A DNA stretch of 64,000 bases, from assembly GCA_027067055.1 (NCBI GenBank), contig JAMOMK010000110.1, positions 1 to 64,000 on the forward strand, in the 5' to 3' direction. This stretch comes from Lysobacterales bacterium. Lineage in GTDB: Bacteria > Pseudomonadota > Gammaproteobacteria > Xanthomonadales > Marinicellaceae. The first letter of the stretch is position 1; every line of letters starts with the position of its first letter. A program made the position numbers and the translations under genes. Below are positions 1 to 64,000 of this stretch, piece after piece. A model generated the notes under the pieces. It worked only from the letters and a program-made list of their open reading frames with translations, was not told the DNA's origin and ran no database searches.

Positions 1-2
1 TA

Positions 3-50
3 AAAACAGTTGAGAAAAACCGCGATGCGATTGAATTAACAGGGAAGTAA
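3..50 (+). CDS. 3' end of an unidentified reading frame, cut by window edge
   Basis: A frame open to the left edge encodes about 15 residues ending KNRDAIELTGK and stops at 48-50. It is too short to assign to a family. In many gammaproteobacteria parB precedes the atp operon, but nothing visible here supports that identity, and the DNA that follows is full of mobile-element debris. It may be the C-terminus of a real gene or chance. Confidence 0.2.
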   Translation, partial: KTVEKNRDAIELTGK

Positions 51-99
51 GGAAAAACTAAAAGGATTTGAAACTAAAAGGAATTAAAATCAAGGAAGA

Positions 100-262
100 C
101 CCAAATCCCGATATAGAAAGTACGATGATAGCACAAGTCCTTGATGCACCTAGAAAACCCAGAAAAAGCTTCATCACCAATGAGGCGACTTTAGTTTTTC
201 TTGATTTCCTATGCACATCAGTTACTTGCACTCTCAAACGCATTTCTATATCGGGATTTGGG
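100..262. repeat. 163-bp imperfect palindromic element (MITE/REP-like)
   Basis: Positions 100-119 and 243-262 are a perfect 20-bp inverted repeat (left arm starts CCCAAATCCCGATATAGAAA). The symmetry continues inward with mismatches: 123-168 resembles the reverse complement of about 195-240. Both strands therefore encode similar short peptides ending in related SISGFG or PNPDIES motifs, a by-product of the palindrome. This is the form of a non-autonomous mobile palindromic element. The RNA could fold into one long hairpin. No flanking target duplication was identified. Confidence 0.7.
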
Positions 263-443
263 GAAGAGGAAAAAGCCTATGAGTGAAAACTTATGGGCTT
301 TTAAACATCCAAAGGTAGATTGCTTGCAATTGCGACTTTAATACAGAAACTAAACCTCACAAACCTTACTGGCAAACATTTTGCTTTGCCCAAAAGCAAC
401 AGAGGGTTCAATCCATCAGTATTTGTCAATTCATTGGCACTAG

Positions 444-611
444 CAACACGAAGGCGGCATACGTTATTGTGATGAAGAGAAGGTTCACTTTGCCATTAGA
501 GCAATAACGAGCCAATCACTAAAAAGCTTTATTAACACATTGGATGAAGCCCAGTGGGAGCCTGTAATAAAATCAGATGGTACAGAATCAACAATAGTTC
601 GATTTACATGA
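444..611 (+). pseudogene. IS1380-like transposase fragment
   Basis: An open frame without a start codon, closed upstream by a stop at 441-443 and ending at 609-611, reads GGIRYCDEEKVHFAI, then LDEAQWEPVI. From memory this pattern (RYCxExxxxFAIG ... AxxAIPEExWxP) belongs to the central part of IS1380-family transposases. Only about 55 residues remain, with no DDE catalytic core complete and no terminal inverted repeats found. It is a decayed insertion-sequence relic. The family call is from pattern recognition only. Confidence 0.5.
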
Positions 612-762
612 AAACAGTGGCGGAATTGAAACAACGAGATTAAGCCAGTTAAAACTGTCAGATTTTAACTGCCAGAACAATTTTATTCGTCAAACTAGAT
701 TTGGTGGGAAACTAGTTTCTATTTCGAGATTTAGGTTATTTAAAAAAAGGGTATATTATTAA
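598..762 (+). pseudogene. Tyrosine recombinase (integrase) fragment
   Basis: A frame without a start codon reads GGIETTRLSQLKLSDFN, then FIRQTRFGGK, and stops at 760-762. This resembles the region of tyrosine integrases that follows the first catalytic Arg (TGLRxSELLxLxxxDID ... IRQTKFGKxRxVPL). The catalytic Arg position is degraded (GIETTRLS) and the C-terminal HxxR and Tyr motifs are missing, so it cannot be functional. It overlaps the end of the transposase fragment in another frame, so the two relics were joined by deletion or insertion. Confidence 0.45.
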
Positions 763-771
763 CTGCTAGTA

Positions 772-800
772 TTGCTTAATGAATATGAACCCTATATAAT
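772..800 (+). promoter_or_regulatory. Sigma70-type promoter of the atp operon
   Basis: TTGCTT (772-777) and TATAAT (795-800) are separated by 17 bp, a near-consensus promoter with a predicted start near 807, about 70 bp before atpI. It lies directly after the integrase relic, so the mobile debris ends just upstream of the essential operon's promoter. Confidence 0.6.
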
Positions 801-876
801 GCACCGGCTTTTAGTATGGCTAATTGATTTTTAATCGCATTTAGAGTTGGCGACTAGGGATGTTGAGCAAAAAAAT

Positions 877-2135
<1,259 letters not shown>

Positions 2136-2185
2136 TACAAACTAATTACAAACATTTTTTTAAAAACTTTCGTCAAAACAATTAA

Positions 2186-2485
<300 letters not shown>

Positions 2486-2530
2486 ATTAAGTCTTTAATT
2501 TTTTATTAACTTAATTAGGAGAATATCGCA

Positions 2531-3001
2531 ATGAATATAGGTATCACTTTAATCATCCAAATGGTGGTTTTCATGACGGTTGTACTAATCACCATGAAAT
2601 ACATCTGGCCCGTCATATTGGGCGCAATGGAAGAACGTGAAAAACAAATCGCTGATGGTCTAGCTGCATCAGATGAAGCCGAAGTTGCTTTGAAAAAAGC
2701 ACAGGTTGAAGCTGAAGGGATTCTTAATGAAGCGCGCACCGATGCCGGTGAAGTGCGAGAAGGTGCTAATAAAATGGCAACAAAAATTAAGGATCAAGCA
2801 AAAGCAGATGCTATCGCTGAAAAAGAGCGTCAAATGGCAGCTGCAGTTGCAGAAATTGAACAAGAAGCTAATCGTGCAAAAGAAGATCTACGCAAGCAAG
2901 TGTCATCATTGGCATTAGCGGGTGCGGAAAAATTACTGAACAAAGAAGTTGATTCTAAAGTTCATGCCGATTTACTTAATGACTTAGTTAAAGAGATTTA
3001 A
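2531..3001 (+). CDS. atpF: F0F1 ATP synthase subunit b
   Basis: Peripheral stalk subunit of 156 residues: one N-terminal membrane helix (about residues 5-27) followed by a long charged alpha-helical region rich in Ala, Glu and Lys that forms the right-handed coiled coil. Length matches E. coli subunit b (156). It is preceded by AGGAGA and lies 1 bp from atpH, so the two stator subunits are probably translationally coupled. Confidence 0.96.
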
Positions 3002-3002
3002 T

Positions 3003-3530
3003 ATGGCGCAATATGTAACCTTGGCAAGACCTTATGCAAAAGCGGCTTTCGATTTTGCTAAAGAGGCTGGTTTGGTTGATTCGTGGATGCAACAATTAAC
3101 CGTATCTGCGGGGCTTGCAAGCATAAGCGAAGTTGCACAGTCTTTTTCATCTCCAGAAAAAGACAACGACCAATTAGTTGGTATGTTGTCAGGCTCTGAT
3201 GCTGATGATGGCTATAAAAACTTTATTCAACTCATAGCTGATAATAACCGTTTGGCATTATTGCCAGATGTTGTTAATGTTTTTAAGTACATCAGTGAGC
3301 AAGATGCCAAAGCACTAAGTGCCGATGTTTATACAGCAGCAGAACTTAATCAAGAACAACTGGACAAAATTGCCGCTTCTTTGTCAAAAAGAACAGGTAA
3401 AACAGTCAACCTTACCCAACACAAGGACGAATCGCTTTTAAGTGGTGCACGTATTGTGGCAGGTGATTTAGTTATTGATGGTTCATTAAAGGCTAAACTA
3501 GAAAAATTAAAAACAGAATTATTAAACTAA
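3003..3530 (+). CDS. atpH: F0F1 ATP synthase subunit delta
   Basis: Stator subunit of 175 residues that binds the N-terminus of subunit alpha and the end of subunit b. The start (VTLARPYAKAAFDFA) and the C-terminal pattern (SLLSGARIVAGDLVIDGSLKAKLEKL) are diagnostic of the OSCP/delta family. The gene follows atpF by one base and is separated from atpA by 73 bp that contain a hairpin. Confidence 0.96.
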   Translation: MAQYVTLARPYAKAAFDFAKEAGLVDSWMQQLTVSAGLASISEVAQSFSSPEKDNDQLVGMLSGSDADDGYKNFIQLIADNNRLALLPDVVNVFKYISEQDAKALSADVYTAAELNQEQLDKIAASLSKRTGKTVNLTQHKDESLLSGARIVAGDLVIDGSLKAKLEKLKTELLN

Positions 3531-3560
3531 CTAATAGTTTAATAACTCTATATAAATAAC

Positions 3561-3580
3561 GAGTTATAAAAGTATAACTC
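3561..3580 (+). other. Small hairpin in the atpH-atpA leader
   Basis: GAGTTATA and TATAACTC form a perfect 8-bp stem with a 4-base loop, ending 23 bp before the atpA start. There is no T-run, so it is not an intrinsic terminator. It could affect mRNA processing or translation of atpA, which is needed in three copies per complex; this is inference. Confidence 0.4.
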
Positions 3581-3603
3581 ACTAATTGGAAAGAGGACTC
3601 GCA

Positions 3604-5151
3604 ATGCAAACGACATTGAATCCATCAGAAATTAGCGAACTTATTAAAGAGCGCATAAAGAATTTCAAAGTACAGTCAGAAGCAAGAACAGAAGGAACAG
3701 TTGTGTCTGTCTCTGATGGTATTGCCCGTATTCACGGCTTGGCCGATGTAATGCAAGGTGAAATGATTGAATTACCTAACAACACTTATGCTCTGGCGTT
3801 AAACTTAGAGCGTGATTCTGTTGGTGTAGTGATCATGGGTGATTACACCAATATTTCAGAAGGCGACAAAGCCAAATGTACTGGTAAAATTTTAGAAGTA
3901 CCAGTAGGACCAGAAATGGTTGGACGTGTTGTTGATGCATTGGGTAATCCAATTGATGGAAACGGTCCAATTGATGCTAAAGCCATGTCTCCAGTGGAGC
4001 GTATTGCACCTGGTGTAATTGAGCGTCAATCGGTTGATCAACCAGTGCAAACTGGTCTTAAATCAATTGATGCGATGGTTCCTGTTGGACGTGGACAACG
4101 TGAACTAATTATTGGTGACAGACAAACAGGTAAAACAGCAGTAGCAATTGATGCCATTATCAACCAAAAAGGTAAAGGCGTTACTTGTATCTATGTGGCT
4201 ATTGGTCAAAAACGTTCATCTGTTACGGCAATTGTACGTAAATTAGAAGAGTTTGGCGCAATGGAGCACACAATTATTGTTGCAGCAACAGCATCAGATT
4301 CAGCAGCGATGCAATACATGGCTCCTTATGCAGGTTGTGCCATGGGTGAATATTTCCGTGATCGCGGCGAAGATGCTCTTATCGTTTATGATGATTTGAC
4401 TAAACAAGCATGGGCTTACCGTCAGGTATCTCTATTGTTGAAACGTCCTCCAGGTCGAGAAGCTTATCCTGGTGATGTTTTCTATCTTCATTCACGTTTA
4501 TTAGAGCGTGCATCAAGAGTCAATGCAGATTATGTTGAAGAGTTTACTAAAGGTGAAGTTAAAGGTAAAACGGGTTCATTAACAGCCTTACCAATTATTG
4601 AAACACAAGCCGGTGACGTATCCGCTTTCGTACCAACAAACGTAATTTCAATTACAGATGGACAAATCTTCTTAGAAACAGATTTATTTAATGCAGGTAT
4701 TCGTCCAGCGATTAATGCAGGTCTTTCTGTATCGCGTGTGGGTGGAGCGGCGCAAACTAAAGTGGTTAAGAAACTCGGTGGCGGTGTTCGTTTGGCACTA
4801 GCGCAATACCGTGAACTAGCGGCTTTCGCGCAATTTGCATCAGATTTGGATGAAATTACACGTAAGCAATTAGAACGCGGCCAAAAAGTAACCGAATTAA
4901 TGAAACAAGGTCAATACTCGCCAATGAGCGTAGCTGAAATGGCTGTGACATTATATGCTGTTGATAAAGGTTACATGGATGATATTGCGATCAATAAAAT
5001 TGGTGCTTTTGAAGCAGGTTTAATGGATCACATGAACGGTGAAAATGAGTCATTCATGAACGACTTAAGTGAAACTGGTGCATACAATGACGAAATCGAA
5101 GCATCGATTAAATCAGGTATAGAAGCATTCAAGAAAACAGGTTCTTGGTAA
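3604..5151 (+). CDS. atpA: F0F1 ATP synthase subunit alpha
   Basis: Non-catalytic nucleotide-binding subunit of F1, 515 residues (family about 513). Walker A is GDRQTGKTA and the conserved VSRVGGAAQ segment is present. The open frame extends to TTG 3586, but ATG 3604 has AGAGGA seven bases upstream and gives the family's usual N-terminus ([18 protein letters not shown]), so 3604 is the chosen start. Highly conserved along its full length, no oddities. Confidence 0.98.
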
Positions 5152-5184
5152 GCTTTTAGGTAAACAATTAATTAGAGAACAATT

Positions 5185-6045
5185 ATGGCAGTTGGAAGTG
5201 AAATTGTAACCAAAATCAAAAGTGTGCAGTCCACCAAAAAGGTGACTTCCGCTTTGGAAATGGTTTCAGCCAGTAAGATTAAGAAGGCCAAAGATCAGAT
5301 GTTGGAAGCGCGACCTTATGCACGACAAATGCAAAAAATAATAGGTCATATGGCGCATTCATCACCAGAATACAGACATCCTTTTATGAAAGAGCGTGAA
5401 ATTAAGCGTGTAGGATATGTTGTTATTTCCACTGATCGTGGATTATGTGGTGGTTTGAATACCAACCTTTTCAAGAAAAGTCTTGCGCACATGAGGGAAT
5501 ATCAGGATGGGAATATTGAAATTGATGTTGTAACTGTTGGAAATAAAGCATCAAACTTCTTTAAGAAGATTGCGGTTGATTTAAAAGCCAGTATTCCTTC
5601 ATTAGGTGACAATCCTGATTTAACTGACTTAATCGGTGTGGTTAAAGTGATGCTTGATGCCTTTGGGGATGAAAAAATTGACAGACTTTATTTAGTCTTT
5701 AATGATTTCGTTAACTCCATTACGCAAAAGCCAGAAGTTCAGCAGATGTTGCCATTAAAGCCAGACAAAGATAAGCAAATTCGAGATAATTTTGATTACA
5801 TCTATGAACCAGAAGCTAAAGAAGTTCTAGAATACATATTAGGTCGTTATGTTGAAGCCCTAGTTTTTCAAGGGGTTCTTGAAAATCTAGCCAGTGAACA
5901 TGCGGCACGTATGGTTGCGATGAAAAATGCAACCGACAATGCAACTGACCTAATTAAAGATTTACAATTAATATATAACAAGGCGCGTCAAGCTGCCATT
6001 ACACAAGAAATTTCTGAAATTGTCAGCGGTGCTGCTGCAGTTTAA
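5185..6045 (+). CDS. atpG: F0F1 ATP synthase subunit gamma
   Basis: Central rotating shaft, 286 residues. The N-terminal helix ([21 protein letters not shown]) and the C-terminal helix ([18 protein letters not shown]) that form the coiled coil inside the alpha-beta hexamer are both clear, as is the [11 protein letters not shown] motif. Length equals that of E. coli AtpG within one residue. It follows atpA by 33 bp. Confidence 0.97.
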
Positions 6046-6057
6046 GGGATAAAATAG

Positions 6058-7473
<1,416 letters not shown>

Positions 7474-7507
7474 TAGCCTAAAAGCTATTTAACTCGCGGA
7501 GAAAAAT

Positions 7508-7930
7508 ATGAGTTCAATACAATGTGACATCGTAAGTGCCGAAACTGAGATATTCTCAGGTGAAGTCGCTATGGTATTTGCAACAGGAATAGCCGGTGAA
7601 TTGGGTATCGCACCACAACACGCACCGCTAATTACTTTGTTAAAGCCAGGTGAAGTACGCGTCGAACTAAAAGATGGAACCCACCAAAACTATTACGTTT
7701 CTGGTGGTATCCTCGAGGTTCAACCGTATCTAGTCTCCGTACTTGCCGACACAGCAACACGTGCCGAAGACATTGACGAAGCCGCAGCGATTCAAGCAAA
7801 AGAAGAAGCCGAACGCTTGCTCAAAGATTCTGACAAACGCCAAGACATTGCGCAAGTCCAAGCCGAACTATCAAAAGCCTTAGCCCAGCTACACGCACTT
7901 GCTCGCTTGAAAAAGAATTTGAAAAGGTAG
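7508..7930 (+). CDS. atpC: F0F1 ATP synthase subunit epsilon
   Basis: Regulatory rotor subunit of 140 residues. The N-terminal beta sandwich (CDIVSAETEIFSGEVAMVFA; GELGIAPQHAPLIT) and the C-terminal two-helix hairpin (about residues 90-138), which can inhibit ATP hydrolysis, are both present. It is the last gene of the operon and is followed by a strong intrinsic terminator. Confidence 0.96.
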   Translation: MSSIQCDIVSAETEIFSGEVAMVFATGIAGELGIAPQHAPLITLLKPGEVRVELKDGTHQNYYVSGGILEVQPYLVSVLADTATRAEDIDEAAAIQAKEEAERLLKDSDKRQDIAQVQAELSKALAQLHALARLKKNLKR

Positions 7931-7953
7931 ACAACCTATCAAAACCTCAAAAT

Positions 7954-7983
7954 AAAAAAGCCAACGTAACTGTTGGCTTTTTT
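7954..7983 (+). terminator. Intrinsic terminator of the atp operon
   Basis: AAAAAAGCCAAC and GTTGGCTTTTTT pair in a 12-bp stem with a 6-base loop, followed by T residues. It is symmetric enough to stop transcription from both sides. Confidence 0.9.
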
Positions 7984-8095
7984 ATGCATGTAGTGGGTCA
8001 CCTGCGTGGCCCTTAGATAAGAAACTGAAGCGGGAAAAAGGAAGCATTTAGCAATAGAGTCTGGTATTAATGCCCTAGGAGCTCATGGTTAAAGC

Positions 8096-8914
8096 TTAGC
8101 TTTTTTGACACCTAGCACAATAAAACGCACTGCGTTGTCCGATGGTTGTTTTTTTAATGGTATTTTTACATTCAATACAAGGTTTGTTTTCACGACCATA
8201 AACCTTAAGCTCTTGAGCAAAATAACCAGGCTTTCCTTCGGAATTGATAAAATCTGACAAAGTGGTTCCACCTGCTGCGATGGCACTTGACAAGACTTGC
8301 TTTATGCTTTTGGCAAGTTGTTGGTAACGTTTGAGAGAAATCTTTCCTGCTGGTTTTTTTGGGTTTATTTTTGCCATGAACAGGGCTTCACTGGCATAAA
8401 TATTACCAACACCGACAACAACTTTCCCATCCATAATAAAGTTTTTGACTGCTTGGGTTTTGTTGATGGATTTCTGCTTTAGCATTTTGCCATTAAATTC
8501 ATCTGTTAGCGGTTCAGGGCCTAAGTTTTTGATGAGTTTGTGGTTAAGATAATCTTGAGTATCAAGAATACAACCAAAACGTCTAGGGTCATTAAATCTT
8601 AATGTTGTTTCGTCATCCATAACCATTTCAAAATGATCATGCTTTGCAAGAGGCTGGTTGTCTGTATTAATCACCAGTGAACCAGACATACCTAAATGCA
8701 GTATCAATGTTGCGCCATCATCCAGGTGAATAAGTATATATTTTGCTCGTCTAGCAACACCAATCACTTTTTGTTTAAGGTATTTATCAATTAAATCGGC
8801 TGGTATTTTCCAACGTAAAGAGTCATTATGGATGTTAATTTTTTTTATGGTTTTATTTTCTAACCAAGGTTTAATGCCATTTACCGTGGTTTCAACCTCG
8901 GGTAATTCAGGCAT
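8096..8914 (-). CDS. mutM: Formamidopyrimidine-DNA glycosylase (MutM/Fpg)
   Basis: Bifunctional glycosylase/AP lyase that removes 8-oxoguanine and formamidopyrimidines from DNA. 272 residues. The N-terminal PELPEVE contains the catalytic Pro2 and Glu3; the helix-two-turn-helix contains VVGVGNIYASEALF; the C-terminal zinc finger has CIEC and CARC. It overlaps the end of nudC by 8 bp, so it is the distal gene of a minus-strand group starting with bactofilin, erpA and nudC. Confidence 0.96.
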   Translation of the reverse strand: MPELPEVETTVNGIKPWLENKTIKKINIHNDSLRWKIPADLIDKYLKQKVIGVARRAKYILIHLDDGATLILHLGMSGSLVINTDNQPLAKHDHFEMVMDDETTLRFNDPRRFGCILDTQDYLNHKLIKNLGPEPLTDEFNGKMLKQKSINKTQAVKNFIMDGKVVVGVGNIYASEALFMAKINPKKPAGKISLKRYQQLAKSIKQVLSSAIAAGGTTLSDFINSEGKPGYFAQELKVYGRENKPCIECKNTIKKTTIGQRSAFYCARCQKS

Positions 8915-9797
8915 CCTGTTCTTCTAACCATTCTACAATAAGGTTGTGGGCTACGGTATATCTCGGTGCAATTGTCACATACCCTTCTTTTAGCATCTCA
9001 TTAAGCTGTTTGCGAGTAAACCACTGCACATCTTCCATTTCATCATTTGTTTTGATGTCTTCGTTTTCAGCCTCTGCCGTAAAGGCGAGCATCAAAGCAG
9101 CAGGAAAAGGCCACGGTTGTGAGCCATAGTAATCAACGTTATGGACTCGTATGTTAGATTCTTCTTCTACTTCTCGCTTGACCGCTTCTTCAATTGTTTC
9201 TCCTGGTTCCACAAAGCCTGCCAATGTCGAATAGGCATAACTGGGCCACTCGGGCTTTCGACCAAGCAAACACTTATTTCCGTGTGTTACCAAAACTATA
9301 ATAGCTGGTTCAATATGAGGAAACTGCTCATGATTGTTTTCACAAAGAAGCCTGTGCCCCGTCCAATCAAGGGTGTTCTTAGTGCCGCATTTGGGGCAAA
9401 ACAGGCGGTTTCTTTGCCACAAATCTAAGCCGCGAGAATACAAAGCAATATGAGCTAAGTCATCATTGAGTTTTAGCGCGTAACGGCGAATAGAAGAAAA
9501 TTGTTTACCCACTTCTTTTTCAAGTTTTTCAGCTTGTTCCTCATTTAATGGGCACGAATACCACATTTGGTCGCCAACAAATCCCAAAAAGCAGGTTGCC
9601 TCACATTCGAACGGGTTTGATCTACGATAAATACTACCGTGCCGGTTCATGTAGATATGGTTGCCATTATAGACGGGGATATATTTACAGTCGTTGGAGG
9701 CTTGCATTTCTTTGAGTTCAGCTTCACGCTCTCTTAAGTGTGACGCTCTATCGAGTTTTTGTGCTCCAAAATAAATATTTTTTTCGTTTTTACTCAT
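8907..9797 (-). CDS. nudC: NAD(H) pyrophosphatase / NAD-cap decapping hydrolase (NudC)
   Basis: Nudix hydrolase of 296 residues that cleaves NAD(H) and removes NAD caps from RNA. The Nudix box GFVEPGETIEEAVKREVEEE is complete, followed by the SQPWPFP motif that marks the NudC subgroup. A zinc-binding CPKCG lies before the catalytic domain; the second metal pair reads CENNH, so the fourth ligand is probably not Cys. The frame extends upstream to 9902, inside erpA, but ATG 9797 has AAGGA ten bases before it and gives a normal N-terminus. Confidence 0.93.
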   Translation of the reverse strand: MSKNEKNIYFGAQKLDRASHLREREAELKEMQASNDCKYIPVYNGNHIYMNRHGSIYRRSNPFECEATCFLGFVGDQMWYSCPLNEEQAEKLEKEVGKQFSSIRRYALKLNDDLAHIALYSRGLDLWQRNRLFCPKCGTKNTLDWTGHRLLCENNHEQFPHIEPAIIVLVTHGNKCLLGRKPEWPSYAYSTLAGFVEPGETIEEAVKREVEEESNIRVHNVDYYGSQPWPFPAALMLAFTAEAENEDIKTNDEMEDVQWFTRKQLNEMLKEGYVTIAPRYTVAHNLIVEWLEEQDA

Positions 9798-9807
9798 CTT
9801 TTTATCC

Positions 9808-10140
9808 TTAAATTGAAAACGAACTGCCACAACCACAGGTTGTTTTCGCATTGGGGTTTTCAACAACAAAACGGGAACCTTGTAAGTCCTCCTTATAATC
9901 AACTACAGAATTAATTAAATAGGGAAAACTCATCGGATCAACCATCATGCAAACACCATCATTATCAATAATAAAATCACCTTCTTCATTTTCGTCTTCA
10001 AAGGCAAAGCCATACTGAAACCCTGAACAGCCACCACCAATAATGTATACCCGAAGTTTTAAATCGGGGTTTTGTTCCTCTAAAACCAGTTCTCTAATTT
10101 TACTAGCCGCAGAATCTGATAAAACAATATTGTTTGACAC
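9808..10140 (-). CDS. erpA: Iron-sulfur cluster insertion protein ErpA
   Basis: A-type carrier of 110 residues that delivers [4Fe-4S] clusters to apo-proteins. The three cluster cysteines are visible: one in [11 protein letters not shown] and two in the C-terminal CGCG. The spacing and length match ErpA rather than IscA. It starts two bases after the bactofilin stop. Clients in this window would include HemN, the Mbx-type complex and the ferredoxin fusion. Confidence 0.93.
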
Positions 10141-10142
10141 TA

Positions 10143-10574
10143 TTATTTGATTTTTTTGTCTTCAATATTAGAAATTTTACTGCTCTTTTTATCATCCTGA
10201 TAAATGAGTTGCCCATTAATTCTTGAGCCAGTATTCATTTCAATAGTACTATAATAAACATTGCCTTCAATATTGGCCTTTGAAGCAACCTCTACCTTTC
10301 CAGTTGAAGTAATGTCCCCTTTAATTTTGCCATTAACGATAATATTAGCTACATTGATTTTACCATCGATGAAACCACTTTCGCTGATGGTTAGTACATC
10401 ATCGGTTTGTGAGCCAGTGATACTTCCCGTGATTGTGCCATCCAATATCAACATGCCATTAAAGCTAATGTCACCATTTATTGTTGTTCCTTCACCCAAT
10501 AATGTATGGCCTTTTTTTGAATTGCTTGTTGAAGAGCTGGTTGTTTTTGTGTTGTTGTCTTTACTATTAAACAT
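10143..10574 (-). CDS. Bactofilin (polymer-forming cytoskeletal protein)
   Basis: 143 residues. After a Ser/Thr/Asn/Lys-rich N-terminal tail of about 25 residues comes a beta-helix repeat region ([17 protein letters not shown], then [16 protein letters not shown], then [16 protein letters not shown]), the hallmark of the bactofilin fold that self-assembles into filaments. A Lys-rich tail ends the protein. Bactofilins scaffold cell-shape or envelope enzymes; its partner is not visible here, although the preceding coiled-coil membrane protein is co-transcribed. Confidence 0.9.
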
Positions 10575-10583
10575 AATTGCTAC

Positions 10584-11288
10584 CTATTTTATTAATGAGT
10601 GCCAAGGGGCTTTGTATTCTATTGTTTTTGCTTTTTTAATCTTGGGAAATAATTTTACTACCAGTTGTTCGGGTTTAAAACTATCTGGCAAAGAAAAATC
10701 AAAAGAAACCTTATGAAAATACTTGAATCGGTACTTGTTTGTTTCACCTTCAAGCAAATTAATTGATTGTTGTCTACCATTTTGTGTGCCTGTTACATGA
10801 AGACTGTATTTACCATAGACTTCATTGGCTCGTGCTATTTTGTTAACAAAGATAATGGATATGTTTTTTTGTGCCTGAGATCTTTCTACAATTGTCGCTT
10901 CAAAAACACGCAAACCTTTATTCTTTAGATTTGGACTTAATAGTCGCTCATAAAATTGAATGTCTTGCTTTAGTTGATTAAGTTCATCAAGGCGTAATTT
11001 ATAGTCACTTTGTAGTGCAACAACCGCTTGTTGTTTAATTTTCAACTCTGTTTCAAGCAAACTTTTTTTGCTTTCTAACTCAGAAACCTTATTCAAATAC
11101 GCTCTATTGTTTTCTTCTAGAACTTCATTTTGCGTTCTTAAGGTTGCTAGTTTTCTGTTGGAATAAAGTTCGTTAAAAACAAACCCAACAACCAAGGCAA
11201 TTAAGACACTAATAATGATAACAAGCTTTGAGCGAGGTTGAGTCATTCCTTTTTCTTGAATGACATATTTTGGTATCTCTATACCCAC
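10584..11288 (-). CDS. Single-pass membrane protein with coiled coil (DUF6776-like)
   Basis: 234 residues, GTG start. A short cytoplasmic N-terminus is followed by one transmembrane helix (about residues 21-40), a coiled coil with heptad pattern (about 48-120), then a C-terminal beta-rich domain of about 110 residues predicted to be periplasmic. From memory, proteins of this shape next to bactofilin are grouped as DUF6776. The gene lies ten bases upstream of bactofilin in the same direction, so a membrane anchor or partner for the bactofilin polymer is a reasonable inference. Confidence 0.6.
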   Translation of the reverse strand: MGIEIPKYVIQEKGMTQPRSKLVIIISVLIALVVGFVFNELYSNRKLATLRTQNEVLEENNRAYLNKVSELESKKSLLETELKIKQQAVVALQSDYKLRLDELNQLKQDIQFYERLLSPNLKNKGLRVFEATIVERSQAQKNISIIFVNKIARANEVYGKYSLHVTGTQNGRQQSINLLEGETNKYRFKYFHKVSFDFSLPDSFKPEQLVVKLFPKIKKAKTIEYKAPWHSLIK

Positions 11289-11369
11289 TTAGATTTTAAC
11301 CTTTATTAAAGAAACCGAATTATAGCACTTCATTTGTGGTGATAGACAAGGTAAACTTAACATTTATCA

Positions 11370-11813
11370 ATGAGAAAGCCTATGCTTTGGGTTAAAACCT
11401 TTCATTTGTTTTTTGTTATATCATGGTTTGCAGGTATTTTCTACCTGCCCCGCTTGTTTGTTAACCATGCCAGTCATAAGAGTGATGAGCATCATGAGCT
11501 GTTGATTGGAATGGAACACCGTTTAATAAAAATGATGGATTTCACCCTCGTTTTTGTTCTTATAACAGGTACCTGGTTGCTTTATATTGTATCTGGCGGC
11601 TTTGAAAAGTTTTATTTCCAACAAGGCTGGATTCATGCCAAAATTTTATTAGTGGTTTTATTAATAGCTTACCATTATTGGTGTAAAAAAATTCATCAAA
11701 ATTTCAAACAGAATAAAGAAATACATTCGCACAAATGGTTTCGGTGGTTTAATGAAATGCCCGTATTTGTATTAATCGCGATAATATACCTCGTTTTGGC
11801 AAAACCCTTTTAA
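11370..11813 (+). CDS. hemJ: Protoporphyrinogen IX oxidase (HemJ)
   Basis: Four-helix membrane protein of 147 residues converting protoporphyrinogen IX to protoporphyrin IX. The family pattern WVKTFHLFFVISWFAGIFYLPRLFV contains the conserved His and Arg, and LLIGMEHRLIK, a GTWLL helix and WIHAKILLVVLL follow in order. The stop overlaps the start of the MATE gene (TAATG). It is far from hemN (54394) but supplies the next step of the same pathway. Confidence 0.93.
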   Translation: MRKPMLWVKTFHLFFVISWFAGIFYLPRLFVNHASHKSDEHHELLIGMEHRLIKMMDFTLVFVLITGTWLLYIVSGGFEKFYFQQGWIHAKILLVVLLIAYHYWCKKIHQNFKQNKEIHSHKWFRWFNEMPVFVLIAIIYLVLAKPF

Positions 11814-13144
11814 TGCAGGCACACTTTACGCAAGGTTCGATATATAAGCACATTATTAAAATGTCAGTAATGTCTGCAATAGGGTTGTTGTCTATCTTTA
11901 TTGTGGATTTAGTGGATTTGTACTTTTTGAGCCTTCTGGGTGAAATCCAAATGGCATCAGCTATCGGTTTTGCAGGAATTATCTTGTTTTTTACTATTGC
12001 CATTAGTATTGGCTTTATGATTGCAACCGGTGCCTTAGTTGCTAAATCAATTGGTGCAAAAGATGTTGAATCTGCGCGAGCCTACACTACAAATATATTT
12101 GTCATTTGTATAATTGTCGGTAGCTTGATTGGTCTTGGAGTGTGGTTTTTTATCATTGATATTTTGACCTTTATGGGAGCCAAAGGAAGATCCCTAGAGT
12201 TAGCAAATACCTATCTTGGCATTATTGTTCCATCGTTGCCAATACTCATGGTTGCTATGGCTGCAGCAGGTGCTTTGCGCTCAGTTGGCGATGCCAAGCA
12301 CGCCATGTATGTCACTTTATTGGCAGGAATAATCAATGCGATTTTAGATCCTTTGCTTATATTTACTTTTGATTTGGGCATTGCAGGAGCTGCTTGGGCA
12401 TCAGTTGCTGCACGGGTGGGTATGATGATTTATGGTTTGTATTTGGTTATTAGTAAACACAAACTAATAAAAGCATTCAATATTCATCGTTTTAAAAAAG
12501 ATTTGCCAGCTATATCACATGTGGCATTGCCTGCTGTTTTAACAAATATTGCTACACCTATAGGTAATGCTTATATTATGTATGTGCTTGCGAGTTTTGG
12601 TGATTCTGCTGTGGCTGGCTTTTCTATTATTGGGCGCATTATTCCAGTGGCTTTTTGTTTGGTTTTTGCTATTTCTGGTGCAGTTGGTCCCATAATCGGT
12701 CAAAACCATGGAGCACAGCTTTATGACAGGGTGCGTCAGACAGTAAGTAAGTCATTTGTAATTATTATTGTTTACAGTGCTGTTGTTTCACTGGCTCTCT
12801 ATCTGCTTAAAGATGCAATTGTTGATTCGTTCAACGTTGATGGTGAAGCGGCTTATTTGATTGTCATGTTCTGTACGTGGTTAGCAATTTTATCTATTTT
12901 CCGAGGCTTTTTATTCGTAGCCAATGCTTCATTTAATAATCTTGGCAAAGCAAAATATTCAACCGCCATGAATTTTGGTAAGGCAACTGTTGGAACAGTT
13001 CCTTTTGTTTATTATGGAGCAAAATATTATGGAGCCTTTGGCATTATGTTATTTGAATCCATTGGCGCAATATTGTTTGGTATCATCGGTTCATTTGTTG
13101 TGTTTCGGGTTGTTAAGCAACTAGAAGTCATCAACAAACAATAG
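11813..13144 (+). CDS. MATE-family multidrug/toxin exporter
   Basis: 443 residues, twelve predicted membrane helices. The two MatE repeats are clear: PVALPAV-like segments appear as SVMSAIGLLSIFIVDLVDLYFLS in the first half (split here as known from the family) and HVALPAVLTNIATPIGNAYI in the second. MATE proteins expel cationic drugs or metabolites using Na+ or H+ gradients. The start codon overlaps the hemJ stop, so the two are co-translated; a heme-pathway link is not implied. Substrate unknown. Confidence 0.9.
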   Translation: MQAHFTQGSIYKHIIKMSVMSAIGLLSIFIVDLVDLYFLSLLGEIQMASAIGFAGIILFFTIAISIGFMIATGALVAKSIGAKDVESARAYTTNIFVICIIVGSLIGLGVWFFIIDILTFMGAKGRSLELANTYLGIIVPSLPILMVAMAAAGALRSVGDAKHAMYVTLLAGIINAILDPLLIFTFDLGIAGAAWASVAARVGMMIYGLYLVISKHKLIKAFNIHRFKKDLPAISHVALPAVLTNIATPIGNAYIMYVLASFGDSAVAGFSIIGRIIPVAFCLVFAISGAVGPIIGQNHGAQLYDRVRQTVSKSFVIIIVYSAVVSLALYLLKDAIVDSFNVDGEAAYLIVMFCTWLAILSIFRGFLFVANASFNNLGKAKYSTAMNFGKATVGTVPFVYYGAKYYGAFGIMLFESIGAILFGIIGSFVVFRVVKQLEVINKQ

Positions 13145-13260
13145 TTTTATCTATTCGTTTAATTATTCAAAAATATAAAAGAATTCTGTTTATAGTAAGA
13201 CTATTGTTGATTGTTGTCAGAATATAAGTAAACTACATCTATTCATTTATCTATTCACTT

Positions 13261-14556
13261 ATGACGGAAAAAATAATCAACCTCTTAAAAAGTAATGCGG
13301 CAACCTCAAAACAACTTCAGTTGGCTACAGGCTATTCTCAAGCTGTGGTTTCTCGTAAGTTAAGAAAGCTTGGTGATAAGGTTATTACTTTAGATCAACA
13401 ACGTCCGCCACAATATCTGTTGTCTGGTGATGCCTTTGGTGTTGGTAATAAAGTGCCAATCAGCTTAACCAACCACGACGGCGAGCTTTGCTTGGTTGGG
13501 TTTTTACGCCCAATCAAACCCAAAGGGTTTTATTATGAAAGTAACGACAAGACATCCAAGGTTTTATTGGGAGGCAATAAGGGCCTGTTTACTGATTTGC
13601 CTTATTATTTGGATGATTTGCGACCACAGGGATTTTTGGGACGACAAATCGCTAAAAAAATGTCTCGCATAAGTGAAGAGTTTCCTACCAAATCAAGCTA
13701 TTGGAACAGCAATCAAATAGGGCGATTTATTATAGCAAACAATGATGATTTAACAGGCAATATTGCCCTTGGCGAGCAACCATTGTTACGTTTAAAGAAA
13801 AAACCAAAAACAACAAAGCGTAGTGAATATGCCACTATTGCCAATGAAATCATGCAAGGTGAAATCTTCGGTTCTTCTGCGGGCGGTGAGCAGCCTAAAT
13901 TTACAGCTTTTAATCACGAACTTCAATCACATGTCATTGTTAAGTTTTCACCCAAAGGAGAAAGTGAAATTGCACATCGGTGGAGAGATGTTTTACTTTC
14001 AGAACATCATGCCAACCAAGCACTCAACTCCATTTCGGTTGAAGCTGCACAAACACATGTTTTTGAACAGGGTGGTCGGTTATTTTTAGAATCAATTCGG
14101 TTTGATAGAAAAAGCATGTTTGGTAAATGCCCGATGATTTCATTACAGGCAATTGATTCTGAGTTTGTCGGTTCAGGAGAAAACTGGTTGAAAACAGGAC
14201 AAAAACTTGTTCAATTGAAACTCATGCAAGTACAGTATTTATCAACAATTAAACTACTATCTGCTTTTGGTTCTTTAATAAACAATACCGATATGCACTT
14301 GGGCAACCTGAGTTTAACTTTTAATAACAAGGAGTTTAAACCATTGCCCATTTATGACATGTGTAGCATGGGTTTTGCGCCAAAAGCCTCTGAAGTTCAT
14401 GCTTTTTCCTTTACGCCGTCACCTATAAAGTCCTTGGAACTAGAAGACAATGAAGAAGTAAAAATAAAACGAGCTATAGGTTGTTTTTGGAAAGGCTTGG
14501 CAAATGACAAAAGACTCTCTAAGGAATTTAGAAAGTTTATTAAGGCTCATCCATGA
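13261..14556 (+). CDS. yjjJ: HipA-family kinase with N-terminal winged helix (YjjJ/HipH type)
   Basis: 431 residues. Residues 1-60 form a helix-turn-helix domain (SKQLQLATGYSQAVVSRKLRKL), so the DNA-binding part that HipBA systems place in a separate antitoxin is fused to the kinase, as in E. coli YjjJ (HipH). The kinase part has the Ser-containing loop FGSSAGGEQPKFTAF, a catalytic loop NNTDMHLGNLSL and a metal-binding PIYDMCS. No separate HipB gene is adjacent. HipA-family kinases phosphorylate tRNA synthetases or other proteins; the target here is unknown. It converges with asmA on a palindromic terminator. Confidence 0.88.
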   Translation: MTEKIINLLKSNAATSKQLQLATGYSQAVVSRKLRKLGDKVITLDQQRPPQYLLSGDAFGVGNKVPISLTNHDGELCLVGFLRPIKPKGFYYESNDKTSKVLLGGNKGLFTDLPYYLDDLRPQGFLGRQIAKKMSRISEEFPTKSSYWNSNQIGRFIIANNDDLTGNIALGEQPLLRLKKKPKTTKRSEYATIANEIMQGEIFGSSAGGEQPKFTAFNHELQSHVIVKFSPKGESEIAHRWRDVLLSEHHANQALNSISVEAAQTHVFEQGGRLFLESIRFDRKSMFGKCPMISLQAIDSEFVGSGENWLKTGQKLVQLKLMQVQYLSTIKLLSAFGSLINNTDMHLGNLSLTFNNKEFKPLPIYDMCSMGFAPKASEVHAFSFTPSPIKSLELEDNEEVKIKRAIGCFWKGLANDKRLSKEFRKFIKAHP

Positions 14557-14563
14557 GCCTTAA
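14540..14563. terminator. Bidirectional palindromic terminator between yjjJ and asmA
   Basis: TTAAGGCTCAT and ATGAGCCTTAA are perfect inverted arms around CC. The yjjJ stop codon (14554-14556) lies inside. An AT-rich, T-containing stretch follows on the right. It sits between convergent genes. Confidence 0.6.
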
Positions 14564-14575
14564 TTGATTTAATTT

Positions 14576-16744
14576 TTATCCAAAAATTCCTTTCAACAAT
14601 TTCTTCTTGATTTTATCTTTATCAGACTCCGGGTCTTTTTCTTCCTTTTTTTCTGAACCAGGATTATCTTGGTTGCCATCTTTTGAAGCATCATCTTTCT
14701 TCTTGTCTTTACCAAATAAAGAGTCCATCAACTTGCCTTTAAGTTTGTCTTTTTCTTTATCAATGCGCTCTTTTTGTGATGCTAATAATAATTTTTTAGC
14801 ATCAATAGAAATTTTGGGTTCAAGCAAAGAACCGCTAAGAGTAACTGGAATAGCAAGATTGAGTAATTTTTTATATTTATCTGATACTAATTGTTCGGGA
14901 ATATCAAGCAACATAGGCTCGATTGTTCCCTCGATGGTCATGTTTACTAAATCAATTTTTAATTTCCCACCCACTTTAATGTAAGGTGATTCCAGTTTAA
15001 GTGTGTTAGTGGTTAAAACACCTTCATTCATATCGGCATCAATTTGCATCAAAGCAAAACTTGTTTTCTTTTCACTATCTGCTGTATCTTCTTTAACTTC
15101 AGGATAAAGCATACTTAAGCCTTTTTGCATCATACCAAAGACATCAACACCATAGATTGCACCGTCTTTTAAGGTGTATTTAATACTTCCATGCGCTGTT
15201 TTGAGTGGAACATCACTAAAAGGACGATCTATTTTTAAGTCCACATTAAAATCACCTAAACCAGTTAATAATTGACTGCCAGCTAAATCAGTCAATAATG
15301 GCCCTGCATGAATTTTATTCATGTTGTGTTCAATAATAACCTTGTTGTTCTGTGCTTTTGTATCAACTTTAATAGCAGAAATCAAAAGCCCCTTATAAAA
15401 GTCAGCCTTAATTGGCGACATAACAAGCTTTGGACCGTTGGTTTTAACTGTAATTTTTAGGTTTTCAACGGTGGTGCCACTAGCAAGTAATTTATCAATT
15501 GCCAACGAACCATTTAAGTGACCGAAATCAATATCTAGAGTTGCAGAAGAGCCTGTTTCTTGGTTGCTACTAGCTGTTTCTTCATTGCCCATAAATGCAT
15601 CAACATTAAATGTGTTCATGTGTAATTTAAAATCACCTTGCATTTTTTCAAGATTTTTTATGTTTGCATCGCCTGTAACAGCAGTATCGGCATAATTAAT
15701 TTTCAAGCCCGACAGCTTCATACTATTAGCGCCCATCGCCCACTGTCCTGAGCTACTAAAGTCACTAAACGTATCATTTGTGACAAAATAAGCACCCGTC
15801 ATTTTTTTCAAAAACTCATTCAAGTCAAAAGCACCAACTTGGTAAGCTCCAGAAATTTGGCTAGTGGTTTTGCTGATATTTTTACCTGTGACATCTGTTG
15901 CGATGTGCGCATCACCTAAAGCAACTAAAAGTTCAGGAATATTTAACGTGTCTTTAGCTAAATCGATAACACCTGGTTTTTGCAGTGAAATCTCAAGAGG
16001 CATAACACTGCCTGTACTCAACTTTCCTTTGACAACAAAATCATTTAATTCAGCAATAATTCCAGAGTCACTTAATAGATTTTTTGCCAATACATCAGCA
16101 TTGATATCCACATCAAGCCCAGTATCTGGCATATTTAAATGCAGTGAAGCATCTAGTTTTACTGGTGAAGTTTTGTTTATTTCACCTGTAGCCAAATTAA
16201 ACTGTGTGACAACAGCTTTGGTGTTTGTTTGTAAATCGGTATAGTTTAAATTGATATTTTTCAAATCAATACCAGCAATATTTAACTGACCAGATGAACC
16301 GCCTGATGAGGTTGAGTCATCAGAGCCACCATTGTTCAGATTAGTTAAAATACTCTGCCAGTTACTGTTGCCTTTTTTGGTGATTTGCAAATTGATTTGC
16401 GCACCATCAAGGGCAACACGGCCAATTTCGATGTTTTTTGAAAGCAATGGCATAATTTTTACACGCGCAGTTAGTTTTTGAATTTCCGCTAATGATTTGC
16501 CTTTAAAACCTTTTTCATTATCGAGTTTAACATCGTTCAGCGTCAGTGCTAGCCAAGGGAAAACTTTCCACTCGATTTGCCCATCAAGGTGAATTTCACG
16601 ACCAATTTGGTCTTTGACCTTATTTGCAATCGTATCTTTGTAATCGTTGGGGTCAATAACCAGTGGCAAGACAAAGGCAGCAATGACAACAAGTAATACC
16701 AGTGCAATAGTGATTCGTAGTATCCATTTAACTAATTTTTTCAT
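14576..16744 (-). CDS. asmA: AsmA-family outer-membrane biogenesis protein
   Basis: 722 residues. An N-terminal signal anchor (about residues 1-30) precedes a large region of beta-groove repeats, the RBG fold of AsmA/TamB/YhdP proteins that carry phospholipids between membranes. The family opening IDPNDYKDTIANKVKDQIGR is clear, as is a C-terminal segment resembling the AsmA domain (LKLESPYIKVGGKLKIDL). The last 60 residues are a Lys/Asp-rich low-complexity tail. The frame extends to TTG 16756; ATG 16744 with GGA eight bases upstream is preferred. Confidence 0.9.
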   Translation of the reverse strand: MKKLVKWILRITIALVLLVVIAAFVLPLVIDPNDYKDTIANKVKDQIGREIHLDGQIEWKVFPWLALTLNDVKLDNEKGFKGKSLAEIQKLTARVKIMPLLSKNIEIGRVALDGAQINLQITKKGNSNWQSILTNLNNGGSDDSTSSGGSSGQLNIAGIDLKNINLNYTDLQTNTKAVVTQFNLATGEINKTSPVKLDASLHLNMPDTGLDVDINADVLAKNLLSDSGIIAELNDFVVKGKLSTGSVMPLEISLQKPGVIDLAKDTLNIPELLVALGDAHIATDVTGKNISKTTSQISGAYQVGAFDLNEFLKKMTGAYFVTNDTFSDFSSSGQWAMGANSMKLSGLKINYADTAVTGDANIKNLEKMQGDFKLHMNTFNVDAFMGNEETASSNQETGSSATLDIDFGHLNGSLAIDKLLASGTTVENLKITVKTNGPKLVMSPIKADFYKGLLISAIKVDTKAQNNKVIIEHNMNKIHAGPLLTDLAGSQLLTGLGDFNVDLKIDRPFSDVPLKTAHGSIKYTLKDGAIYGVDVFGMMQKGLSMLYPEVKEDTADSEKKTSFALMQIDADMNEGVLTTNTLKLESPYIKVGGKLKIDLVNMTIEGTIEPMLLDIPEQLVSDKYKKLLNLAIPVTLSGSLLEPKISIDAKKLLLASQKERIDKEKDKLKGKLMDSLFGKDKKKDDASKDGNQDNPGSEKKEEKDPESDKDKIKKKLLKGIFG

Positions 16745-16808
16745 GAGATTTTCCAAATATATTTAATAGTGCTAGAATAACATGCTAACCGTTAAAAAAA
16801 TGTGACAA

Positions 16809-17264
16809 ATGTTAAAATCTACCGATATTTCAATCAAATCCTTTCAACAACTCGAAAAGCACGAGCTTTATGAGCTTTTGGCACTACGCATGGAAGTGTT
16901 TTGTGTTGAGCAAGACTGCCCTTATCAAGATGCAGACGGCATGGATTTTATTTGCCAACATTTTTCTATTTTTGCTGATAACAAACTGGCGGCTTATGCA
17001 CGCGTTATTCCTCCTCAAGCCGATGAAAAATGCCATATTGGACGAATTGTTGTAGCAAAAGAAATGCGCAGCCAAAAGCTGGCAACAAAATTAATAAAAT
17101 CCTGTATTAAATACTGTCAAAACACCTACCCTAGTATGACAATCGAGATTTCTGCACAGTCCTATTTAACTGATTATTATCAATCACTGGGCTTTAAAAG
17201 TATGCAGAAATTCTACTTAGAGGATGATATTCCACACGAACAGATGCAAATTTTGGCTAATTAA
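16809..17264 (+). CDS. elaA: ElaA-like GNAT acetyltransferase
   Basis: 151 residues. GCN5-related N-acetyltransferase fold with the ElaA signature near the start (LLALRMEVFCVEQDCPYQD) and the acetyl-CoA loop region GRIVVAKEMRSQKLATKLI. The Gln/Arg-x-x-Gly-x-Gly/Ala loop is degenerate (RSQKLA), as is common in this subfamily. Substrate unknown. It is divergent from asmA and lies 44 bp before pgk. Confidence 0.88.
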   Translation: MLKSTDISIKSFQQLEKHELYELLALRMEVFCVEQDCPYQDADGMDFICQHFSIFADNKLAAYARVIPPQADEKCHIGRIVVAKEMRSQKLATKLIKSCIKYCQNTYPSMTIEISAQSYLTDYYQSLGFKSMQKFYLEDDIPHEQMQILAN

Positions 17265-17308
17265 GATAGAATTCCACATCTAAATTCATACAACATGTTA
17301 AAAACATT

Positions 17309-18496
17309 ATGAACATTTTAAAAATGCAAGAGCTAGATTTGCAAAACAAACGCGTTTTAATTCGACAAGATTTAAATGTGCCAATCAAAGATGGCAAGGT
17401 TACAAGCGCAAAAAGAATCACCGCTTCTTTGCCAACAATAAAAGCAGCCCTTGAAGCAGGGGCTGCCGTTATGGTTATGTCACATTTAGGTCGACCGACA
17501 GAAGGTGAATATGAGCAAGAGTTTTCTTTGCAGCCAGTGGCAGACTATTTATCTGAAGCACTAGAGCAAAAAGTTGATTTAGTTAAGGATTGGTTAGGTG
17601 GTGCTGATGTTAAGCCTGGGCAACTTGTTTTGCTAGAAAATGTTCGCTTTAATGTGGGTGAAAAAGCCAATGACGAAGAGCTATCTAAAAAAATGGCAAA
17701 GCTGTGTGATATTTTTGTCATGGATGCATTTGGAACAGCGCATCGCAAACAGGCCTCAACCTATGGCGTGGCACAATTCGCTCCGATGGCCGTTGCTGGC
17801 CCATTATTATATGGAGAATTGGAATCTTTGGGTAAAGCATTAGATAATCCAGCTCGCCCCATGCTCGCTATTGTTGGTGGCTCAAAAGTTTCCACTAAAC
17901 TAACAGTACTTGAAAGTTTGTCCAAAAAAGTAGACCAGCTTATTGTTGGCGGTGGCATTGCCAATACATTTATTGCTGCTTGTGGTCATAATGTGGGTAA
18001 ATCTTTATATGAGCCTGATTTAATCGAGCAAGCTCAGCACTTAATGAAACAAGCTATTGAACAAGACCGGGAGATTCCTGTTCCTACCGATGTTGTTTGT
18101 GCAAAAGAATTCAGTGAATCTGCGGAAGCAACAATTAAAGCGGTTGATACAGTAGAAGACGATGACTTAATCTTAGATATTGGTCCAGAAACAGCGATAA
18201 AGTTTGCAGAAATGGCTCGTAAAGCAGGTACGGTTGTATGGAACGGTCCTGTTGGCGTTTTTGAAATCAATCAATTTGGCAATGGTACAGAAACATTGGC
18301 AGAAGGCATTGCTGCTGGTGATGGTTTTTCAATCGCGGGTGGTGGTGACACTCTTGCAGCAATTGATAAGTATGATATAGAAGGTCAAATTTCTTATATT
18401 TCAACAGGAGGCGGTGCATTTCTCGAGTTTTTAGAAGGCAATATCTTACCAGCGGTTGAAATACTAGAGTCAAGATACATAACGATTACAAAATAA
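17309..18496 (+). CDS. pgk: Phosphoglycerate kinase
   Basis: Interconverts 1,3-bisphosphoglycerate and 3-phosphoglycerate with ADP/ATP in glycolysis, gluconeogenesis or the Calvin cycle. 395 residues. The N-domain has [12 protein letters not shown] and the SHLGRP motif; the C-domain has the nucleotide-binding GGSKVSTK and the final GGGDTLAA and [13 protein letters not shown] loops. Full length, no anomalies. It is followed by a hairpin terminator and then class I aldolase. Confidence 0.98.
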
Positions 18497-18534
18497 AATC
18501 TAAGAGGGGTGATTAACCTCTGTTTAAAACAAAC

Positions 18535-18562
18535 AAAACCACTGTAAAACACAGTGGTTTTT
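18535..18562 (+). terminator. Intrinsic terminator/attenuator between pgk and fba
   Basis: AAAACCACTGT and ACAGTGGTTTT pair in an 11-bp stem with a 5-base loop, followed by TT. It lies 38 bp after the pgk stop and 22 bp before the aldolase start, so it either ends pgk transcription or attenuates read-through. Confidence 0.7.
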
Positions 18563-18583
18563 CTAAAAATAAGGTAAAAAAGA

Positions 18584-19603
18584 ATGAATGTAGAACAGTT
18601 ATTAGAAACTGCAGCAGCGATGGTTGCGCCCGGAAAAGGCATCTTAGCAATCGATGAAAGCACAGGAACAATCGCTAAAAGATTGGCATCAGTTAATGTG
18701 GAAAACACAGAAGATAATCGCAGAAATTACCGCGAAATGTTATTAACAACTCCTGATATTGGCGAATATATATCAGGCGCTATCTTGTATGATGAAACTA
18801 TTAGACAAGATGCATCAAACGGACAAAAACTAGTTGATATCATGCTAGAAGCTGGCGTTATACCTGGCATTAAAGTTGATACGGGTGCTCACCCAATGGC
18901 AGGGTTTGAAGGTGAACTTATCACAGAAGGGCTAGATGGTTTACGCACTCGATTAAAAGAGTACGCCGAATTAGGTGCGCGTTTTGCTAAATGGCGTGCC
19001 GTTATTACCATCACCGATGACTTGCCATCACAAGCCAATATCGAAGCAAATTGCCATGCACTGGCTCGTTATGCGGCCTTGTGTCAAGAAGCTGGTATTG
19101 TGCCAATTGTTGAGCCAGAAGTTTTAATGACTGGTGACCATGATATTGATACCGCTTATGATATTAGCGAGTTGGCTCATAAAACATTATTCAAGCATCT
19201 CTTTGAACACGATGTTATCTTAGAGGGTTGCATCTTAAAACCATCAATGATTATTGCAGGGGATAAATGTCCGCAGCAACCCGGTGTTGAAGATGTTGCC
19301 GAAGCAACAGTTAATTGTTTACTCAATTCCGTTCCAGCAAGTTTGGCAGGAATCGTATTTTTATCCGGTGGTCAAAGCGAAATTCAAGCCACAGAAAACT
19401 TAAACGAAATGAATGAACTAGGCCCACTGCCATGGCCATTAAGTTTTTCTTATGGTCGTGCTTTGCAAGCCAGTGCTTTAAAAGTGTGGGGTTCAGACAT
19501 CAAAAAGAATATCTCAGCAGCACAGCAAGAACTAGCTCACCGCGCACGCATGAACTCAATGGCAACACAGGGAGAGTACAACGCCAATTTAGAATCTTCA
19601 TAA
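18584..19603 (+). CDS. Class I fructose-bisphosphate aldolase
   Basis: 339 residues, Schiff-base aldolase of the animal/plant type, not the metal-dependent class II enzyme common in Gammaproteobacteria. Visible signatures: GKGILAIDESTGTIAKRL near the N-terminus, KWRAVI with an active-site Lys, and LEGCILKPSMI holding the Schiff-base Lys. It cleaves or forms fructose-1,6-bisphosphate. The usual C-terminal Tyr tail of eukaryotic enzymes is absent (ends NANLESS). It lies between pgk and ugd, making a short sugar-phosphate block. Confidence 0.96.
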   Translation: MNVEQLLETAAAMVAPGKGILAIDESTGTIAKRLASVNVENTEDNRRNYREMLLTTPDIGEYISGAILYDETIRQDASNGQKLVDIMLEAGVIPGIKVDTGAHPMAGFEGELITEGLDGLRTRLKEYAELGARFAKWRAVITITDDLPSQANIEANCHALARYAALCQEAGIVPIVEPEVLMTGDHDIDTAYDISELAHKTLFKHLFEHDVILEGCILKPSMIIAGDKCPQQPGVEDVAEATVNCLLNSVPASLAGIVFLSGGQSEIQATENLNEMNELGPLPWPLSFSYGRALQASALKVWGSDIKKNISAAQQELAHRARMNSMATQGEYNANLESS

Positions 19604-19622
19604 AAACAGGTTTTATTAATTT

Positions 19623-20948
19623 ATGAAAATAGCAGTAATCGGAAGTGGGTATGTTGGGTTGGTTAGTGGAGCGTGTTTTGCTCAAATGGGCAACAACGTC
19701 ACTTGCGTCGATATAGACGAAGAAAAAATTGCCAATCTAAAACAAGGCATCGTACCAATTTACGAACCCGGCTTAGAGCGCATGGTACAACAAAACCATG
19801 GCAATAAATCCCTACTGTTTTCATCGGATTTTAAAAACTCAATTCAAGACGTACAACTGATTTTTATAGCCGTCGGCACTCCCATGGGCGATGACGGCAG
19901 TGCCGACTTACAACATGTCTTGGCTGTGGCTAAAAACATTGGCAAACATTTAAATCAATACACCGTGATTGTTGATAAATCCACTGTTCCCGTCGGTACA
20001 GCAGACAAAGTCAAAGCCACCATTCAAGAGCAATTAGACGCACGCCAATCAGATATCTCTTTTGATGTGGTCAGCAACCCCGAGTTTTTAAAAGAAGGCG
20101 CAGCAATAGATGATTTTATGTGCCCTGACAGAGTCGTGGTTGGCGCACAAAGTGATAAAGCATTAACCATCATGCGTGAATTATATGCTCCCTTTATGAA
20201 GCATCATGACCGATTTATTGCCATGGATATTCGCAGTGCGGAAATGACCAAATACGCAGCCAATGCCATGTTGGCAACCAAAATATCCTTCATCAATGAA
20301 ATCTCCAATATCTGTGAGTTGGTCGGAGCCGATGTTAACAAAGTGCGAAATGGCATAGGCAGCGATAGTAGAATAGGCTACAGTTTTATCTATCCGGGTT
20401 GTGGATATGGCGGCAGTTGTTTTCCAAAAGATGTACAGGCACTTGTCAAAACATCCGAAGACAACGGCTATCACCCTGAGTTACTGACCGCAGTCGAATT
20501 GGTCAACAAAAGACAAAAACACGTACTATCAAACAAAGTTATCAATCACTTTGGCGAAGACCTTAATGGTTTAACCTTTGCCATCTGGGGATTAGCCTTC
20601 AAACCCGGCACCGATGACATGCGCGAAGCACCCGCAATCACCATCATCAACGAACTGACCAAACGCGGGGCAAAAGTTCAAGCCTACGACCCAAAAGCAC
20701 GCCATGAGGCAGAAACACACTACCTCAAAGACAACACAAACATCCGTTATTGCGATGAAAAGTACCAAGCCCTAAAAAATGCCGATGCCTTACTACTCAT
20801 CACCGAATGGCAAGAATTCCGCAGCCCTGATTTTGACAAAATAAAATCCCTACTCAAAACTAACCTCTTCTTTGATGGCCGCAACCAATTCAACAAAAAA
20901 CAAATGCACGAAAATGGTTTTACCTATTTGCCGATTGGAACAAAGTAA
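19623..20948 (+). CDS. ugd: UDP-glucose 6-dehydrogenase
   Basis: Oxidises UDP-glucose to UDP-glucuronate for surface polysaccharide or lipid A modification. 441 residues. The N-terminal NAD site is [15 protein letters not shown]; the catalytic Cys is in [14 protein letters not shown]; the C-terminal UDP-binding domain includes [11 protein letters not shown]. It starts 20 bases after the aldolase stop in the same direction. Base use is somewhat richer in C than its neighbours (for example many -CC and -CA codon ends), a possible sign of different origin but not proof. Confidence 0.97.
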
Positions 20949-20969
20949 AACACTCAAAAACTACAAAGT

Positions 20970-21016
20970 GTCATATATTATACATTTACATGATTTTTGT
21001 GTATAATATGGCACAT
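20970..21016 (+). promoter_or_regulatory. Inverted-repeat operator with -10 element before the HTH gene
   Basis: GTGTCATATATTATACA (left) and TGTATAATATGGCAC (right) form an imperfect inverted repeat about 45 bp across. The right arm contains TATAAT (21002-21007), only 11 bases before the ATG at 21018, so the mRNA would be nearly leaderless and a repressor bound here would block transcription. Autoregulation by the downstream Xre-type protein is inferred. Confidence 0.45.
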
Positions 21017-21017
21017 T

Positions 21018-21335
21018 ATGAAAGTTTCTCAATCAAATACATTCTTAGCAACGGATAAAATATTATCACTTTTAGGTGAAAATATTAAACTGGCTCGACT
21101 GCGCCGAAAATTTTCAATGCAACAAGTCTCACAAAGAGCCAATATAAGCCGCTCAACATTAATCCGTATTGAAAAAGGCGATAGTGGTGTATCAATAGGT
21201 AAATACCTACAAGTCTTAATTGTGTTAAAACTTGAGAATGATATTTTACAGGTGGCAAAGGACGATGTGCTTGGTCGCAAACTCCAAGATATTGGACTGA
21301 TAACAAAAAAACGTGCGCCAAAGAGGGTTGAATAA
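21018..21335 (+). CDS. Xre-family regulator, HipB-like
   Basis: 105 residues. Residues about 20-75 are a lambda-repressor-type helix-turn-helix (IKLARLRRKFSMQQVSQRAN, then ISRSTLIRIEKGDSGVSIGKYLQVL). This arrangement with a basic C-terminus (KKRAPKRVE) is typical of HipB-like antitoxins encoded just upstream of a hipA toxin. No intact hipA follows; only a 20-codon fragment is present before the convergent yoeB. The frame extends to TTG 20997 but ATG 21018 gives the normal N-terminus. Confidence 0.8.
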   Translation: MKVSQSNTFLATDKILSLLGENIKLARLRRKFSMQQVSQRANISRSTLIRIEKGDSGVSIGKYLQVLIVLKLENDILQVAKDDVLGRKLQDIGLITKKRAPKRVE

Positions 21336-21340
21336 AAAAT

Positions 21341-21403
21341 GTGAATGCCAGAAAATACATTTATGTTTATGCGAATAAAACGAGTTTAAAGACCTTGAAA
21401 TGA
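21341..21403 (+). pseudogene. Possible stub of a HipA toxin N-terminus
   Basis: Six bases after the HTH stop, GTG 21341 opens a 20-codon frame reading ARKYIYVYANKTSLKTLK before a TGA. Many HipA proteins open with a similar (K/R)xIYVYAxW beta strand directly after hipB. The position and short match suggest the start of a hipA lost by deletion, with the yefM-yoeB pair now lying beside it. The match is short, so chance is possible. Confidence 0.3.
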
Positions 21404-21421
21404 GAAAGCTAAATTTGCCAC

Positions 21422-21691
21422 CTATTTTCTTGAATAATGATAACGACATGAAATAATCGTTAGTTGCTTATCATCAACGACATAAACTAAACGGTTGCTC
21501 TCATCAATACGACGTGACCAAAAACCAGCCAAATTTTCCTTTAGTGGTTCTGGTTTGCCGATACCTTCAAAAGGGGTTCTTTGCGTGTTGATAATCAATT
21601 TATTGATACGTTTGAGTGTTTTTTTATCTTGCCCTTGCCAATACAAATAATCCTTCCACGCTTCATTTGTCCACGACAACAATTTAATCAT
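21422..21691 (-). CDS. yoeB: YoeB toxin (ribosome-dependent mRNA endoribonuclease)
   Basis: 89 residues, RelE/ParE fold, closely similar to E. coli YoeB (LYWQ, RINKLI, TPFEGIGKPEPLKENLAGFW, SRRI, RLVYVV, CRYHY). The catalytic residues of the family (Glu in PEPLK, Arg in SRR, His-Tyr in the last CRYHY) are all kept, so it should be active; a three-residue tail follows. The start ATG 21691 overlaps the yefM stop region, ensuring translation after the antitoxin. Confidence 0.94.
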   Translation of the reverse strand: MIKLLSWTNEAWKDYLYWQGQDKKTLKRINKLIINTQRTPFEGIGKPEPLKENLAGFWSRRIDESNRLVYVVDDKQLTIISCRYHYSRK

Positions 21692-21938
21692 CAACTAACC
21701 CATGATTTTCAACTTTCCCAGCGCTGTATTGAGCAATGGATTTAGCAAGGTGTGTAGCATTAGCAGGGCTTTTTAATAAATGTACCGTTTCCATTAGCGC
21801 ATTGTAGTGATTAAGCGACATAACAACCGCATCATCAGCATCTCTGCGCGTGATAACAGTGCAATCCAAATCATCAACCACCTGATCTAACACGGATTTT
21901 AATTTATTTCTTGCCTCTGAAAAATTAATAACTCTCAT
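21684..21938 (-). CDS. yefM: YefM antitoxin
   Basis: 84 residues, Phd/YefM fold. The N-terminal DNA-binding half (MRVINFSEARNKLKSVLDQV) and the RRDADDAVVMSLNHYNALMET segment are diagnostic; the C-terminal part wraps and neutralises YoeB. ATG 21938 has GGAG seven bases upstream and is preferred over the TTG four codons earlier. It overlaps yoeB by 8 bp. Confidence 0.94.
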   Translation of the reverse strand: MRVINFSEARNKLKSVLDQVVDDLDCTVITRRDADDAVVMSLNHYNALMETVHLLKSPANATHLAKSIAQYSAGKVENHGLVDD

Positions 21939-21954
21939 AGAATGCTCCAATACC

Positions 21955-22000
21955 TGTACAACATAAAGAACAAGTATAACATGTGCTTTCTATTGTGCAA
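21955..22000 (-). promoter_or_regulatory. yefM-yoeB promoter and TGTACA operator
   Basis: On the minus strand TTGCAC (22000-21995) and TATACT (21978-21973) are separated by 16 bp. TGTACA at 21955-21960, between the promoter and the start codon, matches the core hexamer I recall for the E. coli YefM-YoeB operator. Autorepression by the antitoxin-toxin complex is inferred. Confidence 0.5.
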
Positions 22001-22126
22001 ATAATTGAGCTTACGGGGCTGCAATGTAATGAGTCGTGATAATTTATGAACACGTCACCTGACCTACTTGAAGGTTAATTTTAATAGTGTATGGAATACC
22101 CCAAAAGTTGTGATTTAGAATAAAAA

Positions 22127-23974
22127 TCATTCAAAATAAAACACAGACTCTTTTGTTTTAAAAGGCAAGCGACAGCCTTTGGGCAATAGATAGGCGTGTT
22201 TGTGTTTGATTTTTATGTGGTCAATATAACCATCGGTGATAATGAGTATAGGTCCTGTTGGAGGAAAATCATCAGCCTTTTCCAGTAAGTTTATTGCTGG
22301 TTGTAAAATCGTTCCTCCGCGTCCTTTTATTTCCACGCGATGTAACAAGGATTCGGTGGTTACGTATCCTGCATCATAGGGAGTTGCATCACAATAAACC
22401 AAACGTATGGCGATAACTTCTCTACTCATGGCATAAGAGGATATGGCTCCGATTGCTTTGCCTAAATCTTGGCGCGTCATTGAGCCTGATGTATCTAAGA
22501 CGACAGCAAAAGTTTGGGCGGTTGAATTTTCTTCGGGTCTTACCCAGCGCGGTCTGGGGATATCAGGAGTGGCACTTTGGCGACGACTCATGCGCGAATA
22601 GCTGCGTTTGTTTTCAGGGATTTGGATATATTGATCAAGCCAATGTGCTAGTTCAACATCCCATTTTATTGGTGGTTGGTTAAGTTTACGAATTTCTTCA
22701 ATTAATCCCGCTGGCAGAAAACCTCGGTCTTTACCTTCGTACCAGCGTTGACCCTCATATAAACAACGGCGATAAAAAGCATCTAAATCCACACCTTCAC
22801 CCGAAGTCCACCACCCCACTGATTTTTCAGTAATAATATCAGGTTCGCCATAGGTTCGTGGTGTTTTGGTTTTTTTTAGTTTTCTTTGCCAACGCAAGTT
22901 TTTTACAATTTCATCATAAATATCTTCGGCAGATTTCTTGACTAATTTTTCATCGTATAACATGCCAATGGTTGGTATTGTGCCAACATTCATTTCTATC
23001 AACCACGCATTGATGACATAATCACAGGCGACATTCCAAAAATAAGGATCACGTCCTTGTGCTCGAATATCATGGCGTAAACCGACATGAAGCATCTCAT
23101 GAGTGAGGATAAATATCAATTCTTGCAAATCAAAATTCCACCGTGGATTGATATAAATTTCATGTAGCTCGGGATGAATGGCCGCTACTTCAATATGCAT
23201 AGCGTTACAAATTTCTTCGTCCTCAATTAAGGTGAAACTAGCAGCCATCGCCGATAACAGCGGGAGAGAGCTAATAATCCAACTGTGTGCTGTTTGAATT
23301 TCTTTACTTAACTTCTTTTTAGTCAGGCTTTGGTTAGATGCTTTGGCAACCGCTTGTTTAACCGATTCTTTTAAGCCTTTAACAAAGTTGGCAGAACGCC
23401 ATTTTTCTACCTCTTCGGGTAGTTTTTGTTTATCTGTATCCAAAATCCAGCTCCCTGCATAGTTACCAATACCAAAATCTGAGAATTTTTCTAAATTGTT
23501 TTTTTGTAAGATATGCTTGTGTAAAACCTCTTCATTGCGGGTGGGAAATTCATCTTGTGCAATTTGTTTAAATTGTTCAGGGATTTTGCCAAATTTTATG
23601 GTTTTGCTAAAGGCTTGAACATAAATTTCACAAGCACACATCCATGCTTTGTCTTTTTTTTCGGGTCTTATGTGATTTAAGCCTAAATGCAATAAAGCCA
23701 AAGAAATAAGGTATGCCCACTCGTGCGGTGTTAGTCGTTGTTTGAAATTGATAATAATCTCGGCGCGCGATTGATAGTGCGTGGAATAATAATTTTTCTT
23801 CATGTCATCTCTTATCTGACACCATGTATTATTGATGATTTTGTTTTCTTCTATAAAAACAACTTTGCCAATGGTATGCAACAAATGGGCAAATAAAGGA
23901 TGTGCCTCTACTATTTTTTCAGCCGCAGTAATAGATTCTTTATTCTTTTTCCATTTGCCTTTTTTTTGTTTCAT
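22127..23974 (-). CDS. DUF2201-type putative metallopeptidase with VWA-like domain
   Basis: 615 residues, longer than the roughly 400-450 usual for this family because of a lysine-rich N-terminal extension of about 200 residues with no recognised domain. A zinc-peptidase-like motif HEMLH lies near residue 290 (THEMLHVGLRHDIR), and a C-terminal von Willebrand A-like domain has a MIDAS motif DTSGSM near residue 494. Such proteins are paired with MoxR AAA+ ATPases and are thought to act together in maturation of metal or cofactor enzymes. It overlaps the MoxR stop by one base. Client unknown. Confidence 0.85.
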   Translation of the reverse strand: MKQKKGKWKKNKESITAAEKIVEAHPLFAHLLHTIGKVVFIEENKIINNTWCQIRDDMKKNYYSTHYQSRAEIIINFKQRLTPHEWAYLISLALLHLGLNHIRPEKKDKAWMCACEIYVQAFSKTIKFGKIPEQFKQIAQDEFPTRNEEVLHKHILQKNNLEKFSDFGIGNYAGSWILDTDKQKLPEEVEKWRSANFVKGLKESVKQAVAKASNQSLTKKKLSKEIQTAHSWIISSLPLLSAMAASFTLIEDEEICNAMHIEVAAIHPELHEIYINPRWNFDLQELIFILTHEMLHVGLRHDIRAQGRDPYFWNVACDYVINAWLIEMNVGTIPTIGMLYDEKLVKKSAEDIYDEIVKNLRWQRKLKKTKTPRTYGEPDIITEKSVGWWTSGEGVDLDAFYRRCLYEGQRWYEGKDRGFLPAGLIEEIRKLNQPPIKWDVELAHWLDQYIQIPENKRSYSRMSRRQSATPDIPRPRWVRPEENSTAQTFAVVLDTSGSMTRQDLGKAIGAISSYAMSREVIAIRLVYCDATPYDAGYVTTESLLHRVEIKGRGGTILQPAINLLEKADDFPPTGPILIITDGYIDHIKIKHKHAYLLPKGCRLPFKTKESVFYFE

Positions 23975-25029
23975 TATTGCCCAATAAGACGTGGTAAGTC
24001 CCTGGCTATTTCAAGCATAAACCAATCGGGTAGATTGTTACCCTGTTCATCTTCAGTAACCATCAATTGTGCCATTTCTAGTGAAATCCGCGATAATTTA
24101 ATCAACAAATCTTTGCTACGAATCACTAAATCTTGGGATTTGGCATTGAGTTTCTTTTTGTTTTCTGGCAATGTTTTAATTAATTGAGCACGTAAGGATT
24201 GCACCATAAAATACAAAACATCGCGCTCCTCTGGCTTGTCAGGCCATGATTTTTCACCTTTTAAGATAGCACTTAAGGTAAATGTGTGGGCTTTTTGTTT
24301 GAAAAATGCCTTAAATTGTCTGGCGTGATTAGGCGTTAACAAACCACTGGTCAGTACATCAACTATTTGTTCATCCAGCAACTCTTGTTTGTAAGCATTA
24401 ATGGCATCTGATAACATGTGCCATGACCGTGGTGTTGAGAATGGTTCTTCATGAGCCGGTGGTTTTGACCATAAATGATCTGGGCGTAGGACGATATAAT
24501 CTATCACTAATTGATTAATGCCATTGCTATGTGCCCAATTCAACCAATCTTTGCTATTAGCTTTCAAACTGACATGAACCATTCGATTAATCAATGCGGA
24601 TGAAAGAGGCTTTACAATCGCAGCATCCTGTACGCGATTTCCTGCACCAATAACAATAGAGCCTTCAGGCAATTCATATTCACCTATTCGGTGGTCATTA
24701 ATCAAGCTATAAAAAGCCTTTTGAACTTCTTGTGAGCAGGCATTGAGTTCATCCAAAAACAGGCAAAAAGGCTTGTCTCTCGCAATTAATGTCGGTGGGC
24801 AAAACCGTGATTTTCCATCCACAATTTGTGGTACACCAATAATATCTTCAGGTGCCAATTGTGAACCCAGCATACTGACACAATCCAAGCCCACTTCTTT
24901 AGCAAACTGCTCCACAAGAGATGACTTGCCAATACCAGGAGGACCCCAAATAAAAATGGGGCGGATAGGCGCGACATTCAAAATAAATTCAAATATCTCA
25001 CTGGGTTTTAGTGTTTGCGTTGCATCCAT
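23974..25029 (-). CDS. MoxR-type AAA+ ATPase
   Basis: 351 residues. Walker A GPPGIGKSS (about residues 29-37), Walker B region FCLFLDELNACSQEVQKAF, sensor 1 GSIVIGAGNRVQDAAIVKPL and an arginine-finger segment LSSALINRM are intact. MoxR ATPases act as chaperones with a VWA-domain partner; that partner is the next gene, sharing a start/stop overlap. The two form a self-contained operon with 250 bp of upstream DNA in which no other gene is visible. Confidence 0.9.
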   Translation of the reverse strand: MDATQTLKPSEIFEFILNVAPIRPIFIWGPPGIGKSSLVEQFAKEVGLDCVSMLGSQLAPEDIIGVPQIVDGKSRFCPPTLIARDKPFCLFLDELNACSQEVQKAFYSLINDHRIGEYELPEGSIVIGAGNRVQDAAIVKPLSSALINRMVHVSLKANSKDWLNWAHSNGINQLVIDYIVLRPDHLWSKPPAHEEPFSTPRSWHMLSDAINAYKQELLDEQIVDVLTSGLLTPNHARQFKAFFKQKAHTFTLSAILKGEKSWPDKPEERDVLYFMVQSLRAQLIKTLPENKKKLNAKSQDLVIRSKDLLIKLSRISLEMAQLMVTEDEQGNNLPDWFMLEIARDLPRLIGQ

Positions 25030-25279
25030 GAGTGTTGTTAACTTATTAGGAAAATAAATAATACTCGATAGTTACAAGAAAACAAAAGCTTATTTGTTGT
25101 TAGGAACAATATAGAAAACCGAAATCAAAAAAAGTTATGCTATAGAGGCATATTACCTAAAAACCGCTGTGGTCGCTGTGTCGCCGTGCGAAAAGAAAAA
25201 ATTTAATACACGTAAAATAACAAAGCCCCAAAAACTCTTAACTGCGTTATAATGATTTTTTAACTCGCATAACAATCAA

Positions 25280-26209
25280 TTGAATAAAAAAACCATCTTT
25301 CTAATGGGCCCAACCGCAGCGGGTAAAACCGATGCGGCGATATTTTTGCATGAACGTTATGGTTGTGACATTATTTCGGTGGATTCTGCTTTAGTGTATC
25401 GGCAGATGGATATTGGTACAGCTAAACCTGATGAGCAAACCTTAATCAAAGCACCACATGAACTGGTTGACATTATAGACCCGTGGGAATCGTATTCTGC
25501 GGCTAATTTCGTCGATGATGCCTATAAATTAATGGAACAGTCGCGAAATAATGGAAACATGCCATTGTTGGCTGGTGGCACCATGATGTATTACCGTAGT
25601 CTGCAACAAGGTTTGTCTAAATTGCCTGATGCCGATGCAATAATACGAGCAGAGCTTGAAAAAACTGCTCAAAACATTGGTTGGGATGGTTTGCATCAAC
25701 GCTTGACTCAAATAGATCCAGATTCAGCAGATCGTATTAATAAAAATGACCCACAGCGCATTGGACGGGCTTTGGAGGTTCATGCCATTACCGGTCAAAC
25801 CATGACGGAGTTGCATAAAAAAGACCAAGGCAATAAGTTGGATTATGATGTGTTGAAAATCATTATTGCTCCTGAGCGTGCTTTGTTGCATAAGCGCATT
25901 GAACAACGATTTGAGATTATGCTTAAACAGGGTTTTATCGAAGAGGTTGAACAGCTCAAAGCTAATCCTAAGATAACTTTTGACATGCCATCCATGCGTT
26001 GTGTGGGCTATCGTCAGGTATGGCAGTATCTTGAGGGCGAGTTAAATAAAGAGGAAATGATTTTTAAAGGCATTGTTGCCACACGGCAATTAGCAAAAAG
26101 GCAATGGACATGGTTGCGTAAGGAAGAAAATGCTATTTGGTTGGATTCTACTAAGTCGGGTTATTTGGATGAAATTAAACGCTTAACTTCGGAATTTATT
26201 GAAAATTAA
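25280..26209 (+). CDS. miaA: tRNA dimethylallyltransferase (MiaA)
   Basis: Adds a dimethylallyl group to A37 of tRNAs that read UNN codons. 309 residues. The P-loop is MGPTAAGKTDAA; SVDSALVYRQMDIGTAKP and the LAGGTMMYYRSLQQGL motif follow, with VGYRQVWQYLEG near the C-terminus. The start is TTG at 25280; no ATG gives a complete P-loop, so TTG is chosen despite a weak ribosome binding site. Confidence 0.96.
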   Translation: MNKKTIFLMGPTAAGKTDAAIFLHERYGCDIISVDSALVYRQMDIGTAKPDEQTLIKAPHELVDIIDPWESYSAANFVDDAYKLMEQSRNNGNMPLLAGGTMMYYRSLQQGLSKLPDADAIIRAELEKTAQNIGWDGLHQRLTQIDPDSADRINKNDPQRIGRALEVHAITGQTMTELHKKDQGNKLDYDVLKIIIAPERALLHKRIEQRFEIMLKQGFIEEVEQLKANPKITFDMPSMRCVGYRQVWQYLEGELNKEEMIFKGIVATRQLAKRQWTWLRKEENAIWLDSTKSGYLDEIKRLTSEFIEN

Positions 26210-26236
26210 ATTGGTTTTAAGCTATCATAAATTAAT

Positions 26237-27109
26237 ATGAATATCTTAATACTTTCACGGAACAAAAGACTTTACTCTACTCAAAGACTTTTTGAAGAAT
26301 CACAGAAGGCAAAACATAACACGGCTATCGTTGATTATATGCATTGCAACATAATCAGTGAGAAGAAAAATCCTGTGGTTTATTACAACGGACAATCCCT
26401 ACGATTTATTGATGCCATTATTCCTCGAATTGGCTCAACATTCACTTTTTATGGTTCGGCTCTTATTCGTCAGTTTGAAATGCAAAATGTACCCACCTTA
26501 GTTGCTTCCCAAGCCCTATTAAAAGCTCGTGATAAACTGCATTGCTTACAAGCCTTAACAGTCGAAGATGTGGGTATGCCAAAGACTTATTTTACCCATT
26601 ATTTTTACAATATTGATGAAATTATTACAGCGGTAGGTGGTTTTCCTTTTGTCATGAAGCAATTGGAAGGTACGCAGGGTTATGGTGTTTTTTTGATTAA
26701 AGACCGCAAGCATGCGGGCGAAATTATTAATGCTCACCAAAGTGCCAATAAACGTTTTATCATTCAAGAGTATATTGCTGAATCCAAGGGCGCAGATATT
26801 CGTGCTATTGTCGTTGGTGGTAAGGTAGTGGCAGCCATGAAGCGTCAAGCCCAAGATGGTGATTTTCGATCCAACTTACACCAAGGTGGCAAGGGGGTTA
26901 ATATCAATCTAACCGATGATGAGCACGAAACTGCCATAAAGTCAGCCAATGCCATGGGATTAGAAGTGGCAGGTGTTGATATGTTGCAATCAAAACGCGG
27001 GCCTTTAATTATTGAAGTTAATGCCTCCCCAGGTTTGGAAGGCATTGAAAAAACAACCAAAATAAATGTGGCTAAAAAAATAATTCAGCACATTCAAAAA
27101 ATCACTTAA
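26237..27109 (+). CDS. rimK: RimK-like ATP-grasp ligase (ribosomal S6 glutamate ligase)
   Basis: 290 residues. ATP-grasp fold with LKARDKLHCLQALTVEDVGMP, PFVMKQLEGTQGYGVFLI, GADIRAIVVGGKVVAAMKRQ and the metal-binding IEVNASPGLEGIE. It adds glutamate residues to the C-terminus of ribosomal protein S6 in E. coli. It lies 28 bp after miaA in the same direction, so both translation-related genes are probably co-transcribed. It converges with the formate-THF ligase gene 18 bp away with no clear hairpin terminator. Confidence 0.92.
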   Translation: MNILILSRNKRLYSTQRLFEESQKAKHNTAIVDYMHCNIISEKKNPVVYYNGQSLRFIDAIIPRIGSTFTFYGSALIRQFEMQNVPTLVASQALLKARDKLHCLQALTVEDVGMPKTYFTHYFYNIDEIITAVGGFPFVMKQLEGTQGYGVFLIKDRKHAGEIINAHQSANKRFIIQEYIAESKGADIRAIVVGGKVVAAMKRQAQDGDFRSNLHQGGKGVNINLTDDEHETAIKSANAMGLEVAGVDMLQSKRGPLIIEVNASPGLEGIEKTTKINVAKKIIQHIQKIT

Positions 27110-27127
27110 ATAATTTTTACTGTTTTT

Positions 27128-28798
27128 TTAACCAACACCAGTAATCGTACCATCTTCTTGTACTTCAATCTTGGTCGCAACAGGAATTTTTGGTAAACCT
27201 GGCATACGCATAATATTACCCGTTAATACCACCAAAAAGCCAGCACCAGCATTAATCTGAATACCCCGAACGGTGACTTGGAAATCTTTGGGTCTGCCGT
27301 GCAGTTTAGGATCATCCGATAATGAGCTTGGTGCTTTAGCTATACACACGGGCAAATGTTCTAGCCCTAATTTTTTAATTTGTAATAAATCTTTTTCCGC
27401 ATCTTTGGTGAAGGATACATCATCAGCACCGTACATTTTTTGACTCACTTTGGTGACTTTTTCAAACACAGAATCAGTGCTCTCGTAAAGTGGTTGAAAG
27501 GCTTGTTTATTTGTTGCCACATCCATCACGGCTTGAGCCAATTCTACCGAACCTTTGCCACCTTCAGTAAAATGGCGAGACTCGGCAAATTTTATGTCCA
27601 GTTTTTCCACATGTGACTTCACTATAGCTATTTCGGCATCAGTATCAGCTGCAAAGCGATTGAGTGCTACTACCATCGGTTTGTTGAATTTTTGTACGCT
27701 ATCAATATGCTTGTTTAGGTTTTCTAACCCAAAAGCAACGGCACTTAAATCTTCTGATTCTAAATCTTTTTCATCTTTACCACCGTGTAATTTTAGGGCG
27801 CGAATGGTCGTGACTAAAACCACGGCAGCAGGATCTAAATCAGCCGACTGACACTTAATATCAAAGAACTTTTCGGCACCTAAATCAAAACCAAAACCCG
27901 CTTCGGTAATTGCCCAATCCGAATAATGCATGGCCATCTTAGTGGCGACTACCGAATTACAGCCATGAGCAATATTAGCAAAAGGGCCACCATGAATGAA
28001 GGCGGGACACCCTTCTAAAGATTGCACTAAATTTGGATGGATAGCATCATTTAATAATGCCATAAGCGCGCCTGTAAAGTTTAATTGTTGTAAGTAAACA
28101 GGGTCATTATCGTATGTGTAGCCGAGTAAAATTCGATTGAGTCTTTTGCGCAAGTCTTCTTTATCATTGGCCAAACACAAAATTGCCATGATTTCAGAAG
28201 CCGCTGTTATATCAAAACCACCTTCACGAGGTACGCCTTGAAACTTGCCACCTAGTCCCAAAACAATTTGACGCAAAGAGCGGTCATTCATATCCATCAC
28301 TCGACGCCAAACAATACGTCTGGGATCAATGTTGAGCTTGTTGCGGTGATAAATATGGTTGTCTAGCATGGCTGAAATCAAATTGTTGGCAGATGTTATT
28401 GCATGAAAGTCTCCTGTGAAATGTAAATTTATTCGACTAGCGGGAACAACTTGGGCATAACCACCACCTGTTGCACCACCTTTAATGCCCATGCAAGGAC
28501 CTAAAGAAGGTTCTCGCAATGCCAAACAAACAGACTCACCTAATTGTTTTAAACCTTGGGCTAAACCAATTGAAGTAGTGGTTTTGCCTTCACCAGCTTT
28601 GGTTGGAGTTGTTGCCGAAACCAAAATAAGTTTATTAGGATTTTTGCTGGGTCTTTTTTGTTTTAATGCATCCAAATGCACTTTGGTTATTTCTTTACCA
28701 TAAGGCATCAACTGTGCTTCATCAATTTGCATTTTTTCTGCAACCGATAAAATAGGTTTAACTTTGGTTTTCTTTACAATTTCACTGTTTGATAACAT
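27128..28798 (-). CDS. fhs: Formate-tetrahydrofolate ligase
   Basis: ATP-dependent synthesis of 10-formyl-THF. 556 residues, the family's usual length. The P-loop-like TPTKAGEGKTTTSIGL, the LREPSLGPCMGIKGGATGGG segment and GPFANIAHGCNSV are conserved. The open frame extends into the upstream gene; ATG 28798 with an ACGAG site gives MLSNSEIV and a 16-bp gap, and is preferred. Fhs is not universal in Gammaproteobacteria and points to active one-carbon metabolism. Confidence 0.96.
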   Translation of the reverse strand: MLSNSEIVKKTKVKPILSVAEKMQIDEAQLMPYGKEITKVHLDALKQKRPSKNPNKLILVSATTPTKAGEGKTTTSIGLAQGLKQLGESVCLALREPSLGPCMGIKGGATGGGYAQVVPASRINLHFTGDFHAITSANNLISAMLDNHIYHRNKLNIDPRRIVWRRVMDMNDRSLRQIVLGLGGKFQGVPREGGFDITAASEIMAILCLANDKEDLRKRLNRILLGYTYDNDPVYLQQLNFTGALMALLNDAIHPNLVQSLEGCPAFIHGGPFANIAHGCNSVVATKMAMHYSDWAITEAGFGFDLGAEKFFDIKCQSADLDPAAVVLVTTIRALKLHGGKDEKDLESEDLSAVAFGLENLNKHIDSVQKFNKPMVVALNRFAADTDAEIAIVKSHVEKLDIKFAESRHFTEGGKGSVELAQAVMDVATNKQAFQPLYESTDSVFEKVTKVSQKMYGADDVSFTKDAEKDLLQIKKLGLEHLPVCIAKAPSSLSDDPKLHGRPKDFQVTVRGIQINAGAGFLVVLTGNIMRMPGLPKIPVATKIEVQEDGTITGVG

Positions 28799-28814
28799 TC
28801 TTAATCTCGTTAAA

Positions 28815-29330
28815 TTATTGTGGCCCGCCACTGTGGATAATTTCGTAGTATTTCTTTTCCAATTCTAACTTATGTTCCGCTTCTTCGATAGCCAAGAAAC
28901 GAAAAGTATCTTGTAATTCACCCTCGGGAGCATTATCTGCCAAATCTTGGTATTGCTTCATTGCCGCATCCTCGCGTGCCAGCGCATATTGCAAAATCGT
29001 TTGGTCATCTGGGTTGTCACCTAAATCTAATAACTGCACATAGTCCGAAAATTTGTGGTTTTCAGTTGGCGTTTTGATGCGCTCATCCAATTGACTTTGT
29101 ACATAAGGATCATTTTTTAAGGACAAAAACAAATCATAATGCTGTTGTTCTTCTTCTGCTAATTCCTCAACAATATAGCGGATGTTTTTACTCACCTTTG
29201 GAATCATTGCTGTGTAAAAATCCCGAGCAGTTTTTTCAAAAGAAACAGCCACATCTAAAATTTCTTTCAGTGTTGTTTTCAACTTCAATTTTTCATAGGA
29301 CTTTGAATGCCCTTCTTTGTGTTTACTCAT
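28815..29330 (-). CDS. Ferritin-like/rubrerythrin-like diiron protein
   Basis: 171 residues. A four-helix bundle with the diiron ligand pattern: FEKTARDFY (helix 1), EELAEEEQQHYDLF (helix 2), LAREDAAMKQY (helix 3) and IEEAEHKLELE (helix 4). The C-terminal rubredoxin domain of classical rubrerythrin is absent. Likely role: peroxide reduction or iron handling. ATG 29330 has GAAGAG upstream; the frame starts six codons earlier. It is the first gene of a pair with fhs, and a large inverted repeat lies just upstream. Confidence 0.85.
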   Translation of the reverse strand: MSKHKEGHSKSYEKLKLKTTLKEILDVAVSFEKTARDFYTAMIPKVSKNIRYIVEELAEEEQQHYDLFLSLKNDPYVQSQLDERIKTPTENHKFSDYVQLLDLGDNPDDQTILQYALAREDAAMKQYQDLADNAPEGELQDTFRFLAIEEAEHKLELEKKYYEIIHSGGPQ

Positions 29331-29356
29331 ATTATTCTCTTCATTCAATAAAACCT

Positions 29357-29435
29357 ACGTCATTCCTGCGAAGGCAGGAATCTCCAAAAACAAAGCTATT
29401 GTTTAACTAGATTCCTGCCTTCGCAGGAATGACGT
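29357..29435. repeat. 27-bp perfect inverted repeat (REP/MITE-like)
   Basis: Positions 29357-29383 and 29409-29435 are exact reverse complements over 27 bp with a 25-bp spacer. Each arm itself contains a smaller palindrome (TTCCTGC ... GCAGGAA). A very similar motif, centred on ATTCCTGCGAAGGCAGGAAT, is a dispersed palindromic repeat I have seen in several bacterial genomes. It lies between the end of the Mbx-type operon and the ferritin-like gene and may also act as a terminator or mRNA end stabiliser for the operon. Confidence 0.85.
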
Positions 29436-29447
29436 TGTTTTTTGTAT

Positions 29448-31274
29448 TTATTTATTCAAAAATTTATCAATATCATCCGCCACACGGTGTCCATCAGCAA
29501 CTGCATTAATCACATCTGGGCCCTTAACCATATCACCAGCAGACCATAACCATTCAACAGAAGTTGCACCGTTCCCATCAATTTGTATTCTGCCACGATT
29601 CCATTCCAGTTCTTCGGTTAATTCATCACCCAAGATAGAAACATCACTCATTTGACCAATGGCTTCAACCACCATGTCAGCTTCATGAAACTGTAGATTT
29701 TCTTCATCGTATTTTGGTGCAAAGCGTCCTTGTTCATCAAAAATAGAAATCACTTTGACGGTTTCAAGTCCTGTTAATTTATTGTTTTCAATGACACATT
29801 GTTTTGGACCTCTTGCGTCTAAAATAACGATGCCTTCTTCTTTTGATTCAATAACTTCATCATCATCGGCTAAAAAAGTTTTTCCTAGTTGTTCTAAAGC
29901 GGAAACGGTAATATTTACCTCATTGTATTTTTGTTTTTGCAATCGAGCCAGTGAACGTGCAATATCCATTGCCACATTACCACCACCGATAACCACGGCA
30001 GATTTGGGCACATTAAATTCATCACCTTTTGGTATCATGCGTAATAAATCAACGGCTTTAACCACCATCTTGTTGTCACTGCCAGGGATGCGTGTGGAGC
30101 GACCCATTTGCATACCAATTGCCATAACCACCGCATGGTTGTCTTTTTGTAATTGAGCCATGGAAATATCGGTGCCAACTTTGACATTGTATTTGATGTC
30201 AACGCCAACGGATTGTATCACTTCAATATCTTGGTCTAGTCTATCTTTTGGCAAACGGTAATTAGGGATGCCATAGCGAGTCATACCACCAGCTTTTGGT
30301 AAGGATTCATAGACTGTTACTTTGTGGCCTTTTTTAACCAAATCAAAAGCAGCAGTCAAACCAGCTGGTCCTGCTCCTACTACGGCAATGCTTTTACCTG
30401 ATTTTTTGCGTGATTTACCTTTGCGGGCAATTTGTTTGATTTTGGTTTTGGAAACATTATCCATCGCAAAGCGTTTAAGCCAACGAATCGCAATTGGATC
30501 TGACTCACCTTCGCCATGACCAAGTGAGCAAGCGGTTTCACAAATATGGGTACAAACACGTCCACAGACATGTGAAAACGGATTGGTTTCATACATCCAC
30601 TCAACGGCTTGTTCTAAATTTCCTTCATAAATTGAACGAATATAATTAGGTGCATGCATATGAGCTGGACAAGCATCTTCGCACAAGCCACAATCCACAC
30701 AACGCGAGGCTTCTTCTATTGCCATTTCCATGGTGAAACCATCAACAATCTCATCAAAATTATCTATGCGTGCTTCAGGTTCCATTTCACCCATTGGGCG
30801 ACGGGCTCTATCCAGTAAATCGCTGTCTTCGGTTTTGGTCCAGCCTTTTTCAAAACTATCGCCATGAATGCCTGTTTCTTTGGGAAAGATGAAATAACTA
30901 TCAGTTTCATCACCATCACAAACATGCACGTATTCGCGTGTCATTTCTATGGCACTGGTTGGACAAATATCCACACATAAAGCACACCAACAGCAACGAC
31001 CGTAGTCAATGGCTGGACGTAAATTGCGTAAACCTTTTGAAGCGTCCTCTTCAATTGAAGGCACTTCAACCATGGTAATAGCAGCGTTGTCACAAATCTT
31101 TTGGCACGAACTGCAACCAATGCATTTATCTAAGTCGTTAATATGGAAACCACGGTAACTGGCGCTAGCTGGTCTTGGACCAAGCGGTTCAGTGACAGGT
31201 TTTCTGGCATAAAACTGTAAATTCTTTAAAGGATTAAGAATACTGCCTTTGTCATTGTAATTTATTTTTTTCAT
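29448..31274 (-). CDS. Ferredoxin (NuoI/MbxN-like) fused to GltD/NfnL-like FAD oxidoreductase
   Basis: 608 residues. Residues about 42-112 are a two-[4Fe-4S] ferredoxin: C51-x2-C54-x2-C57-x3-C61 and C94-x2-C97-x2-C100-x3-C104, as in NuoI and MbhN/MbxN. After a linker comes the GltD/NfnL module: a further Cys cluster (CVDCGLCEDACP at 192-203, then VCGRVCTHICETAC), an FAD site VVGAGPAGLTAA (about 298-309) and a pyridine-nucleotide site VVIGGGNVAMDIARS (about 428-441). The Arg pair that in GltD/NfnL follows the nucleotide-binding strand appears missing, so NAD(H) rather than NADP(H) is possible. Last gene of the Mbx-type operon; its start overlaps the NuoD-like stop (TAATG). The fusion is inferred to carry electrons between NAD(P)H and the peripheral arm. 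Confidence 0.88.
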   Translation of the reverse strand: MKKINYNDKGSILNPLKNLQFYARKPVTEPLGPRPASASYRGFHINDLDKCIGCSSCQKICDNAAITMVEVPSIEEDASKGLRNLRPAIDYGRCCWCALCVDICPTSAIEMTREYVHVCDGDETDSYFIFPKETGIHGDSFEKGWTKTEDSDLLDRARRPMGEMEPEARIDNFDEIVDGFTMEMAIEEASRCVDCGLCEDACPAHMHAPNYIRSIYEGNLEQAVEWMYETNPFSHVCGRVCTHICETACSLGHGEGESDPIAIRWLKRFAMDNVSKTKIKQIARKGKSRKKSGKSIAVVGAGPAGLTAAFDLVKKGHKVTVYESLPKAGGMTRYGIPNYRLPKDRLDQDIEVIQSVGVDIKYNVKVGTDISMAQLQKDNHAVVMAIGMQMGRSTRIPGSDNKMVVKAVDLLRMIPKGDEFNVPKSAVVIGGGNVAMDIARSLARLQKQKYNEVNITVSALEQLGKTFLADDDEVIESKEEGIVILDARGPKQCVIENNKLTGLETVKVISIFDEQGRFAPKYDEENLQFHEADMVVEAIGQMSDVSILGDELTEELEWNRGRIQIDGNGATSVEWLWSAGDMVKGPDVINAVADGHRVADDIDKFLNK

Positions 31275-32425
31275 TATCTATCTACCTCTGGTGGACAGGC
31301 ATCGAGCGAGAACATAATCTGCGCAACATCCTCTAAACGTGCACCTTTAGCTAAAAACTCCAGCGTTTGCACGGCATGCATGGAAGATGGGCCACGAACA
31401 TGAACCCGATAAGGTTTATCACCACCATCTGAAACTACGTAATAAGCCAATTCGCCTTTGGAGGATTCTACCCGTGCATAGGCTTCGCCTTTACGTACAT
31501 TCCACGAAAGCGGATTAGGGATTGGCGTGCGAATCTTGCCCTTAATTGAAGGCAAGCGTTCAATGATTTGACGTAAAATGCGTATGCTTTGGAATAGTTC
31601 ATCACGTCTTACTAGAATACGCGCATATGCATCACCTGCCGTTTGAATCGGAATATCAAACTCTAGTTCATCATAAACCAAATAAGGATCATCACGACGC
31701 ACATCATAAGCCAGACCACAAGCGCGTAAATTAGGCCCTGTAACACTGAGCTCTAAGGCTTGTTCTTGTGTTAATGCGCCACAACCTTTGGCACGATCGA
31801 CAAACACTTGGTTGGTGAACAATAAGTTATCGTAATCGTTTTGGCGTGATTCGAGGTAATCCAATAAGTTGCTGAGTTTTTGTAAAAATTCTGGAGGCAA
31901 TTCGCGACGAACACCACCAGGGATATTGTAAATACTGTAAACTCGACCACCGGTAAAGTCTTCAAACAAATCCAACACTAAATCCCTGTCGGCAACCCCC
32001 CAAAACATCGGTGTATACATGCCTGTTGTAGCAGCATGCCCACCAAAGGTGAATAAATGGGCTGCAACACGGGATAATTCCAACTGCATGGTACGAATCC
32101 ATTGAGCTCGAATCGGTGCTTCTATTCCCATGATTTCTTCAACAGCCATGGAATAAGCCACTTCCATTGGCGCAGGGTCTGGCACACAAATCCGCGGAAC
32201 AATAGCTAAGTTTTGTATCCACAAACGTCCCTCCATCAGTTTTTCAAAGCCACGGTGTAAATAACCTGCATCAGCCTTGCCACTGACGACGATGTCGCCA
32301 TCAAGCATTAACCTAAAGGCATAGTTGCCTTCGATTCCTGGATGATTTGGGCCAATGAAAATTTCGTATTCATTGCTTTGCCCAAGTTTTACAGCTTGGT
32401 AATTTTCTGGTCTCATTGTTTCCAC
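31274..32425 (-). CDS. NuoD/hydrogenase-large-subunit-like protein (MbxL-like)
   Basis: 383 residues (380 if ATG 32416 is used). NuoD/NiFe-hydrogenase large-subunit fold: GPNHPG near the N-terminus, YLHRGFEKLMEGR, and a C-terminal end SLDACPPEVDR. In NiFe hydrogenases two CxxC pairs hold the metal. Here the N-terminal pair reads R-I-C80-V-P-D and the C-terminal pair D-A-C377-P-P-E, so one Cys of each pair is left. That is unlike true hydrogenases and unlike NuoD, which lacks all four; partial loss is what I recall for MbxL/MbsL. The active site could hold a different chemistry or none. It overlaps the NuoC-like gene. Confidence 0.85.
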   Translation of the reverse strand: METMRPENYQAVKLGQSNEYEIFIGPNHPGIEGNYAFRLMLDGDIVVSGKADAGYLHRGFEKLMEGRLWIQNLAIVPRICVPDPAPMEVAYSMAVEEIMGIEAPIRAQWIRTMQLELSRVAAHLFTFGGHAATTGMYTPMFWGVADRDLVLDLFEDFTGGRVYSIYNIPGGVRRELPPEFLQKLSNLLDYLESRQNDYDNLLFTNQVFVDRAKGCGALTQEQALELSVTGPNLRACGLAYDVRRDDPYLVYDELEFDIPIQTAGDAYARILVRRDELFQSIRILRQIIERLPSIKGKIRTPIPNPLSWNVRKGEAYARVESSKGELAYYVVSDGGDKPYRVHVRGPSSMHAVQTLEFLAKGARLEDVAQIMFSLDACPPEVDR

Positions 32426-33066
32426 CCCTGCATTTTTTCATTTGCCTTAACTGCGGCTGCTTTGGCTTTATCACGCTCACGGTGTGTTGACATATTATGC
32501 GTGTTTCCAGCCGTGCGAATGTCTTCAGGTTTAACCGCAATACCACCACCTTGATCAGTTAATTCTTGTAACCAATCTGGGTTGTAATCCGTCCATTTAA
32601 AGGTTTCTTGTACGTAAGCTTCTGCATCAAAGTCTTTGAGCATAGGCGGTACGCCATTCCATTCGGTTAGGATAAATTTTTCCATACGCGGTGAACCAAT
32701 AAAAGTGACACCGTACATTTCAAAAATGTCACGTTCAAAGAAATCAGCGGGTTTAAATAAATCATAAACCGAAACGTATTTCGCCGGGTTGCTTTCACTG
32801 CCTCTATCAATGCGCGTGTGTGCCGAAATCAAACATTTTTCTTCATACGACCACACGTGGTAAACCAATTCAAACTGATTATCAGCAATCCAATCAACGC
32901 ATGTTATGGCGGATAAATGAATGTAGGATGCACGCCCTTTTATCAATTCTAAAAGAGTTGGCAAGGAATCTGCATCAACATCAACACGAATACGTGTTTT
33001 ACGTTTGTGTGTTATCTTGATGCCATTAACCTTATTTAAGATTTCATCTATAGGTACTTTGTTCAT
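32413..33066 (-). CDS. NuoC-like 30-kDa subunit (MbxK-like)
   Basis: 217 residues. The family core is visible: HLSAITCVDWIADNQFELVYHVWSYEEKC in the first half and the diagnostic FFERDIFEMYGVTFIGSPRMEKFIL in the second (NuoC: RExWDMFGIxFxGHPxLxRIL). The C-terminal 50 residues are a charged extension with PEDIRTAG and a Lys/Ala-rich tail, longer than in complex I. Its stop overlaps the start of the NuoD-like gene, its start overlaps the end of the NuoB-like gene, so all three are translationally coupled. Confidence 0.88.
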   Translation of the reverse strand: MNKVPIDEILNKVNGIKITHKRKTRIRVDVDADSLPTLLELIKGRASYIHLSAITCVDWIADNQFELVYHVWSYEEKCLISAHTRIDRGSESNPAKYVSVYDLFKPADFFERDIFEMYGVTFIGSPRMEKFILTEWNGVPPMLKDFDAEAYVQETFKWTDYNPDWLQELTDQGGGIAVKPEDIRTAGNTHNMSTHRERDKAKAAAVKANEKMQGWKQ

Positions 33067-33761
33067 TATTTAATCCTCATTTCTTGAGGTAATAAAGGAG
33101 TTTGGTGTTTCTCCAATAACTTCGTGTGTTTACCGTAAGTTTCTTCGGTTTCTAAGTCGTAGAGTTTTGCTTCAGCAATAATATCCGTTGGTGTTTGCCA
33201 ATCATCACCAAACAAAGCTTGTTGGTTACCCAAATAATAATCGTAACGGTTAAAATAGTCTTTCCAAGCACTGCCTTTATGTTCTTTCTTGTCGTTACGA
33301 ATATTGTCTTTTAAACGTTGCAATCCTTCCATTACCGCTTCAGGTCGCGGCATACAACCAGCGATATAAACATCAACAGGCATATACTCATTGAGTTTTT
33401 TGGCTGTGGCATAACTTTGCCAATACATACCACCATTAACCGTACACGAGCAAATTCCAATCACGTATTTGGGCGACTGCATTTGTTCGTAAGTCAGAAT
33501 CACACGTTTAAGTGTTTTGATGGAAACATAACCAGTAATCAATAAAATATCGGCCTGCCTTGGTGTTACCATCGGTTGAATACCCAAGCGCTCCATATCA
33601 AAACGCGAAGTCATGGCTGGTGGTAATTCTATCGCTCCGCAACCTGTACAATAATGCAACATAAATAAGGATTTAGATTGGCAAAAGCTAATAAAGTCAT
33701 CGAACACATGTGCCAATGGATTAGTGCGTTCTTTTTGTATAATTTTTAATTCTTTTTTCAT
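33066..33761 (-). CDS. NuoB/hydrogenase-small-subunit-like protein (MbxJ-like)
   Basis: 231 residues, single [4Fe-4S] proximal cluster protein. The ligands are C38-x2-C41 in YCTGCGAIEL, C106 in SCTVNGGMY (an extra C104 precedes it) and C136 in AGCMPRPEA. The CxxC spacing is that of hydrogenase small subunits and Mbh/Mbx J, whereas complex I NuoB has adjacent Cys-Cys, so this is a group-4-hydrogenase-type subunit. ATG 33761 with AAGGAA upstream is preferred over the TTG ten codons earlier. A 180-bp gap separates it from the NuoH-like gene, the only sizeable gap in the operon. Confidence 0.88.
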   Translation of the reverse strand: MKKELKIIQKERTNPLAHVFDDFISFCQSKSLFMLHYCTGCGAIELPPAMTSRFDMERLGIQPMVTPRQADILLITGYVSIKTLKRVILTYEQMQSPKYVIGICSCTVNGGMYWQSYATAKKLNEYMPVDVYIAGCMPRPEAVMEGLQRLKDNIRNDKKEHKGSAWKDYFNRYDYYLGNQQALFGDDWQTPTDIIAEAKLYDLETEETYGKHTKLLEKHQTPLLPQEMRIK

Positions 33762-33821
33762 AATTTTTTTCCTTAGAGATCTCTTGCGCAACTATATGGC
33801 GAAAGAAAAAATAGAGAAAAT

Positions 33822-33868
33822 TTGCCAGATTGAGGCGGAAATCGTAGGTAATAGTCCGCTATTGGCAA
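33822..33868. repeat. Imperfect hairpin in the gap inside the Mbx-type operon
   Basis: Within the 180-bp spacer (33762-33941), TTGCCA and GCGGA (33822-33839) are mirrored by TCCGC and TGGCAA (33855-33868), giving an interrupted stem. The spacer separates the membrane half from the hydrophilic half of the operon. It could be an RNA processing site, a repeat insertion, or an internal regulatory leader. Confidence 0.35.
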
Positions 33869-33941
33869 GGTTTTCAACGAAAAGCTGGTGAATTTAATCA
33901 TTTTTTTTGTCATCATAGTTGTGTAAAGGTCTCTATATATC

Positions 33942-34829
33942 CTATAAAATAAACGCTAAGCTAATTAAGGCGAGCATAACGGGCCATTTCCATAAAATGC
34001 GTATCACATCTTCGGTCTTATAACGTGGGAACATAAAGGCAATACTCATTGGTAATGCCACTACTAAAAAGGCTTTGGGTAATAAGGTCAAGAAGCTTGT
34101 GCCACCACCAAGGAATAAAGAGGCATATAAAACACCTGCGGTGTAAAGTTGGAAAGTCTGCATCACAAACAAACCACCCATGTATTTACCACTCATTTCC
34201 ACCATTGGACCAGTAGCAATTTCAGCTGGTGCAATATAAATTTCAAAAGGTTGTTTGCCCAACATGCCTTGTAAAGCAAAGAGTCCTGCAATGGCTAATA
34301 AAGGCATTTCAACAATACCCCATTGGTGCATTTGTTGGTACTCTATCATGCCAATTAAGGATGTGCTTTGGTAATGCCAAGCAGCCCCAAAAACCACCAA
34401 AATGAAAGGAATGTCATATGCCAACATCGCGGTTAGTGCGCGTGAAATACCGATTGAGCCATTTGGGTTGGCACATTGACCAACGCCAAGAGCCATGCCC
34501 AAAGAAGGAATCATCAAAAAGTACGACAAGGTAATTACGCCACCTTTAGCGGCAATGCCTTCCATACCAGGCACAGGCAATAAAATCTCAGCGCCGATAT
34601 AACCACCAACAGCCATAATAATGCCAATATCGTGAATCAAGCCATGTGAAATTTGTGTGTCTTTGCCATAAAGTTTAACAATATCGTACAAAGGCTGAAA
34701 AAATGGAGGGCCTATTCGGCGTTGTAAGCGTGCGGCAATTTTACGCATCATCAACACCATCATCATACCGACGATAAAAGCAATCAAAGGCATAAAGATA
34801 AGTTCTGCCATTAAGTGTAAAGCATTCAT
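33942..34829 (-). CDS. NuoH/HycD-like membrane subunit (MbxM-like)
   Basis: 295 residues, eight predicted membrane helices. It connects the peripheral redox arm with the antiporter module. NuoH-family features: RKIAARLQRRIGPPFFQPLYDIVKL near the N-terminus and a loop PFEIYIAPAEIATGPMVEMSGKYMGG corresponding to NuoH PFD(L)xEAExELVxGFxxEYSG. It overlaps the preceding antiporter gene by 4 bp. In the archaeal MBX/MBS order the M subunit also follows H and H'. Confidence 0.9.
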   Translation of the reverse strand: MNALHLMAELIFMPLIAFIVGMMMVLMMRKIAARLQRRIGPPFFQPLYDIVKLYGKDTQISHGLIHDIGIIMAVGGYIGAEILLPVPGMEGIAAKGGVITLSYFLMIPSLGMALGVGQCANPNGSIGISRALTAMLAYDIPFILVVFGAAWHYQSTSLIGMIEYQQMHQWGIVEMPLLAIAGLFALQGMLGKQPFEIYIAPAEIATGPMVEMSGKYMGGLFVMQTFQLYTAGVLYASLFLGGGTSFLTLLPKAFLVVALPMSIAFMFPRYKTEDVIRILWKWPVMLALISLAFIL

Positions 34830-36715
34830 GCGCCTACTCCTAAGTTTCTATACAGTGCAAACAAGGCCAATACCACTCCGATTAGCAATAACATCACGGG
34901 TTGTTTGGCACGGTAAATATTTTCAAAGAAAATGGAGAAAAAACTTACCACTGAAACAATGGAGTTTTCCAACCATTTAAAGCTACCACGGTACCAACCA
35001 CCAATAAGATGCATTAAACCAGGGTAGAAATTGTTAGAATAATGGTAACGCACATCAGATGTGAGGAAGTGGCCACCCGCATAATTATCGTATTGGTGTA
35101 CACGTTTTGATTTGCCACCAAGGAAGTAGAAAATCAGAGCTCCGACACCAAAACCGTAAAACAGAATACCGCTGACCCAAATCATATCCAATCCGCCTTT
35201 GGCGTATTCGATACCACCAAGATGATGCGCAATAACTGGTAAGCCAACGCTTTCTTGAACCGATGCAATCCACGGTAGAATCAAGCCAGGCATAAATCCT
35301 GTGATAAAGACAATGATTGATAAGCCCAACATAGGCACTAACATGCTCCAAGGCACTTCACGCACGTTTTGATGCTCGAGGCGAAGTTGTCCAAGGAAGG
35401 TATTGTGAATTAATTTATAAACCGAAAGAATAGTTCCTAGGGTTCCGAGTACTGCGGCTACAAATAGTAGTGGCTGTCCATTGACTAATAGAGAACGATA
35501 AACCAACCATTTAGAGACAAAACCATTCATCGGTGGTAATCCTGCTAAGCCGATGATGCCAATTAACATCACTAAAAAGGTCAATGGCATTTGAGTCACT
35601 AAACCACCAAGCTTATTCAAGTCTGAAGTGCCTGTGCGGTACATTACTGCTACAACAGTCATAAATAATGCCGCTTGATAAGAAGCATGGTTTAACACAT
35701 GCATCAAACCACCAGCACTACCAATGCTATCAAACATGATTATCCCCAACAACATATAACCACCTTGTCCAACACCGTGCCATGCCAATAAGCGTTTAGC
35801 ATCGTGTTGTTGCAGGGCAATATAAGTTGGAATGATAGTGGTTAATGCCGCAACCCAAGCCAACAAGGTTTGCATATTAACAAAAGAGATGCCTAATTGC
35901 TTTAACCCGCCTAGTCCAATAAACTGCACAATTACCAAAACAATGGTAAACATGCCCATACGGGATGAAATCGCACCCAAAAAGGCAGCACCAGGACCAG
36001 GGGTTTCGGCATAAGCAATGGCTTGCCATAAGTGAAAGGGTAACAAGCCCATCTTGATGGCAAAAGCCACAAAAAACAACAGAACCAATGCCAACTGTGA
36101 AGAGGTGCTCATTTGGGTGAAGACTTCACCAATTTGTTTAAACTCAAGTGAATTATTAACCGAATAGATCATCACAATAGCCACCATTAGCGCCATTGCG
36201 CCAGTCATGGCATAAACAATGTACTTAACCGCTGATTTCTTAGCTAATTTTGTTGGTGATAAAACCATCATTAAAAAACTAGCCCAAGAGACAAACTCCC
36301 AACCAATAAATAAGGACAATAAATCACCACTGCCAAGCAATAAAATCATGCTGAATACATTGACGATTAATGCTAATTGCAACATGCCATAATTGCCCCC
36401 TTGCTCACGGTATTGCCTACCCCAATCACCCGACATAAAGACTGCTGATGCGAGTGCTGCTACCACTGTAATAATGGCAAAATACCATGATAAAGCAGTG
36501 AATTGCCAGTGCATTTTAAAGTCAAGCAAATCAAGTGAAACCGATGAAAGATAAACATCACCACCATAAGCCACTGATGACATACGCACCAACATGATAA
36601 GGATTAAACCGTATAAAACGGGTGCTAACTTATCAACAATACGTAAGTTTCTCAAAGCCGAAATAGCAATTAAGGAGATGAAAACAACGATAAATAAGTG
36701 ATCTAGAAAAGTCAT
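34826..36715 (-). CDS. Second large antiporter subunit (NuoL/MbxH'-like)
   Basis: 629 residues with about 15-16 predicted membrane helices, proton-conducting membrane transporter family (NuoL/M/N, MrpA/D). The core motif with the conserved Glu is LFIGWEFVSWASFLMMVLSP and a conserved Lys/His helix pair follows (AIKMGLLPFHLW, AVMYRTGTSDLNKLGGL). The extra C-terminal length (about 130 residues beyond the fourteen-helix core) may include a lateral helix. Together with the next subunit it gives two antiporter units, as in MBX/MBS rather than MBH. It overlaps both neighbours by 4 bp. Confidence 0.88.
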   Translation of the reverse strand: MTFLDHLFIVVFISLIAISALRNLRIVDKLAPVLYGLILIMLVRMSSVAYGGDVYLSSVSLDLLDFKMHWQFTALSWYFAIITVVAALASAVFMSGDWGRQYREQGGNYGMLQLALIVNVFSMILLLGSGDLLSLFIGWEFVSWASFLMMVLSPTKLAKKSAVKYIVYAMTGAMALMVAIVMIYSVNNSLEFKQIGEVFTQMSTSSQLALVLLFFVAFAIKMGLLPFHLWQAIAYAETPGPGAAFLGAISSRMGMFTIVLVIVQFIGLGGLKQLGISFVNMQTLLAWVAALTTIIPTYIALQQHDAKRLLAWHGVGQGGYMLLGIIMFDSIGSAGGLMHVLNHASYQAALFMTVVAVMYRTGTSDLNKLGGLVTQMPLTFLVMLIGIIGLAGLPPMNGFVSKWLVYRSLLVNGQPLLFVAAVLGTLGTILSVYKLIHNTFLGQLRLEHQNVREVPWSMLVPMLGLSIIVFITGFMPGLILPWIASVQESVGLPVIAHHLGGIEYAKGGLDMIWVSGILFYGFGVGALIFYFLGGKSKRVHQYDNYAGGHFLTSDVRYHYSNNFYPGLMHLIGGWYRGSFKWLENSIVSVVSFFSIFFENIYRAKQPVMLLLIGVVLALFALYRNLGVGA

Positions 36716-38187
36716 GAGCGATCTCCTAACTGTTTAGTTGGCAAGATTTTGTTGATATAAATATGAGGGCTTGCCGAGTGATTTGCTATGTCCTTCAAAT
36801 GATTGGAAATTGGAGAAACAAACAACATAGAAACCAATAATATTAAAGCAAATAATTTAGCAAAAGTATAAGACGAACTGTAATTTTTGTTTATTGGTGT
36901 CGAATCCGCATCTGCTTTTTGGTACAAAATTCGTACAAATTTAAAGATATAAGCAGTTTCAATGACAGTTGCCAATAAAATGGTTGCAATGGCAACATGA
37001 TACAAACCTCCGCCTTGTTCGGCTAGGTTCAATATTAATAATAGTTTGATCCAAAAACCAGGGAAAGGAGGCACACCAAGCAGGGATAAAACAAACACTA
37101 AAAAGACCGCTGCAGCCATGGGTGAGTGTTTGGCTAAGCCTTTGAGCTTACCCATATGACCAGCAAAACGATCAGCCATCAAGAACAAGCCGCCTTTGAC
37201 GAGCAAATGATGCAACATCAAAGCCATGCCAATCCATAAGCCTTTGGAACCAGCAATCGAGAAAGCGATAAAAATTAAACCTAACTGAGCGATAGAGGAG
37301 AACGACAACATACGAATCATGTCTTTTGCTCGCCATGCCACCATTTCGCCACTAATCACACCCAACATGCCAACGACTAATAATAAATCAAATGCCGCTT
37401 GTTGTTGAAAGACCATTAATAACATGCGAATAATCAAGATAACCGCTAACTTGGAAACCAAACCCGCAAGTAAAGCTGACAACTGTCTGGGAATAGTACC
37501 GTAAACTTCTGCCACCCATGAATTAACTGGGAACATTTCCGCTTTCACACCAGCACCTATAGCAATCAAAGCAAAAGCTGAGAGCCCTGCAAAACCATCA
37601 AGACTTGTTGTCATGGTAGCAAGGTGAGCAATATTTAAAGTGCCAGTTAAGGTATAGATGATGGCAATACCCAATAACAACATTACTGAACCTGCGCTAC
37701 TGATAAACAGATAACGTAAGGAAGCAGCGGTTGCTGATGAGTTTGGTACTTTAGAAATAGGACTAGCTGCAATAATGCCATAAGTTGCCACAGCTAATAA
37801 TTCATAAAATACATACAAGTTAAATAAATCCGCACTTAAGACCAAGCCAAATGATGCGGCTGACAACAACATATATAAGGAGTAAAGTCGAGATTCTTTC
37901 GCATCCCAAGGCCATACTATAAGCACCATACCGGCAATTAATCCTGAAAATAACAAACTAAAATGATCGATATAGAAGACAATGCCAACAGGTGGTAAAA
38001 ACCCACCTAAGAAAATTGCTTCGCTGCCGCTACCAACCTTTATCCAGGCAGACATAATCAACAGCAGGTTGATACACAACACTACAGGGCCTGTAAATAA
38101 AGACAGTTTGGGCGAAAATTTTGCCACAACAGGAATAATGAATGCCGCAAACAATGGTAAAACCACCAATAAGACTAAACTATTCAT
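36712..38187 (-). CDS. mrpD: MrpD/NuoN-like antiporter subunit (MbxH-like)
   Basis: 491 residues, fourteen predicted membrane helices, matching the length of MrpD/MnhD. Motifs: LFNLYVFYELLAVATYGIIA with the conserved Glu, and GVKAEMFPVNSWVAEVYGTIP with the conserved Lys on the ion path; LMLHHLLVKGGLFL follows. It is the core antiporter unit of the Mrp module. Starts within the end of the MrpC gene (8-bp overlap) and ends within the start of the second antiporter gene. Confidence 0.92.
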   Translation of the reverse strand: MNSLVLLVVLPLFAAFIIPVVAKFSPKLSLFTGPVVLCINLLLIMSAWIKVGSGSEAIFLGGFLPPVGIVFYIDHFSLLFSGLIAGMVLIVWPWDAKESRLYSLYMLLSAASFGLVLSADLFNLYVFYELLAVATYGIIAASPISKVPNSSATAASLRYLFISSAGSVMLLLGIAIIYTLTGTLNIAHLATMTTSLDGFAGLSAFALIAIGAGVKAEMFPVNSWVAEVYGTIPRQLSALLAGLVSKLAVILIIRMLLMVFQQQAAFDLLLVVGMLGVISGEMVAWRAKDMIRMLSFSSIAQLGLIFIAFSIAGSKGLWIGMALMLHHLLVKGGLFLMADRFAGHMGKLKGLAKHSPMAAAVFLVFVLSLLGVPPFPGFWIKLLLILNLAEQGGGLYHVAIATILLATVIETAYIFKFVRILYQKADADSTPINKNYSSSYTFAKLFALILLVSMLFVSPISNHLKDIANHSASPHIYINKILPTKQLGDRS

Positions 38188-38632
38188 GAGCTTCTCCTTT
38201 AACGAGTTTTACCGGAGCTGGTGCTTCGTTACTACCAGGAGGTGTTACACCTGCTTGTGTGGCGATTTCACGTTCCAGTTTTGAGCGGATAGTACGCATA
38301 TCCATGCTGCCATAATGTTTTTTCACTCGGAAAATCAAAGACAATGCCAGTGCTTGAACACCAACACCAATGACTATCGCTGTGAGTACTAAAGCTTGTG
38401 GCACAGGATCATTCATCACTGCACCGCTATTACCATCTAAAAAGATAGGTGCGATACCGTTACGGATAAAACCAGATAAAACTAACACTAAGTTTGCACC
38501 CGCTTCAAATAAGACTAATGAAAGCAACATGCGAAATAGGTTTTTAGAAACCAACAAGCCAAACAAGCCTATGATGGATAAAGATATGGCACCAAAATAG
38601 AGGATGCCTTCTATGGTAAAGAAACTATTCAT
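38180..38632 (-). CDS. mrpC: MrpC/NuoK-like subunit (MbxG-like)
   Basis: 150 residues. Three membrane helices in the first 105 residues (GILYFGAISLSIIGLFGLLV, then LFEAGANLVLVLSGF with the conserved Glu, then PQALVLTAIVIGVGVQALAL) as in NuoK/MrpC, followed by a hydrophilic C-terminal tail of about 45 residues. Start and stop overlap those of the neighbouring genes, so it is translationally coupled in the Mrp block. Confidence 0.92.
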   Translation of the reverse strand: MNSFFTIEGILYFGAISLSIIGLFGLLVSKNLFRMLLSLVLFEAGANLVLVLSGFIRNGIAPIFLDGNSGAVMNDPVPQALVLTAIVIGVGVQALALSLIFRVKKHYGSMDMRTIRSKLEREIATQAGVTPPGSNEAPAPVKLVKGEAHE

Positions 38633-39354
38633 TAGCTTGCCACCTCATCAGTATTCAGGGCCAGTAACAAACCAGCCAATTCTGCTCCAACTTTTAAACC
38701 AACAGCCAGATACAATAAAGGTAATGTCCCTGCTGACCAAAGACTGGCGAACTCGCCATGACCCAATAAAGGCTGTAAAAAACTTTGACCTTTAAATAAA
38801 GCAACAACACCAATCACAATAAAACTAACCCCTGCAAAACTTTCGATAATCGAAACCATGCCATGATTAATGGATACTCTTCGTGGTCGAACAATAACTA
38901 GCATGGAAAAAGCCACCGCTAAAACGACACCACCTTGAAAACCTCCGCCAGGAGTTAAATGACCATGAGTAATAATGTACATACCCACAACCAACAACAA
39001 AGGGAAGATTAAATCAATAGCATTCACCGCGACAAAACCACTGTCATGGTGATCGTGTTTATCATCATTATTGCTGGCATGCTTATTGAAGCTGGATTTA
39101 GTTAAAACCAAACCAACAACCGAAGCGGCTGCAAACAAAATAGATAATTCACCTAGCGTATCCAATCCACGATAGCCAAGCACCACCGAAGTCACGACAT
39201 TGGCTGCTCCTACTTGGTCTTTGGCACCTTCCAAAATAGCATTTCCCACCAACATAGGTGTATGGCCCATTGGAAGTAGCCCAGTTATGACCATGAGTAA
39301 AAATACCAATCCAGAAATAAATAACAATGCAGAATATTTAGTCATGTCGTTCAC
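38632..39354 (-). CDS. mrpB: MrpB subunit (MbxF-like, with extra N-terminal helices)
   Basis: 240 residues. The C-terminal 135 residues are a MnhB domain: LIFPLLLVVGMYIITHGHLTPGGGFQGG and the following helices. The first 100 residues have extra helices with VVLGYRGLDTLGELSILFAAA, which corresponds to the MbhE-like part (the end of MrpA in classical Mrp). So the protein combines the MbhE and MbhF pieces, as I recall for MbxF. It begins within the end of the DUF4040 gene. Confidence 0.9.
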   Translation of the reverse strand: MNDMTKYSALLFISGLVFLLMVITGLLPMGHTPMLVGNAILEGAKDQVGAANVVTSVVLGYRGLDTLGELSILFAAASVVGLVLTKSSFNKHASNNDDKHDHHDSGFVAVNAIDLIFPLLLVVGMYIITHGHLTPGGGFQGGVVLAVAFSMLVIVRPRRVSINHGMVSIIESFAGVSFIVIGVVALFKGQSFLQPLLGHGEFASLWSAGTLPLLYLAVGLKVGAELAGLLLALNTDEVAS

Positions 39355-39616
39355 CTGCTTTTACTTTGTCTATTGAATCGGTCTTCCAATAACCCAGGCG
39401 TTTTAAACCAATGGCTAAAATCAATGAGCTTAAGCCCGCACCAATTGCTGCCTCTGTCATGGCGACATCAGGCGCTTTTACAATCGCAAAAATAACTGTC
39501 AAAGATAAAGAAACCACCGCTGATGCGACTACTGCCGCAATCATATTAGGTAAAAACAACACCGCAAGAGCTGCTGCTAACATAATAAATACCACTACCG
39601 CAACTACCCAAATCAT
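39338..39616 (-). CDS. DUF4040/MbhD-like small subunit
   Basis: 92 residues, three membrane helices. The family core KAPDVAMTEAAIGAGLSSLILAIGLKRLG, including the conserved Glu, corresponds to a C-terminal helix group of MrpA and to MbhD/MbxD. Its existence as a separate gene means that MrpA is split here, the feature that separates Mbh/Mbx-type modules from ordinary seven-gene Mrp operons. Overlaps MrpG and MrpB genes at both ends. Confidence 0.88.
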   Translation of the reverse strand: MIWVVAVVVFIMLAAALAVLFLPNMIAAVVASAVVSLSLTVIFAIVKAPDVAMTEAAIGAGLSSLILAIGLKRLGYWKTDSIDKVKAGERHD

Positions 39617-39963
39617 GAGTCTTTCTCCTTATTATCCGAGACCTTAACTTCACCCTCGGAGTCTTTAATGTCATCCTCTTTTTTGTGCCAAACTTTAATA
39701 CCGCTGCGGTAAAACGCACGGGAAATGGCAGAAGAACTCACTGGAGAAGTCAAAAGAGTGAAACCTAAAATCACCAACAATTTACTCCACCACAATGGAT
39801 GAATCAAAAACAAACCAAATAAAATACCAATAGCACCCAAGGTCACACCTTTTGTACCAACTTGAATTCGGTTGTAAACATCAGGCATGCGGATTAAACC
39901 CACCGCACCTAAAAAAATGAATACCGCACCGAACAAGATAAATAAGTCACCAATAAAATGCAT
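39613..39963 (-). CDS. mrpG: MrpG subunit (MbxC-like)
   Basis: 116 residues, three membrane helices. The MnhG signature is clear: FLGAVGLIRMPDVYNRIQVGTKGVTLGA, then GFTLLTSPVSSSAISRAFYRSG. The C-terminal 25 residues are acidic and lysine-rich (EDDIKDSEGEVKVSDNKEKD). The stop overlaps the DUF4040 start by 4 bp, and the start adjoins the mrpF stop. Confidence 0.93.
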   Translation of the reverse strand: MHFIGDLFILFGAVFIFLGAVGLIRMPDVYNRIQVGTKGVTLGAIGILFGLFLIHPLWWSKLLVILGFTLLTSPVSSSAISRAFYRSGIKVWHKKEDDIKDSEGEVKVSDNKEKDS

Positions 39964-40250
39964 CAGCTTTCCTCCTGCTCTTTTGAACTATCATCTGCTT
40001 TGGATTCAATCACACGCGCTAAAGCAATCATGCCAACAAAGGACAAAACCGCATATACTAAAGCGACATCTAAATATAGAACACTGTCAAAAAATAAAGC
40101 CAGCAAAACCAAAACAACAGAGGCAATCAAATTTAACGCATCGGTTGCCACGATTCTATCTGGATTAGTTGGACCAAAAATCAAACGATAGAGCCCGATT
40201 AATGCAGACATGCCAATTAAAAGCATGGCAATAATTTCAATAAAAGTCAT
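39963..40250 (-). CDS. mrpF: MrpF subunit (MbxB-like)
   Basis: 95 residues, three membrane helices. The conserved GPTNPDRIVATDALNLI motif with Asp typical of MnhF is present, followed by LDVALVYAVLSFVGMIALAR. A hydrophilic Ser/Glu/Lys tail ends the protein. It lies 10 bp after mrpE and overlaps mrpG by one base. Confidence 0.93.
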   Translation of the reverse strand: MTFIEIIAMLLIGMSALIGLYRLIFGPTNPDRIVATDALNLIASVVLVLLALFFDSVLYLDVALVYAVLSFVGMIALARVIESKADDSSKEQEES

Positions 40251-40260
40251 ATTATTATCC

Positions 40261-40764
40261 TCATTTTAAGAACCCCTTAAGATACTTCTCAAATTTAGCC
40301 ACAATTAACTGAGTGGAAGTGTTTATATCGCTGTTTTTAGGAACATCAATCCAATGCACCAACAAACTATCACCGACCACATCAACCGTGAGCGTTCCTG
40401 GAGTTAAGGTAATGCTATTAGCCAAAAACAACTTGCCTAAATCAGATTGCATGGTGGTTTTGATTTCAACCACATCGGGATGCAATTTCATGTCTTTAGA
40501 AACCACTCGTTTGGCCAAATCAAAATTGGCTTTAATCAAAGCCATAAAGAAATACCAAAGATAGCTAAGCAAGCCCAAGAAAAACCCAAGATGCAAACGC
40601 AAACCATTGAGAATTTTCATCTTAGGTGCAGATATAATACTGACCACCAATGAAATAATGACACCACTGATAAGCTCATCAGCAGCAAAAGATGCTGTTA
40701 ACAATAGCCAAAGCAATAAGCAAATGACGAAAGTAACAACATAGGGAGAAGACGAATTTTTCAT
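40261..40764 (-). CDS. mrpE: MrpE subunit (MbxA-like)
   Basis: 167 residues, first gene of the operon. Two to three N-terminal membrane helices and a cytoplasmic C-terminal domain with ANSITLTPGTLTVDVVGDSLLVHWIDV, the MnhE signature. A weak AAGGAA site precedes the ATG (AAGGAAAAGTAT then ATG). The 200 bp upstream are shared with a divergent gene and contain an FNR-like palindrome. Confidence 0.93.
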   Translation of the reverse strand: MKNSSSPYVVTFVICLLLWLLLTASFAADELISGVIISLVVSIISAPKMKILNGLRLHLGFFLGLLSYLWYFFMALIKANFDLAKRVVSKDMKLHPDVVEIKTTMQSDLGKLFLANSITLTPGTLTVDVVGDSLLVHWIDVPKNSDINTSTQLIVAKFEKYLKGFLK

Positions 40765-40868
40765 ATACTTTTCCTTACAAATAAATTATTGAAGCCGTTT
40801 GAAATTTCATCGTGACCAATCCCCTTAGCCTCTAACCGAGATTCTAGCCGTGTTAGGGGCAAAGGTAA

Positions 40869-40882
40869 TTGACATGAATCAA
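40869..40882. promoter_or_regulatory. FNR/CRP-family-like binding site
   Basis: TTGACATGAATCAA differs from the FNR consensus TTGAT-N4-ATCAA at one position. It lies in the 200-bp divergent region between mrpE and the M14-type deacylase gene, about 55 bp before the predicted start site of the plus-strand promoter. If real it would tie one or both units to oxygen. A single site found by eye has a sizeable chance of being random in AT-rich DNA. Confidence 0.35.
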
Positions 40883-40915
40883 ATAGTACAAACGAAATCA
40901 TTGCTTATTTGACTG

Positions 40916-40924
40916 TGCTATAAT
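40916..40924 (+). promoter_or_regulatory. Extended -10 promoter before the M14-type deacylase gene
   Basis: TGC directly followed by TATAAT (40919-40924) is an extended -10 element, with predicted start near 40931, about 34 bp before the ATG at 40965. No good -35 is seen, which extended -10 promoters tolerate. Confidence 0.45.
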
Positions 40925-40964
40925 TGCTCGCTCACAAGCCAATATTAGAACAAAAACAAAACAC

Positions 40965-41897
40965 ATGAATATAGCAGGAGTCGAAATAAAAAAAGGGCAA
41001 ACCAAAACCATTAAGCTTGCTATTGCCAAACTTACCTCTGGAACAGAAATTGATATTCCTGTTGTTGTCTCTCGTGGCGCAAGTGATGGGCCAGTTTTGT
41101 TGTTAATGGCAGGTTTGCATGGCGATGAAATAAATTCGGTGGATGTGGTGCGAAGAATCTTGGATGAAAAAATCAATCAAGTTGAAAATGGCACGGTTAT
41201 TTGTATTCCAATTCTCAATATTTTTGGCTTTATCAATTATTCGCGCGAAGTGCCTGATGGTAAAGATGTAAACCGCTCTTTTCCAGGCTTTTCCAAAGGC
41301 TCGCTAGCTAGTCAAATAGCTTACCATTTAACAAAAACCATTTTGCCACATTGCGATTACATTATTGACTTTCACACCGGTGGAAAAAGCCGATTTAATG
41401 CCGCTCAGATTCGTGCGGTGTTAACAGATGAAAAAAGTGCAGAACTGGCACTGGCGTTTAATGCGCCGTTTACTTTACACTCTAACCTCATTCCACAATC
41501 TTTACGGGATACAGCAAGTAAAAAAGGTAAAACCATTATTGTTTTTGAAGGCGGAGAATCCCTACGTTTTGACCAAGCCGTGACAGAAGTCGCTCTATCA
41601 GGAACGAAAAAAGTCTTGAATTTTCTGAATATGTCGGATTATGCAGAAAACATTAACCCAAGCAAAACATTCCATAACCGAAAATGGCTACGCGCACCCG
41701 TTTCGGGTTTTTTTCATCCGACGGTTAAAGTTGGCGACAAGGTTAAATTTAAACAAACAGTTGGTTCCATATGTGGGCCTTTGGGAGATTACCATGAGCC
41801 CTGTATCTCACCAAAAAATGCCTACGTAATTACATTCAACAACAACCCAGTGGTCAATCGCGGCGATGCCATAATACAGGTGGCTTATGACGCTTAG
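40965..41897 (+). CDS. Succinylglutamate desuccinylase/aspartoacylase-family deacylase
   Basis: 310 residues, M14-type zinc carboxypeptidase fold. Zinc ligands: His52 and Glu55 in GLHGDE and His137 in IDFHTGG; the substrate-binding DVNRSFPG is present at about 102-109. The C-terminal domain has a biotinyl-like beta fold (GFFHPTVKVGDKVKFKQTVG). Such enzymes remove acyl groups from amino acids or peptides, and often sit near RimK-type ligases; rimK here is 14 kb away. Divergent from the Mbx-type operon. Substrate unknown. Confidence 0.88.
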   Translation: MNIAGVEIKKGQTKTIKLAIAKLTSGTEIDIPVVVSRGASDGPVLLLMAGLHGDEINSVDVVRRILDEKINQVENGTVICIPILNIFGFINYSREVPDGKDVNRSFPGFSKGSLASQIAYHLTKTILPHCDYIIDFHTGGKSRFNAAQIRAVLTDEKSAELALAFNAPFTLHSNLIPQSLRDTASKKGKTIIVFEGGESLRFDQAVTEVALSGTKKVLNFLNMSDYAENINPSKTFHNRKWLRAPVSGFFHPTVKVGDKVKFKQTVGSICGPLGDYHEPCISPKNAYVITFNNNPVVNRGDAIIQVAYDA

Positions 41898-42177
41898 TCA
41901 ATCATTGGAGTACTTAGCAAAAAACCGAAAACTGGTTATTTTGTTTCTATTTATCTTTTATCCCTTTGGAGTTTATCTGATGTGGAAAGGCGAGCATTTT
42001 AACCCAGATATGCGTTGGATGATTTCTTTAATATTAATCATTTGGACTTTGTATCTTGGCAGTAATAAATCTGAAAATGTAATAACCCCCTCTGAATGTA
42101 GTGCCACGTTTTACCAAAACGGTTGTACTTATTACCGGGACAGCAATTGCCAGGTTGTTGCTCAGTCCTGCGACTAA
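41887..42177 (+). CDS. Small membrane protein with Cys-rich C-terminus, unknown
   Basis: 96 residues, not recognised. Two hydrophobic segments (about 15-31 and 41-56) are followed by a C-terminal tail with four cysteines (SECSATFYQNGCTYYRDSNC, then QSCD). If the tail is periplasmic the cysteines could form two disulfides. It overlaps the preceding deacylase gene by 11 bp, so it is translationally coupled to it. Confidence 0.6.
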   Translation: MTLSQSLEYLAKNRKLVILFLFIFYPFGVYLMWKGEHFNPDMRWMISLILIIWTLYLGSNKSENVITPSECSATFYQNGCTYYRDSNCQVVAQSCD

Positions 42178-42181
42178 TTCC

Positions 42182-42643
42182 ATGCGTTTTTTCCCAAGCG
42201 AAGACTATCAAATACAATGCCAAAAGCTATTTGAAGTTTATCAGTTAGCAATTCAACAGCAGTTACCCAATACCCAAATCGAACACATCGGCGCATCAGC
42301 CATACCCAACTGTATCTCCAAAGGCGACCTAGATATTTATGTCGCCGTAGATAATGTCGAACAAGCCATTGCCACAATTGAACAATTAAATTTTAAAATC
42401 AAACAAAATACCCTGCGAACACCGCAATTGTGTATGCTCGAATCTCAAAAGAGTGAGGATGTAGCAATTCAATTGGTAGAAAAAGGTTCACCCTTTGAAG
42501 ACTTCCTACGTTTCTGAGATAAATTACGTTCAAACTCTGATTTAGTCGAACAATACAACCAAATGAAACTATCCTGCACAGGGTTTACTCAAGAACAATA
42601 CCGTGAGGTAAAAGCACGGTTTATTGAAGATGTTTTAGCTTAG
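42182..42643 (+). pseudogene. GrpB-family (UPF0157) gene interrupted by an in-frame TGA
   Basis: A nucleotidyltransferase-fold GrpB-like protein. ATG 42182 opens a frame with QIEHIGASAIPNCISKGDLDIYV (GSTAVPGLxAKPxIDI-like) and stops at TGA 42515-42517 after FEDFLRF. The same frame then continues for 41 codons, DKLRSNSDLVEQYNQMK and YREVKARFIEDVLA, which is exactly the expected end of the family, stopping at TAG 42641. One nonsense change therefore splits an otherwise intact gene. The truncated product (111 residues) could still be made. Confidence 0.75.
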
Positions 42644-42658
42644 TCGCTCTACTCCCAC

Positions 42659-42743
42659 GTAGGATGTGGCCATGCCCATCATTTAAAACTTTATGATTAT
42701 CGAGGTTTCTGAAACACTGCCGGTGGGCGAGGCCACACCCTAC
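42659..42743. repeat. Imperfect 20-bp inverted repeat (REP-like)
   Basis: GTAGGATGTGGCCATGCCCA at 42659-42678 and the reverse complement of 42724-42743 (GTAGGGTGTGGCCTCGCCCA) match at 17 of 20 positions with a 45-bp spacer. It is more GC-rich than its surroundings and lies just downstream of the broken GrpB gene, typical of a dispersed palindromic element. Confidence 0.6.
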
Positions 42744-42782
42744 ATCCATCTGCGTAAATCTGCATTATCTGTGGGCAATAAT

Positions 42783-43760
42783 TTACTCAAACTCCATTGC
42801 TCGATAAATTCTACCAATGTTTTGTTTAGCTAAATCACTGAAGGTATGAAGGTGTTCGTAGGCGGATAGATCCATTTCGTAGGCTTCTTGTAAATCGCCG
42901 TCGTTTTCTAGGATTTTAGCAACTTGTTGGCGCACGTATTTTAAATAATCAACGGTATATTTGCGTACCTCTACCATAGTTGTAGGTGTGCCGTGTCCTG
43001 GGATGACGGTTTTTGCACCTAATGGTTCAAACTTGGTTTCCCATGTATTAATCCACGCGGCAGTATCAGTGTGATCGGTGACGGGTAATAAGCGTTGGTG
43101 AAATGCCATATCACCAGAAATAACCAGCTTTTGTTGTGGTAGCCACACAACAATATCGCCGGGTGAATGGGCAGGGCCTAAATGCAGGGCTTGGATGATT
43201 GTTCCGCCCATGTTTAACTCATATTTATCATCAAAAGTAATGTCGGCAACGGTGGCTTTGGTAAATTTGCCTTTGTCTTTTTGCCTGTTTTGCATGCGCT
43301 CTACTGAAGATTTGGCATAGCGTTTCATGACGGCTGCAGCATCTTTGTGAGCGACAATTTTAGCCCCTTGTTCTTGCCAGTAGTTTGAACCCAGCATGGC
43401 ATGGCCTTGGGCATTTTCTAAGATGACGTATTTTACCGGTTGTTTGGTGAGCTTTTTAATTTCGTTATGTAAGGCTTGCGCCAGTAAATAGTTGGCACTG
43501 GCATTAACTACGACAACACCTTCATCGGTGATGATAAAAGATAAATTATTATTGTGCCCTGAATTTTCATAGGTCGGGGCCGCTGTTGCACCGATGGCAG
43601 AATAAACATTAGCCGACACCTGTTGTGGGTATTTGTACAGAATTGAATCTGGTGCTAGATAGGATTGTGGTTCAGTTGTTTTTGCAGGTGGAATTTTGAC
43701 ATTAAATTCACACGCTGTTAATAACAAGCTTAAAAACAGTATTGTTAGTATTTTATTCAT
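42783..43760 (-). CDS. Metallo-beta-lactamase-fold lipoprotein with altered metal motif
   Basis: 325 residues. Signal peptide with lipobox LLTAC, so the protein should be a lipoprotein. MBL fold: the first motif, normally HxHxDH, reads ENAQGHAMLG, keeping only one of the expected ligands; the later ligands are kept (GPAHSPGD, VISGDMAFH, PGHGTP). Related proteins encoded near sulfur-oxidation or quinoprotein genes (SoxH-like) are known to me with similar NGQ-H motifs, so it may be a genuine subfamily with a modified metal site and not a dead enzyme. It is a single-gene unit on the minus strand. Confidence 0.82.
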   Translation of the reverse strand: MNKILTILFLSLLLTACEFNVKIPPAKTTEPQSYLAPDSILYKYPQQVSANVYSAIGATAAPTYENSGHNNNLSFIITDEGVVVVNASANYLLAQALHNEIKKLTKQPVKYVILENAQGHAMLGSNYWQEQGAKIVAHKDAAAVMKRYAKSSVERMQNRQKDKGKFTKATVADITFDDKYELNMGGTIIQALHLGPAHSPGDIVVWLPQQKLVISGDMAFHQRLLPVTDHTDTAAWINTWETKFEPLGAKTVIPGHGTPTTMVEVRKYTVDYLKYVRQQVAKILENDGDLQEAYEMDLSAYEHLHTFSDLAKQNIGRIYRAMEFE

Positions 43761-43889
43761 GGATTGAGCTTAGCATAAGTTATAGGAAAGTTGCAACGGC
43801 TTGCAGTGGAGCAGGATTTATTTCCCCTTCTACCTAGACAACAAAGGCGTTTTTGGCGTATTTATGCTTATTGTAGAGTACTTAACAAA

Positions 43890-43906
43890 AATGTTAGCAT
43901 AACATT
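43890..43906. promoter_or_regulatory. Short inverted repeat in the rdgC upstream region
   Basis: AATGTTA and TAACATT flank GCA as a perfect 7-bp inverted repeat, in the 252-bp region between the divergent MBL-fold gene and rdgC. It resembles an operator for a dimeric repressor but does not match LexA. The rest of the region shows nothing else I can support. Confidence 0.3.
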
Positions 43907-44012
43907 AAATTTTCACAGCTTTGTCACAAACTCACATTTACCTTGTTAAAAGCTATTTGTGAACGCTCTTAATAGAGTAAAATGATCTTTTTTATCAAAC
44001 AATATTACATTT

Positions 44013-44915
44013 ATGCAATTTAAAAACGCACGGATTTTTCTACTACCTCAAGATTTTACTATAGAATCGGATACCTTTTCAGAACAATTGGAGCATGATG
44101 CTCTCAAGCCTTGTGGGCCGCAAGACATGGCATCACAGGGTTGGATTTCACCATTTAATCGCGAAAGTGAGGTGTATTGTTGGCAAAGTGGCAGTGCCCA
44201 ACTCATTATGTTTGCCATTGAAGAAAAGATATTGCCTGCAGCGGTTGTTAATCAAGAGTTGCAAGAAAAAGTTTCATCTATCCAAACTGACACAGGCAGC
44301 AAGCCTGGGCGTAAAGTGCAGTCGGATATGAAACAAGAGATTTTATTTGAATTGCTTCCACAGGCTTTTACCAAGCTGAAAAAAATGGGTGCTTATATTG
44401 ATAATGAGTTGAGTTTATTGGTGGTGGATTCTGCCAGTCAAAATCCTGCTGAAAACCTGGTATCACAATTACGCCAAACCTTGGGCTCGTTTAAGGCTGA
44501 AGCTTTTGGTGAATCCTCTGGCATGGCAACAGTGCTGACCAAATGGGTAACCGATGGTCATGCCGAGGGCGGATTTGAGTTCGGATCGAGTATTGTTTTG
44601 GAAACTTTAGATGAAGCCAAGAGTGTTATTCGTGCTAAAAATGTTAATTATCTTACCGATGAAATGAAACGTCATATTGAAAATGGTTATTTAGTCACAC
44701 AAATTGGTTTGATTTTTGATGACCGTGTTGAATTTACTTTAACCCATGATTTTGCGGTTAAAAGTATTAAATTTACCGATATTGTATTGGATGAACTAGA
44801 GCATGAGTCCATCGAATCAGAAGAGCAGTTGTTGGATTCACGATTTACTTTGTTGTCTTTAGAGCTTCGAGAACTCTATAAAGCCTTGTTTCATATTTTT
44901 GCACAAAATAACTAA
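44013..44915 (+). CDS. rdgC: Recombination-associated protein RdgC
   Basis: 300 residues, the family's usual length. RdgC forms a ring around duplex DNA and antagonises RecA loading. The family opening (FKNARIFLL ... LKPCGPQDMASQGWISPF) and GSKPGRKVQSDMKQEILFELLPQAF are clear, with LTKWVTDGHAEGGFEFGS and ENGYLVTQIGLIFDDRVEFTLT in the second half. It is followed by an HD-domain hydrolase 12 bp downstream. Confidence 0.96.
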   Translation: MQFKNARIFLLPQDFTIESDTFSEQLEHDALKPCGPQDMASQGWISPFNRESEVYCWQSGSAQLIMFAIEEKILPAAVVNQELQEKVSSIQTDTGSKPGRKVQSDMKQEILFELLPQAFTKLKKMGAYIDNELSLLVVDSASQNPAENLVSQLRQTLGSFKAEAFGESSGMATVLTKWVTDGHAEGGFEFGSSIVLETLDEAKSVIRAKNVNYLTDEMKRHIENGYLVTQIGLIFDDRVEFTLTHDFAVKSIKFTDIVLDELEHESIESEEQLLDSRFTLLSLELRELYKALFHIFAQNN

Positions 44916-44927
44916 ATAGGAAAGGCA

Positions 44928-45554
44928 ATGAAAAAGTGGATTAATAAATTTAGTGAGTATATTCACAACTTAGAATCAGCCGATGCGGCGCACGATGCTT
45001 CACATGTTGGACGCGTTGCGGTTAATGCTGAAAAATTTGCCAAACTAGAAGGTGCTGATTTAAACATTGTTATACCCGCAGTGTGGTTGCACGATTGTGT
45101 CAGTGTCTCAAAAAGTTCCGAGCTACGCAAAAAGGCCTCGCAGCTTTCAGCAGAAAAAGCCCAAGAGTTATTGCGTGACTGGGGTTATCCTCAAGACAAT
45201 ATCGAAGCCATCAAACATGCCATTGTAGCCCACAGTTATTCTGCCAATATTACACCGACCACATTGGAAGCAGAAATTGTTCAAGATGCAGATAGAATGG
45301 ACTCCATCGGAGCGATTGGTGTGGCACGGATGATGATGACAGGTGGTAAAATGGACTGTACTTTATACAATGAGTCCGATCCTTTTTGTCAGTCACGAAA
45401 GCCAGAAGATAGAAAATGGACAGTGGATCATTTTTATGCCAAATTGCTTAAACTTAATTCAGGTTTTCACACACAAGCGGCGCAAGACGAAGCACAAAGG
45501 CGCCATGATTATATGCTTAATTTCTTGAAACAATTGGAGTCAGAAATTTGTTAA
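44928..45554 (+). CDS. HD-domain phosphohydrolase (YedJ-like)
   Basis: 208 residues. HD motifs in order: HDASHVGRV (His), VWLHDC (His-Asp), HAIVAHSY and QDADRMDSIGAIGVAR (Asp). The order and length match the YedJ family of metal-dependent phosphohydrolases. AGGAAAG precedes the ATG. The stop overlaps the slt start region, so it is in an operon with rdgC and slt. Substrate unknown. Confidence 0.88.
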   Translation: MKKWINKFSEYIHNLESADAAHDASHVGRVAVNAEKFAKLEGADLNIVIPAVWLHDCVSVSKSSELRKKASQLSAEKAQELLRDWGYPQDNIEAIKHAIVAHSYSANITPTTLEAEIVQDADRMDSIGAIGVARMMMTGGKMDCTLYNESDPFCQSRKPEDRKWTVDHFYAKLLKLNSGFHTQAAQDEAQRRHDYMLNFLKQLESEIC

Positions 45555-47506
45555 GAGCTTGTGCCATAATCCTGTGTTTATTATTTACGGTTAATGCCAA
45601 TGCATTAACCTTAGAACAGTTGGCATTCAAAACCGCCTATAAAGATGCATTAAAAGGCAATGAAAAGATTGTTGAAGCTTTTAAAAAGGGCAAGCCTTCT
45701 TATCGGCTTAATCATTATTTGGATTATGCTTTACTCAAAGCAGCTATGAAAAACCTACCAGAAACAGCTATCGAGGATTTTATAAAACAAAATAAAAAGT
45801 CCCCTTTAAATGATTTGCTCAATAATATGCTCACCTACGAATTAGGTAAGCAAGGTCAATGGCAAAAATACCTAGCACGTTACAAAAACAACAAGGGTTC
45901 GCAGACAAAACATTGTTGGTATTTGCACGCTCGCATTGAGACTGCTGATGTCAAAGGCTTGCCGCAAGCAATCCAAGACTTTTGGATGAGTGGGCTTTCA
46001 TTGCCTGATGCTTGTAACCCAGTTTTTAAATGGTGGGAAAAACAAGGTCACCTTAGTGATAAATTACTCATTAAACGATTCAAGTTAGCTTACAAGGTAA
46101 ATAATGCTTCAACTGCCCGTTATTTAGTCACAAAAATGAAAAAACGGCAAGCATGGATTAAACACGCACTGTCTTTGATGGAACAGCCAAACAAAACCCT
46201 CAAAAAATCACTGCAATGGCAAGATAATAAAATAAACCGTGAATTGGTTTACCTTAAAGTTAAGTCTTTGTCTTCTAAACAACCCGACACCATGTATATG
46301 TTGTGGAAAGCCTTAAAAAAGCATTATAATTTTACTGTCAAAGAAAAAGCCACAGTCGATAGAAACATAGCTTTATTTGCAGCAACCGACTATTTACCCT
46401 TTACTATTAAAGCCATGAATGATTTAGCACCCGCCCAACACGACGCACAAATTAATGCATGGAAAGTGCGCTATTATTTATACAAAGGCCGTTGGAAATC
46501 GGCATATAAAGCGATTAAGTCCATGCCTGCTTTTCAACTGCAAAAGGATCGCTGGCAGTACTGGTTGGCACGTGCCAGTGCTAAAACAAAGCATCAAAAA
46601 AAAGCCAAAGAGATTTTTGTTAAGTTAGCTAAAAAAAGCAATTACTATGGTTTTTTAGCCGCTGATCATATGCGTATGCCTTATCAGTTTTGTAGCCAAG
46701 ATATAACCGGCACACCGATAACTAAAATGCCTGAGAACCTAGAAAATGCTTTTGAGTTATTTGCATTGGATATGATTACCTTAGCGAGAAAAGAGTGGAT
46801 TGCCGGTTACCGGGAGTTAAGCACAACACAACGAAGAACGCTGGCAGATATTGCATACAAAAAAGGCTGGTACAACAAAGTAACCGCAATAATGGGTGCC
46901 TTAAACTTGTGGCGCAACTATGAAATGCGCTATCCGTTAGCGTACAAAAAAGAAATCGCTCAATTGGCAAAAAAACACCAATTACAGCCACAATGGGTAA
47001 TGTCAATAATTACCCAAGAAAGTGCCTGGCAAACCGATGCTATTTCAAGGGCTGATGCACGTGGGTTAATGCAACTCATTGATCCAACCGCCAAGAGATT
47101 GAGTAAGAAACTCGGTTTAAAATACTCGAGCAAACAACAGTTACACCAAGCTTATTTTAACTTGCAATTAGGCACCTTTTATCAACGCGAGCTATTTAAT
47201 AGGTTTGAAGAGCACCCTTTGTTAGCTTTATCTTCGTACAATGCAGGAGAAACAAAAGCAAACCATTGGTTGCAAGGATTTCCAGCATCGCCTGATATCT
47301 GGGCAGAAACCATTCCTTATCGTGAAACACGAGATTACATGGTCAAAATTTTAACCAATGTGACCATTTATGACTGGCTGATTAATAAAACCCCCAAAAG
47401 AATAAGTTATTGGTTACCCACTCTTCCCGTCGATGGAAAAACTATCAAAGCTTGGCCCAACAAAAAGGTCTCCGAGCAGACAACAACAGTCAGGTGTGTC
47501 CAATGA
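45548..47506 (+). CDS. slt: Soluble lytic murein transglycosylase (Slt70-like)
   Basis: 652 residues, TTG start at 45548. A signal peptide (cleavage probably after VNANA, residue about 19) leads to the alpha-superhelical U-shaped domain of TPR-like helices (about 25-460) and the C-terminal lysozyme-like domain: catalytic Glu near residue 491 in ITQESAWQTDAISRADARGL, then LMQLIDPTAK and ALSSYNAGE. It cleaves peptidoglycan glycan strands with formation of anhydromuramic ends. Overlaps the HD gene stop by 7 bp and cca start by 4 bp. Confidence 0.94.
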   Translation: MLRACAIILCLLFTVNANALTLEQLAFKTAYKDALKGNEKIVEAFKKGKPSYRLNHYLDYALLKAAMKNLPETAIEDFIKQNKKSPLNDLLNNMLTYELGKQGQWQKYLARYKNNKGSQTKHCWYLHARIETADVKGLPQAIQDFWMSGLSLPDACNPVFKWWEKQGHLSDKLLIKRFKLAYKVNNASTARYLVTKMKKRQAWIKHALSLMEQPNKTLKKSLQWQDNKINRELVYLKVKSLSSKQPDTMYMLWKALKKHYNFTVKEKATVDRNIALFAATDYLPFTIKAMNDLAPAQHDAQINAWKVRYYLYKGRWKSAYKAIKSMPAFQLQKDRWQYWLARASAKTKHQKKAKEIFVKLAKKSNYYGFLAADHMRMPYQFCSQDITGTPITKMPENLENAFELFALDMITLARKEWIAGYRELSTTQRRTLADIAYKKGWYNKVTAIMGALNLWRNYEMRYPLAYKKEIAQLAKKHQLQPQWVMSIITQESAWQTDAISRADARGLMQLIDPTAKRLSKKLGLKYSSKQQLHQAYFNLQLGTFYQRELFNRFEEHPLLALSSYNAGETKANHWLQGFPASPDIWAETIPYRETRDYMVKILTNVTIYDWLINKTPKRISYWLPTLPVDGKTIKAWPNKKVSEQTTTVRCVQ

Positions 47507-48723
47507 AGATTTATTTAGTTGGTGGAGCGGTTCGCGACAAATTGTTAAATAGGGAAATCAAGGACAGAGATTATGTGGTAGTAGGTGCAACACCGCAGCA
47601 AATGGTTGAAAAAGGCTTTCGACCTATTGGTAAAGATTTCCCCGTGTTTTTACACCCAAAAACACACGAAGAGTATGCCTTAGCACGCACTGAACGAAAA
47701 ACAGCACAAGGTTACCACGGCTTTGAATTTAACACCGATGTCAATGTCACACTCGAAGACGATTTAGCCAGGCGAGATTTAACTATCAATGCCATGGCAA
47801 TAGATGATGAAAGCGGTGAAATAATTGACCCTTTTAATGGGCAAAAAGATTTAAGCAATAGAAACCTGCGCCACGTATCTGAGGCATTTGCAGAAGACCC
47901 TGTGCGAATTTTACGTATTGCACGTTTTGCGGCACGATATGGATTTACGGTAGATATTGAAACCAATGCCTTAATGAAAAAAATGGTGCAAAATGGTGAA
48001 GTGGATGCTTTGGTTTCTGAACGTGTTTGGCAAGAGTTAAGCAAATCTTTAAATGAAACAACGCCTTCAAATTTCATTAAAGTTTTAAAGGCTTGCGGTG
48101 CTTTAAAAGTTTTATTTCCTGAGTTTGAAAACCTATTTGGTGTGCCGCAAACCAAAAAGTGGCATCCAGAAATTGATACCGGCATTCATTGCATGATGGC
48201 AATGGATCAAGCAAAAAACTTGGATAATGACACTGCTTTTGCAGTTTTTACTCACGATTTAGGTAAGGGCATTACCCCCAAGGAAATTTTACCCTCTCAT
48301 CGAGGGCACGAAGAAGCGGGTATTCCTTTAGTTGAGGCGATATGTAATCGGTTAAAAGTCCAAAAAAACCATAAAAAATTGGCTCTCAATGTCTGTCGCT
48401 GGCATTTGCATTCACATATGGCGTTTGAGTTACGAGCAGGGACAATCCATAAATTATTTGATAAAACTGGAGCTTACCAGCAACCCAAAACCTTTGATAA
48501 GTACCTACAAGCTTGCCAAGCTGATGCCACAGGGCGTTTAGGGATGCTCGATAGCAACTACCCACAAGCAGAATTTTTAAAGGGGTGTTTAAAGGCGGCA
48601 CTAGCGGTAGATATTCAACAACTCATTCAAAAAGGTTTTTCAGGTGAAAAACTTGGTGATGAGATAGCTCAACAAAAAATTAAACAAATAAAGCATCATA
48701 AAAGCCATTCTTGTGTGAAATAA
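47503..48723 (+). CDS. cca: CCA tRNA nucleotidyltransferase
   Basis: Adds or repairs the CCA end of tRNA. 406 residues. Nucleotidyltransferase motif VGGAVRDKLL with the DRD metal motif (IKDRDYVVVGA), RRDLTINAMA, and the HD domain (FTHDLGKG) characteristic of gammaproteobacterial Cca with phosphohydrolase activity. The open frame extends upstream inside slt, but ATG 47503, which overlaps the slt stop (ATGA), gives the exact family N-terminus. Confidence 0.96.
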   Translation: MKIYLVGGAVRDKLLNREIKDRDYVVVGATPQQMVEKGFRPIGKDFPVFLHPKTHEEYALARTERKTAQGYHGFEFNTDVNVTLEDDLARRDLTINAMAIDDESGEIIDPFNGQKDLSNRNLRHVSEAFAEDPVRILRIARFAARYGFTVDIETNALMKKMVQNGEVDALVSERVWQELSKSLNETTPSNFIKVLKACGALKVLFPEFENLFGVPQTKKWHPEIDTGIHCMMAMDQAKNLDNDTAFAVFTHDLGKGITPKEILPSHRGHEEAGIPLVEAICNRLKVQKNHKKLALNVCRWHLHSHMAFELRAGTIHKLFDKTGAYQQPKTFDKYLQACQADATGRLGMLDSNYPQAEFLKGCLKAALAVDIQQLIQKGFSGEKLGDEIAQQKIKQIKHHKSHSCVK

Positions 48724-48735
48724 TGGTGTTAAGCA

Positions 48736-48764
48736 TTAAACAATACTTTAAAAAAAGCTATAAT
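48736..48764 (+). promoter_or_regulatory. Promoter of tatABC
   Basis: TTAAAC (48736-48741), 17 bp, then TATAAT (48759-48764) with predicted start near 48771, 32 bp before tatA. The -35 element is only partly consensus. Confidence 0.45.
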
Positions 48765-48802
48765 GCCCACATATCTATAAAGAAATTAAATCGGAGAAAC
48801 CT

Positions 48803-49033
48803 ATGTTAGGTGGTATTAGTATTTGGCAACTATTAATTATTTTGTTAATAGTCATTATGTTATTTGGTACAAAAAAATTAAAGAATGTTGGCGGTGATTT
48901 AGGCGAAGCTATCAAAGGGTTTAAAAAAGGCCTTAAAGATGAAGACAAAGCAGAATTAACCGAAGATAAGCCTGAACAGGTTAATGAAAAGGTTGAAGAT
49001 AAGGCGGAATCTAAAGATTCTAAAAAATCATAA
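48803..49033 (+). CDS. tatA: Sec-independent protein translocase subunit TatA
   Basis: 76 residues. One membrane helix (about 5-20) with the conserved FGTKKL hinge, then the amphipathic helix [17 protein letters not shown] and a charged tail rich in Lys, Asp and Glu. TatA oligomers form the pore for export of folded proteins. CGGAG precedes the ATG. First of the tatABC operon. Confidence 0.96.
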
Positions 49034-49051
49034 ATAAATCTAACAAACACA

Positions 49052-49360
49052 ATGTTTGACATAGGATTTTCTGAATTATTTCTTATTTTGGTAGTGGCAT
49101 TAATTGTTGTTGGTCCAGAACGGTTGCCTGCGCTAGCACGAAAAGTTGGGCGTTATGTAAGTAAGGCCAAACAAACATTTGAAAATGTTAAGCGCGAAGT
49201 GGAAAGTGAACTTGAAACCGAAGAACTCAATAAAAGGTTGGCAGAAAACAATATTCTAAAAGAAACAAAAGAATTAACCAACGAAGTTACCGAAGAACTC
49301 AATCAAATTGCAAAAAAGGCAGGTGAAGAAATGCCTCAAAGTAAAGACTGGAAATCCTAG
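49052..49360 (+). CDS. tatB: Sec-independent protein translocase subunit TatB
   Basis: 102 residues. N-terminal membrane helix beginning FDIGFSELFLILVVALIVVGP with the TatB-specific Glu and GPERLP hinge, an amphipathic helix (ARKVGRYVSKAKQTF) and a long acidic coiled region. It binds signal peptides with TatC. Lies 18 bp after tatA. Confidence 0.95.
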   Translation: MFDIGFSELFLILVVALIVVGPERLPALARKVGRYVSKAKQTFENVKREVESELETEELNKRLAENNILKETKELTNEVTEELNQIAKKAGEEMPQSKDWKS

Positions 49361-49368
49361 GTTGAATA

Positions 49369-50115
49369 ATGTCTGATTCCCAAACTTTTGTATCCCACCT
49401 AATAGAATTACGCAGTCGGTTAATTAAAGCTGTTGCCGCTATTTTAATCATCGTTATTGTCCAGCTACCTTTTGCAGGCAAGATATATGCATTGATGGCT
49501 AGGCCTGTGATGGCTTATTTGCCTGAAGGCAGCAGCATGATTGCAACAGGGGTTTTATCGCCTTTTCTTACGCCCTTTAAGATGGTTTTTATTCTTGGAA
49601 TAATTATTGCTATGCCATTTGTCCTCTATCAAATTTGGGCTTTTATTGCTCCAGGTTTATATAAAAGTGAAAAGAGGATTGCTCGACCTTTATTGGTTTC
49701 TAGTATCTTTTTATTTTACTTGGGTTGTCTCTTTGCTTATTTCGTTATATTTCCAATCCTCTTTCAGTTTATTCCTTCAATTGCCCCAGAGGGCGTTAAC
49801 TATATGCCTGATATTAACAGTTATTTGGATATTGTTGTGCGTTTGTTTTTTGCCTTTGGAATAGCCTTTGAAATGCCAATAGCAGTTATTTTAATGATTT
49901 TAATGGGTGTCACCACACCTGAAAAACTGGCTAACAATCGCCCATATGTAGTCGTTACTGTTTTTATTATTGGTATGTTATTGACTCCTCCTGATATTAT
50001 TTCCCAAACACTGATGGCTATACCAATGTGGCTGTTATTTGAAATTGGAATTATTATGGGTAGGATACTCAAAAAGAAAAAAACTGATCGCGAAAACACA
50101 ATTGCCCAAGATTAA
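49369..50115 (+). CDS. tatC: Sec-independent protein translocase subunit TatC
   Basis: 248 residues, six membrane helices. Conserved HLIELRSRLIKA at the N-terminus, FALFGFG-like segments FKMVFILGIIIAMPFVLYQIWAF and AFGIAFEMPIAVILM with the conserved Phe-Glu-Met-Pro pattern. It recognises twin-arginine signal peptides. The gene follows tatB by 8 bp and completes the operon; a C-terminal Lys-rich tail is present. Confidence 0.96.
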   Translation: MSDSQTFVSHLIELRSRLIKAVAAILIIVIVQLPFAGKIYALMARPVMAYLPEGSSMIATGVLSPFLTPFKMVFILGIIIAMPFVLYQIWAFIAPGLYKSEKRIARPLLVSSIFLFYLGCLFAYFVIFPILFQFIPSIAPEGVNYMPDINSYLDIVVRLFFAFGIAFEMPIAVILMILMGVTTPEKLANNRPYVVVTVFIIGMLLTPPDIISQTLMAIPMWLLFEIGIIMGRILKKKKTDRENTIAQD

Positions 50116-50187
50116 ATCCAGCACTTAGTACAAAAAAAATTATAGATAGGTTATAATTCATATACTTATTTTTTTGTGAATTATTCT

Positions 50188-52809
50188 ATGAAATCAGAAC
50201 AAAACCGAGTCATTTTTCGTAAAGATTACCAACAACCAAACTATTGGGTTCAGTCGGTTTCGTTAGGTTTTTTGATTGAGCCATCATTTACTGTGGTTAG
50301 ATCAAAAATAAACTTTAAGCATAATGCGCCAAAACAAAGCAAGTTGGTTTTAAATGGTGTAGATATTGATTTGATGAAAATTTCCATTGACGGAAAGACT
50401 CTCGATAAAGCAGATTATGTTATTGATGATGAGTCTTTAACTATTGAAAACACACCTGAAATTTTTGAGTTACAAGTCGAAAACAAAATTTATCCAAGTA
50501 AAAACACAGCTCTTGAAGGCTTATATCAGTCAGGTGACTTTTTTCTGACGCAATGTGAAGCTGAAGGTTTTAGGAAAATAACGTATTACCCCGATCGTCC
50601 CGATGTCATGGCTCCTTTTGAAGTAACTTTAATTGCCGATAAGGGAAAATATCCAGTCCTTTTATCCAATGGCAATTTAGTTCATTCAGGCGATTTGAAA
50701 AATGGAAAGCACTTTGCGCGTTGGTCTGATCCACACCCTAAACCTAGCTATTTATTTGCTATAGTCGCTGGCGAGCTTTCCTTTATTGAAGATGACTACA
50801 CAACGAGTAATGGTGATGCAGTAAAGCTTCGTATCTATGTAGAGCAAGAAAATTTAGATTCATGTCAATATGCTATGAATTCACTCGTTCGTTCGATGAA
50901 ATGGGATGAACAGCGCTTTGGTTTGGCCTATGATTTATCGCAGTACAATATTGTTGCCACCAATGATTTCAATATGGGTGCAATGGAAAATAAAGGCTTA
51001 AATATTTTTAATTCTAAATATGTATTAGCACGACCAGATACAGCAACGGATTCTGATTTTATTGGTGTTGAAGCCGTTATTGGACATGAATATTTTCATA
51101 ATTGGACGGGCAACAGAGTGACTTGCCAAGATTGGTTCCAGCTGAGTTTAAAAGAAGGGTTAACGGTTTACCGTGACCAGGAGTTTACCTCAGATATGCA
51201 ATCAGCAGCGGTTAAACGAATTGAGGATGTGCGTGTGTTAAAAGCCTTTCAATTTGCTGAAGATGCAGGTCCCATGTCACACTCAATTCGCCCAGACTCA
51301 TTTATCGAAATTAACAACTTCTATACATTAACTGTTTATGAAAAAGGATCGCAAGTCGTTCGCATGTATGAAACCTTGTTTGGCAGAGATGGTTTTAGAA
51401 AAGGCATGGACTTATATTTTGAACGCCATGATGGTCAAGCGGTGACTTGTGATGACTTTCGAAAAGCAATGGCTGATGCAAACCAAGCAAATTTGAATCA
51501 ATTTGGCTTGTGGTATTCTCAAAATGGAACGCCTCGTGTAAGCATTAAAGAAAACTATGATGCGGAGGCTAATGAATTCATTTTGGAAGTTAAACAAAAG
51601 CACCCAATAAACACAAAAAAGAAAAACTATCAAGCAATGGTCATTCCAATGCGTACCGCTTTGTTTGATAGAGATGGTAATCAATTGGGTTTGGATGAAT
51701 CAGGATCTACAGAGAAAGTTTATGAAATTAATGAGTTAAAGCAAAAATATGTCTTTAAAAATATAAACTCTCGTCCAATAGCTTCATTATTTCGAGGATT
51801 TTCAGCCCCGGTTATTGTTAAACATAAACGCAACCATGACGATTTGATAAAGTTAATGGCATTTGATTCTGACTCTTATAATCGTTGGGATGCAGCACAA
51901 ACAATTTCAATCCAAGTCATTAAAGATACCTATGTTGCACTGTGTAAGGGTGAAAAACCCTCATGCCCTCCATTTTTTATTGTGGCAATTAGTAAAGTAC
52001 TAACAGATGGCAATACTGACCCAGCCTTATTAACAGAAGCATTATCACTACCAGATTTAAAAACCTTAATGGTATCGATGGAAGATATTAAGGTGAACTA
52101 TTTGCACCAAGCCAGAGAATTTATTAAGCAATCCTTAGCTGAAGCTTTGGAAGTGGAGTTTTTATCCATATACAACCAAAACTTTGTCACTGGCAACTAC
52201 CAAGTGGCCTCTGAAGACGTGGCAAAAAGAAGCTTAAAAAACACCTGTTTAAGCTACCTTATGTGCACTAAAAACCCTGACATACTGCGTTTGTCTAAAA
52301 AGCAATATTATGATGCTAATAACATGACGGATAGCATTTCTGCACTGAGTTTATACGTACACAATCAAGCAGAAGGATACCAAGAATTACTTCAAGACTT
52401 CTTTGATAAATGGCAAGATAATGCCTTGGTCATGGACAAATGGTTTACTGTGCAAGCAACATCTCCAGCAGAAAACACACTAAACAATGTTAAACAATTG
52501 ATGGAGCATCACTTATTTAGCCTAGAAAATCCTAATAAGGTTCGTTCACTAATCGGAGCTTTTTCTTCGAACAACTTGGTTGGCTTTAACTCTCAGGAAG
52601 GCTATCAATTTTTAGCCGACCAAGTATTGGCATTAAATAGTTTAAATCCACAAATGGCATCCCGTATGGTTTCTATTTTTAATTCATGGAAAAAACTAGA
52701 TAAGTCCTTAAGAACTCTTGTTAAACTAGAGCTAAAACGCATTCACTCAAGCAAGGATTTGTCTCCTGATGTGTTTGAAATTGTTGATAAAGCCTTAAAG
52801 GGCAATTAA
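50188..52809 (+). CDS. pepN: Aminopeptidase N
   Basis: 873 residues, M1 family zinc aminopeptidase. GAMEN substrate motif (FNMGAMENKGLN) and zinc motif HEYFHNWTGNRVTCQDWFQL, with the third ligand Glu in LKEGLTVYRDQEF. Alpha-helical C-terminal domain of about 400 residues as in E. coli PepN. A GTG at 50176 would add four residues; ATG 50188 gives the closest match to the E. coli start (KYRHDYRAPDY-like). Neither has a strong ribosome binding site. Confidence 0.95.
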   Translation: MKSEQNRVIFRKDYQQPNYWVQSVSLGFLIEPSFTVVRSKINFKHNAPKQSKLVLNGVDIDLMKISIDGKTLDKADYVIDDESLTIENTPEIFELQVENKIYPSKNTALEGLYQSGDFFLTQCEAEGFRKITYYPDRPDVMAPFEVTLIADKGKYPVLLSNGNLVHSGDLKNGKHFARWSDPHPKPSYLFAIVAGELSFIEDDYTTSNGDAVKLRIYVEQENLDSCQYAMNSLVRSMKWDEQRFGLAYDLSQYNIVATNDFNMGAMENKGLNIFNSKYVLARPDTATDSDFIGVEAVIGHEYFHNWTGNRVTCQDWFQLSLKEGLTVYRDQEFTSDMQSAAVKRIEDVRVLKAFQFAEDAGPMSHSIRPDSFIEINNFYTLTVYEKGSQVVRMYETLFGRDGFRKGMDLYFERHDGQAVTCDDFRKAMADANQANLNQFGLWYSQNGTPRVSIKENYDAEANEFILEVKQKHPINTKKKNYQAMVIPMRTALFDRDGNQLGLDESGSTEKVYEINELKQKYVFKNINSRPIASLFRGFSAPVIVKHKRNHDDLIKLMAFDSDSYNRWDAAQTISIQVIKDTYVALCKGEKPSCPPFFIVAISKVLTDGNTDPALLTEALSLPDLKTLMVSMEDIKVNYLHQAREFIKQSLAEALEVEFLSIYNQNFVTGNYQVASEDVAKRSLKNTCLSYLMCTKNPDILRLSKKQYYDANNMTDSISALSLYVHNQAEGYQELLQDFFDKWQDNALVMDKWFTVQATSPAENTLNNVKQLMEHHLFSLENPNKVRSLIGAFSSNNLVGFNSQEGYQFLADQVLALNSLNPQMASRMVSIFNSWKKLDKSLRTLVKLELKRIHSSKDLSPDVFEIVDKALKGN

Positions 52810-52901
52810 TTTTCTAGGAAAGTATAACTTCTGTGTGTTTAACTTTACATTTATCAGATTTTTATTAATAATAAAGTTTGGGATGGGGCATTTAAAAGAC
52901 A

Positions 52902-53060
52902 ATGAATAAATACAGCGGAATTAAAAATAAAGACAAAAACAAGAAGCAATACATCAAGCCAGTTTTAAAACCGCTTGGTGACATTAGAGATGTAACAATG
53001 GGCGGCTCTCCAGGTATTGGCGATAGTGGTGGTGCTGGTGCAGAAAAGCCATTTATTTAA
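52902..53060 (+). CDS. Lasso-peptide-like precursor (A protein)
   Basis: 52 residues. The leader contains the B1-recognition pattern YxxP-x-L (YIKPVLKPLG) and Thr at the penultimate position before the core (DVTM). The proposed core is GGSPGIGDSGGAGAEKPFI: Gly1 can bond through its amino group to Asp8, giving an eight-residue macrolactam ring and an 11-residue tail. Precursors with a GGSPGxGDSG core are, to my recollection, common in several phyla but little studied. The ATG lies 92 bp after pepN; GGGG about 12 bases upstream may serve as the ribosome binding site. Confidence 0.8.
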   Translation: MNKYSGIKNKDKNKKQYIKPVLKPLGDIRDVTMGGSPGIGDSGGAGAEKPFI

Positions 53061-53066
53061 GTTCAT

Positions 53067-53936
53067 GTGCGTTTCTTAACACTAAAAGGAAAGCCACAAA
53101 AATTAACTACTGGTTTTAATTACAAAATTGCGGATGCCGTTTATTGTTGCAATGATTTAATTCCTGAATTGAACTCATTTTTAATCAATAAAACTTGTGT
53201 AGAAAATCAGTCATCATTAAATCTAAGCTCAAAAACAACCTTTATTCAACATGTTTATGACCAGAGCATAAATGTCGGAGAGCGTTTATATAAACTCGAA
53301 GTTAAAACCAACAATAACAATGACTATCTTTTACTAGCAGATGGTAATTACTATCAAATAGTGAAAGACTCGATTATTGCACCAGATAAAACAGATCCTA
53401 TCATCCTATTGGGTCCTGCTTTGATTTTAAATTTAGCCATACATAGCGTTTTTTGTTTTCATGCATCGGCGTGTGTTATTAATGACAAGGTTTTTATTTT
53501 TCTTGCCGCATCAGGAACAGGAAAATCAACCATAGCCCGATTTATCGGTGAGTCTGCAAATGCCTATCGAATAGCCGATGATATTGTGCCAGTAAAAATC
53601 ACCAATGACCAAACAACGCTGTTAACGAACTTTCCGCAATTAAAGCTCACCACAAAACAGCAATATAATGGGCAACAAATAAACAAGAAAGTCCATTTTA
53701 TGTTTATCAAAAAAGACACAAAGTCTAAAGTTTCACTTTCTCAATTAAATGCTATTGAAACAGTAAAAAACCTCATTAGCCATAGCATTGCTACGCGATT
53801 ATTTAATACTCAGCACTTAAAAAATCACCTAGATTTTTGCTATCAACTCTCGTTACAAAGCAGCTGTTACCAAGTGAGTTATCAACATAATTCAAATAGT
53901 CTGCCTGAGTTTTTGGAGTTACTTGATGCGCTATAA
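53067..53936 (+). CDS. HPr-kinase-like ATP-binding protein of the lasso locus
   Basis: 289 residues, GTG start six bases after the precursor stop (the overlapping ATG at 53065 runs straight into a stop). The C-terminal half carries HASACVINDKVFIFLAASGTGKST (P-loop AASGTGKST, about 148-156) and a Walker B-like region YRIADDIVPV, the pattern of HprK-fold proteins in lasso and related RiPP clusters. In paeninodin, as I recall, such a kinase phosphorylates a C-terminal Ser; here the core has no C-terminal Ser, only Ser3 and Ser9. The N-terminal 110 residues are not recognised and show no PqqD-like signature. Confidence 0.78.
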   Translation: MRFLTLKGKPQKLTTGFNYKIADAVYCCNDLIPELNSFLINKTCVENQSSLNLSSKTTFIQHVYDQSINVGERLYKLEVKTNNNNDYLLLADGNYYQIVKDSIIAPDKTDPIILLGPALILNLAIHSVFCFHASACVINDKVFIFLAASGTGKSTIARFIGESANAYRIADDIVPVKITNDQTTLLTNFPQLKLTTKQQYNGQQINKKVHFMFIKKDTKSKVSLSQLNAIETVKNLISHSIATRLFNTQHLKNHLDFCYQLSLQSSCYQVSYQHNSNSLPEFLELLDAL

Positions 53937-54336
53937 AACGAAATTAATGACTTTATTACTGTTGCCCTTTTCGCGCCGTTATTTAAAAACAATAATGAAT
54001 GAATTAAACAACAGTGATTATAAACAAGTATTAGAGCAACCTCTTAGTTCATTTAAAGAATCAAAAGTTGAAAATATTGTAAAAAGCTATTTTTGGGCAG
54101 CACGCACAATAAGAAATTGTCGCTGCTTGCCGCGTTCAATTGCCCTTTATCATCATTTGAGAGCTTTAGGTTATGATGTTGAACACAAAATTGGTGTCAA
54201 TAAGACAGAAAAACTCAATGCTCATTCATGGGTGGAGCTAAATGACAAACCTTTAAATGAACACCCAGACTTGTATCAAAGATTTACCGTTTTAGAATTA
54301 ACTAACGAGTTAATAAAAGCAACAAAATTGACCTAA
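53926..54336 (+). CDS. Lasso-peptide leader protease (B2, transglutaminase-like)
   Basis: 136 residues. The Transglut_core3/B2 signature is clear: Cys67 in CRCLPRSIALYHHLRALGY, His100 in NAHSWVELND and an Asp (107) following, making the Cys-His-Asp triad of the leader-cleaving cysteine protease. KIGV precedes the His as in typical B2 (xIGVxxxPFxAHAWVE). ATG 53926 overlaps the HPr-kinase-like stop by 11 bp, so the two are translated together. No B1 (PqqD/RRE) domain is fused to it. Confidence 0.85.
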   Translation: MRYKTKLMTLLLLPFSRRYLKTIMNELNNSDYKQVLEQPLSSFKESKVENIVKSYFWAARTIRNCRCLPRSIALYHHLRALGYDVEHKIGVNKTEKLNAHSWVELNDKPLNEHPDLYQRFTVLELTNELIKATKLT

Positions 54337-54393
54337 ATCATATTTAAGTTTATAGTACAAAACTATCATACTCCTTTTATTAAAAACCAACGC

Positions 54394-55782
54394 ATGAATA
54401 CTCTTCCAGAATTTAATTTAGACCTGATTAAAAAATACGACAAAGCAGGTCCTCGCTATACCTCTTATCCAACAGCTGTCGTTTTTAACGATTCGTTTGG
54501 TCAAGATAATTACACTAAGCAAGCCATAGAAAGTAATGATGTCAATAAGGGTAAACCCATCTCTCTTTATTTTCACATTCCTTTTTGTGATACTTTATGC
54601 TTTTTCTGTGCCTGCAATAAAATAGCCACAAAAAAACGCGACAAAGCAGATGTCTATCTTGATTACCTTGAAAAAGAAATGGCAATCGTCTCAAAACTAT
54701 ACGACAAATCTCGTTTGGTAGAACAAATGCACTTCGGTGGTGGAACACCGACCTTTTTAACAGACGAGCAGTTTGAGAGAATGATGGCATTAATTGCCAA
54801 ATATTTCCCGCTTATCCAGACAGAAGAACGTGACTATTCAATCGAAATTGATCCGCGTTCGGTCACCAAAGAAAGCATGAAGAAGTTAGCAGCTTATGGT
54901 TTTAATCGTTTTTCATTAGGCGTACAAGACGTCAATCCAGTGGTACAAAAAGCCGTCAACCGTATACAGCCAACACAAATGACGCGCGACATAATACAAG
55001 CTTGTCGTGATGTCAATGCCCGTTCAATCAGTGTCGATTTAATCTATGGTTTGCCATTCCAAACTTTAGAAAGCTTTGCCCTGACAGTGGATGCCGTGAT
55101 AGAAATGTCACCCGATAGGTTGTCGGTATTTAACTATGCCCACTTACCGCATCTTTTTGCCCCACAAAAAAGAATCAAGTCAGAAGACTTACCCAAGGCC
55201 GAAGAAAAATTAGCCATATTGCAAATGACAATAGAAAAATTAACTCAGGCAGGCTATGTTTATATTGGTATGGATCACTTTGCCAAGCCCGATGATGAAC
55301 TGGCTATCGCTCAAGCCAATGGCACATTACAGCGTAACTTCCAAGGCTACACTACTCATGCAGAATTGGACCTAGTGGCACTTGGTGTATCATCCATTAG
55401 TTCGGTTAACAATTCCTTTAGCCAAAATGTAAAATCAACAGAACAATACTATGCCATTTTAGATCGAGGCGAATTACCGATTTATCGCGGTTATTTATTG
55501 AATGAAGACGATGTGTTAAGAAAAGCTGTTATTCAGCACCTAGCTTGTCACTTCGCCTTGGATTTTGCAAAGATAGAAAAAGAATTTTCCATCAACTTTG
55601 CAGACTACTTCGCCCAAGAACTAGAAGAACTCAAACAAATGCAACAAGACAAGCTACTAACAATGGATGAAAATAATATCGAAGTCACCCCAGCAGGACG
55701 TTTACTCATCCGCAATATATGCATGGTATTTGATATCTACCTAAGAAAACAAACAGGCCAAAAGTTTTCGAAAGTGATATAA
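54394..55782 (+). CDS. hemN: Oxygen-independent coproporphyrinogen III oxidase
   Basis: 462 residues, radical SAM enzyme making protoporphyrinogen IX without O2; HemJ (11370) would do the next step. The cluster motif is CDTLCFFCACNKI (C-x3-C-x2-C-x-C), the HemN-specific form, with GPRYTSYPTA near the N-terminus, HFGGGTPTFL and DLIYGLPFQT. The full HemN C-terminal domain is present. No FNR box seen in the 57-bp upstream gap. Confidence 0.96.
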   Translation: MNTLPEFNLDLIKKYDKAGPRYTSYPTAVVFNDSFGQDNYTKQAIESNDVNKGKPISLYFHIPFCDTLCFFCACNKIATKKRDKADVYLDYLEKEMAIVSKLYDKSRLVEQMHFGGGTPTFLTDEQFERMMALIAKYFPLIQTEERDYSIEIDPRSVTKESMKKLAAYGFNRFSLGVQDVNPVVQKAVNRIQPTQMTRDIIQACRDVNARSISVDLIYGLPFQTLESFALTVDAVIEMSPDRLSVFNYAHLPHLFAPQKRIKSEDLPKAEEKLAILQMTIEKLTQAGYVYIGMDHFAKPDDELAIAQANGTLQRNFQGYTTHAELDLVALGVSSISSVNNSFSQNVKSTEQYYAILDRGELPIYRGYLLNEDDVLRKAVIQHLACHFALDFAKIEKEFSINFADYFAQELEELKQMQQDKLLTMDENNIEVTPAGRLLIRNICMVFDIYLRKQTGQKFSKVI

Positions 55783-55846
55783 GAGGGAGTCGTATCTTTT
55801 GATAAAAAGTAACACAGAGGAGACACACTTCCTGTTATATGTAATT

Positions 55847-56305
55847 ATGAATATCAAACATTTAATACTAATTTCAGTATCTGTTTTGAGTTCTCTAGTC
55901 ATGGGTGAAGAAGCAATGATATATGCAAAAAAAGAATATTCTGTTGGAAAAGAAACGGTTGTTGAGAGTAAGTCACCTAAGAATACATTTATGGTTGTAT
56001 TCGAAGATGATACTGAAACGGGTTATTTTTATGGCCTTGATACAGAGCGTAATGGCAATCCAATTCTTGATGCACTGCAAATCTACAATGTATCGAATGT
56101 TACCGATAAAGATATTTTGTCGAAAATACAAATCATATGGTCTGGAGATGGAAAAAAAGCAATGCTACTGATAAATGATTACCCCCATGCAGTATTTGAT
56201 TTTGGTGCCAGGCGGGGTTATTGCAGGACAAACTTTCCACCACCAGATAAAAAATGGACAAACCATGGTCATGAATGGAGTGATGCCTCTCTTGAGTTAT
56301 TTTAA
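55847..56305 (+). CDS. DUF2251 protein
   Basis: 152 residues starting at ATG 55847 (the frame extends to 55799). A hydrophobic N-terminus (MNIKHLILISVSVLSSLVMG) looks like a signal peptide. The rest matches the DUF2251 pattern: FMVVFEDDTETGYFYGLD, ILDALQIYNV, LINDYPHAVFDFGARRGYC and HEWSDASLELF. Function unknown. The signal peptide is unusual relative to the cytoplasmic forms I recall. Stand-alone gene with a weak context. Confidence 0.7.
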   Translation: MNIKHLILISVSVLSSLVMGEEAMIYAKKEYSVGKETVVESKSPKNTFMVVFEDDTETGYFYGLDTERNGNPILDALQIYNVSNVTDKDILSKIQIIWSGDGKKAMLLINDYPHAVFDFGARRGYCRTNFPPPDKKWTNHGHEWSDASLELF

Positions 56306-56351
56306 AAACAATCAGGAAGATTTCCAGTGCATTTTATGTAAAAGGTAAAGT

Positions 56352-56552
56352 ATGAGTCGTGTAATTAACAAAACAATCTGTGATAGTTGTGGTATGAAGA
56401 TTTACCAACGCTCCATATCAATTAAAAATTTTCATAAATATGATACTAAAAACAAAGACCGCTTTATCCATCAATTAATGCAACTTGAAAAAGTTGATAA
56501 AGCAGTAGCAACATCTTGGGCAGAGCACGGTCTTTACGAAGAATGTAACTAA
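56352..56552 (+). CDS. Small protein with CxxC motif, unknown
   Basis: 66 residues, unrecognised. CDSCGMKIY near the N-terminus resembles half of a zinc ribbon; there is one further Cys at the penultimate position (EECN). The middle is basic. AAAGGTAAAG precedes the ATG, supporting translation. It lies 46 bp after the DUF2251 gene in the same direction. Confidence 0.55.
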   Translation: MSRVINKTICDSCGMKIYQRSISIKNFHKYDTKNKDRFIHQLMQLEKVDKAVATSWAEHGLYEECN

Positions 56553-56633
56553 TTTAAGAATGTGTTTTAGATAAATTTAGCAATTATTCTCATAACCTCT
56601 GCGTTACTTACTTACCATCCATTTGAACTTCCC

Positions 56634-58226
56634 CTACAATACCTCAAAATCCTTATCCACCATATTTACCAACAGCATTTCTCCATTTTTATAACGAAAC
56701 TCACCAAAACGGGCTTTTTGAAAATGTGAGGCTTTGCCTTCTTGGAAATAAAAGGCATTGGTGGTGAAGTGTATTTGGCGGTTTCGATTCTTAAAGGGAA
56801 TCATGTATTGGTTTTGGCTTAAGTCTTGATTGTGGTATAAATCCACGAAGTTAACAATGCCCTTATCATCCTTCTCAACCACTGCAAATCCAGCATACTG
56901 TGGAATGGTGTTTTGTGTGTTGAGCTTTTGTTGTTTTGCGGCTATTTGGGTCGCTAAATCAAAGCGTAATCGCATATAGTCGCCTTGCATGATTGAACGC
57001 GGATCAACCGGCCCTAATCTAAACAATAATTTATCTCCATGCGCAATTAAGTCTTCTTTTTTACTAATGTTAATAGTAACTGCACCAAGCACTAGTGCAA
57101 CCGTTGCGACAATAACCCACTGACTTGTTGTTGGTAGAGAAAATCTAAATGATGCACTCTTAGTATTTTTATTTGATGAATAGAGATAATTAAAAAGAGC
57201 ATAAGCCACAAGCATGGCGATACCAATACCAATCAGTATCAAAGATTTTACCAGTAATGTCATGTGCAGATTGTAGTAGTACCAAGAGATAAATCCTAAG
57301 GCAGAAAAAATGCCAATCGCTATCAAGACTTTACGATTACGGATAAACCCCAATAGAATAAGCAGTAAACCTGTGCTTATACCAATAATGTAAAAGCTCA
57401 TGGCAACAACAATGCAACAAAATAGCAATGACAACACAGCTTCTTTTGACTTGAGAGGTACCTTAAACTCTTTAAGTGTGACCCACACAAGGTTTATAAA
57501 AACCAGAGCCACCAGTAAACTACTTAAAAAGGCAGCATGAGTCACTAGCCAGCTTGTTGTATCAATTTCTTTGTACCTAAACAAATAACGTTGACTTAGA
57601 ATAAACACCTGACTATAAACCAAGGCAATAGAAAGTCCATAACCAACCGGCTCCCATAAGGGCTGGTATTGACCCCACTTTTTATCTTTGAGCCATATTA
57701 AACTCAATGCAACGGCACTGACGGCTCCTCCAATCCCTGCCAGTCCTATTTCGTGCAACCCTGTGACAAATGCGATTAAGGCAAAACCAGAGGTTAATAA
57801 TCTATGCAGGTAATTTGGTAATAAAAACACCAAAACCATTTGGTATGCAGATAAAATAAAAAGACCAGAACTGCTTATGTTAAAGATGTTCTTAAAGACG
57901 GCAAAAGCAAACATAACTTGCCCTGCTAAGCTTAATGCCATGGCTAGTTGATTTAGAAAATCATTGTGCTTACTTTTAAAGATTAAATAGGCGACCACCG
58001 AACACAGAATTCCGACAACCATTAAGAGTGTGTGAGAACTTTTATCAAACAGAGCTGAAAACATCAGTGCAAAAAAGCCCAACATTAACAAACCAGCAAA
58101 CCAACCAGCTACGCCTTGCAATAAACGAAGATACCATGGCTTTTCAAGGTCTTCATGTTCAGGATAGTCCCCTTCAACAAGATTGGCTTGGCTTAATTGT
58201 CCCCATAATTTTTTAACTTCATTCAT
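56634..58226 (-). CDS. Membrane protein with DUF4401 and GDYXXLXY domains
   Basis: 530 residues. About ten to twelve membrane helices (DUF4401) in the first 380 residues are followed by a soluble domain with the diagnostic IMQGDYMRLRFDL motif (GDYXXLXY) and KARFGEFRYKNGEMLLV. Function unknown; the pair DUF2157 plus DUF4401/GDYXXLXY is commonly encoded together. The frame extends to 58268, but ATG 58226 overlaps the stop of the DUF2157 gene (ATGA) and is preferred. Confidence 0.85.
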   Translation of the reverse strand: MNEVKKLWGQLSQANLVEGDYPEHEDLEKPWYLRLLQGVAGWFAGLLMLGFFALMFSALFDKSSHTLLMVVGILCSVVAYLIFKSKHNDFLNQLAMALSLAGQVMFAFAVFKNIFNISSSGLFILSAYQMVLVFLLPNYLHRLLTSGFALIAFVTGLHEIGLAGIGGAVSAVALSLIWLKDKKWGQYQPLWEPVGYGLSIALVYSQVFILSQRYLFRYKEIDTTSWLVTHAAFLSSLLVALVFINLVWVTLKEFKVPLKSKEAVLSLLFCCIVVAMSFYIIGISTGLLLILLGFIRNRKVLIAIGIFSALGFISWYYYNLHMTLLVKSLILIGIGIAMLVAYALFNYLYSSNKNTKSASFRFSLPTTSQWVIVATVALVLGAVTINISKKEDLIAHGDKLLFRLGPVDPRSIMQGDYMRLRFDLATQIAAKQQKLNTQNTIPQYAGFAVVEKDDKGIVNFVDLYHNQDLSQNQYMIPFKNRNRQIHFTTNAFYFQEGKASHFQKARFGEFRYKNGEMLLVNMVDKDFEVL

Positions 58227-59188
58227 GAGGCTTCTCCATGTGATTCCTTGAGCAACTGCATGAGCCACTTACTGGCAAAGGTCGTCATGGCAATTAATAC
58301 AATGCTGAAGAACAATAGTGTTCCTGCATTAAAGGCATTTTCAAATAAGCGCGTCAATACAAACATGATGAAAAAGATTGCGGATAAAGACCAAGCCGAT
58401 AACAACATCACATCCAATGACTTGAGTCTGAAAAGGTAATACGTCACAGCCATCCACAAAATATAAACGATTAAACATATGAGTTGGTAACTATCGCCAA
58501 CAACCGCGTAAAGGCTTACCCAGGTGAAAGCAAAAAAAGCGCCCAAACTTGCCGCATAAAAGGCTAGGTTTGCTTTGCTTGAATCTTTAATCTGGACGAC
58601 AAAAAAGAACAACAAAGCAGCGCCAGCATTAATCAAGGCATAAAACAGCGTAGTGCCTTCAAAAAAAGAAAATAAACCCCAAAACAAATGATGAATTTGC
58701 ATGTATAAAAATAAACTTAAATTGACTAATGCCAGCCACATAATCCACAAAATACTGTTTCTGGATACCACTGCAATTGGAGTTATACAAAGCATCCACA
58801 ATAAAAATAACTGCCAAGGATCTTTTCCTGTTTGGTAGGTTTGACCGAAAAGAGCAAACAATGCACCGATTAATAAGGCAATAAAAACCAGCAACCCTGT
58901 TGACGGGTGTGAGTATTTGTTTGTTTGTGTATAAAGCCCTGAACTTACAACAAGTAAGGATTGCACCAATAAGAATTTGGTCATTTTAGTCATCTCATTC
59001 CAGTTATAGGCAAAGAAGAAAATAATACCTACAGCCAGTGAAACAAATCCTAAGATAATTAAGTTTTTACTGATAAAGTCGAACCATGTCTTTGGTTCTA
59101 TATTAGCCTGTGTGACTTCAAGGCTTTTATCAATATCCTTAATACGACCCTGTTGTTGCCAGGTGAGCAATTGAGTTCTTTTGTTCAT
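58223..59188 (-). CDS. DUF2157 membrane protein
   Basis: 321 residues. A cytoplasmic N-terminus (RTQLLTWQQQGRIKDIDKSLE) leads to about ten membrane helices; NLIILGFVSLAVGIIFFFAYNWNEM is typical of DUF2157. Function unknown. Translationally coupled by a 4-bp overlap to the DUF4401/GDYXXLXY gene. Confidence 0.85.
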   Translation of the reverse strand: MNKRTQLLTWQQQGRIKDIDKSLEVTQANIEPKTWFDFISKNLIILGFVSLAVGIIFFFAYNWNEMTKMTKFLLVQSLLVVSSGLYTQTNKYSHPSTGLLVFIALLIGALFALFGQTYQTGKDPWQLFLLWMLCITPIAVVSRNSILWIMWLALVNLSLFLYMQIHHLFWGLFSFFEGTTLFYALINAGAALLFFFVVQIKDSSKANLAFYAASLGAFFAFTWVSLYAVVGDSYQLICLIVYILWMAVTYYLFRLKSLDVMLLSAWSLSAIFFIMFVLTRLFENAFNAGTLLFFSIVLIAMTTFASKWLMQLLKESHGEAS

Positions 59189-59289
59189 AATTTTTATTGT
59201 ATCACTAGTTTTGATACCTAAAGTATATTTATAACGTAAAGGTAAGTCGATTAAAAATAGGGCAAAGCTTATTTATTAAGACTTTAAGT

Positions 59290-59784
59290 TTAGCTTTTTG
59301 CTACCGATTGACAAAATGTTTGGGTAATGGCTTCAAGTTGTTGCTGGTCTTGTGCGTCAAAATGGTTCAGAATTGGGCTGTCAATATCCAAAACGCCGAT
59401 GAGTTTGTTGTTTACAGCTAGTGGAATAACAATTTCAGAAGCGCTGGTAGAATCACAAGAAATGTGACCAGCAAAAGCATTAACATCTGCAATTCTTAAT
59501 GTGTTGTTTTTACTAAATGCTGTTCCGCATACACCTTGTCCTAGTGGAATCCATGTACAGGCGACTTGTCCCTGAAAAGGTCCTAAAACTAATTCATCGC
59601 CATCTTTGAAATAAAATCCAACCCAGTTAACTTGAGTTAATGTATTGAACAGTAGACTAGATAAGTTGGCAGCATTGGCAATAAGGTTGGTTTCAGTACT
59701 TAAAAGGGCTCGGGTTTGTTTTGATAATAACTGATAAAATTTCAATTTATCGTCTGTTGTTATTTGTGTGGTTTTAAAAGACAT
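59290..59784 (-). CDS. msrC: Free methionine-(R)-sulfoxide reductase (GAF fold)
   Basis: 164 residues. GAF-domain enzyme that reduces free Met-R-sulfoxide. The three family cysteines are present in ACTWIPLGQGVCGTA and HISCDSTSASE, and IPLAVNNKLIGVLDIDS completes the fold. Expected to help against oxidative damage, as would mutM and the ferritin-like protein elsewhere in the window. Preceded on its strand by the mscL terminator. Confidence 0.93.
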   Translation of the reverse strand: MSFKTTQITTDDKLKFYQLLSKQTRALLSTETNLIANAANLSSLLFNTLTQVNWVGFYFKDGDELVLGPFQGQVACTWIPLGQGVCGTAFSKNNTLRIADVNAFAGHISCDSTSASEIVIPLAVNNKLIGVLDIDSPILNHFDAQDQQQLEAITQTFCQSVAKS

Positions 59785-59788
59785 AAAA

Positions 59789-59811
59789 AAGCCTCAAGAA
59801 AATTGAGGCTT
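59789..59811 (-). terminator. Intrinsic terminator of mscL
   Basis: On the minus strand AAGCCTCAA and TTGAGGCTT pair around a 5-base loop and are followed by a run of T (the A run at 59785-59790). It separates mscL from msrC; the last bases adjoin the msrC start codon. Confidence 0.8.
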
Positions 59812-59842
59812 GATTTTATTACTAGATTCATAGGAAAACTAT

Positions 59843-60241
59843 TTATTTCCTTAATGCATCTCGAATTTCAGTTAATAAAATTTCTTCTTTTGATGGCTCT
59901 GGAGGAGCAGCAGGTGCTTCTTCTTCCTTTTTCTTTGCACTATTTATAGCTTTAATAACCATGAAAATAGAGAAAGCGATAATAATGAAATTTACTAATG
60001 TTTGTACCCAGTTGCCCCAATTTAATGTAACAGCATCTGAATCGGCAGTAGCTTCTTGAAGAACTAAACCCAGTTTTGAGAAATCAACGCCTCCAATCAT
60101 CATGCCGATAGGTGGCATAATTATATCATTAACAAATGAAGTAACAACTTTACCAAATGCTCCACCAATGACTATACCTACAGCCATATCAATGACGTTA
60201 CCCTTAACAGCAAAGTCTTTAAATTCTGACATCATACCCAT
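59843..60241 (-). CDS. mscL: Large-conductance mechanosensitive channel
   Basis: 132 residues, two membrane helices. The family start [20 protein letters not shown] and the [14 protein letters not shown] loop are clear, with a C-terminal amphipathic bundle ([14 protein letters not shown]). It opens as an emergency release valve on hypo-osmotic shock. ATG 60241 has GAGGAGA six bases upstream. Confidence 0.96.
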
Positions 60242-60287
60242 ATTCTTCTCCTCGTTTATAATAAGTTGTATGATTTTAAACGAAAAC

Positions 60288-60315
60288 GCCTATTTTTACA
60301 AATAGGCATTTTTTT
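60288..60315. terminator. Bidirectional hairpin terminator between glnA and mscL
   Basis: GCCTATTT and AAATAGGC pair in an 8-bp stem with a 4-base loop (60288-60307), followed by a T run on the plus strand and an A-rich run (T on the minus strand) to the left. On the minus strand it would end glnA transcription. Confidence 0.65.
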
Positions 60316-60342
60316 CAAGTGTGAATAATAGTTACATTCTTT

Positions 60343-61749
60343 TTATAGAGAATAGTACATATCAAATTCTATTGGGTGTGTTGTCATACGTAAGCGTGTA
60401 ACTTCTTGCATCTTAAGTTCAATATACGCATCAATGGTGTCATCATCAAAAACTCCGCCGTCTTTCAAAAACTCACGATCTTGGTCTAATGCTTCTAAAG
60501 CCTGATTTAGAGAATGACAAACCGTAGGGATGCCTTTTTCTTCTTCAGGTGGTAAATCGTATAAATCTTTATCCATCGCTTCACCTGGGTGAATTTTATT
60601 CTTAATGCCATCAAGACCAGCCATTAACATAGAAGCAAACATTAAATAAGGGTTGCCCATTGAATCACCAAACCGAACTTCGATGCGGCGGCCTTTAGGG
60701 TTGGCAACAAAAGGAATACGAATAGATGCCGAACGATTTCGAGCTGAATAAGCTAGCATTACAGGTGCTTCAAAACCAGGAACAAGGCGTTTATAACTGT
60801 TAGTTGCTGCATTTGAAAAAGCGTTAATCGCACGGGCATGTTTGATAATGCCACCGATATAATACAAGGCAGTTTCAGATAAGCCACCATAACCCTCACC
60901 AGAAAACAAGTTAACACCATCTTTCATCAAGGACTGGTGAACGTGTTGTCCACTGCCGTTATCACCGACAATTGGTTTTGCCATAAATGTGGCTGTATGA
61001 CCGTATTCATGCGCGACATTGTGAATAACGTATTTTGTCATTAATGTTTCATCGGCTTTTTTCAATAAGGTGTTGAACTTAACACCGATTTCACATTGAC
61101 CAGCTGTTGCCACTTCGTGGTGGTGCACTTCTACAGGAACACCAATACCCTCAAGCACAGTACAAATGGTCGCACGTAATTCATTTAAAGAATCAACTGG
61201 AGGAACTGGAAAGTAACCACCTTTGACTCCTGGACGGTGACCAGAATTATTGTCGGTACTGGCATAAGAATCCCATGCACCCTCTTGTGAATCGATTTGG
61301 TATGACATGTTTTGCATGTCAGTTTTCCAACGCACACCGTCAAAGACAAAAAATTCAGGCTCTGGTCCGAAAAATGCCGTATCAGCCAATCCACTTGTTT
61401 GAATAAATGCCTCGGCTCTTTTTGCTAAAGAACGGGGGTCACGATTGTATCCTTGCATAGTATTTGGCTCTAAAATATCGCAACGAATAATCAAAGTTGT
61501 CCTGGATGTAAATGGGTCTAGAAAGGCTGTATTGGTATCTGGCATCAAAACCATGTCAGATGCGTTAATGGTTTTCCAACCCGCTATTGATGAGCCATCA
61601 AACATTTTTCCTTCTTCGAACAAATCTTCATCTACAGCACTAACAGGAAGTGAAACATGTTGTTCTTTTCCTAAAGTATCACAAAATCTGAGGTCTACAA
61701 ATTCAACATTCTCTTCTTTAATTAAGTCTAATATGTCTTGGGCGCTCAT
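60343..61749 (-). CDS. glnA: Glutamine synthetase type I
   Basis: 468 residues. Makes glutamine from glutamate, ammonia and ATP. Metal and ATP motifs: [42 protein letters not shown] and [23 protein letters not shown]. The Tyr of [12 protein letters not shown] is the site adenylylated by GlnE in this class, so covalent regulation is expected. No GlnB or NtrBC gene is in the window. A clear sigma54 promoter was not found. Confidence 0.97.
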
Positions 61750-62270
61750 AATAATTCTCTAATATTTGTTTATAAAATGGTTGTGAAAGTAATAACCTCC
61801 AATTAAACCTTATTTTTAACTTAAAACCCTTTAAAAATAAGACTCTTGAATATTAGCAGATGTTAATATAACAAGTCGAATAATTAATATAAAATAGTTA
61901 ATTTAGCAAATTATCAGCTCTAAAGGCAGGAATGATTGGGTTGGTTTCGGGTGAGGTCTGTGGGTAAAAGCATTGAGCTTGGTAACTTAGTGAATGCTTT
62001 TAGGCTTAACTTAACAAAATCCAAGACAATCAAAGGAGAGAAGAAGTAACCAAGCTCAATATTCGTGGGTACTTTCAAAACATATTCACATGTTAGTACG
62101 AAATAAACCGTATGTCAATAAATTTATACTATTGCCGTTTATTAACATGCTCTTCGAGTTATGCAATGACCTCTTTTAATGTTCTCTGTTAATTAAAGAG
62201 TTGTTATGCTATCCCCCTTTTGTAATTTATGCTATAAAGCGCACCTTTATTTTTAATTTGGAAAACAACG
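61750..62270. other. 521-bp intergenic region with inverted repeats between glnA and sulP
   Basis: No gene supported. Two overlapping inverted repeats: AAAAGCATT (61966-61974) with AATGCTTTT (61993-62001), and a 17-bp pair, ATTGAGCTTGGTAACTT (61972-61988) with 62044-62060 (16 of 17 matching). They cannot both form at once, so alternative foldings are possible. TGC-TATAAA at 62230-62238 is a candidate extended -10 for sulP. The region should hold the glnA promoter on the minus strand. Confidence 0.5.
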
Positions 62271-63767
62271 ATGTTATTTTCTCCTAAAGGTGACTGGCTT
62301 GGTAATATCAAAGGTGATATCCTTGCTGGTATTGTTGTGGCATTGGCACTTATTCCAGAAGCGATTGCATTCTCGGTAATTGCGGGTGTTGACCCAAAAG
62401 TGGGTTTGTATGCTTCCTTTGCTATTGCGGTAATGATTGCTTTTGTTGGCGGGCGTGCGGGTATGATTTCTGCAGCGACTGCTGCCACTGCATTATTGAT
62501 GGTCACTTTGGTTAAAGACCATGGCTTGGAATATTTACTTGCTGCGACTGTTTTAGCAGGTGTCTTACAAATTGTTGCGGGTTATCTTAATTTGCATAAG
62601 TTTATGAGCTTTGTTTCAAAATCCGTCATGACAGGCTTCTTAAATGCACTAGCAATTCTCATCTTTATGGCGCAATTGCCTGAACTAACAGGCATGGTTT
62701 GGCAAGTTTACGCCCTTGTTGCATTGGGTTTGGGCATTATTTACCTTTTTCCTTATGTTCCTGTTGTTGGCAAAATTTTGCCTTCGCCACTGGTTAACAT
62801 CATTACGCTAACATTAATTGTTTATTTCTATGGCAGTGGCATTGATATTCACACAGTTAGTGATATGGGTAATCTGCCTGATACCTTGCCAATATTTTTA
62901 TGGCCAGATGTGCCACTAAATTTTGAAACACTCAAAATTGTTTTTCCTTATTCGGTTTCCATTGCTATTGTCGGTTTGCTAGAATCGTTGATGACAGCCA
63001 ACGTCATTGATGAACTCACCGATACGCCAAGTGATAAAAAACGCGAGTGTAAAGGACAGGGTTTAGCCAATATTGGTTCTGGACTTATCGGTGGCATGGC
63101 CGGTTGTGCCATGATTGGACAATCTATCATCAATGTCAAATCGGGTGGTCGCGGTCGATTATCAACACTGGTTGCCGGTGTGTTTTTATTGATATTGGTC
63201 GTGTTTTTAAGCGATATTTTAAAAATAGTCCCCATGGCAGCCTTGGTTGCGGTTATGATAATGGTATCAATTGGTACTTTTAGCTGGTCATCGGTTAAGG
63301 AGTTAAAAACCAACCCCAAAAGTGCCAGTGTAGTGATGATTGCTACGGTTATTGTGGTGGTTTGGACACACAATTTGGCTTTTGGTGTATTTACCGGCAT
63401 ATTAATTGGTTCGTTATTTATGGCACAAAAACTTTCGCAGTTTATGTACGTGAAATCGGACTATGATGAAGCAACAGATACACGAACTTATCATGTGGTA
63501 GGGCAGGTGTTTTTTAATTCATCAGATAAGTTTATCAGTTATTTTGACTTTAAAGAAGCCTTAGAAAATATTGTTATCAATGTTAAACGTGCGCACTTTT
63601 ATGATATTACAGCCGTATCTGCATTGGATAAAGTTGTGATTAAACTTCGTCGAGAAGGAGCTGATGTGAAGATAATTGGATTAAACAGTGCCAGTGAAAC
63701 GATGTTGGATAAATTTGCCGTACACGACAACCCTGAAGAAATAGAAAAGTTTATGCAAGGTCACTAA
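62271..63767 (+). CDS. SulP/SLC26-family anion transporter with STAS domain
   Basis: 498 residues. About eleven to fourteen membrane helices; the SulP core IKGDILAGIVVALALIPEAIAFSV and GGRAGMISAATAATALLMV are diagnostic, and the C-terminal domain (about 395-498, ending with SALDKVVIKLRREGADVKIIGL) is a STAS domain. Members carry sulfate, bicarbonate or other anions; the substrate cannot be read from sequence alone. It is followed by a universal stress protein gene, a frequent pairing in marine and autotrophic bacteria from memory. Confidence 0.9.
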   Translation: MLFSPKGDWLGNIKGDILAGIVVALALIPEAIAFSVIAGVDPKVGLYASFAIAVMIAFVGGRAGMISAATAATALLMVTLVKDHGLEYLLAATVLAGVLQIVAGYLNLHKFMSFVSKSVMTGFLNALAILIFMAQLPELTGMVWQVYALVALGLGIIYLFPYVPVVGKILPSPLVNIITLTLIVYFYGSGIDIHTVSDMGNLPDTLPIFLWPDVPLNFETLKIVFPYSVSIAIVGLLESLMTANVIDELTDTPSDKKRECKGQGLANIGSGLIGGMAGCAMIGQSIINVKSGGRGRLSTLVAGVFLLILVVFLSDILKIVPMAALVAVMIMVSIGTFSWSSVKELKTNPKSASVVMIATVIVVVWTHNLAFGVFTGILIGSLFMAQKLSQFMYVKSDYDEATDTRTYHVVGQVFFNSSDKFISYFDFKEALENIVINVKRAHFYDITAVSALDKVVIKLRREGADVKIIGLNSASETMLDKFAVHDNPEEIEKFMQGH

Positions 63768-63781
63768 CGAGAAATATTAAA

Positions 63782-64000
63782 ATGAATAATAAATATATAT
63801 TAGTAGGAATAGATGGCTCAGCCATCAGTGACTCATTGGTTCAATATGCCATTTGGTTATCCAAATCAAATGAATTACCGATTAAATTATTACACACTAT
63901 TGAACATTCGCACAACACTGAAAACCCCCATCATGAAGGTAATTTGACACCCAATATTCGCCGTGAATTGCTTGAAGAGTTATCCGAAGAAGAACGTGAA
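63782..64000 (+). CDS. Universal stress protein (UspA family), partial at window edge
   Basis: The first 73 codons of a gene whose 3' end lies beyond the window. ILVGIDGSAISDSLVQYAI and LPIKLLHTIEH match the beta-1 and helix-1 region of UspA-fold proteins. It starts 14 bp after the SulP gene, so it is probably co-transcribed. Only the N-terminus can be judged; the ATP-binding GxxGxxxxxxGS motif would lie outside. Confidence 0.85.
   Translation, partial: MNNKYILVGIDGSAISDSLVQYAIWLSKSNELPIKLLHTIEHSHNTENPHHEGNLTPNIRRELLEELSEEERE

Follow-up and report, generated by a model that had tools for sequence, protein, structure and literature searches.

The MBS complex of Pyrococcus furiosus (formerly Mbx; structure 6u8y) resembles the locus reported here in its subunit set, its retained Ni-site cysteines and its MbsJ-type cluster motif, and in having neither the quinone residue nor the proton-reduction residue. 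In that heat-loving archaeon the enzyme reduces sulfur; further hallmarks of MBX/MBS are a proximal cluster ligated by three Cys, sulfane reductase activity and ion pumping. Unlike that complex, the present locus carries an NfnB-like flavoprotein as a fused part of its N subunit and has an extra rubrerythrin-like gene, and, unlike archaeal MBS, it is found in sulfur-oxidising Proteobacteria. A bacterial 13-subunit homologue, MBX, has been described from Thermotoga maritima, in which mbxA was up 4.36-fold with S0 (PMC9431562); the T. maritima genome was also the sole one of 14 controls in which the fusion family scored above its curated cut-off. An Mrp-Mbx complex has been named in Endoriftia, the Riftia symbiont and a gammaproteobacterial sulfur oxidiser, and the passages on its co-expression network place the Mrp-Mbx genes next to rTCA, not CBB (PMC11636981). 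Complex I is homologous to the unit in NuoBCDHI and the membrane arm, but itself has NuoEFG and a quinone site; the Mrp antiporter shares the membrane arm but has no redox arm.

In this study, we report the analysis of a stretch of 64,000 nucleotides (the window) from a gammaproteobacterium of the Lysobacterales (GCA_027067055.1, contig JAMOMK010000110.1). The ORF list and family matches revealed 13 intact ORFs on the minus strand at 29448-40764, in the order MrpE-F-G-DUF4040-MrpB-C-D-H'-NuoH-B-C-D-ferredoxin/flavoprotein fusion, all of them open and most overlapping or abutting. These ORFs and two further genes are listed below with the evidence for each.

40261..40764, minus strand: MrpE-like subunit (MbxA); ORF, gene order and equal place in relatives
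39963..40250, minus strand: MrpF-like subunit (MbxB); ORF, gene order and equal place in relatives
39613..39963, minus strand: MrpG-like subunit (MbxC); ORF, gene order and equal place in relatives
39338..39616, minus strand: DUF4040 subunit (MbxD); NF009159, 56.5 bits, below the cut-off of 141
38632..39354, minus strand: MrpB-like subunit with MbhE part (MbxF); PF04039, 78 bits
38180..38632, minus strand: MrpC/NuoK-like subunit (MbxG); PF00420, 72.7 bits
36712..38187, minus strand: MrpD-like antiporter (MbxH); top solved structure 6u8y_H, 191 bits
34826..36715, minus strand: second antiporter-like subunit (MbxH'); top solved structure 6u8y_X, 184 bits
33942..34829, minus strand: NuoH-like membrane anchor (MbxM); 6u8y_M, 181 bits, against 63 for MbhM
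33066..33791, minus strand: NuoB-like subunit with the proximal 4Fe-4S cluster (MbxJ); 6u8y_J, 207 bits, and four Cys
32413..33066, minus strand: NuoC-like subunit (MbxK); PF00329, 88 bits
31274..32425, minus strand: NuoD-like large subunit (MbxL); 6u8y_L, 392 bits, against 270 for complex I; residues; tree
29448..31274, minus strand: NuoI/MbxN-like ferredoxin subunit fused to an NfnB/GltD-like FAD/NAD(P) flavoprotein; NF010590, 817 bits
28815..29348, minus strand: rubrerythrin-like diiron protein, the 14th gene; PF02915, 46 bits
27128..28831, minus strand: formate--tetrahydrofolate ligase, a neighbour; NF010030, 841 bits

The first-pass annotation had described thirteen mostly overlapping minus-strand genes running from MrpE to a ferredoxin fusion in the MBX/MBS order A-B-C-D-F-G-H-H'-M-J-K-L-N, with a duplicated antiporter, and all of them were found at the positions it gave. 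The window fits the 13-subunit order with both antiporter-like subunits included, these being the two Proton_antipo_M antiporters (MbxH and MbxH') of the family search. That search also assigned members to the NuoB, NuoC, NuoD and NuoH families. The MbhE part of MbxF is a weak match (PF20501, 25.6 bits, slightly under the cut-off of 27).

Judged from its sequence, the unit at 29448-40764 is, as had been proposed, an MBX/MBS-type complex, and it is no complex I remnant; matches and residues argue for this identity more firmly than the tree does. When six subunits were searched against solved structures, five (L, J, M, H and H') had P. furiosus MBS 6u8y as top match, the sixth being the fusion. 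In the window's MbxJ the cluster motif, which is shorter than that of MBH, aligned with MbsJ without gaps, and all four cysteines matched MbsJ C25, C28, C93 and C123. Among 93 aligned MbxL sequences (the window included), Val occupies the position of Nqo4 Y87 and Gly that of MbhL E21 in every one, and the position of Nqo4 H38 holds no His (E in 90, T in 3). Both Ni-site cysteines that MBS keeps are present in 90 of the 93, the window among them; counting against this pattern, L035 has lost one and L047 and L049 both. Charged-axis residues were identical at 4/5 positions in H', 3/5 in H and 2/5 in M. In a FastTree phylogeny of NuoD and MbxL the support was 0.998 for the Mbx clade and 0.907 for complex I, but the grouping of Mbx with MbsL was weak (0.578).

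These data also bear on two readings that were rejected. A duplicated or degenerate, quinone-reactive complex I would account for the overall NuoB-C-D-H homology, but the quinone His and Tyr are missing in 93/93 MbxL proteins, which form a separate clade, and both gene order and Mrp subunits differ. Moreover, the genome has complex I genes of its own elsewhere, with nuoC-nuoN, nuoEFG among them, on another contig (C131), and the ORF list shows no gene for a NuoEFG input module in the unit. A second nuo set had been named as a possible sign of a duplicated remnant, but the genome's two NuoD proteins belong to separate clades of the tree, and we regard this origin as highly improbable. Still less credible is a group 4 [NiFe] hydrogenase of the MBH/FHL type, since MbxL is distantly homologous to MbhL and HycE but two of the four Ni-ligand cysteines are gone and Gly replaces MbhL E21. 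A plain Mrp antiporter was rejected on gene content.

The genome collection contained 552 stretches encoding a relative of the first 290 residues of the fusion, of which 80 were kept and examined. At 67 loci the sequence before the fusion is 9.6 kb or longer. In 60 of these the 12 upstream genes are complete and stand in the order of the window, as they do in L046, which has an extra GltD-like gene ahead; an arrangement due to chance is therefore excluded. The search for the operon in relatives proposed in the first-pass annotation thus recovered the order, duplicated antiporter included, in 61 of 67 loci with room. In the others, two small Mrp genes are swapped (L049), the first two upstream genes are absent (L069), the first four are absent with J-K-L repeated (L103), or the 10 kb next to the fusion contain few or no upstream genes (L093, L119 and L130). 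These last three loci, where most or all of the membrane arm is not that close, count against the coupling role proposed below. Cultured carriers include Thiocapsa marina 5811 and Lamprocystis purpurea DSM 4197; the fusion is also carried by Lamellibrachia and Escarpia symbionts, which make up 4 of the 80 examined loci, and Riftia's own symbiont does not appear in the titles of these 80. A plasmid search for MbxL relatives returned 242 records, all below 60% identity, the annotated ones among the 20 matches listed being nuoD. The unusualness of a gammaproteobacterial version had been overstated, given the fusion family in T. maritima, the published Riftia symbiont complex and the 552 related stretches: this kind of complex is not new, and is a widespread, little-studied variant of a known machine in many sulfur-oxidising bacteria.

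The fusion matched NF010590/PRK13984 over residues 9-608 with 817 bits, below that model's cut-off of 946. In the solved-structure search MbsN (6u8y_N) scored ahead of NuoI chains for its N-terminal half, and NfnB was matched as well. In the AlphaFold model, residues from about 157 on adopt the NfnI large-subunit fold (TM 0.87-0.89 by target length, 5jca_L and 4ylf_B), and pLDDT is below 50 across most of residues 1-153. The sequence contains four [4Fe-4S] motifs together with FAD and nucleotide folds, and these matches bear out the nucleotide-binding module said to be joined to the complex. The fold from about residue 157 and the cluster cysteines are shared with the NfnI large subunit and GltD. 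Unlike Nfn, the window's unit has no gene for the NfnA small subunit in its ORF list, and an acidic motif replaces YRR: in an alignment of 98 fusions, used because a plain pattern count had left 19 loci unassigned, E or D stands at the YRR column in 92, and only L047 and L049 keep YRR. This argues more for NAD(H) than for NADP(H), where NAD(P)H had been suggested. A missing YRR does not establish NAD(H), because the motif is present in two proteins whose structures have titles stating bound NAD (9bov and 9n5v).

The class sample comprised 369 genomes, and the p-values given here ignore relatedness. The fusion was present in 16 of these. Each of the 16 also has soxB and a gene for a 2-oxoacid:ferredoxin oxidoreductase (POR_N), and 15 have dsrA; the fusion was found in 0/73 genomes with soxB alone, 0/71 with POR_N alone and 0/147 with neither. 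Among soxB-positive genomes, it occurred in 16/78 with POR_N versus 0/73 without (p 1.5e-5), and among POR_N-positive genomes in 16/78 with soxB versus 0/71 without (p 1.7e-5). New in this study are this co-occurrence of the fusion with soxB and the oxidoreductase gene, and the acidic nucleotide site in place of YRR; in open-licence papers, the fusion, the 14th gene and the co-occurrence were not found. Within the window's genus, several results count against the pattern or a sulfane reading: dsrA was found in 0/11 genomes, the flavocytochrome c flavin domain scored above its cut-off in 0/11 (with one match below it), and POR_N was absent from two of the seven carriers, both drafts (94% and 87% complete). 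RuBisCO was detected in nine of the 11 genomes.

The encoded proteins include a proximal-cluster subunit of MBS type and two antiporter-type together with Mrp-type subunits, and both the quinone site and the [NiFe] site have been lost. On this basis we consider it somewhat more probable than otherwise (roughly 55%) that this MBX/MBS-family complex would link electron flow between ferredoxin and/or NAD(H) and sulfane sulfur to ion pumping, most commonly in the forward direction. The fusion would exchange electrons with NAD(H) at its FAD, with ferredoxin at the N-subunit clusters, or with both. The other electron partner would be sulfane sulfur, held by the proximal cluster as polysulfide or persulfide, and the transfer would be coupled to H+/Na+ translocation. 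The window's own ATP synthase c subunit contains an LLDA stretch, which is of the H+ type. In the forward mode, once O2 or nitrate is exhausted, ferredoxin reduced by 2-oxoacid oxidoreductases, along with NADH, would give up electrons to sulfane sulfur that is stored or comes from membranes; in the reverse mode, CO2 fixation would be served by the ion gradient driving electrons of sulfide to NAD+ or ferredoxin. The potential drop from NADH to polysulfide is too small for several ions, and ferredoxin or reverse flow would therefore be needed. That forward flow would be the commonest direction is our opinion.

A possible but rather improbable alternative is that the complex serves reverse electron transport, moving electrons of sulfide or persulfide to NAD+ or ferredoxin by means of the ion gradient, more cheaply than quinol via complex I. 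The soxB and dsrA genes of the class carriers, RuBisCO in the genus, the rTCA neighbourhood given in the Riftia symbiont passages (PMC11636981) and an acidic residue compatible with NAD(H) are all in its favour. However, one of the seven genus carriers is without RuBisCO, the two drafts are without POR_N, and 149 of 165 soxB- or dsrA-positive genomes are without the fusion, so that such transport is no general need of sulfur oxidisers. An NAD(P)H:ferredoxin oxidoreductase coupled to ion transport, a functional analogue of Rnf in which sulfur is uninvolved, is unlikely. The fusion, with its nucleotide fold on the same chain as ferredoxin-type cluster motifs, and POR_N in every class carrier would suit it, but it offers no substrate for the MBS-type proximal-cluster subunit and does not account for the soxB and dsrA pattern.

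Returning to ferredoxin/NAD(H)-sulfane coupling, stored-sulfur respiration has been demonstrated in Beggiatoaceae, in passages that name no enzyme (PMC4959497), and the fused Mbx complex is a concrete candidate for it. Its spread among mesophilic sulfur oxidisers, some of them cultured, would open the chemistry to genetic testing. We tentatively suggest, as a rather doubtful extension, that the 14-gene NAD(H)-linked cassette may be a reversible ferredoxin/NADH-sulfane exchanger of sulfur-storing oxidisers: a candidate S0 reductase in anoxic stored-sulfur respiration and an ion-driven sulfide route in CO2 fixation, with the diiron protein shielding an exposed cluster from O2.

The conserved 14th gene at 28815-29348 had been overlooked in the first-pass annotation. 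It follows the fusion in 88 of the 89 relatives' loci with room to tell, and its product, which may be an accessory to the complex, has the expected ligands E38, E67, H70, E126, E156 and H159; its model had no Foldseek match at E <= 0.001, the top one being 1vjx, a ferritin-like diiron protein. The formate--tetrahydrofolate ligase, rejected as a partner, is probably not part of the complex. It was seen only with the cassettes of the window, L032, L051 and L055, and lies farther away in genus genome G008; since it was seen only in the window's genus, we treat it as a local neighbour. Flanking genes were also rejected as a guide to function, as a family search of six neighbours of relatives (a lipase, TolC, RhlB, a PAP2 phosphatase, a YifB-like protein and one without match) showed no shared pathway. 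Protein queries for the oxidoreductase, dsrA and soxB at 101 loci (99 plus two added for a nearby oxidoreductase) gave no dsrA or soxB match near the cassette, and oxidoreductase genes at three places only (G074, G305 and L127). Finally, MbxJ probably begins about 30 bases inside its listed TTG start (33791), because an in-frame ATG occurs 10 codons in.

The first-pass annotation described a unit of thirteen minus-strand genes at 29448-40764, and its coordinates proved right, with all thirteen genes open and tightly packed. The unit, its last gene and the gene that follows it are listed below.

29448-40764 (-): MrpE, MrpF, MrpG, DUF4040, MrpB with a weak MbhE part, MrpC, MrpD, second antiporter-like gene, NuoH, NuoB, NuoC, NuoD and the fusion, in that order
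29448-31274 (-): the fusion, a NuoI/MbxN-like ferredoxin subunit joined to an NfnB/GltD-like flavoprotein
28815-29348 (-): rubrerythrin-like gene, downstream of the fusion

Ten of the window genes were profiled against NCBIfam and nine against Pfam; MrpE, MrpF and MrpG were named from position and from recurrence in relatives. The fusion (608 residues) gave a full-length match to NCBIfam NF010590/PRK13984 at 817 bits (cut-off 946).

Comparison with solved structures by phmmer placed the complex closest to Pyrococcus furiosus MBS (6u8y). This structure was the best match for the NuoD-like MbxL (392 bits; best complex I 270), the NuoB-like MbxJ (207 versus 121 bits), the NuoH-like MbxM (181 bits; MbhM 63) and the antiporter-like MbxH (191 bits) and MbxH' (184 bits). 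The fusion matched NfnB-like chains best, its N-terminal half scoring higher against MbsN (68 bits) than against NuoI chains of complex I. The residues defining MBS were taken from passages of the MBS paper (PMC7684303). In an alignment of 93 MbxL sequences including that of the window, the quinone-His place is Glu in 90 and Thr in 3, the quinone-Tyr place is Val and the MBH catalytic-Glu place is Gly in all 93, and both Ni-site Cys retained in MBS are present in 90 (C80 in 91, C377 in 90). The cluster motif of the window MbxJ aligns with that of MbsJ without gaps, all four Cys being present. Less favourable to MBS likeness are the replacements of MbsH E219 by K and H330 by L, of MbsH' K248 by R, and of D196 by E, E193 by Q and E104 by M in MbxM, which is identical only at E203 and E211. 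A FastTree phylogeny of 59 sequences (8 references and 51 Mbx, the latter thinned from 93 at a 93% identity threshold) supported the Mbx clade at 0.998 and complex I at 0.907, and the grouping of Mbx with MbsL at only 0.578. Complex I is also encoded in the genome of the window, with nuoC to nuoN matched in 20 kb of contig C131 and nuoA and nuoB outside that 20 kb. Loci L035, L047 and L049 form a divergent MbxL branch (support 1.0); L035 lacks the second Ni-site Cys and the other two lack both, and the branch may be a second functional subtype.

A search for the same operon in relatives found all 12 upstream genes in order at 60 of the 67 loci where the sequence ahead of the fusion spans 9.6 kb or more, from a set of 99 in which some entries are the same place twice. 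At L046 the 12 ordered genes have an extra GltD-like gene ahead of them; two small Mrp genes are swapped at L049, MrpE-F are absent at L069, and L103, from a Lamellibrachia barhami symbiont, lacks the first four genes and has J, K and L matches that appear repeated within the cassette, through either duplication or assembly error. Within 10 kb upstream of the fusion, L093 has only J-K-L, L119 only K-L and L130 (Thiomargarita) none, with the rubrerythrin-like gene retained at each. The exceptions may be split operons or draft assemblies; for these last three, the alternatives are an operon in two pieces, a break in the assembly or a fusion that works without the pump. At L143 590-5306 (genome G074), mrpE is closely preceded by three same-strand genes, one for an oxidoreductase alpha subunit, one GltD-like and one small.

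The nucleotide-binding module claimed for the fusion was borne out, as residues ~157-608 match NfnB/GltD chains. The AlphaFold model of this part aligns structurally with NfnI large subunits at TM scores of 0.87-0.89 (normalised to target length); the N-terminal ferredoxin part was poorly modelled. The Cys of four cluster motifs are conserved in at least 96 of 98 fusions; C119 (88/98) and C493 (67/98) are, in our reading, not cluster Cys. In Rossmann folds, a preference for NAD(H) rather than NADP(H) generally goes with an acidic residue where the second strand ends. Five NfnB-like chains among the matches listed carry YRR at this position, which is Glu in 87 and Asp in 5 of the 98 fusions (Q in 3, R in 2, K in 1), YRR being retained only in L047 and L049. 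The partner first proposed was NAD(P)H, and the acidic residue (92/98) favours NAD(H) rather than NADP(H). This assignment is weakened because the complexes of two YRR proteins have structure entries whose titles call them NAD-bound (9bov, 9n5v).

At E <= 1e-150 the fusion was present in 16 of the 369 class genomes sampled, from 15 families, all with soxB (151 in the sample) and POR_N, the domain marking 2-oxoacid:ferredoxin oxidoreductase (149), and 15 with dsrA (118), the exception being the genome of the window itself. It occurred in 16/78 genomes with both soxB and POR_N and in none with soxB only (0/73), POR_N only (0/71) or neither (0/147). For dsrA and POR_N the figures were both 15/67, dsrA only 0/51, POR_N only 1/82 and neither 0/169, with conditional p of 1.2e-4 and 2.4e-5. 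These co-occurrence tests assume independent genomes, although the genomes are related, and score the fusion rather than the complete cassette. In the genus of the window, neither dsrA nor an FCSD flavin domain over cut-off was found in the 11 genomes; soxB was over cut-off in 7, and RuBisCO and POR_N were each present in 9, two of the seven fusion carriers being without POR_N. The four genomes lacking the fusion are 84-95% complete. GltD-like flavoprotein genes directly adjoin ferredoxin oxidoreductase genes in the window's genome at L145 4520-9792 (contig C11) and L146 3117-7789 (contig C134), one oxidoreductase being of a single-chain pyruvate type and one of a two-gene type.

The co-occurrence pattern fits a complex requiring both an oxidoreductase that produces (or uses) ferredoxin and cellular sulfur oxidation. 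The electron path would link NAD(H)/FAD, ferredoxin, the four clusters of the fusion and that of MbxJ, at which sulfane sulfur would be cut, as proposed for MBS. The drop from ferredoxin to polysulfide is ~0.2 V, enough for about two ions, and that from NADH to polysulfide is small; therefore, the complex would either take electrons from ferredoxin or work in reverse. Operation under anoxia is put forward first, because passages of PMC4959497 document respiration on stored sulfur in Beggiatoaceae and parts of PMC9431562 describe a response of T. maritima mbxA to S0. Co-expression in the Riftia symbiont, which ties Mrp-Mbx to rTCA (PMC11636981), is compatible with the reverse direction; the authors there count MBX as one of the complexes whose function or direction is not known.

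In a contig scan of the genome collection, the first 290 residues of the fusion had an encoded relative in at least 552 of 586 stretches. Of the best 80 retained for inspection, 34 are titled Thiodiazotropha, lucinid/tubeworm symbionts, Sedimenticola, Thiocapsa, Thiohalocapsa, Lamprocystis, Thiohalobacter, Thiolapillus, Thiobacillus, Parasulfuritortus or Thiomargarita, names that we take to denote sulfur oxidisers or animal symbionts with the same lifestyle; the remainder have higher-rank names only. No full-length fusion match was found in the other 50 relatives searched, and among 14 control genomes only T. maritima carried the family at E <= 1e-150. MBX/MBS is already known, including in Thermotoga, and is named in one gammaproteobacterial symbiont; a 2008 paper attributes the T. 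maritima mbx operon to horizontal transfer (PMC2246101). Searches of the open-licence literature turned up no account of the fused flavoprotein with its acidic site, of the diiron gene conserved beside it, or of a dependence on sulfur oxidation together with ferredoxin oxidoreductases.

The rubrerythrin-like gene follows the fusion at 88 of the 89 loci with at least 700 bases downstream, the exception being L047. Its expected diiron ligands (E38, E67, H70, E126, E156 and H159) are each present in 86 or 87 of 87 aligned copies. The protein was modelled as a four-helix bundle, with a ferritin-like diiron protein as top Foldseek match (weak, E 0.0047). In sequence, the protein also matches the ferritin end of PRK12775 weakly (18.8 bits); this model joins a glutamate-synthase-beta part to a ferritin domain, and the match is at most suggestive.

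An ATP synthase operon lies at 1275-7473 of the window. Its c subunit (2198-2485) has an LLDA stretch, which is H+-type, and the enzyme would therefore not be directly drivable by a Na+ gradient. A metallo-beta-lactamase fold protein at 42783-43760 has SoxH-related quinoprotein relay hydrolases as its nearest family (135 bits against a cut-off of 280), and a protein with a HipA-like C-terminal domain (PF07804) at 13261-14556 is possibly a toxin-antitoxin kinase.
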